Below the pieces are notes generated by a model. That model ran no database searches and had not been told where the DNA came from. It saw nothing but the letters and a program-made list of their open reading frames with translations. A stretch of 64,000 nt of DNA from Sclerodactyla briareus. Taxonomy: Eukaryota; Echinodermata; Holothuroidea; Dendrochirotida; Sclerodactylidae. The first letter of the stretch is position 1, and every line of letters starts with the position of its first letter. The stretch spans positions 268,501-332,500 of the forward strand of contig JAODTK010005867.1 in assembly GCA_026419785.1 (NCBI GenBank), read 5' to 3'. Positions 1-64,000 of this stretch are shown piece after piece. The translations under genes and the position numbers were made by a program.

Positions 1-1
1 A

Positions 2-16
2 GGGGGGGGGGGGGGG
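2..16. repeat. poly-G tract
   Basis: Fifteen consecutive G at the left edge of the window. It may be longer in the genome because it touches the window end. Confidence 0.9.
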
Positions 17-303
17 TCTGCAGTGCCCTTCTGGTCTGTCGTACCACTTTAACAATGGGATGTACGCAAGCTGTGGGCGGGAATTTCAAATAGGCAATGG
101 AATAAGGAAAACAGTTATGTGTCGCAAATGAAATGAGCCCTAAGTATATCAGCGATCTCTGATCGTTCACCGAAAATGAACCCCAATTTAAAAAACAACA
201 ACATAGTTTTCCTCTTTTTTACTCCCCATAAGATAGCTGCATACCGAACTTAACGTGATCACAAGGTTTTCATACTTTGACCTTTCTTCTTGATGCCTTT
301 TAC

Positions 304-483
304 CTGGTATAAAATACAATAGAGTTCATGTACCCCCAGTCAACACCAAAAGTAAATGAACCGGGCTCTTGTACCCATGAGACACACTCCACATCCTGCT
401 TGATCGGACCATGGTCTAGACTTATGGTGTTCACAAGGATTCCGGACTTGACTTCTGGTGACCTCAGATAACACTTGACCTGA
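304..483 (-). CDS. candidate internal exon, unknown protein
   Basis: I do not recognise the protein. On the - strand a pyrimidine-rich acceptor ending TTCTACAG precedes 180 bases open in one frame, followed by the donor CAG|GTAAAAG. One base completes the incoming codon, 59 codons follow, and two bases remain, so the exon is symmetrical (phase 2 on both sides). The peptide has the mixed composition of a folded domain: a C-Y-L start, then SLDHGPIKQDVEC, then a W/F/Y-rich end with SFTFGVDWGYMNS. Two cysteines are visible and there is no hydrophobic segment. No partner exon was found with certainty: the next 500 bases to the right are microsatellite and noncoding. It could be a chance open stretch, but the coincidence of both splice signals with the frame makes a real exon more likely than not. 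Confidence 0.5.
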
Positions 484-540
484 CTGTAGAACAAAATGGA
501 TAATGTACTTATTATGGGGAATACACATACCGAGTATTAG

Positions 541-572
<32 letters not shown>

Positions 573-585
573 CACACATATATAC

Positions 586-649
<64 letters not shown>
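541..649. repeat. CA then TA microsatellite
   Basis: A (CA)n run passes into (TA)n interrupted by single-base phase breaks (TATT, ATAA). It is a low-complexity array. Confidence 0.97.
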
Positions 650-2435
650 CCGCGTTAGTACATAGTACATATTAGTAAGTTTCGCAAATAAAAATCGTGT
701 CCAAATATTCATTAGATACCGTAATGTGTTAACTTGGGTAAATGCCTGTCGTAACCATAGATAGGTCTGAGCAAAATTACTAATACCTTATAGTCAAATC
801 AGTATCCAAGGTCCTGGTGGAACTACTTATACACTAGTCTGATAATCGGCTGAACCGCTACATGGCTACAGCTGTAGCCTACATACGTACGTCTCACGTA
901 GTTATAGTGAGAAATAATGTTATCGTGTAAGAATATGGACTAACGTTATAACATATGTATTGATAAACATCTCATGACTGGGGTTGGGTTACATATGAAC
1001 GAACTAATATTCGTTCTACTTTCGAGACGGCCTTGATTCTTGTTCAGGTGTTCCAAAATGTCCAAGCTTTGCTAGTTCCCCGTATCCGAGTTCACTGAGA
1101 ATCAATCAATCTGAGCGCAAAACCTTATTTACGTATCGGGGTAATAAATCATCGTACATATCTAGAGCCCATAACCGACTATGAATGAGATACAGGTCAA
1201 ATTTTCATTCTAAATTCTCATCGCGATAGGGCTATTCCACCTAACGTGGTAACACGTCAGACGGACGAGCAAATACCGACATACCGTCGGAAATATCATG
1301 CGCACTCGATCGAGCCGGATATGTTCCTTTTTTAATGGTTACGAACATCGCATCTTTATAGAATATTCAGCAAATCAAATATTATCTTACCACGGGTGAT
1401 TGATCGGTCTATCAGATGTCATTAGAATGAAAAATCAACACCTATGTTCAATGTTGTCCTCACGACGTGAATCACCTCATCTGCCTTCTCTCGAACTAAG
1501 AGATAAATGTTGAGAGGTCTTCCGAAAAATTTGCTGCAATTCGTCGGACTATCCTAAAACCGTATTCAATAATGAGGCTCGTTCTAAACGTACTTGAATG
1601 CGGACACGTGAGCATGTGAGTTTATCAGAATATTGATTGCAAGACAAGCACGTGTATGAATCGATGCGCATATGTCAAAAGCGCATTGTACTAGCAGCAT
1701 GAATTCGAACATCCACCCGAACATATGAAGAAGAAAAAAATACCCCATTCATTGTGATCAGGGCTAAACTTTTTCGGACCGTTAATGTGATTTTCACTGT
1801 GTAGCTATCAAGATTCGAATATCACGAGGTTGGTAAGAGAACAAAGGGCCGCTTTCATGATGAATCAGCTGCTACCTAATTCAGAACGAGTACAGTATGT
1901 TCCTCATAACTCAAAATACGTTTCACGGAGTTATGTAAGACGTCACAAGAAAGAAAGAAATGCAAAGTAGCAACAGACGAATCTGAATTGTCTTTTGCAG
2001 CTTTTCAGGGCAACAGAAATAAGAAAAAAATAAAACTGAAATCTTTATTAGCGATGTGATTATAGCACCGTTTGGCGAGGACCACGGTTATATTAGCGCC
2101 AATAGATAGTGTCTCATTCATGGTGATTATTATTTATCTGAGGTGTATTCGGTGCCATTTGTGAATATTGGTACTGTACATCATTGTGATAACTATTATT
2201 GACAATTAACGCCCTAACCTTGCGCCAACCCTCTTCTTATACCTCTCAATATCGAAAACCTGTTGACTCCCTGGTAAGTGTAGAGTTCCATTCACGCACG
2301 CATATAATCTTTGAATTCGAACCACGTCCGTTAACTAACCCCACAAATCTCTTAGTAGCCGATTTTTTCCCCTAAATTCAGCATTTTGCTTCGATTCCAA
2401 CTGAGAATCAGCGGGGAAAATCCTCGGCCGAATTG
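650..2435. other. no gene seen
   Basis: Unique-looking AT-leaning DNA. No open frame of note on either strand, no array and no match to another part of the window that I could see. Confidence 0.5.
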
Positions 2436-2439
2436 GAAA

Positions 2440-3480
2440 ATTGTCGTCTAGAGGATCGTTTCATTAAACCGTTCGTGTTTACATTCTCTTCCGACTGTCA
2501 GGGGGTGTTTGAATCCCCGGTGATTACGGGAGGCTTATTGCACTTCAATCTCACGTTTCATACTAGCAGAAAGAAGCTACTCTCGTGTCGACAGAGCATC
2601 TCGGTGAAGTCTGACGTTAACCAACATTCAGCCGCGGTGGCCTTAATTCGAGCAGCGTGGCTGGAACACCATGGAAGAAACTGAATGGAAATGTAGGCTA
2701 ACGAGACTGACTTTGGTCTGGATTGCCCTATTCACTTCATAGCGCAGGCGTACATCGAGTATCCCTATGAGAGTGATTGCAACAGTCAAGTGTATTATAC
2801 TCGCATTTGAAGATTCAGCTTTCGGCTCATTGACTTAGCGCGGAAGAATTTGAATTGCTCGCGTCGGCTGGGCATCATTCGTCAAAGAGGAAGACTGCAG
2901 TTACGTTGCATGGATTGTTGTTTGTGCGTACACGGGCGAACAACCCAAGCAAATTTCACGATATATATATATTGAGCATGTTGTGCATGTTCGCAGCATA
3001 ATTCCAGACATTCCGCGTTTTTACAGCCTACACGTTGCTTTATACTTTACACCTCTCTAGCAGCCTTCACAGATGCAATTATCATGCTCTGTGCATCGCG
3101 CTGATGATATGCAATCAAACCGATGTTCGTTAATTAGAAAGGGATATGATCACTGTGACTCTATGATCGCATTTGGAAAGGTTGCTTGTGGTGAAAGCTA
3201 AAAGGTGGCATGGAAGGGCGATCCACAACGCTTTGATATTTATCGCTCAGAAGTTTACTTACCGTTCGAGGAGTCTTATTGAGGATATTTATTGTCCCCC
3301 CCCCCGTCTTAATCCCCATTCGTGCTTGATCCTTCCACCTGATACGACGGTAATCAGCAGCGAATCGTCACAGTAAATGCATTAGACAAAATACCGTCGC
3401 GACTTTTGGACAGATCGGGTATGCGTGTGATTAGAGAATCAACAATGCATGAATACCGGCATAAGTACCAAGGAAGTATG
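2440..3480 (+). repeat. dispersed repeat family alpha, copy A
   Basis: Matches 20373-20760 plus 21258-21760. Shared blocks include GTGTTTACATT followed by CTGTCAGGG near 2480-2505, GTGTATTATACTCGCATT near 2790, and GGTATGCGTGTG near 3420. An 83-codon open frame at 2433-2684 crosses the left part but is not kept in copy B, so I do not call it a gene. It is probably an old transposable element of at least 1 kb. Confidence 0.75.
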
Positions 3481-3484
3481 TTGA

Positions 3485-5085
3485 TGAGTGACGTCAATCA
3501 CTACAGTGATACCTGATACCTCCTTAGTTTTTCAACCTGCGTTGCATAGATTATTACTGGTATACCGAGAGGTATGCGTTCGCTTATAGACTAAAATAAT
3601 TCGAATTGTGATAACAATGAAACCTCGTGGTCGTACAATATCAGGCCGATGAAGTATAAAGTCGTTAGGGAGCAACATTCGACTTGATAGTGGCGTCGGT
3701 AATGTGTCCCGAAACCCGCTCGAGCAATTTCACTTACCTCCGAAGTCTAGAAATCATTTATATATCAATAACGTCTCATCTGAAAACTTGTTTGTGATGC
3801 ACAGGACATCGGACTGTTTCATTCTGGATTCGTTCTCTTTGGACATCGCTCACTTGCAATAAGGAGTTCACACCTTGGTAATTATGGTATCAGTCCTATA
3901 AGTGACTTCTGAACGAAAAAGAAAAAAAAAACCAGAGAAGTCGGAATCTAAAATGGTCAACACTGATGGTCACGAGGAACCAACGTGGCAGTGTAGTAAT
4001 AAAAGCAAACGCATTGTAGAAGCTGTACAAGAATGAAATTCGCATGTACATTCGCAATGAACTCAAGCGTATTTGAACAGCTACGCTATTCACATTGCGT
4101 ATGATCTGTTTGTTTACTTGTATTCCTTGGTTCATTGACGAGTTCTGTCAACAAGCTCATAAGCACAGGTCAAGTATGGATAACGTACCGTTGGTTTTGG
4201 CTAGTGACCAACTTGACTGGCTATGCACATATAGATAAACTTTTCGCACTGACGGTTGTGACTGGAATATGGTATATAGATGCACACGTCAACATAATGG
4301 GTCATCAACAATCTAATAGGGACTCGTTCTTTCGTGTCGATGATTTATCTTGGGTGTGTACGCGTGGAAAATCGGATTCATTGGAATAAATTCCCATTGA
4401 ACCGGGCTGTGGCTGTGGAACCAAGCTGGGTTTTTTGTGTAGGAGAGCTGATATCCACCAAAGCCAAGATGCAATGGTTCATATAATTTGGTTAATCCTC
4501 ACTGGAAAAAGGATTATTTATAGTGACAGAGAAAAACAGCAATTGGTTAAACCGGAAGTCTCCATATACAGTTATCACATGTCGCCGTATGCTGTGACGT
4601 TTCAGTCTTGCAGTGGTGGTGTGTGTACAGACTCTTTCCGTGGTAAAACGAATAAAGAAATGTCACGGTGACGCGTAATCCATCTGATTAGAACAACCCT
4701 TCATGCATGATGCATGATAAATGAGTTGAAAGCTGCTTCTATTAAAGCGGTGTAGTCATCGCTAGCTAAAGGAATTGCTTTTTCAATGAATATCGGAATA
4801 TAGCTTGAAGGAGAAGCGATAATTAGGTACTGATTGAGGTCAGACCTGGATGCAATTTAAATGTATAACCAAGTCGTCCCAGAGAACCAGTTGGAATAAT
4901 CGCTCGTCAATCGTGATCTGTACTCTTGAAATACTCATTGGACTATGAAGAGGTTGCGTTGAATTTGCGAATAACTTAGTCAGCTGCTTGTGAATTTCAC
5001 TATTTCCTAAGGCGTATTCAGGAACATTTGTTGCAATTATAGGAGGGAATATGTATTGCTGAATGAATATTAGACGACCAGGGGT
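3485..5085. other. no gene seen
   Basis: Several 60-85 codon frames are present but none has convincing splice context or repeat support. ATGCATGATGCAT occurs near 4692 and again near 14842; I attach no meaning to it. Confidence 0.4.
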
Positions 5086-5113
5086 TCAGTTGCTGCAGGT
5101 TCGTTTTATTTAG

Positions 5114-5353
5114 CTTCGTGTTAGTGAATTCATGGAAGTCGGTGAATGTAACTATTCGGAGCCCACCATGGTCACTCCTCCTAGGGGTAACGGTGGGCCC
5201 ATCTGCCTGGTGTCTGGACCACTCCCAGAACGCCGCAGAAGTGAGCCAGCCCCCGCGCCTCCGAAACATCTCTTCCGCATTGATATCCGTCGGGTGAGCA
5301 TCGGACCCAACTTGGACCCAGATGATTTGCAGGCCGAGGAAGATCAAAATCAG
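5114..5353 (+). CDS. exon-family copy 1 (HLFRI motif), intact
   Basis: The function is unknown and I do not recognise the family. The frame is open for exactly 80 codons from an acceptor-like TTTTATTTAG, whose TAG would otherwise be an in-frame stop, to the donor CAG|GTAATA, so both ends are phase 0. The peptide is proline/arginine rich in the middle (GPLPERRRS), then PPKHLFRIDIRRVSIGP, and ends acidic (DPDDLQAEEDQNQ). Copies lie at 23.3 and 42.9 kb. Against copy 3, 24 base differences over 33 codons (5198-5296) fall 2, 2 and 20 on codon positions 1, 2 and 3, with only three amino-acid changes. That is the mark of protein-level selection. A candidate exon at 6042-6177 starts in the same phase. 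It may be a transposon-encoded exon or one of a dispersed gene family. Confidence 0.7.
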
Positions 5354-5359
5354 GTAATA

Positions 5360-6040
5360 TGCTTCCTTGTGCTTACTGCGCGAGTACGGTTCGGATAAAC
5401 TGGGAGGTTCATTTAGCTTGTCATGCACTACTGAAATTTGCTCGCCTCTCTGGACATTCGGAGAGAGCGATGGTTCTAGCGTTTGTCCTCCAAATATGCT
5501 GACCTTCTTCAGTCAAAGACTTCTAAGCACATTCGTTTCTTGCTTCCGTCATTCCAGGTTATTGTGTTTATGAGATCCCTACATCAACTCCGTTCTTTAG
5601 TAGAAGATAGCCTGGCAATTAAGATTACTATAATCTACGACAACAAAGAGGTCAATGTAAAGCCAGTTACAAAGCCGTGTAAGACCCGCACTCATTTAAC
5701 AATGTCTCAAATATCCCCATCAAATGTTTCAGCTGCTAGGAAATCGAAATATATTTCTTTAAATTGTCATTTGCCCGTTGCGTGCAGGTCACCAGATAAT
5801 CATTTTGCGACACTATTTTAGGCAATGAGAGCTTTATTTTGTTTCAGAATGCTTTAAAGAATCGCATCGAGACCTGCTATTCTCACTGTTATTGCTCAAT
5901 CGTTATTGCGAAGAGTAATAAACTAGAAAAATTAACTGGGTACTCACGACTCACATGTTGAAGGAAGGTTAAATCACTGAAAGTTAAATTTTATTCGGTG
6001 GGAATTCCCCGGATTCACATCATGTTGTAACGTCTTTATA
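5360..6040. other. possible intron, nothing recognised
   Basis: It lies between exon-family copy 1 and the next candidate exon. It contains a 112-codon open frame (5483-5821) with no recognisable protein features. Confidence 0.35.
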
Positions 6041-6041
6041 G

Positions 6042-6177
6042 AGTAACGTACAAATGGACAATTCCGAATCCTACCGAATAGTGATAGAAAGCGTTGATTT
6101 AGCGAACGCCATTCGCCAGAACCGCTGGCCGTACCCATGGTACTTCGGCGAGAACGTTCGTTACCTTCTACTGTACC
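6042..6177 (+). CDS. candidate exon, unknown protein
   Basis: The acceptor CTTTATAG is followed by 45 open codons plus one base and the donor TACC|GTAAGC. The peptide includes SYRIVIESVDLANAIR and a tryptophan/tyrosine-rich stretch (RWPYPWYFGENVRYL). The incoming phase is 0, which fits the outgoing phase of the exon at 5114-5353 some 690 bases upstream, so the two could belong to one transcript. No second copy of this stretch was found beside copies 2 or 3 of that family, which weakens the link. A chance open stretch is possible. Confidence 0.35.
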
Positions 6178-6473
6178 GTAAGCTCCTCAGCACATTTTGC
6201 TCTTTTATACTGCAAGTCAAACAGCGCTGTAACTCTTCAAACCGGCTCGCTTACAATCAAATGCAAGGCCTCTTCGAATATGTAGTTGTTTGTTATTCTC
6301 AATTCGGATCCTGTCGGAATTATTTCTGTGTTACGAATCCTTTACTATGTCCGATGATTACTATTTTCTGCCGTTACCGTTAATGTGGAAGGGTTTCGGT
6401 CCACATTGTTTGGAATTGTACTCCGTAACATATTGGTAGAAATCATGGTTATTGTTGTTAATATTGATAATCA

Positions 6474-6503
6474 TTAATAATAATAATAATAAAATAATAA
6501 TAC

Positions 6504-6543
<40 letters not shown>

Positions 6544-6612
6544 TAATAATAATGGAATGATGATGATGTGATGATGATGATGAATGATGATGAGATGATG
6601 ATGATAATCATA
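6474..6612. repeat. AAT then ATG trinucleotide microsatellite
   Basis: (AAT)n with a few interruptions is followed by (GAT/ATG)n. The translated frames here (runs of Y, I, H) are artefacts of the repeat. Confidence 0.97.
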
Positions 6613-6679
6613 ATAAAACACTAATCTAATAATAATATTTAAAAAATAATAAGAATAAATAATTATAGTATGATATAAT

Positions 6680-7900
6680 GCTATATAGCGTAAATCACTG
6701 AAGTGCTTGAATGGATACTCACGGTGTTGCCAGACATTTACAGCACGCATACAATCTATTACAATGCTAAGTCTGAGTGAGGCAAGTACGTCCCATGACA
6801 ATTATTTAGCTCCCATATTCCCTTCGAATGCTCTGAGGCGGCTAGGTTAAAGATACATGAGGACAACATTTCAAGAGATGGCGTTATACAGTCCTTGCGT
6901 CGAAACTCGATATCTTAATATCTATTCATGTACATCCGGTAATTGGTTAGTTGTAGCTGGTGTATTTCGTAATACTGGATTCTGTTGAAACATCGTCTTC
7001 ATTTATATTGGAACAACCCATTGCCATATCAGAGACCAATTTCGCCATGATCTCAAAATTATTGAATCACAGTTTCATGTTACAACTTGTTCTGCTCTAA
7101 GTAATAATGGAAATGAACCTTGTGATTCTGGATGCGAAATGATGGAATTTTGCCATTTCTCTGCTGAATGTTCAGTGAACAAAGTTAATGCAATCTCAAA
7201 ACTTTGTTATTTCAATTCATCGCTCGGAAATTATACCAAGAGATTTTTGACGAAAACTTTCCAAAAAAGACCGATAGCCCGGTTTCTCGCGAATAACAAG
7301 AGTGTTATGCTCACAACACAACACACATGTTGTGGAATCACCATTTATGCCCGCGCAACAAACATGTGCCCCCCCTTGTTAAATAGTAGAGATAAAATTA
7401 TTTCCACAAATGTTCGTGACGCTTGCCATCTGAACCAAATAACACTAGCGAATATATCCCCAATTGAATCTCAGAACACTTGGGTACTACGTCTTACCGT
7501 GCCTCAGAAGGGAACACCCCCTATTAACGCAGATCATCTGTCTCGGGAGCGTGCACAAATTAGGGGAGCAGGCAGGGTTCAGCCGGATAACAGAGCACTG
7601 TCACAGAACCCTTGAAATGGAAACACTTCCCACCCTCTCAATCTGCATGAGAATATGCTCGACTGGATCGTTCAATTATTCAAGATAACACAACTCCTCA
7701 AGATGTATGTTTTTGTGACGTGCCTTACGTTTAACGCATCTCGTTCTACGTGGTGATGCAACGATTGACGCTGGTTATGCGTATATGCCATCTACAATAA
7801 CAACGAAAGTTTATTAGGCCTCTGAAATATTATCTTCCCTTGGTCGAGCAGCGCCAGCAACGAGCAGCGCCACGATTAACTAAAGATATATTCTTACATA
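6680..7900. other. no gene seen; holds a 158-codon open frame
   Basis: The frame at 7139-7615 (+) is the longest in the window. It has no domain-like features or splice context, and its length is about what chance allows in 64 kb. Confidence 0.4.
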
Positions 7901-7904
7901 GCCT

Positions 7905-8230
7905 GATGAGCTACTTGAACATCAAACCACTGGGATCGCTTTTTGACGACAGATGCCAATCCCTAATTGACACCACTCATACGTGTAGTCGTGGACTTCA
8001 ACCTGGCGACACGTTAATTTCGTCGGCCGACCTTACATGAATGTCAAAGGCACTAACATCAATTACTCGCGCACACTCGATGCTAGAGATTCGACAAGTG
8101 TAAAGTCCTTTGATGACAAAAGCGTGATTAGTCAGAGCGTGCCGCTTACATTAACAAATTTGAATAGGTTCCTGTCATTATAGAGTGTGCTTATGGGAAC
8201 TGTGCATTTAGATTGGATATGGCTTAATGC
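7905..8230 (+). repeat. dispersed repeat family beta, copy A
   Basis: Matches 37195-37455 on the same strand. Shared blocks: GACACGTTAA, CACTA(A/G)CATCAATTAC, GAGA(A/T)TTCGA and CCGCTTACA. A shorter related stretch is visible near 13630-13720. Origin unknown, probably a decayed transposon. Confidence 0.6.
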
Positions 8231-9578
8231 CCCTATTTTATTCTGCCGTGTATAGGAGATCACCTTTGTCCAAGTCTATGTACATATAAAAATTAAAAAA
8301 AAAAACTTATTTGTTGCAACATGCGTAATTGACACAGGCACAACCCCAAGGAATGCTATGCGCTATGTTATATACTAGGACACGGTCGCCTATAACTGTG
8401 GTACGTATTGACATTAATGACTAATGACATTATCTGTAATGAGAATACGATTTGATGAAATAACCTGTCCCAAGATGATTATACAGGGCACCGTTTCAAC
8501 GAAACCACTCGATGAACATATTGATGACTTATTTGAGTATTGTGTACGCGCAGCTATACAAACATTGTGGTGGTGAATTGTAATACTTCAACTATTGGCC
8601 ATTGGCCTATCTGTCGACACTGTTTTGCCGTCTGCGTGTGATCACCTCATCCTCTTTTCATTCCCTGACGAAGTCAAGGAATCTTCAGTCCATGGCATTG
8701 TGATGGTGTTTATGTGTGCGTGTTGTGGTATGTTTGTTGTATGTACGTGAAGCCCAGCCATGTTACAACGATAACTCGACCTACCTGGATGGATGAAGTT
8801 CATACTTGGTATATGGGCTCTGTACTCATATAGGGAATATATATAGGGAGTACATGGTCCCCCATTGTCTGGACCAGGTCAAAAGTCATCTGAGGCAAGG
8901 GAAAAGGTCCGAAAATCTCGTTAACACGATGAGTCTAGAATGCCTGGTCCGATCAGGTTGACATTCAGTATACCTTTTTTATGGGCAGTACAGGAACCCT
9001 TTTGGTTTTTAGTGTGGACCGTGGTTGTTTTGGCAGAAATTCGGAAAATTGTGAGAATTGATATTTCAGCAAATTACAACTTGTCAAAACAACAACTTGA
9101 CCCCACCTAGATGGACGGAGCTCATCGTGGTTATGGGGTTTCCCCTAATGAGTACTGGATCCCCATTGTTTCATGGCCAAGTCAAATGTCTTGAGGTCGA
9201 TAGAGGTAAAAAATTTTGAAATCCTGTTGACACGATAAGTCCAGAATGTCTGGTCCGAACAGGGTGAAATTAGCATGCAGCTTTCTTATGGGGTCAGTAC
9301 CTTTTTTACGATTTTGTTGTAGAATAGGGTTTTTTAAAGACATTGTGGAAATTGTGATATTTTGGCCATTTTTAGTTCGTTAACGTGACAACTGGATTGC
9401 ACCTGGATGGATGAAGCTCATACATGGTACATGGGTTCCCTATAACGAGTATATGTCCCTTTTTTTAGATCAGGTACAAGGTTATCTGAGATCAAGAGAA
9501 GTCGAAAGTCTGAAAAAGCTTTTCAAGAGAATGCTGGTCTGATCAGGCTGAAATTTGGTATGTCGCTTTCTTATGAGG

Positions 9579-9616
9579 AATAAAAAAAATAAAAAAAATA
9601 AAAAAAATAAAAAAAT
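9579..9616. repeat. (TAAAAAAA)n microsatellite
   Basis: Several A-run units separated by single T, inside the 300-bp array. Confidence 0.95.
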
Positions 9617-9722
9617 TGTGAAAATTTGAACTGTTTATACACTGTACCAATGTTCGCTTGTTAACACAATGCGGTACTTCATACTTGGTTCGTGGGTTCC
9701 TCTTAATGAGTACATGCCCCTA

Positions 9723-9752
9723 TTTTTTTTTTTGGGGGGGGGGGGGGGGGGG
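9723..9752. repeat. oligo-T followed by poly-G
   Basis: Eleven T run directly into about 19 G, inside the fourth unit of the array. Confidence 0.95.
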
Positions 9753-10382
9753 TCAAGTTCAGCGGTGCATCTGGCACCAAGAGAGGTCAAAGTCTGATGA
9801 TATACTATTCCTAGCTTTACAGTATCTATATTCCCACAGATATTAACATTGGAATCGGAAGCTTGAATTCTCTGCTCAGATATCGTGACTGCCACACGCC
9901 ACTATCAAGTGACCTCATGACCCCATAGACCCATCGGGTCTAAATACCTCGGGCTCACATGACACAGAGCCACTACTGACACCAGTGTAATTGGTTCGGT
10001 CGTGATTTTATTTATTGATACGACCCTTATCACGTTGAATCTTATCAACTCAATGGAAAAAACCCAGACCATTGAACCTACAAATAGCTATGATGTCTCT
10101 GACAAGTCTTCTGTTAGGTGTCCGTGGTCAGCGTACAAGAGAAGATATTTTCCCACGGTCCGATACATCTCAAACGTGAATTCACAAAAATTCCCCTGAT
10201 CAACAGGTCACACCCGTACTAAACACTGCGCACATCTTGCTTGCTCACTGCACCCCGACGCATCATTCCAGTACGACATTTCATCATGCCCCCATTCCCG
10301 AGGAGGATCCTAATTTTACACGTGGATAGCGTGGTATTTTCAGGATACATGAATTGTCCAACAACACTGCCGAATCATCATC

Positions 10383-10459
10383 GGGCCCCCTATATGTTTC
10401 GAACTCGCAATTAATAGTTTCGCATTTCGAACTACTACCAACTGAGCTAATCATCTAGG
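10383..10459 (-). pseudogene. tRNA-like sequence (tRNA pseudogene or SINE head)
   Basis: On the - strand an A-box TTAGCTCAGTTGGTAG and a B-box GAGTTCGAAAC are correctly spaced. The acceptor stem pairs poorly and the anticodon arm has a 10-base loop, so I do not call a working tRNA. The flanking 180 bases to the left would be the body if this is a SINE; no second copy was seen. Confidence 0.6.
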
Positions 10460-10469
10460 CATATTTTAT

Positions 10470-12210
10470 GCCTCGAAATATACAAAGTAGTGGTGAGTTC
10501 CGCCTGCTAAAGATGTATTGACGACTACTCCTGAAACCTTCAACCCCTTAACCCTCAACCAAAACACAGCTTCTCGCTATTTTCGATATTATTCAAATAC
10601 TGCCTCTTGCAACACAAGGTACGTCTACTTTGCACATTTCTGCTCGGCCTCGATTACAATCACAGTGTCGGATAATCAAAGCCCAGACGATTTACTACGC
10701 ACTCATACCATGCCCCGTAGATTTTGGCCGAAGAAGCACACCTCCACACTGTTCATGACTTGAAATATAACAACACAGCAGGGCACAGCAGGGCATAATG
10801 GATATGATATAGAATATCTCGAAATCTCTGTGAATTCCTTGTATAAGATAATGACTTAAACACCCACTTCGAGTAAATGTTGATATCTCTGTATTTGCAC
10901 CCCAACCACTCATTTACCGCATGTACTAAACGTTTATTCATAAATTGTTTCACTGTTGTAATCCACCGCTAGCCTGATGACATGCTGTTTATTGTCGTTA
11001 TCTTAGGAAACAGTGAATGATAATGACGATGTCATTTCTGTGATATCACGCAGTTACTCAGTCATTTGTTTATTCTCTATTGCATATTAATAACTAAGAT
11101 AATTCTATAGTAAGAAGGTAAAAAAAAAAAAAAAAAAAAACGTATGTTTTAAGTATGGAATCACTCTTAAACTATTTTATTTTGTTCATTCATCGCAGGA
11201 AATTACTAATCATAAATGAAATCACTTATAACAGCATATAGAGCTCCCTCCTAAGGAACGTATGTTTTAATAAACGATGAGCTGTCTTGAATAGGTTCCC
11301 CTGTTATAACGATCACCCCGGGCTAACTAATTCCTGCCAATAATTTGATTTATACAAACGTACAAACCATTTGTGACGACTGGAAAAAGTGATCTTGTCT
11401 TTGAATAGTGGAACAAACTGACTTTCAGTGAGTTTACTATAATTGGGTCATCAGACCCAAATTCTTTTACCCTTGAAGCTAAGGGTTTATCCTTGCTGTG
11501 TGGTCAATTTATGAGTGCATGGTGATGAATAATGGTTACATACAGATCGAAAAGGAACATACTGTTATGTGAGAGTTCAAAAGTTAGAAGGTACATAGAA
11601 CATTACCGACCATCTCCCACCAAACCAGGTCTTCGTTGATCTCAGCAACTCTGTAGGTCTAATTTTTGTATTTCTTACACGCCAGATTCTAAACTCGTTG
11701 GAATCTTTTCGTTGTTTTTACACCAATTAGATGATGCAATTTTTCGTGAATGTCTCAGGGGGACATAGCTCATTATTCTACTTGGTGACTGCGCGCATTG
11801 CCAATAGGTTCCACCCGACATCAGCATTGCTCATTACCCTAACTTCTTAGAGGTTTAGTGACACTTCATCGATCAGTCCACCTGCGGGCTTCGTGCTCTC
11901 AGGCGTCTATACAACGTTGGGAGAAGAACCCAAATGGAATAGTACACACCCACACACAGTAGGTAGGTGCCACCTTATTTGTGTTGCGATCACGCCTTTG
12001 GAGCAGCGAGTAGGTCTTCCAAATTGTCTGGTGCCAGTAGCATGTTGTACAAGTCGTACATCCTATATAATTCGTGTTGGAAAGTCGTACAATCCCACTG
12101 AAAAGGCCAAGCCAATAAAAGTTGGTTTCTCCGGCGATCAAGGCAAACCTGCTTAGGGTCCTCGGAATGCTACGGGAGTATGCAAAAAATGACCATGTTC
12201 GGGGTTATAG
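10470..12210. other. no gene seen; poly-A at 11120-11140
   Basis: One 21-base A run. A weak exon-like stretch lies at about 11909-11970 (strong acceptor CTCTCAG, donor GTAGGT, about 19 codons) but it is too short to support. Confidence 0.4.
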
Positions 12211-12213
12211 TTA

Positions 12214-12327
12214 CTGATGAGGATGTGCGGTGCGCTGTCCATGATGTTCGTTTTTTTTTTTTTTTAGGCTGATGAGGATGTGCGGTGCGCTGTCCATGAT
12301 GTTCGTTTTTTTTTTTTTTTTTTTAGG
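12214..12327. repeat. tandem duplication ending in poly-T
   Basis: Two copies of a unit of about 55 bp starting CTGATGAGGATGTGCGG and ending GTTCG(T)nAGG. The T run is longer in the second copy, and unit length differs only by that run. Confidence 0.95.
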
Positions 12328-12988
12328 CTGATAGTGAGACCAAACACTTCACAGTTATATTCCAAACCGTTCATCAGCTGATGGAAAGCTTCTTGGTGTG
12401 GGCGGTGAGAGCGTGAATATTTTTTTTTTTTTTAATGAAACCTCTAGGCTAACGACGTATGAGTAGAACACGACTTCTAGTGTGACGTACACACGTGTCG
12501 TCATTCGTTCTTGGAAGAAAGAAGAGGGGATAGCAAATGGGGGCAGAAATTGCCCGAAGATGTCGGTGGGGACTATACAACACTGTTCCATTGTCTTAGA
12601 ATAGGGAATGGTCTGGAGGGCCGTCGGAGTTAAGGCAGTGTTCTGCATGTCTTCAAAGCACTTCGATTTATTATCTGACTAAGATGGAAGTATTCGTCAT
12701 ATCGAATAGGAATTGTTCAGTGGACAGCAACAGCTTCCATGCATTTTTCCTGCAACGTCAAAGCGGAACAAGATGTTATCGATATTTGATCATTTCGCCT
12801 TAAATCACACTGTGCCTCGGGGGAATGGCACACGTTCAGATGAAAAAAATTGCAGATGTTTAGAACGGCAGGTACAGGATTCCTTGTGGGGTGATATTCC
12901 ATGGTATTGGATTTAATCACTGCTGTCGCCTTGAACAACCAGAAAGACGATGGCGTTCTGGATGTTCTGTGGAGTCGCTTTTCCACAG

Positions 12989-13138
12989 TAATACAGTAGG
13001 ACGTAGCTCTGATGACAACTCTGAGAAAATTCCAGTATTTGCAAAGAGCCTTCTCGATATCGAGCGATTCCGTGGCTTTGTACAATGCATAGCAAAAATA
13101 TGGAACGTCGAGGTTCTGCACTGGCAGGCAGGAGACAG
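12989..13138 (+). CDS. candidate exon, unknown protein
   Basis: The acceptor GCTTTTCCACAG precedes 150 bases: one base completing a codon, 49 open codons, two bases, then the donor GACAG|GTGACT. The peptide is plausible (EKIPVFAKSLLDIERFRG, then a tryptophan-containing end) but matches nothing I know. This area is unusually poor in stop codons on both strands (a 134-codon frame runs antisense, 12717-13121), so open frames here are less informative than elsewhere. Confidence 0.3.
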
Positions 13139-13144
13139 GTGACT

Positions 13145-15945
13145 CGACAACCTGGATGGTATGTTTCTCATGAATAAAAATTCATGACATGGATCTGCCA
13201 TTGTTATCTGTGTGACTCGTTATTGTTATTTTTTAACTACAGAAGACTTCATGGGTGCGCTTGATAACACTGTCACGACATCGTACAGGCTACATGTGTT
13301 CCCAGTTGGAGAACAAGAATCGGAAACGAAAAGCGCTTAACGAATTGAATATAGTTTAATCTGTATTCTCGAACTAGTGGCTCAAACAGTTCTCCCTCAG
13401 TTGTAAGGCTCCCGAGTTCTCGTTATTCCGCTGCCTAACAAACTAGAAGAGATTCATTGCTTATTTTATTTTTTTCAAACAACAAATAAATAAAGAAATA
13501 AACTGATGCCAGCCGATGTTAATTCCTGAGTGGAAGGAAACGCAAATGGGAAAACACTTCGATTTCTCGCCATTGACTTTTCCGAATGCTGCGAAAGTAT
13601 ACAGAATTACTCACGCTGAATATTCGACACGCATAGTGTTCCCCGATGACAAATGCGTGATCATCAGGAACGTGCCTGCCGTCGCTTACAATTTTACCCG
13701 ATTAAAAAGGTCTTTGACTATTCACTTGATTGAAATGACAAAATGAGACCGAGTTATGGGATTCTGTGAAAATAAACTGATTGCCGAATACCGTACCATG
13801 TAAGTGATATCGACATTTGAAACATCTCTGTAAGCTTCATCCATAGGAACCACATAGGAAACATAAGACGGTATGAAATAGTTCGAATCGACAACTGGCT
13901 CTTTTCGTAGAAAATACTGTCATCAAGAGAACCTGTCATCAAGTTATATCTTTTTTAAAACAGAATCGGAAATAGAAGTAATTGATCATCTTCTCTTCCC
14001 TGAGAATTAATTTTTGTGAGGATGTGTCATATTTTAATGATATTACGCTAATATGAATAAACACATTCTAACAGTTTTTAACCACATTCTCAAGAAATTC
14101 TCATTCTGGGTAAGGCGACTTACTTGTTGTCCCTGTGATGGCACTCGAGTCGATTGCCACTCATACTAGAGTTTGAACATGCAAACCCTGAAAGTACTGT
14201 TGAATCGAAACGCAAAGCTCTCACTTGTGAGATTTTACTAAGTCATGAAGATCATCATTACTGTTCATTCAAGTGTTGTCCTCGCGTACTGATACTTTCC
14301 AAGAGACTATGATGTTTAATTTATTCGTACTACTTTCTGTGGTTTTTCTGTAATTAGCTACATTAACCCTAGTACCAAATACTAATCCATAGCCCTAAAC
14401 GAGATTATAATTGAGACAACACAATAGTGGGAACCACAGTATACAGTAACCTTCAGAGAGACAAAACACAGATAAAAACCTTCACAAAATCACGTTACGT
14501 GCTTCATTCAAGCAATATTTATTGCATGAATTTCTATTAGGATACCGCCAAAGAGGCATTGCCTTTTTCCGTGGACCTGGTGAAGGATCGGAGCTGACAA
14601 AAAGGTGCAGTATCCAGGTCTGCACCCTTGTTGGGCATTGAAAAGGTTCGATTCTTTGCTCGGCAAGTATACCATAGAAGAAAAAGTTGCAACCTCAGCT
14701 TCTCTTGGATAAATAGGTGTTTAGTATCAGTAGGTGCAAAATTATTTTTTAGTATAGAGCACAACCCTCACTGTCAGTTAAGAATGCGTTAGTAGTGCGG
14801 TTTATGAATCCTGAACAAATAGTGAGCTTATGGAGTATTTATGCATGATGCATAACTTTTCGGGATAACTTCCTATGAAAAAGACAAGTCTGTTTCTGTG
14901 TTCAATTGAATTATACGATACGTAGGTTAGAAAACAAGTAGTCTTTGTAACGACTTCAGAATCTGGTCAATAACATTCGAATAAGTCATATCGCCTGTAT
15001 GCCACACTAGTAGCCTCGATGGAAAATATCCTCTAGCGAGAGCATGTCATCCGAATTCAGGTCGGCAGAGAGCAATGCCTGAGTAATAAATGTCAATTAT
15101 TAACTTATAAATACGGCTATTTGACAGTATTCTCTTCATTTCAGGAGAAGAATACACACAGAACGAACGAGTTTTATGAAAATCGCTGATACGAAATGAG
15201 AATAGGTACAAGAATAAAGCTTAGTCTCCATTTTATCTCAGCAAAACAAGTTTTATGAAAAATAGATGATACGACCTGACAACTTGTGGTTGTTGTGGGT
15301 CGTCTACCATTTTTCTTCTTTTTGTCTGGATTTTTTTAATTTGCTCAATATCTGATGTATGTCGTGATTAACTAGATGCTGCAACTAGTACGGCTCTGGT
15401 TTTCGGACGCAAACTCTTCGAACTGTCATGGCAGCTCATAAACAATCGGAAATAACTCCCGGTATAGTAAAGCAGAATTTTTGCAAAGACACACATCACT
15501 AAAATAGGTCTAGGCTTCTAAAATCTTATCAAAAAGTGGAATCAAAAATACAAAATCAATCAAACTACGAGTCGTTGCCTTCGCAATCGTGTTACAGGCC
15601 TATATATAAACGACGCTTCTGTTCATTGAATCTAACCTCCTGAGGTGAAGAATAATTACACCGAGTCGTTAGAGATGATCAACATCATTGCAACAAGGTT
15701 GTCTAACCAACAGCCATTACAGTTATGAGGCACCGGGCTGTTTCACTTCGTTTCCTTTTGCGGAGAAACCCTTTTCGAAGTAGTATATTTTTACCTGAAA
15801 TTGAACTGAAGACTTTTCGACTATCAGTCGGCTGCTCTCACTCTCTCTCACACACACACGGAGTGTAGTCAGCCTCACACTATTCACGAGCACAATATAC
15901 TTGGTGTTTACGGGATGTTATTTGTTACTTGCTGTGCCAAGTATA
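13145..15945. other. no gene seen
   Basis: A 76-codon frame at 13516-13746 (+) overlaps a stretch resembling repeat family beta and is not called. The rest is unique AT-leaning DNA. Confidence 0.4.
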
Positions 15946-15949
15946 TTTC

Positions 15950-16330
15950 CATTGGTAATTGCAGCACCGTCGGTCAGCGGTTTCATTAAGAGTGTGGTAA
16001 TCTGATTGAACTGACACCGCGTCTTTGCCCTGAGGAACGGAATGCAACAGTAGCTAGCTGTCACTCGAACTATCCTCGCAAATTTCGATTGTGGCCTAAA
16101 TTAAATTACGGGGAGATACGTAGTAATACACCCCTCGTCTAGTTGATAGGGCAGCGCCGGGCAACCGGTTATCAGCTCCTGTATTCACTGAGAAGTAAGA
16201 AAACTCGGGTAAGTTCTTACAAAACGCTGCCTTTAAACCCGTCCTGTTAGGCGAACAGAAGTGACAACAGATCAATCTCGATGAATCATGGTGAGTGTTT
16301 GTGGGACTGTAGGGTTGACACAAAAGTGAA
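15950..16330 (+). repeat. dispersed repeat family eta, copy A
   Basis: Matches 31370-31740 in the same orientation. Shared: GTAATCTGAT, ATTGAACTGACAC(T/C)GCGT, GAGGAAC, TGTCACTC(C/G)AAC, then AATAAGAGAAAAC-like and CTTAC blocks. Confidence 0.65.
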
Positions 16331-16339
16331 GGTAAACGT

Positions 16340-17100
16340 AACCTTAATTTGTCATGAAATTTAGTAACGAAACGTTTAGATCATGAAATTACGTGCCTAT
16401 AGGCCTACAGTGTATTCCGTTTGTAATACAGTGCTTTTCCGTGAACAGTTCCTTGGGCACTAGAACACTAAGAACTGATCACAATTAACGATGGTGATGA
16501 AAGTAGTCGAACGAGTCCAACATGACATTCAAATCTGTTCCCTTGCCGATGTCGGAATCACGATGACCGGAGTACGGACCCTTGTACATCCGTTGATTCT
16601 TCACTCACCTTAATATCTCATCGGTCCCGAAGGTCATGTGCGATGTTGTAGTGCAGCTGTCAGTTCACACACTATCTTCCCTGTTTCTGGTCCATCATAA
16701 CACGGTTGCTATGGTAACACTTGTGGGTGTACCCTACGATGGGTGCTTGCATGAGTGTTGCATTATCCAACCATGAGGTGCACTGTGTGTGTGTTTGTGC
16801 GTATATGTGTCTGTCAGATTTTTCATGGTTTTTCTCCAAGTATCTCCAGTTTGGAGTGGACGAACATCGCAAAATTTTTTTTTTTTTTTTACACACTCCT
16901 AAATATTTTACAAAACATACGTTTTCTCTCACGATGTGCAGGAATTATTGAAATTGTGATATTTTTCCCAAGGGGACACATTCCGGGAATTTTTTTCATT
17001 TTCAGAAACTTTTCACTATTTGTCAAGATAATTGGAGATTCCAATAGCTGAATGTTTCCAAAATTTTACAACAAGCACAAATTACTCTTCCATGCAACCA
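16340..17100. other. no gene seen; GT-rich patch and T run
   Basis: A GTGTGTGT patch lies near 16785 and a T run near 16877. Open frames crossing them are low-complexity artefacts. Confidence 0.5.
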
Positions 17101-17105
17101 GCCGA

Positions 17106-17355
17106 AAATTACCAGAACTTCTTTCTGGATTTTTTTTTTAAGACTGATAGTTTCAAATTCCAGTACATAGTACAAGGTATCAAATTAGGGGTTCTCCTAG
17201 CATTTAGCTGAGAATAATGATTTGTCAGGGAAATTACCAGAACTTCTTTCTGGATTTTTTTTTTAAGACTGATAGTTTCAAATTCCAGTACATAGTACAA
17301 GGTATCAAATTAGGGGTTCTCCTAACATTCAGCTGAGAATAATGATTTGTCAGGG
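17106..17355. repeat. recent 125-bp tandem duplication
   Basis: Two head-to-tail units of 125 bp starting AAATTACCAGAAC. I see two base differences between them (CTAGCATTTAG versus CTAACATTCAG), so the event is young or the copies are being homogenised. Confidence 0.97.
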
Positions 17356-17504
17356 AAAACTGCTGTTTTCAGATCAATTTTCCCTATTTGCAACTTGCAA
17401 GGACATTTGGAGATAGAAACGAACTCCTGAGAATGCCCGTTGTTATTAGTTTTTCGAGCATGTTCGTCTGTTTATAGTTTGTCGTTCAAGTCTAACCCAT
17501 TTCT

Positions 17505-17830
17505 GTGGTTGAACTATCGGGGCGTTGTTACAATATTGTGATTTGTATCCTGTTTCGTTTCACCAACCCAGCAAAAAACATTTTACGATTCGTCAACCAG
17601 TTAAGAACCTGTAACATACCTCGACAACGGAGAGTCGATTTGTCCATAATAATAGATATGTTGCTCAGCCTGAAGAGAAGTATCAATTCACCACCTGAAC
17701 TCGGTTCAACAGTCATTCGAATTTTCTTGTCCTCTTGTAAACGTCTTAGTGTACTGATTAGCATATATCGTTGCTGGTAGGAATGGTACTCTGTCTCCTG
17801 GGCAGGATGAGTGTCACTGTGAAGCCTATG
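17505..17830 (-). repeat. dispersed repeat family gamma, copy A, with possible old ORF
   Basis: Matches 33440-33800. Read on the - strand both copies give related peptides: KIRMTVEP / TIRMTIGP, a MDK start of a second block, and FFAGLVK / AFPGLVK at the end. Copy A is open for 78 codons (17528-17764); copy B has two stops. This suggests a decayed transposon coding region, family unknown. Confidence 0.55.
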
Positions 17831-17834
17831 AGTG

Positions 17835-19465
17835 GGAATTTACTTCACTCACTTCACTGTCAATTGAACTATGAGATTTCGTGAATTCAACCCAGGCGAC
17901 TGCTGCAATTGCAAATCCTGGACATAGATATCGCGAATTCTTGGGATTGTTCGGTCATGTTGGTTTAGCGAAACGAGAAGCTCCAAAAATGATGATGTGT
18001 CCGGAACAGGGCCACAGGTTACTATATAGTGTCATCAACTTGAAATTCTAATCGCCGTAGAATACTCACCTACGAAGTCACAAGTAAGTCGTAGTAACAA
18101 ATTTGCAGACGAACTCGTACCTAACGATAAAATTAGGTTTAGAGGAAACTTTCTTCATCATTCTTGGTTTGTTCCTTTGTCCGCTTACTAAAAAATTAAG
18201 ATGTATTTTAACAGAAATATATATTGCGAAGTAGGGGCTATGCATTCGCGAAAGTTTCAACGTATTGAGGAATGCTCATCGCAAATTTGAATTAGAGTTA
18301 AGTACTACATTTCATAAATGCATTTCATACATGCATATTTAGCACATTGTGAAGGAAACTGCCAGACAAATTTCCTGTAACATTATTTCATACATTGACT
18401 CATCGACTGATCAATTAAGTAAATGCTGTAAAAAACATATTAACACGTGTCTGAAAGTGTTTTCACCTCATGAGGCGATGAGGCGGTACCAGAATCCCTA
18501 TTTATTCTACACTTGCAACCTCAAATCGTAATGAGGTCTGCAAAAGAGACACAACTTTGCTAAATCATCTTCACACTCGCTGAAAGCTCTTCTTGAGAGT
18601 TTGTTCCGCATTTCCTCGAATTACATGACGTACTCTCAAAACTTTTTTCGATAATCAACACTGCTGAGAGTTTTGCTCGCTCCAATTACATCGACTTCAG
18701 GGTTGATATGAATTAACACGAAACGCTCCCTAGAATTTCGACAATCCCCGTATTCTGAAATTATGAAGATAAAAAGTTACCCTACAATAATAGGTCTATT
18801 GTTAGATTTGCGAGGGAAGAAATACTGGAAGAATAACTAATATTGTTACCGGGACCCTCCACACGACACGGAAAATTGGGGAATTTGGATCAATTATCAA
18901 TTTAATGCTACTGAGGCGTCCTGATACCTCTCAAATAATGGCACCAATTAAACAGCAGAGATATTAAGTGAAACCGAAGCACGGAAAATATATAAAACTA
19001 ACTACTCTTAAATCCAGAACAAAACCCACGAAAACGAAACCGTAACACCCTCTCGCCAAGGCAGCCGGGACGACTCTACTTGCCAGAACAAACGGGGAAG
19101 CTCCGGTCGGCAACCAAACAAAGGCAGGATCGTCCCGCTGTCTCGCACAAAGGAAAACAGGAGGGATCAGCCGCCTTACAATGGAATGGGATGAAATGAA
19201 GTGGATGAAGTCCGGACTGCAGTGAAGGTGAACAATGAATGCAGGAATGGCACGTGAAATGGATGATTGATCATGGGAATATGAGTGAGATGGAAAGGCT
19301 AATGCAAAATATGGCCAGATGGTACTAATGGTAGGGTTGTGGTGAGCGGGATGGGGGTGGAGTAACAATATGTATACCTATATTTTAAGAGGATTCATTT
19401 CTACTCGAATGTCACTAATTTTTGGGATGTGTCCAATTACGGATTCTTCACTGTTCAATATATAT
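17835..19465. other. no gene seen
   Basis: A 134-codon - strand frame (18964-19368) exists only because the + strand there is purine-rich. No protein features. Confidence 0.45.
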
Positions 19466-19470
19466 ATATA

Positions 19471-19552
19471 GCCACTATGGAACAATTCCATAGTACGATT
19501 CGATACATAGTTCAGGCCACTATGTAAGATTCGACACCGTTTCCATAGTGGC
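19471..19552. repeat. inverted repeat, stem-loop potential
   Basis: GCCACTATGGAA at 19471-19482 is a perfect reverse complement of TTCCATAGTGGC at 19541-19552. Two more partial arms (ATTCCATAGT and GGCCACTATG) lie between them, so four alternating arms can pair in different ways. It directly abuts a tRNA-like sequence. Confidence 0.85.
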
Positions 19553-19624
19553 TTCATGATCCAATAGGTTAAGGCGTCCATACGTATAACGGGAGGTCCG
19601 CAGTTCGAATTTTGCTGGAGTCAC
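19548..19624 (+). pseudogene. degenerate tRNA-like sequence
   Basis: The 5' GTGGCTT and 3' GAGTCAC can form a seven-pair acceptor stem with two G-T pairs. A-box-like AATAGGTTAAGGC and B-box-like AGTTCGAATTTT follow in order. The T stem has only four pairs with an 8-base loop, so this is a tRNA relic or SINE head rather than a working tRNA. Confidence 0.5.
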
Positions 19625-20372
19625 GAGTTTTTCACAGCCTTTAGATTTGATGACTATCCCCCATTTTAATATACTACTTGTTGATGTATACCGATAACGC
19701 AGGTATATATATTATTTGTCACTTTCTCATCAGTGCACATAGGGCATGTGTTAGAGTGCTCGATGATTGACCATGATATACTGTAGTTTTTTTCTGGTTA
19801 TTTCATTCTGGTGGTTTCCAAACCACAAGATGTGTTTCGAGGGTATCGTTTCTTACGAGTACGCTCTGTGCGTGAACGTTATTTTGTGTGGTCGAGTCCA
19901 CTTTGCAGTGCACGATCGAGGTTGCCATGCATTTCCCGTTCTTTGATCGCACTCCTGTGGCTGGACCTCAATATGTAGGTCATGACAGGTTGTCAGGAAC
20001 AAAGGAATCGATAACTGGTGTAGTAATTCCTGGACTTTGATTCGAAAATATCGAAATCGTTCGTCACTGGAACGACCACAATGAATATTTCTCTTTTCAG
20101 ATCAAGTATCCAAGTTTGCGCTAGCATTCCCGCCCAGTTTGATAGTGGATGAGTCGTTTTCAACGAACGAATATCTGGCCAACTCACACATTACTAGTTG
20201 CCCATATGTAGTCCCACATCACGGTACTGAAAATTTGCTGACTCTTCGGATTAGTGTAAAGTTACATCTATGCATGCGAATTATCGGAATACGAATCACG
20301 CTTTTGACCTCGACTCATTAGTCATTCATTCAGCTCTTTGGTTTCTCATTCATCAGCTGGCCAGGGTTTTAT

Positions 20373-21760
20373 CGTCCGAGGATCTTTCATCATTGAAACC
20401 GTTGTGTTTACATTTTCGTTTGCCTGTCAGGGAGTATTTAAGGGCATTAGTGGTTGTAGAAGAGCGCATCGCATTAGAATTTCACGTTTCGTTCGCAAAA
20501 TAGCTAGAAGCTTACTCCTCTGGTAGATGCAGCGTTGGCGATTCACGACCGGCCGCAGTTGCTTTAATGAAAAGACACGCATTGGCTTAGAACACCGTGG
20601 ACAAACGGAGCGAAAATGCTAACTATTCACTATTCACATTAGCCGTGACTGAGGTAACCACGTTTACGTGGGTATTAGACGAGGAATTCAATAGGAGGCG
20701 TGTGATACTGTCATAGCCCAGTGTATTATACTCGCATTGGAGATTTACCTGCGGATCGCTAGCGCGGGAGAATAGTAGAGCGGTATCAGTGTCGCTTTGC
20801 ATGCAACAGGTCCCGGGTTCGAATTCCAGCCGATCAGCAACGGGCGTTCTTCCAGAAGTGACTGTACTTGCAGTTCGACTGTCGTGTTCCTGGTCTTAGG
20901 TTCCTGGTCCTGCTGTTGAGCAGTGGGCTTGGTAATTTCGGGGGGTTTTTTCGGGGGCACTTGCATAGGTCTCGTCGGTCGGCTTTGAGCAGTCGCGTCG
21001 AACATCTTCCGCTCCTCCAGGTTTCTGAGAAAGATGGTATGGTCCTGGAGTTCACTGATCGTCCGTCGGATGGGGACGTCCCGGGAGCAGGGATGGTTTC
21101 ACTCCTCCTGCCTCTATATCATTTGAGCACTAGTCGAGAACGGAAGGCGAGTTGTCGCCGCTGCTCGTCCACGATCAAAAATTCGGTTAGGGTTCCACGA
21201 TGAGTCAAATTGGCTTCCTGAACCCGTAGCAATCAAATCAAATCAAATCAAATCGCTGGCTGGCTGAAGAAGTTGAATTTCTCCCATCGAATTGGCAGTT
21301 ATTCTTCCAGAAGGTAGAATATTGCATGGATGATTAACTTGACGTACTTCAGCTCGTCGCTATAAACATGACATTGTGGAATATAAAACCTGATATACTT
21401 TGCATGGTCGCCCCAGATGCCTTGGAATTCGCGTTGATATGTTTCAGGATGCTTTATCCTCTCACTTGCTTCACCTCATCTGTCTAGCGGCCCTCAAGAT
21501 GCACATTCTTGTGAGTTTTCAGTATATATTTCTTTTGGTTTTAGAATGATATACATACTGCGTTCAGTGGATTGATTTAGTAATTTCTCAAGCAAATTAG
21601 GTAGAGACTGAAAATCAGATAGAGACTGAATCGTCACTTCCAACTCCGTCGTAGGAATGGAACATGGTCGATTAGACGGATTGGATATGCGTGTGGTTAA
21701 AGGATATACAGTAATGGACAGATTACATTCTATAATCCGGCGTGATAATGTGTATGTATC
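20373..21760 (+). repeat. dispersed repeat family alpha, copy B, split by a SINE
   Basis: Left part 20373-20760 and right part 21258-21760 align to 2440-3480 with the intervening SINE removed: GAAGAA(G/T)TTGAATT in the right part continues the alignment that stops at the SINE. The insertion therefore post-dates this repeat. Confidence 0.75.
20757..21257 (+). mobile_element. SINE with tRNA-like head, most complete copy
   Basis: A head with A-box TAGTAGAGCGGT and B-box GGGTTCGAATTCC (20775-20830) is followed by a body of about 400 bp and a (TCAAA)n tail at 21230-21254. ATCGCT flanks both ends (20755-20760 and 21252-21257) and may be a short target-site duplication, although part of it could belong to the tail. 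Partial copies occur at 25375-25640, 44420-44590 and, inverted, at 29866-30110. Transcription would be by RNA polymerase III from the internal boxes and mobility would need a partner LINE. Confidence 0.85.
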
Positions 21761-21764
21761 TAGC

Positions 21765-23240
21765 TAATTGACGATTCAACCTTGAGATACACAACTCGTT
21801 GCCACTGTTACGTTCCGCGTCGCGAAGCCACAGTCTCTAACAATCCAAACTAAATTACGGAAATCTCTCCTCGGTATTATGTGTTATGACGGATACAGCC
21901 ATTCGCCAGCAAACATTACCTGAACGTAGTGCCAGTTGTGTTCTCTGATGAAACACTGGACACACCATGTACCCATACGTGGTATCAATAGTCCTGTGCA
22001 TTTGGCTAACTAATAAACTGATCACATAAGACAGTTACTGATGTATCGCTGGTGAGTCGCAGTCTGATAACGTTATTGCGGACTGTTACTAACTATATCA
22101 AGTCATTCCGAGCGTTGATGCAGTGCTACCCCGACATACCAATATTGCTATTAGGAAGTCAACTACGACGTGTCGAGTATGTGTTCTGGTTCGATCGGAT
22201 ATGTGCAGCGACAACTTCAGTGTTGCGAAAACACAACATTGGAACTTAATGGAATTAACACGTCTTTGATTCGCTACAATTTTTTTCTGGATAATACCTG
22301 TGTGAATATTTGTTCGTCTGATTGTCAATGAGCTTTGTTGACAAACTGCCAAGTGGATATTCAAAGCCTTCGAGTACCTCAGGTCAATCTCATCAGCATT
22401 CCAAAGAGTCCCATGATAACATTCTTGGTGGAATAATGGGCGCACAATATTGACCTCAAACGGATTGCTGGTCTTTTGATCAATTACCGGAGGTGACATG
22501 TTATCGAACTGTTCACATCCTGTTCACATGACTATATGCGAGTGGGCGGATGTCCTCTCAAGGTTACTTTGTACAAGTGTACATTCGTTGAGATACATGT
22601 TATACTGCTTGATGATCTGTGGTTCAGTAGATAGCAATCGGAGTAATGGGAATCATAGTTGGTTGAAGAGAGAGCCAATTGCTACCCAGTTGCAATCGGG
22701 TTTATACAACTCAGCAGGGCTACAGTATTGGTTTTGTTCTTCACGATTACCCGAATACATGAGGCCTTACATTCAGATAGATTGCACCCGCTGTTTGCCA
22801 CAACTATTAACGTCGAACACCACTAAATGTGTGATTATTGATATTTCGTGTCAGGATTGTAGGATGAAATAATGAGTATGTGCGCCTATGATAAATGGCA
22901 GGAATACATCTTGCCAAAGTTGAAAGAATGAATATCAGAAAACTGGTATTCAATTTGAATCTATAACCTGGCATTGCTGGATTCAGCGGGATATCACCTG
23001 TCAATCTTGTATGTTGCTACTGGAATATCTATTAGGGAATAACTAAGAATCATATATTTTTACCCTCACCTTACATTTTGAGGTTTTCAGGTAGTATCTT
23101 GCCCTGATAAGCATTATTCGAAAAGGATGCTTCAACGTCATGTTGGAACCTATGTAAGGAGTTTTGTGAGATCAGTGTTTTGCCTTTAGGAAATTTTTGG
23201 CAGCTGGTCCAACAATCCAGTTCCGTAGTAAAATCATGAT
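21765..23240. other. no gene seen
   Basis: Open frames of 124 (22498-22872 +) and 133 codons (22098-22499 -) occur but show no domain features or splice support. Confidence 0.4.
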
Positions 23241-23244
23241 CCTG

Positions 23245-23477
23245 TGAGTGTTCTCATGGAAGCGGTGATTGTAGCTGTGCGGAGCCCATCATGGTCACCC
23301 CTCCTCCTCCCTTCCCGGAGGTGGTGGTCGATCTAGATGTCGGTGTCTGGACCACTCCTGAGCGACGCAGAAGGATCCAGTCCCACGGCCCCGAACATCT
23401 CTTCCGTATCGATATTCGTAGAATGATCGTCGGCCCCTAGGCTCGGATGGTCGCAAGCGGAGGAAGACGAAAATGAG
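23245..23477 (+). pseudogene. exon-family copy 2, decayed
   Basis: Aligns with the exon at 5114-5353 from CATGGAAG and the GAGCCCA(C/T)CATGGTCAC block onward. EHLFRIDIRR is preserved with several synonymous changes, but small deletions break the frame upstream and a TAG stop lies at 23438-23440. The splice-donor position survives (GAG|GTAACT; GT at 23478), 82 bases after the histidine codon against 87 in the other two copies. Confidence 0.65.
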
Positions 23478-23499
23478 GTAACTCATATTCTCGTAGGGA

Positions 23500-24660
23500 T
23501 TTTTTTTTCATACCGCTTGTTCAGTTATATTTAGTTACATGAGAGGGGAATGCGAATAGCATTTTTAGAGCCCTTTTAATTGAATTGAATTCAATCAGAG
23601 TATTTTGGAATAGCACTCATGTACCTACTAAATATAGGATCACCTCCCCGCAACTGCTGAATACAGCCGGGCTGTCCTCAGTAGAGGTCACAGAGAGTCA
23701 TAGAGGCATTTTGCTTTTGAAGCTGTTGATATGGAAAAAGTTATTACTGAAACTATCCATAACCTTTGCCCGAAGAATTTCTAATGGCAAAAAAAATGTG
23801 CTGTGCAAAAGTTTCTGCGCTCTAACAAAACTTACTGGACAATATTACTTACAAATATAAGAGTGTTGAAATGTTGAAAACCTGACCTAATGTTTGAGAT
23901 TTCTCCAAAACTATTTCAGCGACTGTTCGGAAGTTTCTTCGCACTTCGTGTTAGATTTGGTCAACTACTATCGAACTTCATTGTACTTTCCTTGAAACTT
24001 TTCGAGACTGATAATCTGCAGTCTTACAAACACGTAGTAGATCCCTATCGATTGGTCCAGCTCTAGTTTTACCAAACGCAACACAAACATCTGAGAATCC
24101 CCATCTTCTTGACTTACCGTTCTTTTATCTTGCAAACTGATTTGGCTGCATATTCGTCTTATTCATCATGTTCTAGCTGGTTATATCGTCACGCCGTCAA
24201 TTTGAACAACCGTTCCACATTCCCCGTACCCACACCTTACTGGGATTTTCTGTCTTAGTCGTTCTTCCCTCTGCCCCTTTCCAAAGAACATTTAATTTTA
24301 TCCACAACTGAACATTACTCAGACGACTCGGTCTACAATCTCTTGAGAGCTTGCAGGATTTTTTTTTTTTGCCGGTTTCACAGCTGGGACATTTATTTAA
24401 GGGAGCGCTCTTCACCATACAGTCCCCCCCCCCCTCAATTTTTGTACAAATGCAAGTATCTATCCCTCACTCGAGCCTATTCGACATATTTCACCTTCCT
24501 CTTCCGTTGAGCGGAATATGGCTCATTTTAAGAGCCAAATCAGTTGTCATATAAGAGAAATGCATGTTGCGTCAGTACATGTACGGGTCTTCGTCAGTTC
24601 CATTAATTTAGAGTTTCCTGGAGTGTTATAATATAGGTTTTTTTACGCGAAAACAAATAC
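23500..24660. other. no clear gene; one weak - strand exon candidate
   Basis: On the - strand around 24390-24240 a CCCAG acceptor, about 47 open codons (starting CETGKKKK) and a CCCA|GTAAGG donor line up. The lysine run comes from a T homopolymer at 24360-24370, so I give it low weight. Confidence 0.3.
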
Positions 24661-24664
24661 ATCA

Positions 24665-24870
24665 GTACTATTTGAAATAGTACGCGAGTCATATCGCCTA
24701 AGGTTCTCAAATGTGCAAAAAGTTTAATCCTATAAGGGCCCCATCCATCGATATTACAGCTGATCTAATTAGGACCCGCCACCCACTCACTGATAGGTTG
24801 GCCCTGAGCAATTGGAAAGCTTACTGGGGTGTTGAGTAGGAACTAATACAGACAGATGTGAACAGTGTAT
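24665..24870 (+). repeat. dispersed repeat family delta, copy A, with palindrome at its edge
   Basis: Matches 36040-36230: TTGAGGTTCT-like, ACAGCTGATCT(A/G)ATTA and CCGCCACC blocks. A perfect 9-bp palindrome GTACTATTT-g-AAATAGTAC (24665-24683) sits at its left edge. Confidence 0.6.
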
Positions 24871-25374
24871 TCTATTCGCAAATTAGTGGATACGAAGGAC
24901 CAGAATTGAAAGCATTGACTATTAACCGTGAATAATAGTTTGTTTACAGAATACATGTTTACAGAAAATTTGAGAAAAATGCTAATATGAAATACAGACA
25001 ACGTGGTAAAACTTCAGGGCCATAACAACTCACACTCCCGGACAATTAAATAGTCATCAGCTGGTCCCGAAAAATCTATCCACTCACTACAATGCTATGA
25101 CATATTCCAAGTACGAATCACTGTGTATTAGCAGCTATGAGACCTTTGGTTCCACGAGCACGTGTGCGCAACGCTGGCTTGCCATGGTCAACAATTCAAG
25201 TGATATATCTGCAGATATAGAACCAAATAAAGAAGCAATTAGAACAAAATGCTTTGAAATTCCTTGTTCCATTACGAACGTTTTCGGAGATTCCCTCTCC
25301 AGGTAATGAAGTACAAAATGCGAGTTGAACTAATCGCCGACTATGCGCATTTTATGCAGCTGTTATTATCGCGG

Positions 25375-25640
25375 AATATGTGCAGTGAATCTCGTCTGTC
25401 GGCTGTGAGCGGTCAGGTTGAACTTGAACTTCGGGTTCTGGAGTTCACCGTGTCCCCCTCCGGTTGGGGAAGGTGAAATGGCTGTCCCGGGAGCATGTTG
25501 GAATTGGTCACACCCCTGTCTCGATAACATTTGAGCGCTAGTCGAGAAGAGAAGGCGCGTTACCGCCGGTGCTCATCCACAATCGAAACGGCCAGGATTC
25601 CCTAATGAGCCTTAATTGGTTCCTTGAACCCGTAGAATTC
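25375..25640 (+). mobile_element. SINE fragment, lacking the tRNA head
   Basis: Shares CTCGTCTGTCGGCTGTGAGC, CTGGAGTTCACCG, GTCCCGGGAGCA, ATAACATTTGAGC and CTTGAACCCGTAG with the SINE at 20757-21257. The head and the repeat tail are missing or too diverged. Confidence 0.8.
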
Positions 25641-25644
25641 GAAT

Positions 25645-26340
25645 AAAACTAATACAGTAAGCAGCACATCTCGTCGAGAACTGAGAGCATTACTCGTCTT
25701 AGTCCTGTTTCCCTCATTCACCGGGTTAACAGCTCATGAGGAATTATATGACTGCGCGCTTCGTGACGACGAATTTTCCAGATCTGTATCAGATTGCCAT
25801 TTGAAGCCATTTGCATATGAACACCACCTGTCACAGTTAACTGTTCTCGGAAAAAAATTGCGGTACTTATACAACTGCAATCAACATAGCTTGTACCGGA
25901 AATCCGGACATCTTCCAAGCTAGACATCTCCTGCAGCTTATTTGTATGAAGTGACTATCTGAGGCTAGGACTCAATGAAACGTATACACCAATATGAAGT
26001 TTTTCGTAGTCTTTCACAGCCTAAATCTGCTTCTGGGTGTTAAGTTATTTGGTTGATTGGTAAGACATAGCTAATTTCACAACACATTGCTACTAGGCAC
26101 GCGAATTCAAAACGAGTAGTGACCCATTGACAATAGTTGAGACCAAAGAAGAGGTTTCACTGGAAGGACGGTCTCAAATATACCGGGAAAGTCTGCTGAT
26201 GACAAATGAGAAAAACGGAGAAAATAAGAAACTAGGGGAGTAAAGTGAATTAGTCCTACGCTTATATAGATATGATATAGAGGATTCATGAGTCCCCACG
26301 CATCGACATTCACTGCACCTAACCTCGAACTATCTATAGG
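25645..26340. other. no gene seen
   Basis: Unique AT-leaning DNA without arrays. Confidence 0.45.
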
Positions 26341-26344
26341 CCAT

Positions 26345-27700
26345 TATGTGTAAAATTCAAATGTATCTCCTCCTACAAATTTTTGTGCTCCACCGTGCCG
26401 AATTTCAGTCATTAGATGGTCTAACCGCGTACCTTCGGGATTTCAGGATTTTTTGGTCAAGGCCCCCTACTCGGGGCCCAATGGCCCATTTTATGCATTT
26501 CCACATAGTCCTTGAATGCTCTCTCTCCTCCCACACGATTCATTGATGTTCTTCTAGGTTCTGTATTGGTCCTTGGTAGAGGGCTACCGGGGGTGTTCGG
26601 GATTTTGGGCTCAGAACCCACTTTGTCCCAAGGGCCCATTTATCAATTCCATAAAATATTGTATCCCCGCAAATTTGTTGCACAGTGCTGATGTTCAAAG
26701 GAGGGGGGTCCGTAATTGGTGGTGCTGATAGCCATATCTTAGAGTGCCCAGGAAATCAGTCCCAAGCCCAGTGGGGCCCTGGATCCATTATGTAGAATTT
26801 CCGCAAAATGCTTCTCCTTTTTTACAAATTTTAGTGCACAGTGCTGACATTCAGTCATAATGATGCTCAGGAATTTGTGGTCCAAGTCCCACTTGGGCCG
26901 TCGACCCATTTCATGAAGTTTCACACAATGGTACTTGAAATGCATCTCTTCTACAAGCTCTATGATTTTTCTTTGAGTTACATGTATGGTCCTTTGGTAA
27001 CAGCCATCGGAATTTTGGGTCCAGGGCCCATTGTTGCCCCGGGCCCAATACCTGAAATACTGCAAAACGTGTATCTCCTATGAATTCAGTTGCACAGTGC
27101 TGATGTTTTCGGTCATAAGGAGGTCTTGATAGCATACTTTGGGGGTGTGTGAGGATTTTCTGGTTCCAAGGCCTGACTCGGGCCCTAGGGCCCATTTTAT
27201 GATATTTCACACATGTGTTTCGAAATGATCTCTCCTCCCCACAAGCTTAAATTGGTCTTCTCAACGTTACATGTAATGTCCTTCAGTAGAGGCCTTTTGG
27301 CTCGTCCAGGAATTTAGGCCCAAGGGCCCAGTTTGGCCTCGGGCCCATCATATGAAATACTGCGCAATATCGTATTTCCTACGATCTAGTTGCACAGTGC
27401 CAATGTTCGTCATACGGACCGTCAATCGCATACCTCCATGGTGCCTAGGGATTGGACCCAATGCCCATGTGGGCCTGAGAAGCCCATCAGGTGAATCCAG
27501 CAAAAATGCTTGGGGGGCTCCTCTTTCAAGTTTTGGTGCACAGTACTGACATTCGGTACCGATGATGTTCTAACTCGAACCTTGTCGGTGTTCAAGAACT
27601 TGTGATCCAAGGTCCCACTGGATCATGGAATTCAACACATTAGTACTTGATGCATCTCAGTTCCCAATTGAATTTTCCTTATAGTAATGCCTCCTTGGTT
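26345..27700. repeat. degenerate tandem array with about 150-bp register
   Basis: The landmark CACAGTGCTGA(T/C)(G/A)TTC or a close variant appears near 26387, 26681, 26837, 27093, 27393 and 27539 (spacings 294, 156, 256, 300, 146). GGGCCCA boxes and TGAAATACTGC-like blocks recur between them. Most spacings are near one or two times 150 bp, suggesting a two-monomer higher-order unit that has decayed. Frames of 60-108 codons inside are repeat artefacts. Confidence 0.8.
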
Positions 27701-27704
27701 ATGG

Positions 27705-28555
27705 TCTATCATGGTTGTCCATGAACTTCTGGCGAAGGTTCCAAGTTTGTCCTATGCCCATCATGTGTAAATCATAGCCAAATGCTTTACATATTTTGAG
27801 CACGGTCATGGCCAATTTTTCGGTCCTGACACATCCCCAAATTTGAATTTCCAAATCAAATTTCCCTGTATTCACTTTATTTCCCCATACTGGGCTGTTA
27901 CCGCATTCCAGCTGCCCATCCTCCCCAATCCCCATCCCTTCTCATTGATTCCCCAAATTACAATGTTGAGAAAAAAAACCTAAATTTCACAGTGACTCCT
28001 ATAAATCCGAATTTTTCCTTGATTAATTACTCTGTATTTCCCCAACCTCCCCCCTCCCCTATGTTCCCTCCCACCACACCTACATGATGTCCCAAATTAA
28101 CAGTTTTTGCAACTCCATTCACACGTCCACTCAATTTCAAGTACTGTTTTGACCTCGAATTACCATGTTTGGAGACCATGTCAGAATTAATAACAACGAG
28201 CACCTCGATGCTATACAACTAACCTAGGGATTTGCTTGGTAGCCCACTGAAAGGAGTCTGTTGAAGTGATATTTACAACTTCCTTACATACGGCAGCCTA
28301 TAGTGTCGTCAGCCTGAGAGAATTGTAGTTTTTAGAACATGGGTGTACAAAGTGGAAGGGAGATTATTGAGAATAGCAATTCATGAAGGATATGACCCCC
28401 CACCCTAAATTCAATATTGGTGACACTTCATATGATGCTTTAGATGGAATTATGCTAATATAATATTACAATTATCTGAATAAAATGCTAAATTAAAGAA
28501 GACCAAAAAAACAAAAAACTTAAGAAAGATGCGAATTTTATTTGCAGATGAGCAG
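27705..28555. other. C-rich noncoding stretch
   Basis: CCCCA-rich patches near 27890-27950 and 28040-28080. A - strand frame at 28027-28218 ends in a possible donor (CATCAT|GTAGGT) but lacks a good acceptor. Confidence 0.4.
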
Positions 28556-28559
28556 TAAC

Positions 28560-28681
28560 CTGCAATGTTGTTTGTTGAGCATGGACAGGCACGTGTGGGG
28601 TAGCCTTCAGATTTTCGAATTTAGAGTGAAAGTCAATTTTAGAGTAGTCCCTCTGAGGCTCTGGTATATCCAAAGAATCAC
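28560..28681 (-). CDS. candidate exon, unknown protein
   Basis: On the - strand a textbook acceptor (CTTACTGCCTTTTTCTAG) opens onto two bases plus 40 codons and closes at TTGCAG|GTTACT. The peptide starts DSLDIPEPQRDYSKIDF, then HSKFENLKATPHVPV, and ends with a glutamine/threonine-rich tail; it is hydrophilic with no membrane segment. The frame is closed by stops just beyond the donor side. The donor has G and T correct but is weak after that. A second candidate lies at 29426-29594 upstream on this strand, but it ends in phase 0 while this exon needs one incoming base, so a missing exon would have to join them. Confidence 0.45.
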
Positions 28682-28967
28682 CTAGAAAAAGGCAGTAAGT
28701 ATGAACATCAAGAAAATAGAGCATTAATTAGAAAACATTTTTGCCATTCCCCACCCCTCCTTAAAAAATTATAGGATTGAATCAGAAATGTAATAAGTGG
28801 CAATTTGTAATAAGTAGATAGATTAAGAAAATAGAATGATGTGTTTGGAAAATATACGTGCAATTGAAATTCAGCAACTGCCAACCATCCCCACTGCTAC
28901 CCTAGCAAGTGTAAGGCACGCTATACATTTTAGATTCATTAAACGATGCTCAATATGGATATGCGTT

Positions 28968-29330
28968 GACCCTTTCCCCGAAAAATCTTGCCACCCACTT
29001 CCCCTACCCAGAATATTGTGTGTTAATGCTTGTATGATTATGAGACAAGTTACCCTCCCGTCTGAAAATGTTTGGATCATACAATAGAAAAATACCCTTA
29101 CAACAATCGCCCTCTCCCCATCTGAGGTTAGGATAGGCTGGGATGATTTGACCCTTCCCCCGAAAAATCTTGCCAACCCACTCCCCTACCCTTGCAGAAA
29201 TGGGGTTTTGATGCTTGTATGAATAGAGACAAGGTTACCTCCCTTCTGATCATGTTGGATCAAGACAATAAAAATACCCTGACAACACCATCCCCTTCTC
29301 CCCATCTGAGGCTGGAATAGGCAACCGTGG
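28968..29330. repeat. tandem duplication of about 182 bp
   Basis: Two units begin with GACCC followed by CCCCGAAAAATCTTGCC at 28968 and 29150. Both go on to GCTTGTATGA, ATAGAAAAATACCCT-like and CCCATCTGAGG. Divergence is roughly 20% by eye. Confidence 0.95.
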
Positions 29331-29425
29331 CAGTAGCCTGCATTATAATACAATCTGTGCCCAGTAGCCGCAGACCCATGCTTTGTAGAACACTGCCATA
29401 TATATAGTACAATTGCAACACTAAC

Positions 29426-29594
29426 ATAGTTTTTTCGCCACTCGAGCTGTCCTTGAAAGAAGTCAACTTTTTGGGGCCAGAGTCCCTTGCCCAACGCCGT
29501 GGCCATGGCCTCCAGGGCTTCCAGGCTCCGGTCACCTCGTGCATTACTGGCTGCACCCAATGCCATGTGCGCCTCCACCACTAATATCCAACCT
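29426..29594 (-). CDS. candidate exon, unknown protein
   Basis: On the - strand CCGATAGCCCAG precedes one base plus 56 codons ending at the donor-like TAT|GTTAGTG. The peptide contains MALGAASNARGDRS, then an alanine/leucine-rich, probably helical LEALEAMATALGKG, then WPQKVDFF and EWRKNY. The stretch is more GC-rich at third positions than its surroundings, as coding DNA often is. The ORF as a whole (29186-29581) runs on into the 182-bp duplication, where it is unlikely to be coding. No family recognised. Confidence 0.4.
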
Positions 29595-29865
29595 CTGGGC
29601 TATCGGACACACAGCCACATCTAATGGTCTGAGGACTGAATAATAGCTTGACCATAACACAGAAACTACAATGCTATTTGAAGCTAACCGGCAGATATTC
29701 TCATGTAACTAGCGATTGTCCTGGATATTATCAGTATGATCTCAGAACCATACACAAAAAAACTACTGTTAAGTATCCACCAGTGTGTAACACAATTCAC
29801 CCCTAATTCAATTTCTCTGCCTATAGCTTCTTCTGATCTTACTTGCTGCTTACAGCTTTTCAACA

Positions 29866-30110
29866 ACACTCAGGAAGCCATTCAGCCTCACCTAGGAATC
29901 CTGTTTATTTTGATCTTGATAACTCACCTACTCTTCTCAAGAGGTGGTCAAATGATATCAGGCGGCGGTGTAACCTTTCCCAGGACGCACCATGTTACGT
30001 TTCCATCCAACACCATCAGTGAATCCAGGAATCCGACCACTTTCTCAAAACCTGGAGAAGCAAAATATCAGCTCCATGGTGACTGTTTTCCAGCCGACTG
30101 CCAGACTTAT
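29866..30110 (-). mobile_element. SINE fragment in inverted orientation
   Basis: Read on the - strand: GGCAGTCGGCTGG, TTCTCCAGGTTTTGAGAAAG, CCTGGATTCACTGATG, GATATCATTTGA, GAGTTATC and AATGGCTTCCTGA align in order with the SINE at 20757-21257. Confidence 0.8.
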
Positions 30111-30114
30111 TGTG

Positions 30115-31365
30115 AAACCTTTCCCAGACAGATACTTACCTGTCCACTGCACATGCGCCATTTCGTCGGAACCAGGAAAGCACCACACTGAAATAATGGT
30201 CATGTGTTCGTATGTTTCAGCTATAGCTGATTGAGCACATTAATGGCACAAACGTTAGGTGGATCTAATCAGAATTTAGGCACCATACCATAATTAAGGA
30301 GTAATTTGCCTATTCCATAGTTTATGTTTAGGCTCTTAGCAAGATTACGCCATAACCATACACTTATAATGATGTGGGTTGCTTTGGCATATAATCAAGA
30401 TGGCAGGTTCATGAACTGACTAGATTCCAGCATAAATATGCTTTAAATTGGGTGGCCAGTTTAACAAATTTTAGGAGTGACATTCCAATGGGTGGAGAAT
30501 TTCTCGCGAGTTGTTAAAAACTACATCCTCAACTCGACATGTATAGTTAGCTACTCAAACCACTGGAAACCACTGATTGCACAAGCGGCGGGTCACTTGG
30601 GACAGATCACCACGCCTTTCTCTTTCTCAATTGGTTATTCTTCGATGTTGACCGGAACTTGGTAGCAATGTTTATTGACTTCTGAAGTATAGCTGTGGCC
30701 TTATGAAGATCAAGGTCAAAAGGTTGTTACAGGGGCCCAATCGCAATCGTTGAACTGCCTCTTGACTTCATTCTCCAAACATATGACCATATTTTGAATT
30801 TGTCTTGGATCATTTGTGCAGTTTGAGCTAGCTACATCGCCATTGGTGCTCTTGTTAGCAACTCCACGTCTGCCGAGTTGAAAAGCGAGAGAAGTGTGCG
30901 GTGGGATGGGAAGGGGGGGGCGGTTGTGCGTATTCTACTCACTCATGAGTAAATCATAGCTATGGGCGCTCACGTAATTTTCACATCTGTCCCGAAGAAG
31001 TAAGCCTTGTTTCCCGCGCATCGGAGGTATTGGCTATCGGCGATTACCTGTTCGGAGTTAGTTCTCTGACTGACTTGTCCGTCACTGGAGGAACGCGTCC
31101 TCCACTTCTCGTTCCCCGGCTTGATGATTTTTCATTAGGATAATAAAATTGGTAAGTATTATAGTAGTATAAAACTGTGTGGTGTTCCCCAATGGAAATA
31201 ACCAGTAACTGACTGTATGAATAAGATTCAGGAGCCTTTGTTGGCCACCCTCACTAAGATAATCTCGATCTTATCCTATTGGCGTTTAGTCGGTGTTTCG
31301 TCCACTCTTCGAGACAATTTTCATTTTCTGACTAGGTGAGTTACCTGTACTTACATGTACTGGCC
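30115..31365. other. no gene seen
   Basis: A poly-G patch lies near 30910. No convincing exon. Confidence 0.45.
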
Positions 31366-31369
31366 GTTC

Positions 31370-31740
31370 TCTGTTATTAGTGCAGCAGCATCGGTTTGCA
31401 GTTCAATTGAGTCTAGTAATCTGATAATTGAACTGACACTGCGTGTATTGTCCCCGAGGAACTGATGAAAGCAGCATAGACGGATGTCACTCCAACGTAC
31501 GCAGTGGACGATTGTGTCTAAACTCAATTATAGGAAAACCCTTAGTGGAGAAGCATCTCTCGCAGAGTGATGAGGCAACACAGGGCAAATTTCATTGAAG
31601 AGCTTGTCTACTAAAAATCCTATACCGTTTGTCATAGATAACAAATCTGTGTGGAGAATATAGCCACGTAGCGTCCACCTGGAAATAAGAGAAAACGGGT
31701 TTATTTTTCCCGTAACACTTCTTACGTAGCACAGTTAAGA
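31370..31740 (+). repeat. dispersed repeat family eta, copy B
   Basis: Second copy of the repeat at 15950-16330, same strand; see the shared blocks given there. Confidence 0.65.
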
Positions 31741-31757
31741 ACTAGCTCGAAAGTGGC

Positions 31758-31982
31758 ATGTGCCTTAAAGTGGCAAGTGCTGATGATGCATATGGAAAAC
31801 CTTTATCAACAGAATCACTAGAGCAACTATTTACAGAGCTATGGATCAAAGGAGAGCTTAATCCAGGAATAAAGAATTATTGCCGTGAAGTCAAGACTAC
31901 AAGATTAAGGAATATGATGGGGAGGGACAACCTCGGCCTCTACATCAGAATATTTGCCCTGAAGGTTTTGGTGAGTCTGTGA
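31758..31982 (+). CDS. doubtful exon-like frame
   Basis: 74 codons open (SADDAYGKPLSTESLEQLF, then a basic KNYCREVKTTRLRNMM stretch) with a donor-like TTTTG|GTGAGTC near the end. No acceptor is visible; the frame would have to begin at the ATG at 31758. It could be the first exon of something, a relic of a transposon, or chance. Confidence 0.2.
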   Translation: MCLKVASADDAYGKPLSTESLEQLFTELWIKGELNPGIKNYCREVKTTRLRNMMGRDNLGLYIRIFALKVLVSL

Positions 31983-32479
31983 ACTGTGACGAATCACTGT
32001 GGGTACACTTAGGGTGCATTGCTGGTACAATCAGTTTGCAAAGTAAAACATTTCTTGAGATGCCTCTTGGCCCAGTCTTTCAGATTCGGCAAATACCTCG
32101 GGTTCTTGAATAAGAACACAGCAGTACGTGTCATACACATTGCCCTCGATTTCTAAAACCTCATGGGAAGGAGGAACACGTCAGGATCGCCTGATCAATT
32201 TGTTTCTTACCCTCAACGAAAAGATTAGCCAAGTCCAACCACAGAGAAAGAGATGACTTCCCATCCTAGAATGAACATCGGTTTAGTATGAACTGGACAG
32301 ACAGTAGGTGGTGGATACTGGTCATAGAAATGTTAACTCATTAATTGTTAATTCCCTACACCTACCCTTTGACACTCGCGCACCTTGCGGATGGTGTAAT
32401 TCTTGAAGGTTCTGTTCATCCAGGGTTTAATAAGTCGCACGATACCAATTTGTAGCGGGTAGGTCGGTTCGAAATGATG

Positions 32480-33242
32480 TGCTAAATTGTTCAAGGGATC
32501 TGGATATATTTCCAAAGGTACTTCCGACTGGCAAATGTTTTTCCATGTCGACAAGTTCAAAGTTATGCATGGTGGCTTCCACAATCGCAAACGCTTCCTT
32601 AGTTTAAATGGCCAAAATATTCAGGAGGTGATTCAGAAAAAGATCTTGGGGTTTGTTTTGATTCTTCTTTGAAACCTTCGAGGCAGTGTGCCGGAGCTGC
32701 TAGAAGAGGTAATTGGATTCTGGCTTTCATTAGACGTCACTTTTCAGTTTCCTTGATATGATATTTTGTCAGGCGGTTTAAGCAAATGGTGAGAACCCGC
32801 ACTGGAATATTCCTGTACAAGTGGTGGAATCCCTACTTTGCAAAAGACAAGCAGGTTATGAAAACGTTCAGCCCTGTAGGGCAACTATCATGTTCACTGT
32901 CTGAAAAATTTATCCTACTAGGAAAGATTACGGCGTCCTTCGTTCTACACTAGCATGGAGCTGAGGTGAATTTTGGGTGATTTGATCCAGGTTTCAAAAT
33001 GTCATGGACTCGATGACCTTTCTTCCAACTACTTCTTTGACTTTCCAATGTTACTGCACATAGATGCCACTGTCTTCAAGCTTCGTGCAAGTGCTGCAGA
33101 CTGGCCATTCGTAATATTTCTTCCTCGCAGAGAGTGATCAGTGCGTGGAATTGTCTTCCTGAAAATGTTGTTCTCTCTAAGCGTGTGAATGCGTTGCAGA
33201 ACATTCTTGATTTATTTTTCCGGAATCACGGGCGAATGATTT
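32480..33242 (+). pseudogene. non-LTR retrotransposon reverse transcriptase fragment
   Basis: Frames in pieces reproduce the C-terminal half of a LINE ORF2 as seen in CR1/L2/Jockey-like elements: DWQM(F)FHVDKFKVMH near 32525, LSLNGQ and a K-LG step near 32600-32650, KPS-RQCAGAA then FIRRHFS near 32680-32745, KWWNPYFAKD near 32820, and SQRVISAWNCLPENVV near 33130-33175 followed by a basic end. At least three frameshifts and internal stops break it, so it is dead. The polymerase catalytic part upstream is not recognisable. Confidence 0.8.
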
Positions 33243-33439
33243 AGTGGTTTGTTCATCATTTTTTCTTTCCTGGGATGTTGTGGCCTCCGGGGTCCCTTAT
33301 GAGGATTTTGTTCCCTTTCCTGCCCTATTCACTAAACTAAACAACTTAATTATAGTTTGTGGGGGTCTCTGCGCATGGTCTGTGGGTTTCACGTTTTTCC
33401 TAAGAAGTCTCCATTGATCCTTCATACCACTTCTCGCAT

Positions 33440-33800
33440 CAAAATCTCGGCTAGTTACAATGTTGCGTGTTTGTACATTCGATTTTACCAACCCAGGAAA
33501 AGCAGTGTACTATTTGTCAATCAGCTCTACACCTAACACCTTATAAGGTATCCTACCACGGGAACTAAACTTGTCCATATACGATCGAAGGGTTACGCAT
33601 CTTTGCTTGACCTAGTTAGAAGTATCAATTGACCACATCGGCCCGATAGTCATCCTAATTGTTCTGTCCTTTGTAGACTCTCTTATCAATCGCCTGTGGA
33701 TGGTTCGCAAGTGTCATGGAATCCGCTGAGCTCCAAGATGTGTGATGTACTAGAATCGTGTCGTATACAGCAACCAACAGGGTGAGGAGTCACACTGTAA
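33440..33800 (-). repeat. dispersed repeat family gamma, copy B
   Basis: Second copy of 17505-17830. On the - strand the related peptide is interrupted by two stops. Family unknown. Confidence 0.55.
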
Positions 33801-33804
33801 TTGA

Positions 33805-36035
33805 ACGTTCAGCAATGTTGTAAAATTTACCCAAGGCTGTGCCAAATTTACAGATCCTGATATCAATAGAGGTTGTTGGGAGCAACAAGAGTCTTCTCGG
33901 CATGCTTTCGGTTCACGACATCCGGAGGCCGTGTGCCTTATCCCCGTTGTTTTCGTTTTGCATGCTCTGTCATATAGATGAAACATTATCCGCATCCATC
34001 GTTAGCCCAAGGTAATGAAAAGAGGCGATCAGCACAGGCACATGGTCTCGCGATAATTGAGCAATACCCGTCGCGTTTGAACTTTTTAAATTACATCACG
34101 AATAAAGCAAAAACACGTCCTGTTGAAAGCGTTATACTATCTATGAACATGTCCAAAACAACGAACTACCAGAACCAGACGAATTGTTCTATTACATTGA
34201 TTGATTGAAGTGTCCTTGATTGCTCAATGGAGTAGATACTGTGAATGTCATTGTGAGACGTATCTGAAATGCCGGGGGGAGGGTACTAAAATCCTATTTG
34301 GTCTCATCTCATACAACTGCAAACTGTAGTCCACTCCTGCCCGGTTATAAAATCCTTTTGACTTTTCAAATGAGTGGAAGTTACATCCAACCAACATTTT
34401 AAATCCCATTATGTTGAATTCTTCTCCTTTTTATACCGGGTGCTTCTCTTGGCTGTAGTCGAACTGAACAGCACCGGAGGGGAACACCTGTGCTAAATTG
34501 CGAATATGTCGTCCTGAGGATACACTTGTCTTGTTTACCTTCTATTCTAATTAATCAGGGGTTTTGAAGCTATGGTGATCATGAGACGCGTTTTGCATTT
34601 GTATCCGTGAGCTAACAGCTCATACGGTCGAGAAAGCGTCATCAGTAGAGTTTGTGATTGAACGCCGAAGTCGCAGTTGCTCCACCTGCGAGTGGTATGA
34701 CTAAACTGAAACATGTGGAAAAACGGATCTATTAAGGCTAACGAGCCGTCCATTTCACTTTGGTTCACTTGAACCAGACTATGCGATTTATCCTATACGA
34801 AGGCGTTCAGTGTGCAGTATCCTTTTAATATATCCCATTTGAAAATTCACCTTCGAATCAACTGATTTGGGCAGAAAATTTCGCAATCGCTCCAGTCATA
34901 TGTGCGTTAATTTTCCAAAAGATAGATTGAATTCCCGTTACATTGAATTTTAATTCGACATACGTGATTGTGCTGCTCTAACAATCATATTTCATGGAAT
35001 ATTCATTCGAGTATTGTGTGCCATTTTAGTCTCCCAAACTCAGAACTTCAGAAGTGGCTTATACCTGTCTGGCGGCGTCGGATGTTCAACTCTCAATGTA
35101 AGCCACTTTGTGTTATCTGCTCGGTCATCGCGTCGACAACGTCCAACTGTAGGCTTTGTTGAGGGCATCACCGGGAAATCGCCAAGTGAGAATTCCAAAT
35201 GTATTCCCATCAAAGAGGGCGAGAACCTCCCGTACCTGCCGTAGTCACTCTCCTGATACAGACCACTTGCTGGTCTTAGTTAATGACTAGAATGTATAGG
35301 CACATGCGTCGAATAGCCACGGTTCGCGTCCACCTGACAGCAAATAATGCCGCCGCGGCGCGCTGGAAACAATTCCTGATCTCACCTTACAGACTGTTCA
35401 CGAAGCATTTTTAGACCCGTCCAGCTCATGGATGATCTGACCCTTCAGCGCTTTGGCAACGATATGGCCGATGCTGTTGTAAATGGGAGAAAAGCTTCAG
35501 CGTGCTTCCAAATGAGAACAGAACATTATTTCTCACTTTGAGTGACGTCCTTCTCCCACGTGTTTTACACTTTGCGAACTACGACACCCAGTGAGGGGGT
35601 GGGGGGGGGGGGTGGTGATGTCCAGCTGGTTACCATCTCGTATAACAACGCTCTGCAAAACTGAACGTGAGTAGCTATACGTCGTTTACTTCGTTGGAGA
35701 GCCTTCATTTGTGCCAGATTGTTTACCACTGTCGAACTGCCATTCCCTACCTTATACTGTCGATTCAAGTGATATAACAATGACCGTTCAGGCTCACTCA
35801 TGAAGAGAGAAAAATTGCCGATTGACAATCAGAAATCTGGAGAGTGAAAATATCTAACCCTAAGACCAAAAACGCATTAGTACATGTACGGTACGTGGCC
35901 AACTTTATCAGCCATTATTCCATAGGACAGGCATCCTGTCAACTTTAGCATTCATCAGTGGGAGTTTTTTTTTTTTTTTATCAAATTCCATGATGATTTT
36001 GATGAGTATTGCACAAGAGATGGGAAAGACGAAAA
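33805..36035. other. no clear gene; G run at about 35594-35611
   Basis: A 68-base exon-like stretch at 35030-35097 (+, acceptor CCATTTTAG, donor CAAT|GTAAGC) is open but too short to support. An 87-codon - strand frame (35565-35828) has no recognisable features. Confidence 0.35.
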
Positions 36036-36039
36036 CGCC

Positions 36040-36230
36040 TGCGGCGTCTCAATACTCGATTATGTACTCGCACCATATTGCTTGAGGTTCTGGCTACCTA
36101 TCCCTTTCATATGACGGCGCCAGATACCAATATAACAGCTGATCTGATTAAGTACCGCCACCAACCTATTGGTATGTTGACCTTGGAAGCATATCGCTGT
36201 CTCACGTAGGAACGATTAGATATTGCTGCG
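36040..36230 (+). repeat. dispersed repeat family delta, copy B
   Basis: Second copy of 24680-24870. In one frame both copies read AP-(x)3-ITADLI then RH, with mostly synonymous differences in that short block, hinting at an old coding origin. Confidence 0.55.
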
Positions 36231-36234
36231 AACA

Positions 36235-37190
36235 GTAACACCTGTTCAACAACAGTTATAAAAACGGAGAAAATTACAGAGACTGTGTGAAAGCTCTGTC
36301 ATTGAAAAGCTTCAATATCATACTTGGAGTGATTGCGTTCACCTTTATATTCAGGGAAAACTCGGTTTTGGTCCCTTTGTGCCATGACTAGGTTATGAGA
36401 CAGTACCATTATGTTCACACATCATTTCCTAATTGCTGATATCATTAAATTATGGCCAATGACATTCGTTCTTATAAACACATTTTTACGAAGGCACGTT
36501 TGCATAATGTCGCTTTCCACGAGCTTTTAACAGTGGAAACAATAATATTTTCAATTGATATCCTGTAAATCAACTCAGGTTTAGCGTTCATTCTCTCTAT
36601 TTTTGCCAAGTCATGCGAGTGAATTATTCCCTACATGTCGTGACAGTACTTTGTAAAATGCACCTCTTGCCAATTGCCTTGTGCCACATATCAGTTGTCA
36701 TTATGATTGATTTTATTACTGTCTACAACTATCCATAGAAATGAATGATCGACTAAACACTGCACTAGTCCTGATTGTATAAAAGAAGCAGTAAAATTTC
36801 ATCTGCATTAGAACTAAACTTTGAACTTCTTCTGCTCGTGTGTTATGTGTATGTTTGATAGTTTTTATCACAGTTCGGACGTAGCCGATATACCACCAAC
36901 ATAGTATTTCTTCTTACAACGCAAATTTTAACACTAATATTTATGATACATTCTCCACCTGTCATGGGACGTATGTTCCATAGTTATTGTTTTCTCATCT
37001 CATGCACTTCACGAAATTCTAAAATAAAGCGGTACGAACGTTTTTAACGGACAGACTATTTATAGATCCTCGTTTAGGACGATTCCGTTTACGGCTTCTT
37101 TTATTTGTGGGGCGTTCGATTGATTATCTCAAAACGTTGTTGATAACACAATTTGAGGACAGGTCTTTCTACAGCCGTCTCCCCTTATAC
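36235..37190. other. no gene seen
   Basis: AT-rich, no arrays, no frame of note. Confidence 0.5.
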
Positions 37191-37194
37191 ACCA

Positions 37195-37455
37195 AATCAG
37201 TTCAATCTCTGATTGATCGATCATTCGGAAGTTTGCCTTTTTACCAAGTCGAACTCTGACGACACGTTAACGTCGTCTCCCTCTTGTGCATATTAGAAAC
37301 ACTAGCATCAATTACGTTTGTTTCATCTACGTCGAGAATTCGATGGTAAAGTGGAATAATTCGGACAGTACCGCTTACAATCTGGAATAAGAAGGTATCT
37401 GACGTTAATACGGTATGGGTTCTGTAGTCTTGTACAACCGTATATGGATTATGAC
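37195..37455 (+). repeat. dispersed repeat family beta, copy B
   Basis: Second copy of 7905-8230. Confidence 0.6.
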
Positions 37456-37459
37456 TACA

Positions 37460-39640
37460 TTATTTTTTAGGCAGTTCCTGCGAAAATCTTCGATCAAGTT
37501 GTCCTGATTATAGGGCACATCACTTAGCTACAATATTACGGTTGAGAAACGCTGACATGGCGTGAGGTACCGGACATTGACGAAGTGCACTGTGATGATC
37601 ACGGCGTAGTAGATACACGGAAGCTGCATCAAAAAATTGATTGATCGCTTTCGAGAAACACCTCTACAGAAACGAAGAATAAATAATGATAGGTAAGATT
37701 ATTTGAACAAAATATGGAGCTTCCGAGGAAATGTTCAATGATTGTCACGTATTTCAATTATTTTCTTCATGGGAAAACGCCACCACCGTTTTTTTCATGT
37801 TTTTAGTTATTAGTGTATATACGGCCATACTATCAGAGATCCTGAGCCACTCATTAAGTTACGCGCTGAGCCCACAGTTGTGGATCACTCAGAAGACTCG
37901 TGACGCTCTCATTAACAGTAATTGCCTAATTTTCAACTCTGCTCTACACAACTGTGCGTTCGTTTTGGCGAGCAAATTGTATGCCTCCTCTGCCCCTTCG
38001 CTGCTTGTTAATCGGTCGTGTAGAAGCGTTTTGCATGTATTCTCATTCTCAGGTTAGCGAATGGTTCATCGAGTATTATTTAGATGTGATGAACTCTGAG
38101 AGGAACCCAGGCAGGTTTACTGTTTAATGGGTATCGGGTAAACTCTCAATTAGTCAGCCGTAAGTGTTCATAATAACCTCGCGTGGGACCTGGCGGTGTA
38201 TACAGCAATTAGAGAAACGCAATTTAGGCCTCTGAAAATGCGAGTTACTCAGGCTGGGTGATTCCAGAGGGAATGTCCACTTCAAATTATACAGGCTTTT
38301 GCATAATAACAACCCTTTCGCTTCAGAATTAGAATAAGTGTTCTATGAATTTTCAGTCAGCAAGAGAAAAATTCCACAGCTCCGATTTAAGCCTCCCGAG
38401 GGCCATATTCGTTGTTTGATTGGCATTGGAATGGAGTTGCTGTGACACGGATCCGCTGGAAATAGATGCCGATTGATGCCGATGGAAAGCTGTGGCGGGA
38501 AAAAAAAAAAAGAACCGACGAAAATTGGACCCACTATTTAGTTCGAGCAATACTGTATGTCGAGCAATCGTTAAATTATAAATATCGTTATTAAAAGTTT
38601 TATTCTTTCATTTCGAATTTGGGGAGAGGCATTTAACACCGGCACCTCCACGACACGCTTGCTAACATGGCTGCGCCAAATCATTCAGTAGAGGAAAACA
38701 GTCTGTACTGAACATCAAACATACCTACCTACGGTTTTTTCATTCATTTGAAACGTGGCGGCTGTTAACCTCCAATCGATTCTGATTCTCCCATTATCAA
38801 TTTGGGTATACCTCGGATGTATCCATATTCTTTCGACGTTGTGGATAATCTCAGAACTCAGAGTATCCACACAATTCGGTACGGGAGATCACGCCTTACT
38901 AGTATGCGATACTTCATGTCAAGTTTGATTTAGCGCCATATAAAAATCGAATCCATCGCAAAATCGAAAAGACCATCTGGTCCAATTTAGCCAGGCTGCC
39001 TCTCAGTTTCGCTGGAAAGGATTTTCGTCCCTCGGTATAGTGTAAGCATTACAACGAGGGGTGGCGTAGAACGAAGCTACGTGACAAACAAGAGGAGTAT
39101 GGCTGGTGATCCCGCACGGGGCCATTTCATTCAAAACTCTTGATCGTGAGTGCTGCTGTTTCCAGTTCAGGGAGAGAAAATACCGGGGCCATGCCTTGGA
39201 GAAACATTGTGGCATTAAGACAACTTGTCTGAGGAAACATACACGGTATTGGCGAAGTCCACCCATTAAAAATGTCTCTTCTTCTCGTCATTGGTACTGA
39301 ACAAATCGCATTTTGGAGGAACGCCACATGAAATTGCGGAGTCTGATTTTGCACCAGCTTTTCTATTGTGAGGAAATGTCGCAGTGTTTTCTAACAAGAT
39401 AAATTCAGATGTAAGCTACACGTGTTGGGGCTGAATGGTTTACATGATCACACCAGTAATACGACACGGATAGCGTGAACAAATTCAAAACAGCAGTCCG
39501 GGTGATTTTCGTCAGAAGAAGCGATTACTCTTATTCGTTAGAAGTAACGAATTTAGAAATCGGCCGATGTTTTATTGCAAACATGAATATGCATGATGTC
39601 GTCTTACTACAGTCGCTTCAATAGTGATAGCATACGCTAG
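37460..39640. other. no gene seen
   Basis: A 108-codon frame at 37731-38057 (+) has no splice context or recognisable motif. Confidence 0.4.
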
Positions 39641-39740
39641 TTGCGATGTCGATGAGAGTGTCCATTGCAGGTAAATGGTTATTGTTAGTAAATACTTGCA
39701 AACACCATGTGCGTAGGCTTTACGCAATAGTTATCACGTA

Positions 39741-40505
39741 CTCATGTAAAAGTATTAAGTATGAAGGTAATGCTGACACCGTACGTTCATGTTGTATAGT
39801 ACTAAGTACGTTCCTAATAACAAAGATACCGGGAGTATGTATAGGTATGACGTGGTTAAAACATAACACGGGACGTAATACTGTACTAATTTCGTTCAGA
39901 CATGAACAAGTATGTGGTAATTGCTTTGCACGTAAGTATCACGTATGTGTAATATGTTAACAAAAGCAACCTAACATGCTTACGTAAACAATATTTTTTA
40001 TCGATATACTGGTAGAACGTATATACGCACCAAATTTTGTATGTGTCATTATAATGTGTAAACGGCAATATTACCACGTATGTATGCGGGTAACGTACAC
40101 GATAATATTACGTAGGTACATACGTTTTACGTACGTCCGCGATAATCACTATACGCGCGTAGGCGAGTGTGTTAATTAAATTTCAGTGACTTACCTAACA
40201 GTAGCACGCGAACGTTTGTTAGTGTACATAATAATTCCGTACGTACGTTATTGGCCTGCGTATGTTTTACTAATAAATACGTACATTTACTGGTTTGAAA
40301 AATCCGTACGTACGTATATCGATATCACGTAATATGATATGTACGTGCGTTGGAAGTATGGCGTTAATTGGTATTACTTTTACATGAATAAGTTGAATTT
40401 AATAATACGCGCAGATTGCGGTGACGAACTCTAATTCTGGTAATCAAACGTAATCTAACGTTCGTGGGCTACGTTACTATAGTATGTGATAACTACACAC
40501 ACGTA
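39741..40505. repeat. ACGT/TACGTA-dense tract
   Basis: By hand count 27 ACGT tetramers occur in about 765 bases, several as TACGTACGT (near 40130, 40239 and 40307). Base composition alone would give about three. CpG and TpA steps alternate through the tract, giving runs of alternating purine and pyrimidine. No tandem period is obvious and no gene is visible. Confidence 0.8.
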
Positions 40506-40700
40506 TAAATATGATTGCTTACATATTGCGATATTGAACCGAGACCAGACTTAGCAATTCTTATAATTTTCTTTCAGAGGTTTCATATTTCTAGCAGGAC
40601 TCACCCGTTTGTACACAAGTGTTATTCCTGACACAATCGCTCTATAAGAAAAGACTGTGCTGGTTCTACTACTTTTTTGGGGGGGAATTACACTCGTTAG

Positions 40701-40897
40701 TGATGACAAATCTTCGAATATTTCGAAACGGCGTGGTGAACTCTCCAACAGGACCGTGGTTTTTCGTGGATATTGATGCCCTCTTCATGGGCACGAATAT
40801 GACCTTTCTTCGATTATACAGACCACACACGGAGTGTGAAGAGGGTTTGAAAAATCCACTAATTGACATTGCACACAAAGGCCGAATGGAATTCTGG
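40701..40897 (+). CDS. candidate exon, unknown protein
   Basis: Two bases plus 65 open codons lie between CACTCGTTAG and the donor TTCTGG|GTAATA. The peptide reads MTNLRIFRNGVVNS, then GPWFFVDIDALFMG, then a charged PHTECEEGLK, and ends GRMEFW. The acceptor has a G run in place of a pyrimidine tract, which is a weak point, and the antisense strand is also open for 122 codons. I do not recognise the protein. Confidence 0.3.
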
Positions 40898-41719
40898 GTA
40901 ATATCGATAAAATGGCGGCGCCCATGACACAAGTATTCGTAGAAGTAAGAAGATCTGTTCGTTAGTTCACGAATCACCAGGACTGTCAGATGTCTATTAG
41001 AGTAGTAGTAGTATTGGGACCACGATGTAAACAACATCGATCTTCTCTCTCGTCATACAAAACCAGAAGAAACTCCTCAACTACGAATCCTGCATTTTGT
41101 CTGAACGGATCATTATAGGAGTTTTCCTCCGCACGGGTTTCACTCATTCGACCTGAACGTGGACGTTCTCGCCATCGAATTCAATTCTTCTCAGACCACG
41201 ATAGCTATATCGTTGACGATAGGGCATCGATTATAGAAAATATTAAATGACCAATGAGTCGCGACTACAACACTCGGGATGGAAGTAACAACACCTTGGG
41301 CAACAGAGCACGAACACTGTAACTAGGTCCCTTGGGACAGTTCGGACAAGGTCGTCTTGATCACGCTCGCTAGTCGAGAGGAGTGTTCAAGGATTTGTCT
41401 CAAAATAGTTCACATAATTGTTCAGACATGAGGCACTTGAAGTGTTCCACATGCGGATCATTGAATTGGCTCAGGAAAATATATTGATTATACGTTTCAT
41501 CTTGGTTGACCAGAGGATCTAATGTCTTCATCCAGAAAATATGAATCATGTGTAACGTTAATCAGTTGCAACAAGGAAAAGCTCGAGGTACGCGTATACG
41601 AAATGTTTTATGATTATGGCCCGCAATCTCTGCCGAAGTGCATCGTATTGGAACTGGTTCTGGATATACCAATTCATTCGCAGTCGGATTGTTATTAGAT
41701 TCCATTGAAATTACATATT

Positions 41720-41738
41720 TTATATATATATATATTAT

Positions 41739-41780
<42 letters not shown>

Positions 41781-41876
41781 TATATTATATATATATATAA
41801 TATATATATATATAATATATATATATTATATATATATATATATAGATATATATATATATATAATATATATATATAA
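41720..41876. repeat. TA microsatellite
   Basis: About 155 bp of (TA)n with regular phase breaks. Confidence 0.98.
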
Positions 41877-42849
41877 AGTCATATTCTTTATATGACAACA
41901 TACGATCTGCGAATGCCACATGCCAATAATTGCATACCGTTTTCCGAACTCGCTGCGTTTGGCCTTGAAAATCGCGTATTGTTATCGAACGTTTTATGTA
42001 CAACCGCAAAACCTGCCGGTCATGGACATATGGAACTCTAACGAAATACAGCGGGAAAAAAGTATAAGCTGATAGCAGCTTTCCACTTTACACTGACAAG
42101 TGTATGTCCACCACATCGCAATATCACGGCTCTGAGAACAGATGACATAAAAATCTAATCAGTTTTTTTTGTAATAAGCTTCTAGTTTGCCTTAGCTCGA
42201 CTTCTTCCACAGATGGGAGAAATCAATACTAGTCAGACTAAAGGAGACCAGGAGTACGTTGAATGATTAGGTAATGAAGAACGTAACGGTAAAGAAAAGT
42301 ACAAGTAAGCTGTTCTTTGCTCACGTGATATCAGTTCCTCGTAGAATTCGCAACGGATGGACAGTGCGGTGTACAATTGTATCTTCCTTGATATATGGAG
42401 TGGATTTAGATTATTTCCAGAAAACCAAACTGGTTACAACCACGCCTGGAATGTTGCATATTGAATAACGTATAGAAAAGGTTTTCATTGGTTTACTCAC
42501 TTCGGGTAATGTAGAAACGCTGCGTCAAAACTAAGGAATGGTATCTGTTATTACCAGAGGATTGTCACACCCACAATGACATAAAGTGTCTGTCCGCTTG
42601 TCACGTTATTTATCGACTGATATTCATGGGATTGAGAATCGCTCATATACGTTATTCTACGATTCACATTCGGAGACGGTGGATTTATTAGGATAACGAT
42701 TCATATAATTATTCGCATATTTCTGACGTGTGTCTAACTTCTATACCTGGTGCCCATTGGATCATCAACCAAACTGTCGAGAGGACCTTTTCAGTTACTG
42801 AATTAATCAAGGTGAGAGACCACATGGATATCGGGGAAGGAAAATGTCG

Positions 42850-43040
42850 AGCTACCTGGTCACCCCTTCGCGGGTGGTGATCGACCCATATGCCTGGTCT
42901 CAGGACCACTCCCGGAACGTCGTCGCAGCGATCCCGCGCCCCGACCGCCGAAGCACCTCTTCCGTATCGGCATCCGGCGGGTAGCATCGAACCTAACCTC
43001 TACCAACTTGGTCGCCTACCGGACGAAGCGGCGAACGGAG
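42850..43040 (+). CDS. exon-family copy 3 (HLFRI motif), open
   Basis: From 42885 the frame is open for 52 codons to a donor (GAG|GTAACG, GT at 43041), phase 0 as in copy 1. The peptide GPLPERRRS then PPKHLFRIGIRRV matches copy 1 with three substitutions in 33 codons, against 17 codons changed only synonymously. After IRRV the two copies lose protein similarity but keep identical length (60 bases) to the donor, consistent with a compensated pair of single-base indels. Upstream of 42885 the alignment to copy 1 needs a one-base gap, so the first part may be frameshifted. Whether the copy is expressed cannot be told from sequence. Confidence 0.6.
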
Positions 43041-43049
43041 GTAACGTCA

Positions 43050-44415
43050 TTTGTATTTCTGTCTCCAAACTCTTGGGTGTGTGATGGGTGATTTTTTTTC
43101 CGTCGGAAATTGGAAGAAATCCCCGCTGGCGCAAGTGGAAACGTAAATTGTTAGCGTTTTAACGTTTGGTAATTAACTAAAACAAAATACGTAATGTGGT
43201 CCTGGTTATGCGGGCAATGTTATTCCGCGTGTGCTTGTAGGCGGAATATAACCTCGCGGCAATCGTGGCATACTCGAGATGTGGGACATGTAATCATGGG
43301 AATGTAATCATGTTCCTCTTCCGGCACTCACCCTCCCCCGCCCAACCCATATTTGTATATGAGGGACCGTTAATACTCTAATAGACTCATAACAATTTCC
43401 TGAATATCTGACTCAAAGCAGATAGTCTCCGATGGCACAGTTATCAGTGAGGTTTCAAATATGCAAGAGGTTTAACCTTTATTGGCTACAGGTGCTTTGT
43501 GCTGCCGAACTGCCGAAACAGCATACGAATGATAGATTCATCGTATTATTGCAACAACATGACATGTCAGGAATTCCAAGTTTCGACCTTTAACAGTTAT
43601 GGACCATGTTACAACCCTGCATTAATAATACAAAGTACATCCGCCATGTAGCCTGTATGTCGTTTCTACGATAGTAGTAGTTATATAACGGGAGACCTCA
43701 ACTCGCAAGTACATATTCGCCGGACTAATCTGGACTAAATCCCGCAGCATCCTCTTGTGGAAAATGAAAATAATGAAAATGCAGAAGTTTCTGACGAAAT
43801 ACCACAAGTAGAATGCGCATTAACACGATTCTCGTTACAACGTTTCCGTCATTTCCCCGTTCAAGAAATGATAATCATCAGATTATTCTCCTATTCATCT
43901 TTCTCATGTTTTACCTATCTCAGACTGAGTACGTATATTGTTCACGAACAAGGTCACACCTTGGAGAAATTTTTGACAGTATCATTGAATAGAAATAAGA
44001 ATACAAGCAACTTGCATGCTATTATGTGTACCCCATACTAAATACCTCAACTTTTTTTTAAACTACCGTGGGGCAACCATAGTCACACATTGCAGACAGT
44101 TCATTCATGTATACTTTGTTATGACGCATCACACGCGCCGATCAACATTTAGATTTGATACCAACAAGCATCTTCAGTTCCATCTGTGACAAACGTGGCC
44201 TAATTAGATTGCTCAGCATGGTATATAGATGTGATAACCCGATTAGAGCTTATGAGGGTATAGGTGAAATAAGCAGAACATATCACTGACCTCCGGAGCA
44301 ACATTTGGCTGAAATCCATCCTCTACTGGCTGGTGACTCGCCAGATTTCTGAATTCAGTCTTCGTCTTCACTTTATAATTCCGCTGCAATACAGTGATTT
44401 TTTTGTGGTTACTGT
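43050..44415. other. no gene seen
   Basis: A 94-codon frame at 43757-44041 (+) shows no motif. Confidence 0.45.
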
Positions 44416-44419
44416 TCTT

Positions 44420-44590
44420 ACGGGATATTTGCATTAGTCTCGTCTGTCGACTGTGAGCAGTCACGTTCAACTCGAACTTCGCTCCTGCAGGTTCCAAGAA
44501 AGTGCACTGGCCATGGAGTTCGTGATAGTCTGGGGAGGGGGACCCCACGTGTAAAATGCAGTTCCCGGAGCAGGTTGGGATTGACAGACA
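44420..44590 (+). mobile_element. SINE fragment
   Basis: GCATTAGTCTCGTCTGTCGA, GAGCAGTCACGTTCAA, CCTGCAGGTT, ATGGAGTTC and TCCCGGAGCAGG align in order with the SINE at 20757-21257. Confidence 0.75.
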
Positions 44591-44655
44591 CAGGGAGTGT
44601 GATTGTGATCGAATGTTGGAATTAGCGGAATAATCGGAGCGATTCGATTGGCCTA

Positions 44656-44725
44656 ACATTGTTTGTCACTAACTGGGTAGAGCGCCGAACTTGTATCCCG
44701 AGGTTTTGGATTAGAATTCATGTTG
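44656..44725 (+). pseudogene. tRNA-like sequence (SINE head or tRNA relic)
   Basis: CTAACTGGGTAGAGCGC resembles an A-box and D arm. CGAACTTGTATCCCG resembles an anticodon arm with TGT, as in threonine tRNA. GGATTAGAATTC is a damaged B-box. It lies only 70 bases after a SINE fragment but on its 3' side, so it is probably a separate insertion. Confidence 0.5.
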
Positions 44726-44959
44726 TTACCTTGAGCTAGGTACTACTACTTACTCCATTTCGATTGCTCACGATGAGTCGGTAGATTATTACTGCATGTT
44801 GCCCGCTGCGTGTAATTACCACCCCCTTCCCCTTCAACATTGCGGTCAATGCCCAGGAGTCGTTGCCTCATTCTGTGACCTGGGAACGGTTCTCAGTTGT
44901 CAGTAGATTGCGATTAAGATTCGGGTTTATAGTCTTTTATCAAGGCCTTCTCTCACCGC

Positions 44960-45170
44960 GAGCGAATAAATCCCCTGGTCATTGGTAACCTGATAAAGAC
45001 CTTGCCCGCACCACCCAGGGGCACGGTTCGCTCACGACCTACTACACCCCTGGCAGCCAACGCAGCGGCGCCTACTTCCGTAACCTCGCAGGTACCCACT
45101 TTAACACGTGGGTTAGCGTGTAAAGGACTGCCTCCCCTGCCAGGCTTGCGACCCCCCAACCTAAAAGATT
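44960..45170. other. GC- and CpG-rich patch
   Basis: Markedly more GC-rich than its surroundings, with open frames on both strands (65 and 68 codons) that are proline/glycine/arginine rich. It could be part of a transposon or a small CpG island. Nothing recognised. Confidence 0.5.
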
Positions 45171-45199
45171 TTTCCGGTTCTATCCAAACATTACGCTAA

Positions 45200-46220
45200 T
45201 ATCTATAGTTAGGATAGTTCAAAATGTTTTGAAAAACAAACAATAACGCAAACAAAGGTCAATGTTGGCTGTTGACAATTGGTAACGAAACGCAGATTAA
45301 ACAAACATACCAACAGGTTCTTGATACCACAAACCCGTCTCTCCTCATTACCTATTACATACATCTGATCTTAGTCATGTGTACTGTTGCTACTGGTTGT
45401 TTCAGTTTGCATCTGCAATCTATATGCCGACAACCGCAAATTGACATGACTTCGGCTGTCACATTCAAACCTTCTGCGTCTAGCTCAAAATCGAGTTTCC
45501 GGGGGACTTTCACTTCCTCTGTTCGGGTCAGGTTTCATTGGATTGACATACTGCTTGAATACATTTGTTCTCACGACGACAGTTGATAAGGCTACTCGTG
45601 AGGCTGAGAACAGGTCCTGAGATAGTTGTTTATGAGGTAGTAGAGTATCACACCGTAATATCATAAATGATAAATGTCAAATCAGCATGCACAGTTGCAT
45701 GATGTACAAGAAACCTCATCCGATTTGCATCCAGTAGGTCTCAAGTTCTCGAATCCTGGTCAAGCCCTATACCAAAGTTCCAAAGTGACATTCATTCCAA
45801 GGTTTGTGATATTTCCGTCCTCCTATGCCCGCCCCAAAACTTGACATTAACTCTGCTGTGGGCTCTTAGAGCATCATCTCAAACAAGATAATATATAGGC
45901 TTAGACCACCTCCAGTAGCGTGGTGACAAAAGGTTCAGATAGTATGGCAGCTCGTAAAGCAGCAGGCGAAAAATAGGAATGAAGGAGGAGAGAAAAATGA
46001 GAGAGAAGAAAGAAGAGGAAGGGGAACATATCGTCGCACTGGCAGATATGTCGTATGACTAAACAGCTTGAAACTAACTGGGATTCCAAGATATCTAGCG
46101 ACAAAGACGTGACAAAATCGGGGTAAAGCATCATACCCTCATTGACATTCCATAGCATTCATAACTGATGCAGTACCATTTCGAAACTTGTAACAGGCAA
46201 TAAATATTGATGATGACATC
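45200..46220. other. no gene seen
   Basis: A 104-codon frame (45272-45586 +) has no recognisable features. A purine-rich patch lies near 45970-46020. Confidence 0.4.
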
Positions 46221-46226
46221 ACTCAC

Positions 46227-46355
46227 TGTGACAACTCGGACTTGGACAACTTGGACAAGTTCCCACAATCCACCGAAGAAAAGCATTGCTCCTGGCACGG
46301 CAAGCTCAGCTATCATCAAGAGTCTTTCCTCCCTCGAGATGCCGATAAACTTCAT
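46227..46355 (-). CDS. candidate first coding exon with hydrophobic segment
   Basis: On the - strand an ATG begins 43 codons ending at the donor GTCACA|GTGAGTG, phase 0. The peptide starts MKFIGISREERLLMIAEL, then a hydrophobic stretch (AVPGAMLFFGGLW) and VQVVQVRVV, which could be a signal anchor or membrane segment. The start context is not strong and no acceptor is needed if this is the first coding exon. Protein unknown; chance is possible, though the donor is good. Confidence 0.35.
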
Positions 46356-46364
46356 TTGCCCTTT

Positions 46365-47810
46365 GTATTACTCTTACAAAATTGTTCTCGTGAATGACGT
46401 GCATGCGAGCAAAGATAGTGAACGGCTATACGGTCCGTATATTCCTTAAAAACATTCATGTGTCATGTGCGTGAAACTGAAATACTGTTCCATCATACAT
46501 ACTAAGGATAACTCAAAGCAGAACTGGAGGCTAAAATGAAATACATTCTGCTCGGTGAAGTACATGTGTGATCTGTTTAGCGCAATTGTGGAACACCACA
46601 GCTATGTCTCTGTGTCATACTCGTTTTATTGATGTCCAAATATGATATAAGGCAATCCCCATGGTGTCCTGGAATGGTGTAACAGTAATAGTGCGACTGT
46701 TGGTATCATTTTGTTCTGGTCTATGGCCTGGCGAATGACGCGTGTTATGTTACACTTACTGAGCAGTGGATCGAACCTGTAATTGGTAGCTCTCGGAAGA
46801 ACTGCGTCAGTAGGCAAATCCTGTAGACGAGCCTTCCGGTGTCTTAATCTAAGACTGAGGTCCAGTTATTTAGTGGCATTTTGCATACAACACTGAAGGG
46901 TGGTGTTGGACGGTCACACTATATTGACAGCTATACTATGATCCGAGAGTGCAGCCTAATTTTTCGAGTCATAGACGCTCGCTTCGAGGCGGGGTGGTGA
47001 CTAGATTATCTTATGACTACCTCACGTCGCCACATCCCTGGCTACAGCCAGCGGTATTCTGTATCCAATACCATGTAGAGGGAGGCGTCAGTTGCCTAAT
47101 TCTTGATCGTAAACTGCCCTTTTGTTTTATATATAAAGGTCACACAATAAACTACTAGGTTCCTCAGACGCATTGCATAATGTCGCCTGAGGTTATAGAA
47201 AACGCCATACTTAGAGAGGACCGTTTTCGTTAACTGAATTCAGCGGCGAGCGCTGGGGGTACACTCGTCGACGTGTCTACATCGTTTAAGTTTCCCCGAT
47301 AGATTACAACTAGAAACATCTCGGCAGGTACATGGCGCCGAAGGTTATGGGATGCTGCGTTGCAACTCTAAGTTGCAGGACTAAGAATACGAACAGAATA
47401 AAGAACTAGAAGCTGATAAGAAAAATGCAGTTAAAAGTTAAATAGTAGTGAAAAGTTACAACAGATGGTGAGAAAAGCGCCCGCTTTTATGCCAGATTTG
47501 TCTGATTACAATTTCATTGAATAGACGAAGTTGAGGTAAGTATCTATTCAAGCAGGAAAGACAACACTGCTTTGCTGTTTCACGTTTCATTTGATGCTAC
47601 CGCATTTGATGCATCTGAAAACACCGCGAGGTAATAGAATTTATTCGAGCCCCTAATCCCTATAAACATGAATTCGGAAGCTCAAGATACTTACTAAAAC
47701 AGGGACTAGCCCCATGATTGCAAGCCTACAAATCACCATGAGCTATGTTATGTAGTGTTGTAGTCTCGTTTACTATCGCACGAACGGACATACTTTCAAC
47801 TGAAGTTAGA
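46365..47810. other. no gene seen; B-box-like site
   Basis: GGTTCGATCC on the - strand (46768-46777) equals a tRNA B-box, but no A-box lies at the right distance, so no tRNA is called. Confidence 0.4.
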
Positions 47811-47814
47811 TAAG

Positions 47815-48030
47815 CATCATTTTCAGACAGGATATATCACCCAATTGCTACTGTTTCTCGTCTCGGTCACTCTCAGACTATAGACCGCCATAATCCGCAA
47901 CATCCATCATTAAGAGCGCAGAATCTGCGTATGAATGAAATAATGATAATGATTAATTTGCTCTCTTCAGGGAAAGCGAAGATCGATCGAAGGTGTCGCA
48001 TGAACTTGGGTCTCCTGGTCTAGTCATCTT
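47815..48030 (+). repeat. dispersed repeat family epsilon, copy A
   Basis: Matches 50895-51130: TTTCAGACA, TGCTACTGTT, GTCAC, GCCATAAT(C/T)(C/T)GC, GCATGAAT and GATCGATCGA(A/G)GGTGT in order. Confidence 0.7.
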
Positions 48031-48034
48031 AAGT

Positions 48035-50255
48035 CGCAAAAGGCGTGAAACAAAACCAAAATCATAGGATGAAACAGCTACATTGAGGTCTCAGTATTAA
48101 CTGTATTCAAGTTTCTGTATTAATGTGAGGTCGATAATGGACGCAAGTTTCTGTTTATTCCTATCTAAATACTATCTAGTAGCGTTACATTGAGTCATGC
48201 AGTGCTTATGAAGTAGGTATTAGTAGTGCGTGCAGGTGCGCAATGAATGCAATGGAAACATTTGGATCAATATTCATCAAATCGAGTGCATTCCTCGAAC
48301 CATTTTTCCTGTTTTTACTTCAAAACTTTGTGTTCATGTCTAGCAGCAAATTGCAAAACTCATCATATTGATCGACTCTGATAATGCTAATAATTTGTTA
48401 AACTGTGAAATAATGATTGAATGAGTTCATGCATTCCATTCTCAGTAACTATTCCATGGAAACGATACAAACTGTGACATTTGGAAGAATCTGATCCAAT
48501 AAATGGTGTTGCCGAAGTAATTATTATTATTATTCCGAATAGTGTCCAGTATACAAAATGAGTGGACAATTATATGTAAAAAATAATCAGTTACTCGTAA
48601 GGTGATCGACTCATGATTTCTCATCGAATACTTCGGGTGCCGTGAACACCGGGACAGTAGTCGGTTCCACAGGTAACCTCAATTGCTTCCAATTGATAAC
48701 CCAATCAAACACCATGGCATGGTTGCATCCTTGTGGTTGCTATTCACTCTCCCTGTATCAGTAGTCTTCCGTACAAATCGTCATTTGAGTTCATAATATA
48801 TTGACGATGGAAGTTTGGTAAGTAACAATACACTTAGGCGCTGTCAATATAGCTTAGAGTTTCAATGAATACGATAGCGGTGCTTAACCGTTTATCGCCT
48901 CCAGAACCCACGCAAAGTGAAATGCTGAACGTGTTTACTGACTGTCTATCGAGCCAGCCAAATCTGAGTTTTATCTGATTCGCTTGCGTAGACAGACGAA
49001 TTTCCTGCGATTCAAAAAATGATTTTTCGTTTCACTGAAAGATTTGCCGCGGTCATTCGAAGACGAGACAAAAAAAGTGAATACAGTTCTACGGGGAGTA
49101 ATATAAAAGGTAAGAAAGTTGGAGGCTTTGAAGTAGCCGTTATTTATTTTTTCATGGATGCCGCATACAAACCCACTCACTCAGAATAATTTTATCGGCG
49201 CCTCCTACACCTCGCGTAATGTCAGCTAGAATATAGACACCTATTATTCAAGATGACAATTCATTACCGATTCGAAACGGTTTATGCGTCGAGAGGTGCG
49301 CCCTCGTGAGACTTCTTTAGTCACATATCAGCATTACGCTAATGGTGATGCAATAACAATGTGACCTGTAATGAATAAAATAATTCTAGTCATTGCCAAC
49401 TCTAGTAAATAACGTGCGATTTACTCATGCCTGGTATGATCGATCTTCGTAGGCACTGCGATTTAGACTATATTCAGACATGTCAGTTATAATTATCATC
49501 CGAGAAGAAGTGAACAAGATTACCTCAAACCCTGAAACTTGAAGCTTGACCTCTTCGACCGGTGGAGTGCTAAAACTATTGTGGTGCATAAACTGAGTAA
49601 ATGCTCTTGGAGCAGTCGCCACACAACTAGAAATTGATTTCTGGAGCCTCACACCTTGCCCGAGAGGATCAAATATATGGTAAAACAAGCAGTTCCAAAC
49701 AGCGCCACGCCCACCCTGTTTGATATTTGTTCATTAAACGCAAGTTGCTATGGCAAACACGACTCTTGGAATTCTCGTGACAACGCAATTGTCTAGACAA
49801 TTCTTCAAAACCTTGATGCCTAGATACTAACTAACTTCTAATCACACGTTCTGGTATAAGTTTCATAGGATCCGACAAGGCACTAGGAAGTTATTGTACA
49901 AACCACTATCAATTCAGTTTCGTTGAATATCCAATCTGCCGCCGCCAGAGTAGTGGCACGACGCCCACACTATAACTCGTTCGACATTTCATAAGGGCAA
50001 ACATTTGTGCAAAGTTTCGCGTCAATCCGACATTGCATTAGCGAGTTGTTACGTTCACGCGAAAATCTTCCGGCGGCGGAGTCGAGGCGGAGACAACGCT
50101 GCCAAAACCATAATATCCCCGAAGTGTGGATATATTATAACGCACATTGACAACTTCACTACGTTCGAGGGAAACGTATATTCGAGATGGTATCCCTGAT
50201 CATGCTAACAAAAGTATGTTTCGCACACATGATCGTCTAATGAAAATCTTGTATA
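48035..50255. other. no gene seen
   Basis: Short frames only; no arrays. Confidence 0.45.
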
Positions 50256-50261
50256 GGTCAA

Positions 50262-50735
50262 TAAGTGGTCGTCGCCCGGCCGCTCTGATAGCGGCATCTT
50301 GGACTTTTGCGAACTGAGTGATTTTGCTGATTTGCCCCGTTTGAATCATGGCGATCGTTTAAAGACCAACTTTTGTCTTCGCCCCATACAACCCCACCCG
50401 GAGGCCATTTTGTTTTTTCGCGAAATCATTCTCTCCCCAGATTTGACTTTTGTGACACATAATTGCGTGATGAAAATTTAGAATGGGTGACACGTGGGTC
50501 GTTGCCCGACTGCTCTGACGGCGGCCATTCTGGATTTTTTTCGCAAACTGAGTTTTTCGCTCATTTGCGCGTTTTGAACCATGACGATCATCCTGAGACC
50601 AACTTTTGTTTTCGCCCCGTATGACCGCGCGGCGGCCATTTTGAATTTTAGCGAAGATGTTTTTTTTTTCTTTTTTAACAGATTCGAATTTGCCATAGTT
50701 CGGAGCATGTGTGTGCATTGGAACCTGCATGGGTC
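50262..50735. repeat. tandem array with GGCCATTTTG boxes
   Basis: Two units of about 230 bp (50262 and 50492 onward). Each has two boxes of the form GCGGCCATTTTG followed by T-runs and TCGCGAA-like sequence. The four boxes lie near 50290, 50400, 50519 and 50631, so the underlying step is about 115 bp. GACCAACTTTTGT and TTCGCCCC(A/G)TA are shared between the units. Confidence 0.9.
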
Positions 50736-50894
50736 ATAAATCCCCTTCTGATAAAAAAAAAAAAACGAACATGGTCACCCTATGATTGATCGAGAGTGGG
50801 GATATACCAGTTCGCGGTTTACCCGCCAGGCGATGTCTAGTTTAAATTAATATTGCCCGAATGTGCATGTTTTATACTGACGGGGAAATATTCA

Positions 50895-51130
50895 TTATTT
50901 TCAGACAAAATGTATCACAATGATGCTACTGTTGCATTTCTCAGTCACCATACGCTGCCATAATTTGCGACATATATCAACAAGAGCTGTGAAATTCGCG
51001 CATGAATCCATTATGTGAAGACGAATTCCCTATCTCCACGAGAGGGTTGATTTATATCACTAATCTGATGAGATTGGGAGATGATCGATCGAGGGTGTTG
51101 CGGAATGTGTGAACTGCTTGTTGCCTAGTT
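50895..51130 (+). repeat. dispersed repeat family epsilon, copy B
   Basis: Second copy of 47815-48030, about 3 kb away on the same strand. Confidence 0.7.
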
Positions 51131-51180
51131 CCGTGGCTGTGTGTAAGAACAAAATTGCAGAATCAAACTCTATCAAATGA

Positions 51181-51456
51181 AACGAACATCGACGTTTCTG
51201 CGAACATCGATATTTCTGCTTACATCACGCATCGATGTACCGCGTACCTGCACACACTGAACTTCGATATTCTGCATACACCAAATAACCGATGCATCTA
51301 CATGCACTGAAACATTTAGGCTTATCTATAAACTGAAAACATGAATGTTTCGCATACACCGAACATCGATGTTTCTGGTAACACTGAACATCGATGTTTC
51401 AGCATATACCGAGTATCGATGTTTCTGTATTTACCGAACATCTATGTTTCGGTACA
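51181..51456. repeat. minisatellite with palindromic core
   Basis: Units of about 30 bp built on GAACATCGATGTTTC; the core AACATCGATGTT is its own reverse complement. The right part (51345-51456) is best conserved and the left part is degenerate. Confidence 0.92.
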
Positions 51457-51459
51457 GAA

Positions 51460-52610
51460 CGAGGGATCCACCTAACAAAACTCCCTTCTACATCTCCTTT
51501 CCAGAGATTCTTAACTAGCTAGAGTACTCCTATGGCTGGGCACGTAGATATCGGTAAACTGAGGTCACCTGGATAGATGCAAGATTATTATGTGATGATT
51601 TATACATAAATGCTGCTGAATAATCGGAACAGTTTTTTGAATGGTTATATAATATTCAATGTCACGCGGAGCTTGATATAACCACTCTAGCAACATATTT
51701 GGTTTAATTTGACGTTAGCACACCAAATACATGTTGTGGCAGTCAACACTCCCTGACGGACCGATCTGACCAAGAAATTCTTGTTGAAGGTCCGACTAAT
51801 GTGTGTGTGTTTTTTTGTCTTTTTTTGGGGGGTGGGGGGGGGTGGGTGGGGGATTAAGACACCTGATTATTGTCCCTAGACGGCTGAAGGTTGATAATCG
51901 CTGCAGGTTCACGGGAGACAAATGATTATAGTAAATCCAGTAGGATACAGTAAATTGGCAAAACAAACCAGGGCAGATCATATGCTAACTGAATACTCCC
52001 AAAAGAGTAATAAACTGTGTGAGAGGCACCCTCATTTCAAAAGTTCGGTATTCGATATCGGGGACGGCACTGATTAGTTGATTTTTGTGACCCAATTTGT
52101 AGAGGGCCGACGCAGTTAACCTGGGGGCGGATAGAAAGTCGGTGTAACTGGATACACTGTCTTCCCGTTTGCGTGACCAGTGTGGGCGAACGGTGCTCAT
52201 CTGCGGTATTACCCTGCGATATGCGTGTGTTCAGCTATACAGGTGCTCCAAAAATAAATGATTGCGTTGACATAACAAATGATTTTTCCATAGTGCTGAT
52301 TTGAAAGCTGATTTTAACTTAGACTTGTCAAATGTCTTGAATTTTCCTGAACCACTTGAAATTCGGTGAACGACTGCTTCCATGACAACGGGTTTAGGCA
52401 TTAAACGACCTCCTGAATCTACAATCTGACAATGCGACCGTTATCGGCCAACCACATTGTATTTGAATCTGTGTGAAAGAACAGTGCGTGATTTTCAATG
52501 TATTAATCTGATAAGTCATTCGATTACTTGCTAAACCTTGGATGTTATGTTAGGTTCTCCAACCCTCCCACCCCCGTAATACAGAATCTGTGATTGCCGT
52601 CGCTAATATT
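51460..52610. other. no gene seen; T/G-rich tract at about 51798-51855
   Basis: (GT)n, T runs and G runs in succession; otherwise unremarkable. Confidence 0.5.
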
Positions 52611-52619
52611 GTTCGGGAT

Positions 52620-52960
52620 CAGATGTACAGAGGTAAAAAAAAATTCTCGCTCATCTGACAGAAGGACAAATTCTACTCTTATTCTTTCACGACCCTTAGC
52701 TATCCGTGATAAAATAATTTGGATCGTTAATCAAGCGTAGTAGGATTCATTGCGAACCGATGACATTCAACATTGTAGAAAGCGTTATCGACGATACAAT
52801 CTAATTTCATTCGTGTCCAACTTGTTATATCCTTATAAGTAGACACGGCAAGAGGAGTGACGCATTTCTAGGATCATCGGAGCAATTAGGCAATCCACTC
52901 CCTCTCGCTCGATCCGCTCTAGTTGGCGATTATCTGTATAAATACTCTTTCTCAGAATAT
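52620..52960 (+). repeat. dispersed repeat family zeta, copy A
   Basis: Matches 62535-62835: CGTGATAAAA, TTTGGA, CAAGCGTGA-like, GCGA(A/G)CCGATG, AAAGCGTTATCG-like, TCTAATT, then GGAGCAATT and TCGATC blocks. Confidence 0.65.
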
Positions 52961-52969
52961 GCGGCTCCA

Positions 52970-53835
52970 CTTGAGAAAAAAAAAACTCCTGCATGATAAA
53001 GTAGTTCCAATTAATTCACCAGCATGACTGGTCGATTACGAGGGCGCAGTTAATCGAGGGGGGTGTCGACCCCAACTATTACGTATACCCCAACATGAAC
53101 TAACGTATACGCTTCTGCTTTGGACCCCAAACTTTCCTCAGGTGGTTGCGCCCTTATCGATTGACCCACGAAAAGGGAGACTGCTCTCTGTCTCTGCTCG
53201 TTTGCCACTTTCATAGCATCCACGAACGTTATTCGCCAGTCTCCATCGTAGATGTAGTACGCAATATAAGTGGATATTTACTTTTCATTCAAATTAACAA
53301 TTACGTTAGAATAAGAAGCTTAAGAACGCCATTCCTATGAACCGGGAGAAAACGAGCGATTGAGACGTTTTGAAAAGAACCTTATATGATGATGAAATAC
53401 ATGAACTCAATAGTTACAATCCCCTGAAAATGTCTTCTAGATGTTTAATATTTCATTCTTTTTTAAGCCATTTTGCGGTCTTCCACTCTCGCCAGGAGTT
53501 GACTCCTAGCTCATCGTGGTTAAAATTCCCCCGTCACATATACTATAAGCAAAAGTGGCGAAATGACCACGGAAAACAATTATATTTCTCGATAAAACGA
53601 TCTCGACGCTACTGTGCTGTCTGTACCTCATTTCTGCCCCAAATCACGATGATCCATCTTTCCGGACGCTGAGCTATTAAAACTGTCATTAAGCGTAAAT
53701 AATAATGGTAACGTGCACTTAAACTACAAAAAAAAACTATTGAAATATTCGTCGAATTGCCTTTATGGTCTTTGCTAATTCATGACTTCGAAGTGCACAC
53801 GCTGACACGTCGTTCCGCTTAGTCAGGTTGAGTTT
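52970..53835. other. no gene seen
   Basis: A 100-codon frame at 53370-53672 (+) has no recognisable motif. Confidence 0.4.
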
Positions 53836-53836
53836 A

Positions 53837-53914
53837 TATTTATATATATATATATTATATATATATATATATTATATATATAATATATATATATATATAA
53901 TATATATATATATT

Positions 53915-53965
<51 letters not shown>

Positions 53966-53971
53966 TATATC
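53837..53971. repeat. TA microsatellite
   Basis: (TA)n with phase breaks. Confidence 0.98.
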
Positions 53972-54399
53972 GACATTAAAACGCCCAAGATATTTCCACT
54001 GGATCAGTTAAAAGGTATATTATACTAGGAATATGGATTTTCAAAGGGTTTACTGTCGGCAGGGGACGAGTTGTCACTGATAAATACTTCGCTCTGGATT
54101 TCGAATAATTAGTAATTCACAGAAGTTTGATGTTACTGTTTTGCCATAGCGGAGAGAAGGTCAGTAATCCCAAGTCTTTATTGGGCAGTGGACACTTTTC
54201 AGCAAAGCGTCATCAAATTAGAAGATCAGTGAACTTTGCTGCTTAGTGAACGTCCATGAAACTACAAATGGAACATCTACGAACTATGTGCATTCTTAAA
54301 TGAAATAATAAAATACCTGGCTAATTGACTTGAATGAATGAAAAGGGGCATTTTATCAGAGCCGAGACTTAAAAGCTTACTGATCAGTGTGTGTGTGTT

Positions 54400-54540
54400 A
54401 GACCGAGACCGAGACCAGAGGGTGTCGAGACCGAGATCGAGACCGAACAGAAAAACTATCACACTTCGAAGACCGCGAGACCATCAAGGTCCGAGACCAT
54501 CAAGGTCCGAGACCATCAAGGTCCGAGACCGAGACCGAAT
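54400..54540 (+). repeat. GAGACC hexamer minisatellite, copy 1
   Basis: (GAGACC)n with variants, plus three copies of a 16-bp unit GAGACCATCAAGGTCC. A block GAGACCAGAGGGTGTCGAG is shared with the array at 56280-56371. Confidence 0.9.
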
Positions 54541-54559
54541 GTATATAGTCAGTGTATAG

Positions 54560-55485
54560 GGCAACAATTCAAAGTCCGAACTGTATTGTAAGCCTATTTA
54601 CACCCACATGCTCTATTTTCGATATGATAGACAACCTCTGCTCATGATACATTTGCTTTTTCTACGATCTGCAAAACAAGTAAAACACTTCTTCGTCCTG
54701 TCATTCTCCACAGTCAACGAGGAATAAGTCCAACCACTGAGTATAATTCAAGGGTGGTGCCATGTGAGCATGCACGCCCATTCCCGTCAGCCTCCCCCCC
54801 CCCCTCCCAGTTCGCCAGATTTATCGGTGAAGCCATGAACCAAAATATACACTCCTCATCACATTTAAAGTAAAATATAAAAATCAGATTGTGAAGACCC
54901 CGCCAGGATGCAGAGTACAGACTGACCTCTATTCAACTGTGCTGAATATGGTACCGATACACAGTCACACTTGCCACTCGACTGCCATGGATGAGCCCCC
55001 CCCCCCCACCTCTTCACTTGGTCTACCTCTCCTCTTGACCTGGGAACATTCTTTATCTGCATCCTTCATGCAAGCATTCAGAATACTACGGCTTCCCAAA
55101 CCAGGAAATTATTGATCATCTCTCTCAGTCTCTGTAATCCAAATAGCTTCGTATGTCGTACCCCCCCCCCCCACCCCTGGACATTTGCCCACCTTTCCGT
55201 ATGTAACAGGTGGGGGGCTATGGCTGTCCCTCCATAGCCCCATCTCTAACATTCCAAAAATCTACCAATAACTTGACTAATCAACAGCTAGCAAATACCC
55301 CTGGACAAACAATGCACCACTGGGCTAGGCCTAGTATAGTATGTACTAGTACTGCGTAGGCCTGAATTGCTATAACGCTCTTAAAAATACTTCATTGATT
55401 GACATAGGCATAGCTACTACATGACAAAGTAGCCAATAGAGCATCCAAGGTACATGTAAATAAGTGTAATGAGAAACATTCCTCA
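54560..55485. other. noncoding with three C runs
   Basis: C runs near 54797, 54998 and 55162. Frames of 65-74 codons cross the second run and are artefacts. Confidence 0.5.
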
Positions 55486-55490
55486 TTCAG

Positions 55491-55640
55491 GCAATCAGGG
55501 ACTGTGGTCTGTGCAGCCAATTTCAGATCAACTATCGCGAAACTGGTACCAATGTCATGAAGGTCTAACCCATCTGGAAAATCGAAACAAAATCATGTTC
55601 ACAGTTATAAAATTTGAAAATGATGGTCGTTTAGGCTACG
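55491..55640 (+). CDS. candidate exon 1 of an in-phase pair
   Basis: The acceptor ACATTCCTCATTCAG opens two bases plus 49 codons plus one base, closed by TACG|GTAGGT. Only this frame is free of stops. The peptide includes QGLWSVQPISDQLSRNWY, then CHEGLTHLENRNK, then IMFTVIKFENDGRLGY, with the alternating hydrophobic pattern of beta strands at the end. It leaves one base, and the next candidate exon at 56984-57092 starts with two, joining as a glycine codon. Protein family not recognised. Both splice sites are good and the composition is protein-like, so I favour a real exon. Confidence 0.5.
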
Positions 55641-56279
55641 GTAGGTACTAGCATAATTTAGTTACCAATAATACTGCTCCCTCCTCCCCATGAAATTAGT
55701 AATTGAAATAACTAAATATTCACCTCTCCTCTTTTCTCCTAATGCGCTGGAGAGGTTGTATGGGGGTAGCATACGTAATGGGGTTCCCATGTTTATAGGC
55801 CCGGGTTCTTTTTTATTCATTCATTTGATCATGTTAGGTTCAATATATTAAGGTTGGATAAAAATTAGGTTGAATAGGCCTAACAATACGGCTTTGAATA
55901 TCGTGGAAGCCACAGGATACTATTCAGGTTTGAACGACACCTAAACAATTACGGTATTCAGAGCAATTTGATTGGCTAATGCCCAATATATCCACTGTCA
56001 AATACATGCATTCCTAATTAGGCTAAAGTGAAGCAACAACCAGTTTCCATACCAGGCTTCTGAATCCTTGCCTACTCTACTATAACTACTGTAAGTGACT
56101 GCCAACAAGTTGAAGCTAGCAACAATACTGGTCCCGGGTTGTTTCCCACATTGACCAAGTAATTAAAGGTGCACTCCACTTGCTAGTTCATAGCAAAGCT
56201 AAACACATGAATTGAGGATGATTTTTTGCTGAACTAGAAATAACTCAGAAGAAAAAAGACGGCACCAGTATCTCTGCTG

Positions 56280-56371
56280 GTCTCGAAGCGAGACCGGAAG
56301 AATTCGAGACCAGAAGGGTTCGAGACCGAGACGAGACCACAGGGTGTCGGGACCGAGATCGAGACCGAGAC
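56280..56371 (+). repeat. GAGACC hexamer minisatellite, copy 2
   Basis: GAGACC-based array sharing GAGACCACAGGGTGTCGGG and GATCGAGACCGA with 54400-54540. Confidence 0.9.
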
Positions 56372-56381
56372 AACACTGGAG

Positions 56382-56452
56382 TGTGTGAGTGTGTTTGTGT
56401 ATGCGTATGCGTATGTGTGCGTGTGTGTACGTAAGTGTGCGTGCGTGTGTGA
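56382..56452. repeat. GT microsatellite
   Basis: GTGTGTGAGTGTGTTTGTG-type imperfect (GT)n, directly after the hexamer array. Confidence 0.95.
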
Positions 56453-56983
56453 GGCTCCAGCCTTGTGAGCACGATATCCTGAGAACGCAGGCATCCATTA
56501 GGTTCAAATAAGACATGTTATGGAGAGATCATATTCAGCCTGACGGGTTGCCATGTCGAGTAGGTGGTCCCTGTGGCTGTCGGCGAGTTTTATACAAATG
56601 TAAGACAATATCTTCTTGTCCAGGGTGAGGCGGACGTGGTCCTGCTAACTTCGGTGGGCAAAGCAAATTTAGCTCGGATTTCATTGCAGTGACTATATAC
56701 ACCATCTACAGGGAATCAACAATTCGTTGCATATTCCGATATTTGTCCGATTTTCGGGCTGACAGTAAAAAAAAATCTGTCAAAATTCTGTCTGCTTATT
56801 CTTTTATATCTTGAAAGATTTCAGGCAGTCTGCTCCTCCTGGCCAGGAACAATAATTATTTAATATGATGGCAACTTACCATTTGTGTGCGACAGTAGGG
56901 TGATTTTTCTTTCCTTAGCTTTTTAATATAATTTTGTTATGCGCGCGTATCACTTAACACCTAATCGTGCTACCTTTTGTCAG

Positions 56984-57092
56984 GCTTCGGGGAATTAGAC
57001 ACAGAAGATCTCCAGCGACGGTCGTTGCTTGCTGGTGAAATCACCAATCAATGGGCGCGTCGCACCGCGAAGGGTCACCACGCACTCCACAG
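56984..57092 (+). CDS. candidate exon 2 of an in-phase pair
   Basis: A strong acceptor (GTGCTACCTTTTGTCAG, with CTTAAC and CTAAT as possible branch sites about 20-30 bases before it) opens two bases plus 35 codons plus two bases, closed by CACAG|GTACAC. The other two frames have stops. The peptide reads FGELDTEDLQRRS, LLAGEITNQWARR, TAKGHHALH: charged and likely helical. Its entry phase fits the exit phase of 55491-55640. Protein unknown. Confidence 0.45.
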
Positions 57093-57099
57093 GTACACG

Positions 57100-58450
57100 T
57101 AACCCCATGTAAATGAGTCCTGCTGTACACGTATCACTTGTCCCCGGTTCAGTTACATACTATTTGACGTTCTAAGAGCACAATTACCGTCTGGAATTAT
57201 CGGCAGGATTATGAATTATTGTTTCCGCGGTCAGGTTACATTCGAACTGATGTTGCCATAAAGGTGTGTTGAATTCACCCACGCACGTTCGATTGTTACT
57301 ATGGTTACTGTCTAAGCGATGCGAAATCAGAAGACGAATGAATAACATCAGCGAGAAAATAATATCTCTTATATGCGGATGCTCCGTAATGTAACGAAAT
57401 CCGCAGAGACAGGTAAAATTCCATATGGCAGCACAGTCACTGATACCAAATCTCCGTATCTCAAATATGACCTGTTGACGAAAATTAGGGCGCAACGACT
57501 CGTTTGGTTAGGGGTCCGAAGCAAGTTGCGTGGTCTGGTGCAGTAATGGCTGAAGCGGTGGTGGACAAAAATGGGAGATAACGACCGCGACCCCTATTGC
57601 GCTATTGCTATGCAGGTACATGCGCATAGATACCGCCTCTGCAAGATGGCACTGCGGAAGTAATCCTACGTATATAACAGTGTTGAGATATGCACTGTGG
57701 ACTTCATTTCTTAGTTGCCATGACCAAAATCTCTGTAAACAACAGCTTTTACTTTTCTTGATTTACATAAAAGCTTCCTTAATTAAAACTGTGATCAAGC
57801 TGAATAAAAGTCATATCTGTACATGATTATTGGACTATACACTACAAACACTGTCCCATGTCTACTTCTTAGGCACAACTCCTAACGATACAGCTAACAA
57901 GTAACAGCTGATGGCTGACTATGCACACCTAGCCACAGTGCTGTCACACACAAGTAAATTTATGGCTTACAAATTACCCTGAGTTGAACTACGTCCAGGG
58001 CCCTAAGTAACTAGTACAGCCATCTACAGTGGCTCCAGAATACTATTATTATATTGCGAAGTTATAGAATATGTGATCGATATTAGTATTTAAATTATAA
58101 GTCACCGAAATGATGAAAGTTGGCCTTCCTGCACTTGTGATACAAGCGATTTGTAATGTAATTTGAATACTACAGACTGTAGATTAAGTCCAGGTCTTAT
58201 TCCCTGTTTGTTTCAATTGAAAAAGTTACCATTACCATTTTTTAACAGTACACCAATAGTTTTTCGTATTTATTTCGGCTCGTAGGATCAACTGGTTTGA
58301 AAACGTGACGACAGGTATAAATTCTACCTGATACTCACTGCTTCAGAAGGTCATCCCTGATTGGCGAGTTGTGTTGTATTGTAGCAATACTGTTCTTTGC
58401 TAGAGTGGAGAATTAGAATTGGGGATTAGGGAAAGTGTGACCACCTCATT
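57100..58450. other. no clear gene
   Basis: A 103-codon - strand frame (57184-57495) is open with a possible donor ACG|GTAATT, but no motif is recognised. Confidence 0.35.
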
Positions 58451-58454
58451 ACCA

Positions 58455-58910
58455 CAGAAATTAGTAGCAATACTCAATATTACATTGGTATTTAAAATAA
58501 GGAATCAATATATTATCAATACGTCTAAGAAAAGCAAATCTGGAGGACACAAGCTTGAGAATATGGTCAACGTGGTAACCACAGGACAACTTGCTATCAA
58601 CATAAACCCCGAGAATCTGCTCGTGTCGAACATCTGTACTAACTTGACTACTTATTACAATATTCAATTTTTCGTACGATATGAGTTTATCTTTTGTCTA
58701 CAACCATACCTACCTGTTTTATGTTCCATTATTTGCACAGTTTTTTTTGGTTTTCTAACTCTACCACTCTCTTCATATCTTCATTAATTTGTATATTCAC
58801 TTCGTCCACAGACTTTCCTTTTAAATGGAATGTTGTATCGTCAGCATGTATATTCGCTGAACAGTGACTATTTATTTGAACTAATAATTACACAGTAGAT
58901 AGGACCGCTA
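58455..58910 (-). pseudogene. non-LTR retrotransposon reverse transcriptase fragment
   Basis: On the - strand, from right to left: a GPIYCVII block near 58900, then IHADDTTFHLKGKSVDE with the catalytic ADD at 58837-58848 (an H stands where most elements have Y), then NEDMKRV. After frameshifts comes ILGVYVDSKLSCGYHVDHI (58600-58560), then SSRFAFLRRIDNIL. This order (catalytic box, then LGV-D-KL) is that of CR1/L2/Jockey-like LINE reverse transcriptase. It is 5' and 3' truncated and broken, so not active. It lies in the possible intron after the exon at 56984-57092. Confidence 0.85.
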
Positions 58911-59040
58911 TTAAATAATACGCATACGGCCAGGATTACTTTGCCTTGATGCATGTCTTGTTGCCTTGTTAATAACGATCAAGTTTCAAATATTGCTGAA
59001 ACATGCATGTTGAGGAAACTTTCAATTGTATAAAAGCCAT

Positions 59041-59283
59041 CAGAAGCCCTGGTGCATTGTCGATCAAAGGTAGATATGCAATTATTCAGTCGAAACAAAT
59101 TACAAAAACAACTTGGCAGAACACCCTACAGAAATCAGTGCAATAATGAAGAGCTTGTGGAGTCGTTCTGCAATTCCTACAAACTACACACACACACATG
59201 TCCTCAGCTACTCAATGCACTCATATTGATCAAAAGCCCTTGTTCATTGTGGATTAAAGATAGATATGCAATTATTCAGATAA
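59041..59283 (+). repeat. direct repeat, 190-bp offset
   Basis: CAGAAGCCC...AGATATGCAATTATTCAG at 59041-59089 recurs at 59231-59279 with a few changes. The DNA between contains a CA run. Confidence 0.85.
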
Positions 59284-59594
59284 GGCTTGAGGTTTTATCA
59301 ACAGAGGTTCATTTTCTTGAGACGAGTGCATTCGTCGCACGCTGTCTCTGTCGTTCGAGCATCGTTAATGGAGAACAGCGAATCTCATAATGACTGAATG
59401 CGTCGTGGGTGATACATTGCGTAGGGAGTGCCTCATAACGCCCTTGCAACTGGAGATTATTCCAAGGCCATCATAAATCATTCTTGAAGGAAATTATCTT
59501 TTCATTATCGCAATTATCGCCTTACTGAAGGTCTACCCTAATACTAATAATCGACTCATTCTCCACAATATTCGACAACGTAGAATCAACATAT

Positions 59595-59622
59595 GATGAA
59601 TGAATTAATGAATGAATGAATG
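59595..59622. repeat. (ATGA)n microsatellite
   Basis: Short ATGA/TTAA tetranucleotide run. Confidence 0.9.
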
Positions 59623-60177
59623 TTAAACTTAGGAACAAAGAAGCCTTACTCAATACCTGTTTCAGTTCGACTTCTCTTTGATGTAAGAAAGATACTTAAT
59701 TTGTATTCGTGTACTCGTATTCACTAACACGAGTTCCTGAAAACACGCTGTCGACTACCGTTGCTGCGAAAAAGGTTTAGTATCATTCATAGCTTGTCAG
59801 GCGAAATAACACAATTGTGCTACCGTTACAACCACCATGGCTCTTGAAAGCTATGCTCATTCTGTGTGCTTAAGTAATCCATGAATAGCTTTAAAATCAG
59901 CTCATGAATGAAAAGAAAATAGTAGTGATGGGTTCCTTCCCGTCATTTTCTCTCTTCATTTGGTCTTTTTTCATTTTCGAAGATGTATGAGGGGGAAGTA
60001 GGAATTGCGAATCGATTCCTCTCGAATAATGATAAGTTGTGACTGGCTTGGAAGGGGAAAAAGTCACTAACCTAGGATATGCACACATAGAACTAATGTT
60101 CTCTACATTCAAAGCGCCAGTTCAACACGCAACGGCTGTTCACTCTTTACGCCAGTAACATGAAGGTTCCTCTCCAG

Positions 60178-60227
60178 ACCATTCGTATTGACACCGAAAA
60201 TAGTCAAAATTGGGCGCTTCAATGTCG
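60178..60227 (+). CDS. weak candidate exon (50 bp)
   Basis: The acceptor GGTTCCTCTCCAG and donor GTCG|GTAATT bound 50 bases. In the phase required by the exon at 56984-57092 it reads PFVLTPKIVKIGRFNV. A second frame is also open, so evidence is thin. Confidence 0.22.
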
Positions 60228-60499
60228 GTAATTGAGTGCCACATTTTTCGCGTCTGTCTGGCGTGGTGTAAAATGATAAAGACAGCGTCCGTGGACGGCG
60301 TTAACCTGTCATTGATCATTCATTATTGGCTCGTTACAATGATCGTAAACATAATCAACCAAACGGGAACGCAAAACCGTAACTGATTATTGGTAATTAG
60401 GCCCATACATTATTTAAATACACTTCGGCCTGGGTAATATAATTTGGAGACGACTAGGCCTATCAGTGTTTTATGTGTTATCGTGCATGGGTGGTTTAG

Positions 60500-60589
60500 A
60501 GGTTCCCTCGTCGGTGGTTTGGACAAATTGGAAAGGAGAGCTATATTGCCAAGTCAACTGATAGCGACAACAAACTTACCATGTCTAAG
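60500..60589 (+). CDS. candidate exon (90 bp)
   Basis: TTTAG precedes 30 open codons (RFPRRWFGQIGKESYIAK, then STDSDNKLTMSK) ending at a strong donor AAG|GTACGT. The TAG of the acceptor would be an in-frame stop, consistent with splicing. A second frame is also open, and it does not fit in phase between 60178-60227 and 61017-61092, so at most some of these three are real. Confidence 0.3.
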
Positions 60590-61016
60590 GTACGTTCCTT
60601 TCAATCAAGGTTTGGTAGTCAGACACCCATCACTCCCATAGTCAGGTAGGTTCATATTTGTCTGGGGCGTGCGCGTGTGTGTCAGCGCATTGCATGAATT
60701 GAAGTTGAGCGTGTCAAAAACACAATGTTTCGGATCATCTTCGATAATGATATAGTTACATGAATCATATGGTTTTTGATAGGGTTGAAACTATCTTTGT
60801 GATACCAGGGATCGGATACAAACAGAAAACGGAAGGAAATTCTGGATATCTTACTCGTGTCTAATTTTGTGTGAGAGTTCTTCTTGCCAATTCAACTCAA
60901 CCAGTACCCCAACCAGCACAAATAAGACTTTATCACTCGACCAGCTAGCCTGTGATGTCTGGTGTAATTAGACGAGGAAATGTAAAGTTGGAATAATCCT
61001 TTCACAATATGGACAG

Positions 61017-61092
61017 GATTGAAGAATGATCTTTATATAATTCTCCGATATACCGGAGGCTTCGAATTTCCATGGAACTATACTAGCAACAG
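61017..61092 (+). CDS. weak candidate exon (76 bp)
   Basis: CCTTTCACAATATGGACAG precedes two bases plus 24 codons plus two bases, then AACAG|GTACTG. The peptide is LKNDLYIILRYTGGF then EFPWNYTSN, with one possible N-glycosylation site. Its phase fits 60178-60227. Short, so chance is a serious alternative. Confidence 0.25.
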
Positions 61093-61215
61093 GTACTGAC
61101 AGCATGCATGCCTCCAAGCTTGAGATAGGCCAGGCCATATACAGAGACTAAGCTACTAGTAATAGTGATGACAATGGATCAACGAAATATAACACGCTAT
61201 AATATATATAACACT

Positions 61216-61675
61216 GCACGAGAAATCATGTGTAGGAAAAGGCGGGAATGACAACAAAAAGATCGTTAAATTAAAGTAGTTTAGATGCTCCAAAATCATG
61301 GGATTTTATTCAATGTTACAAGTCAATCAATGATGACGCTCCGCCTAAATATATCCGCATAAATAAAAACCTTACAATATATTGCACCTGTCCCTGAAAT
61401 CATATCGCTTATGTGTAGAACCCACAATGCTAATATCACTATGAGGAATTATGTTTTAGAACAGGCAGGAATGAAGACTGAATGATCATTAAATTGAGCT
61501 GATTTGAGACGCTCTTTCCCCGAGGTTTTCATTCTTTTTACACGTGAATCTAAGATAAGGCTCCACTCAAATATTGTCCGCATAGATGAAACTCTACAAT
61601 GTATGACGCATGTACCTGGAACCATATCGCTCCTATGTAGAACCCACAATACCAATATCACAACGTAGTAGAAAA
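61216..61675. repeat. tandem duplication of about 230 bp
   Basis: Two units share GGC(G/A)GGAATGA, GATC(G/A)TTAAATT, TATGTGTAGAACCCACAAT-like and CCAATATCAC blocks in order. Divergence is moderate. Confidence 0.9.
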
Positions 61676-61952
61676 ATTGTGATTACCTGATGTCTCTATG
61701 GCTACTCTATACGTTATCTATACAATAAATAGGGACAATAGTTTAGTTCTTGTTAGTAAGCACGCGTAACAGTCACCGGTATACTTTAGTCTTGTTTAGT
61801 CCTCAACTGCGATTCCGTATCTGCAGAAAACATCTTCTTGTTTTGAAGCTGCAATGATATCGCCTCCTGTACTATGGGCATGTTATGTGAATATGACTTG
61901 ACTTCTATTCTCTTAAATGGAGTACAAGATCCCTCAACCGAATCAGTTCACG

Positions 61953-62172
61953 CAGGAGGGGGGGGGGGGGGTTCTGGGGGCACGCTCCCCCAGAGAATTT
62001 TGAAATAATAGAACCTATTTCCTGCAATCTGAGAGCATATTCTGGGCTGATTTCTGAGGGAAATTCCTTGTCTGCCTAATATAGTTTTATTTATTTTTTC
62101 CTGGGCCGGCAAACGGGAGGGGGGGGGGGGGGGGGAACGCTGGCTCCGCCCTATGCTGGCTACGCCACTGGT
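61953..62172 (-). mobile_element. non-autonomous element with GTGGCGTAGCC start
   Basis: On the - strand it begins CAGTGGCGTAGCCAGC, passes through a long C run, an AATAAATAAAA patch and CTGGGGGAGCGTGCCCCCAG, and ends in a second C run. From memory this layout resembles a dispersed element common in marine invertebrate genomes; I cannot name its superfamily with certainty. Confidence 0.55.
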
Positions 62173-62534
62173 ATAGGTCAAATATTTACAGCTTGTCCGT
62201 TGTACCTTATTTTGGGAAGGAGACATGTTCGCCTTTGTAGGTTTTATTAGAAGTCTAGGTGAAGTAGCCAGCAAAACCAAAGAAATGTGATGAAGGCGAC
62301 ATTGGATGTTCCTTCAACCCTTTCTTTTCTCACATATTTCTCGGTGATATTGTTCTGAACTTGACGGGAGTATCTCTGTGAGGGGAGTGATATGGCAGCT
62401 ACCATGGGATAGGCTCTCGTTCTGCCGCTCTCTGCTCACATAACTAACGTCAGGATCACTGGAAAGGGGAAATGCCCCCGAGTGATGGTCACAGGTAGGC
62501 CCTTGGAATCAGATCGACTGTAGTCAGATATCAT

Positions 62535-62835
62535 TTCGAATTTTTCTCAATCGCATAACACTATCATAAGTAGAATGTGTTCTGACTCGTTCAAGACCAC
62601 GAGCTTTCCGTGATAAAAAATTTTTGGAGTGCTATACAAGCGTGAGAGGATTTCCCGCGAGCCGATGTTGATTCTCATCGAAAAAAGTGTTATCGGCAAT
62701 GAATTCTAATTGAATCCGAGTTCAGCTCGTCGTGTTTTCGCACGATAAACCGATAAAACGGAGCTGTTCTGGGTGTCTTGGGGCAATTTGAATTATTTCA
62801 GTTCGATCTGTTCCAGTTACCGAGCATTCGTAAAA
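62535..62835 (+). repeat. dispersed repeat family zeta, copy B
   Basis: Second copy of 52620-52960. An open frame running from here to a GTACGT donor at 62995 is discussed among the rejected items. Confidence 0.65.
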
Positions 62836-62849
62836 ACAAACCTTTACGA

Positions 62850-63700
62850 TTCTGCGAAAGTTCTCCTTGTCCCTTCTCTTCCTAAATATATTCCCAGAGT
62901 AGCTGATCGATTAAATTCTAACGAGTCAACGTTGATCTGTTCTTTTCATAGCCCAAGAAGTGGGCTAATCGGCGCGGTAATCTTACACATAACGGTACGT
63001 TGACCTTTAATTTACATTCCTCAATTTGTCCAGAATCAACATTTTCTTAGAGATGAGTGAAAAAGAATAAAATCGAGAAAAGCATATACAAATAGCTCCT
63101 GAAACCTTACCGTTCGTGAGCATATTCGTGAGTGGATGTTATTGAAGCGAGGTTTGACTATAGTCATCATATTCTCGTAGATTTGTTACTGATAGAGGAC
63201 TAACGCCCTTATTTTATTTCCTCTGTTTATCATCATTTCCCACCAACTTTATTAACTTCTCCCTGATAAACGTGTGAATCATTCAATCTTTCCTGTATTT
63301 AATCCTGTTTTGCAGTTTTATATTCCGTCAGTTCATCCACCATTTTAACTGCATGTTTTCCGCATATTTTGCATTTGTTACATTTTTCCTGTTACTTGAC
63401 GCAGATAATGGTCCATACATTCTGGTCACATATAACTTCATTCTCTAATATATTTCCCGTCTTAGCCGGTCAGAATATGGTAGTTTGCATGATGTTACTA
63501 CAAAAAAGATCAAACCTCTTTCTTCGACAAATCGGAAAGCCAACTCTTTGACGCGTTTTTTTACAATTAACAAAATATCGAGTACGAATAACTTTCAATC
63601 TATTGTTAAACTGAAATATAGCTCATAATAAAGTGTGACGTGCATTATTATGCTGACTCATTACGAATGTTCATTGTAACATTTGGTACAAAAGCATTCA
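62850..63700. other. no gene seen
   Basis: AT-rich, no arrays. Confidence 0.4.
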
Positions 63701-63725
63701 GCACCCATCGGGAAATTGCTCATAC

Positions 63726-63858
63726 CTATCATTTGCGGCTTTCTGGTGAGAGAAATATGGTGTTCTGCCACTGCTGATCTCGAACGTGAGTTGCCTAAAA
63801 AACCCATTAACCTACTTCCCCTCAACCCCCAAATTCCAGATAGTCTAGTAGAAGGCAT
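63726..63858 (-). CDS. weak candidate first exon
   Basis: On the - strand an ATG with A at -3 starts 44 codons plus one base, ending at ATAG|GTATGAG. The peptide is MPSTRLSGIWGLRGS, then MGFLGNSRSRSAVAEHH. It is basic and serine-rich with no recognised motif; chance is likely enough that I keep confidence low. Confidence 0.25.
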
Positions 63859-64000
63859 ACTCACACCTATCAGACAGTTAGGCTAAACCCTTGTCGGCAA
63901 CCATGCCTAATTTATAACGGTAGTGTGTACATAAAATAGAGTGCTGTTACATCTTCCCTTTTCATTCTCGAATCGGCCTCATAAAACTGCGATGAGATCG

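Follow-up and report, generated by a model that had tools for sequence, protein, structure and literature searches.

Three tandem copies of a coding exon, two of them damaged, were identified in a 64,000-nucleotide stretch of the genome of the holothuroid Sclerodactyla briareus (contig JAODTK010005867.1, positions 268,501 to 332,500; hereafter the window). The copies of this exon (E), named A, C and B in their order along the window, lie in the same orientation, each has a GT donor, and they are accompanied by the ordered shared blocks P, X and Y. The encoded peptide was under purifying selection for a long time after copies A and B had separated. The finding is a modest one, a small and old tandem exon triplication, and it demonstrates that the comparison of paralogues within one raw window can reveal a real exon that is absent from the family libraries tried. 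A preliminary description of the window had proposed a multi-copy exon, and three copies were indeed found; the coordinates are given in Table 1.

Table 1. Exon copies, shared flanking blocks and dispersed repeat, with positions counted from the first letter of the window.
Feature	Position	Strand	Remarks
Exon copy A	5114..5353	+	ATG at 5168; 62 codons; core 5198-5296
Exon copy C	23240..23477	+	ATG at 23291; apparently decayed
Exon copy B	42812..43040	+	core 42885-42983 uninterrupted
P1	2396..2986	+	apparently noncoding; ends 2.1 kb before A; 62% to P2, 58% to P3
P2	20369..20773	+	ends 2.5 kb before C; matches P1
P3	34459..35021	+	ends 7.8 kb before B; matches P1
X1	15960..16164	+	apparently noncoding; downstream of A; 68% to X2
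X2	31381..31588	+	downstream of C; matches X1
Y1	17516..17748	+	apparently noncoding; downstream of X1; 65% to Y2
Y2	33444..33685	+	downstream of X2; matches Y1
Dispersed repeat, about 290 bases	20947-21242, 25360-25648, 44412-44543		1720 first-look places genome-wide

The three copies are in different states. In copy A, a Kozak-type start (GCCCACCATGG) is followed by the open codons up to a phase-0 donor (CAG/GTAATA). Within this copy the similarity to C begins at 5116 and that to B at 5120, and its 5' edge may be either an acceptor or a transcription start. Copy C, which aligns with A over 253 columns at 71% identity and with several indels, also has both start and donor, but with a stop: its ATG is positioned as in A and MVTPP, PERRR and HLFRIDIRR are all found in one frame, HLFRIDIRR is followed by an in-frame TAG, and the donor (GTAACT) is in a different phase. 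To all appearance, copy C is decayed. Copy B has a donor and no in-frame start within the exon; CTG, out of frame with the core, replaces the Kozak ATG of A. It is open for 52 codons from the core start to a phase-0 donor (GAG/GTAACG), and its tail past IRRV is in a reading frame other than that of A. Each of the three copies has a GT at its corresponding end, and the donors of A and C are aligned.

The cores of A and B align without gaps over 33 codons, and 24 of the 99 bases differ, 2, 2 and 20 of them at the first, second and third codon position, respectively, which exactly reproduces the figures of the preliminary description. A codon count also confirmed its 17 silent changes and three replacements (E/D, A/R and D/G) among the 20 differing codons, leaving 30 of 33 residues identical. 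The excess at third positions was pronounced (one-sided binomial test against 1/3, p = 6.6e-7), and the Nei-Gojobori method returned a pS of 0.68, a pN of 0.07, a dN of 0.074 and a dS of about 1.8, the latter close to saturation and hence imprecise, with a resulting dN/dS of about 0.04. When the differences of the A-B exon (74 in 228 alignment columns) were permuted, taking the best window and phase in each trial, none of 2000 permutations matched the observed z of 5.2, the maximum being 3.5. Ten control pairs of duplicated sequence from the window, presumed to be noncoding, gave phase-bias p values from 0.012 to 0.91, two of which were below 0.05 (0.012 and 0.038); in the same comparison, the A-B core scored 1.8e-8, the whole A-B exon 2.1e-4 and A-C 0.044. 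The permutations, the low dN/dS and control p values of at least 0.012 uphold the earlier claim of selection on the peptide after A and B had separated. Many copies with a dN/dS well below 1 had been named there as supporting evidence; the low ratio was obtained for the A-B core, and three copies were found.

The bias between A and B is restricted to the core. Differences over the whole exon are distributed 17/17/35 by codon position and those outside the core 15/15/15, and copy B carries indels in the flanking exon stretches. Between A and C the distribution is 14/11/23, a weak bias that is no stronger than that of the two lowest controls. The case for selection depends on the comparison of A with B, that of C alone being insufficient. 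Changes specific to one copy amount to 1/1/4 in the core of A, 1/1/11 in that of B and 4/3/6 in that of C, and this fits a scenario in which C ceased to code before B. A dS near saturation together with the identity of 30 residues suggests that selection acted on B over most of its existence and that its damage came late, and, with two copies no longer intact, selection covers most of the history of B and not necessarily the present day. The longest open reading frame over copy A lies on the minus strand (5018-5512, 164 amino acids). Antisense coding was nevertheless rejected, as the variable sites would, by arithmetic from the coordinates, fall on first codon positions of that frame, indicating that the plus-strand frame is the selected one.

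No family matching the peptide of copy A was found in Pfam, PDB sequences or PHROGs, in agreement with the earlier statement on its core, and an Rfam scan of the window contributed nothing toward the identity of the gene. Sequence relatives were sought in the animal's own genome (319 Mb in 3171 contigs) and in viral and prokaryotic contigs, where 41 and 591 matches to a pattern of the peptide were obtained, respectively, none of which was confirmed. AlphaFold, run on the single sequence of copy A without an alignment, predicted two short helices but no fold (pTM 0.16), which is weak evidence; the peptide is probably an unstructured N-terminal tail. It contains RRRS and RRVS, which we take to resemble basic-directed kinase sites. 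A downstream exon or domain was not apparent among 136 plus-strand open reading frames selected in the 210 kb that follow the window, which gave no convincing Pfam match (best E-value 0.0016, with a family named for phage integrase at 0.045 in the same list), and by eye the longer frames in the following 50 kb (contig 542501-592500) showed nothing obvious. Pfam searches with the 146 longer open reading frames of the window recognised no mobile-element domain (best E-value 0.0012). Given so many scans, these values of 0.0012, 0.0016 and 0.045 are at chance level. The PDEase_I profile of Pfam had no match in the genome, and since controls were equally silent this search was uninformative; short, separated kinase matches fit a eukaryote with introns.

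Several other features were observed in and near the window. Its longest open frame (6989-7612, plus strand, 208 codons) and a GC-rich open frame of 88 codons located 1.9 kb past copy B (44933-45196) both had no convincing Pfam match. A diverged pair at 52677-52825 and 62581-62730, 69% identical with one gap and with a phase-bias p of 0.012, may perhaps be a decayed transposon reading frame. In the stretch upstream of the window (L004), the minus-strand peptide at 1552-1854 resembles, by eye, the terminal part of a non-LTR reverse transcriptase.

For self-comparison the window was split into three stretches (1-18200, 18201-37800 and 37801-64000), which were compared on the plus strand under lenient settings. 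The blocks follow one another along the window in the order P-E-X-Y, P-E-X-Y, P-E; neither X nor Y was recognised after copy B. Direct matches between P2 and P3 and between B and C were absent at E<=0.01, these being linked through P1 and A, respectively. At E<=1e-3 there were no minus-strand matches between the three stretches, and none appeared in 60 comparisons against simulated sequence with matching dinucleotide composition. An inverted X-like stretch is located about 134-256 bases before the window (L004 9744-9866; 66% over 128 columns, E 4e-10). P, X and Y look noncoding: their alignments contain indels of any length, and as exons they were rejected because codon-phase bias was absent (p = 0.21 for P1-P2, 0.086 for P1-P3, 0.44 for X and 0.86 for Y). 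In the genome, X1 matched itself and X2 only, missing the inverted stretch, and 101 bases of P1 as well as the whole of Y1 matched only themselves, Y2 being missed. These misses indicate that the genome search overlooks partners of about 60-66% identity. Judged from the matches obtained, P, X and Y are not high-copy repeats. Neither tblastx nor the self-comparison of the plus strand revealed a second coding-like block clearly common to the units; tblastx also paired units 2 and 3 weakly at 24731-24805 and 36110-36184 (25 residues, 52%, minus-strand frames), which could be another shared exon.

As the best explanation we propose, tentatively and with somewhat less than even confidence, an old tandem duplication of the 5' part of a gene, which gave rise to alternative first exons of which two have since decayed. 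A segment of roughly 14-20 kb, comprising P, one coding exon and the intron part with X and Y, would have been duplicated in tandem twice. The Kozak-type ATG, the terminal donor and the lack of a second shared coding-like block suggest that E may be the first coding exon, and the order P-E-X-Y, again with the lack of such a block, suggests that the duplicated part was the 5' end of the gene. P would mark a putative promoter or 5' leader. Spliced onto common downstream exons, the three copies would have served as alternative first exons. Their peptide would have been selected in at least A and B, and C would have lost its frame first and B next, leaving A as the working copy. Several observations count against this explanation, namely the distances of P from the copies (2.1, 2.5 and 7.8 kb), the third unit without recognised X or Y, the inverted X-like stretch, the marginal A-C bias, the missing in-frame start of B, the links of B to C and of P2 to P3 that run only through A and P1, the weak tblastx pairs between units and the fruitless search for a downstream exon or domain; our confidence is lowered in particular by the irregular distances of P and by the inverted stretch. 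The process looks like ordinary local duplication rather than the work of a mobile element. If the alternative first exons are real, the death of an exon beside surviving noncoding blocks can be traced in one locus. A further-reaching and rather unlikely version is that the gene is lineage-restricted and has no known relatives, that its N-terminal peptide (with the two basic-serine sites RRRS and RRVS and the KHLFRI core) was diversified by an ancient triplication of promoter plus first exon, and that P, X and Y were retained for a regulatory role, outliving two of the exons.

A doubtful but serious alternative is that three whole genes lie in tandem, two of them decaying, and that E is the only exon still recognisably similar. 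The gene-like length of the units, the damage to B and C and the weak tblastx pairs between units would all be expected then; noncoding blocks can still be aligned at 57-71%, yet apart from E nothing coding-like is conspicuous. We regard it as unlikely that the copies belong to one large gene as internal exons used alternatively, of the mutually exclusive type, between constant exons. A and B can be read through the exon with no ATG required, both have the same length of 156 bases between the start of the core and the donor, and near the 5' edge every copy has an AG in the same alignment column, all of which count in favour; however, 73 bases separate this AG from the core in A but 68 in B, so that the phase differs, and both A and C contain a Kozak-type ATG. 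That the copies are conserved noncoding elements with an accidental reading frame would agree with the sharing of P, X and Y without a coding signal, the damaged frames of B and C and the weak A-C bias, but is very improbable in view of the strong three-base periodicity that the A-B core shows in the frame uninterrupted in both copies.

The search of the genome with the peptide of copy A returned three matches from three candidates, which are A, C and B, grouped within 38 kb on the plus strand of a single contig, 18.1 and 19.6 kb apart; as the first look of this search can miss whole families, more diverged copies may exist elsewhere. A query with the frame of B recovered B and A, not C. The power of such searches is illustrated by the dispersed repeat of the window, which by its length and copy number we judge to be SINE-like: 40 of its first-look places were scored, and the longer matches were 72-84% identical. 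Its ready detection suggests that a sizeable dispersed family of E would probably have appeared as well. The preliminary description had considered that the exon might belong to an active transposon lineage or else to a dispersed gene family, and several copies with a selected coding sequence are indeed what a transposon lineage would leave, but this reading, to the extent that the genome search is sensitive, appears mostly refuted and hardly credible, with only three copies found, all in tandem and in the same orientation, while the DNA search did reveal the other repeat at 1720 first-look places, and with 146 open reading frames free of recognised mobile-element domains. A tempting transposon reading of the exon is thereby corrected.

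Among known systems, tandem gene duplication followed by pseudogenisation likewise involves tandem units with one intact-looking copy and two damaged ones as seen here, and the present case differs from ordinary tandem gene duplication in that a single coding exon was recognised per unit. Exon arrays of the Dscam type are compact. One account describes the mutually exclusive exons of Dscam as arranged in tandem arrays (PMC1397879); the tandem arrangement is common to both, whereas the copies of E are spaced 18-20 kb apart, the start codon lies within the exon, and no flanking constant exon was found. UGT1 and the protocadherins are described as tandem clusters giving alternative first exons (PMC3325998, PMC1885805). 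Compared with UGT1, the clustered protocadherins and GCNT2, the locus described here has three copies, two of them decayed, its common exons and promoters are putative, and its peptide is short, probably unstructured and without a match in the searches run. The likeness to these systems lies in similar exons that share one orientation, all three matches forming a tandem array on the plus strand, and in an upstream region for each exon, block P preceding every copy as a putative promoter.
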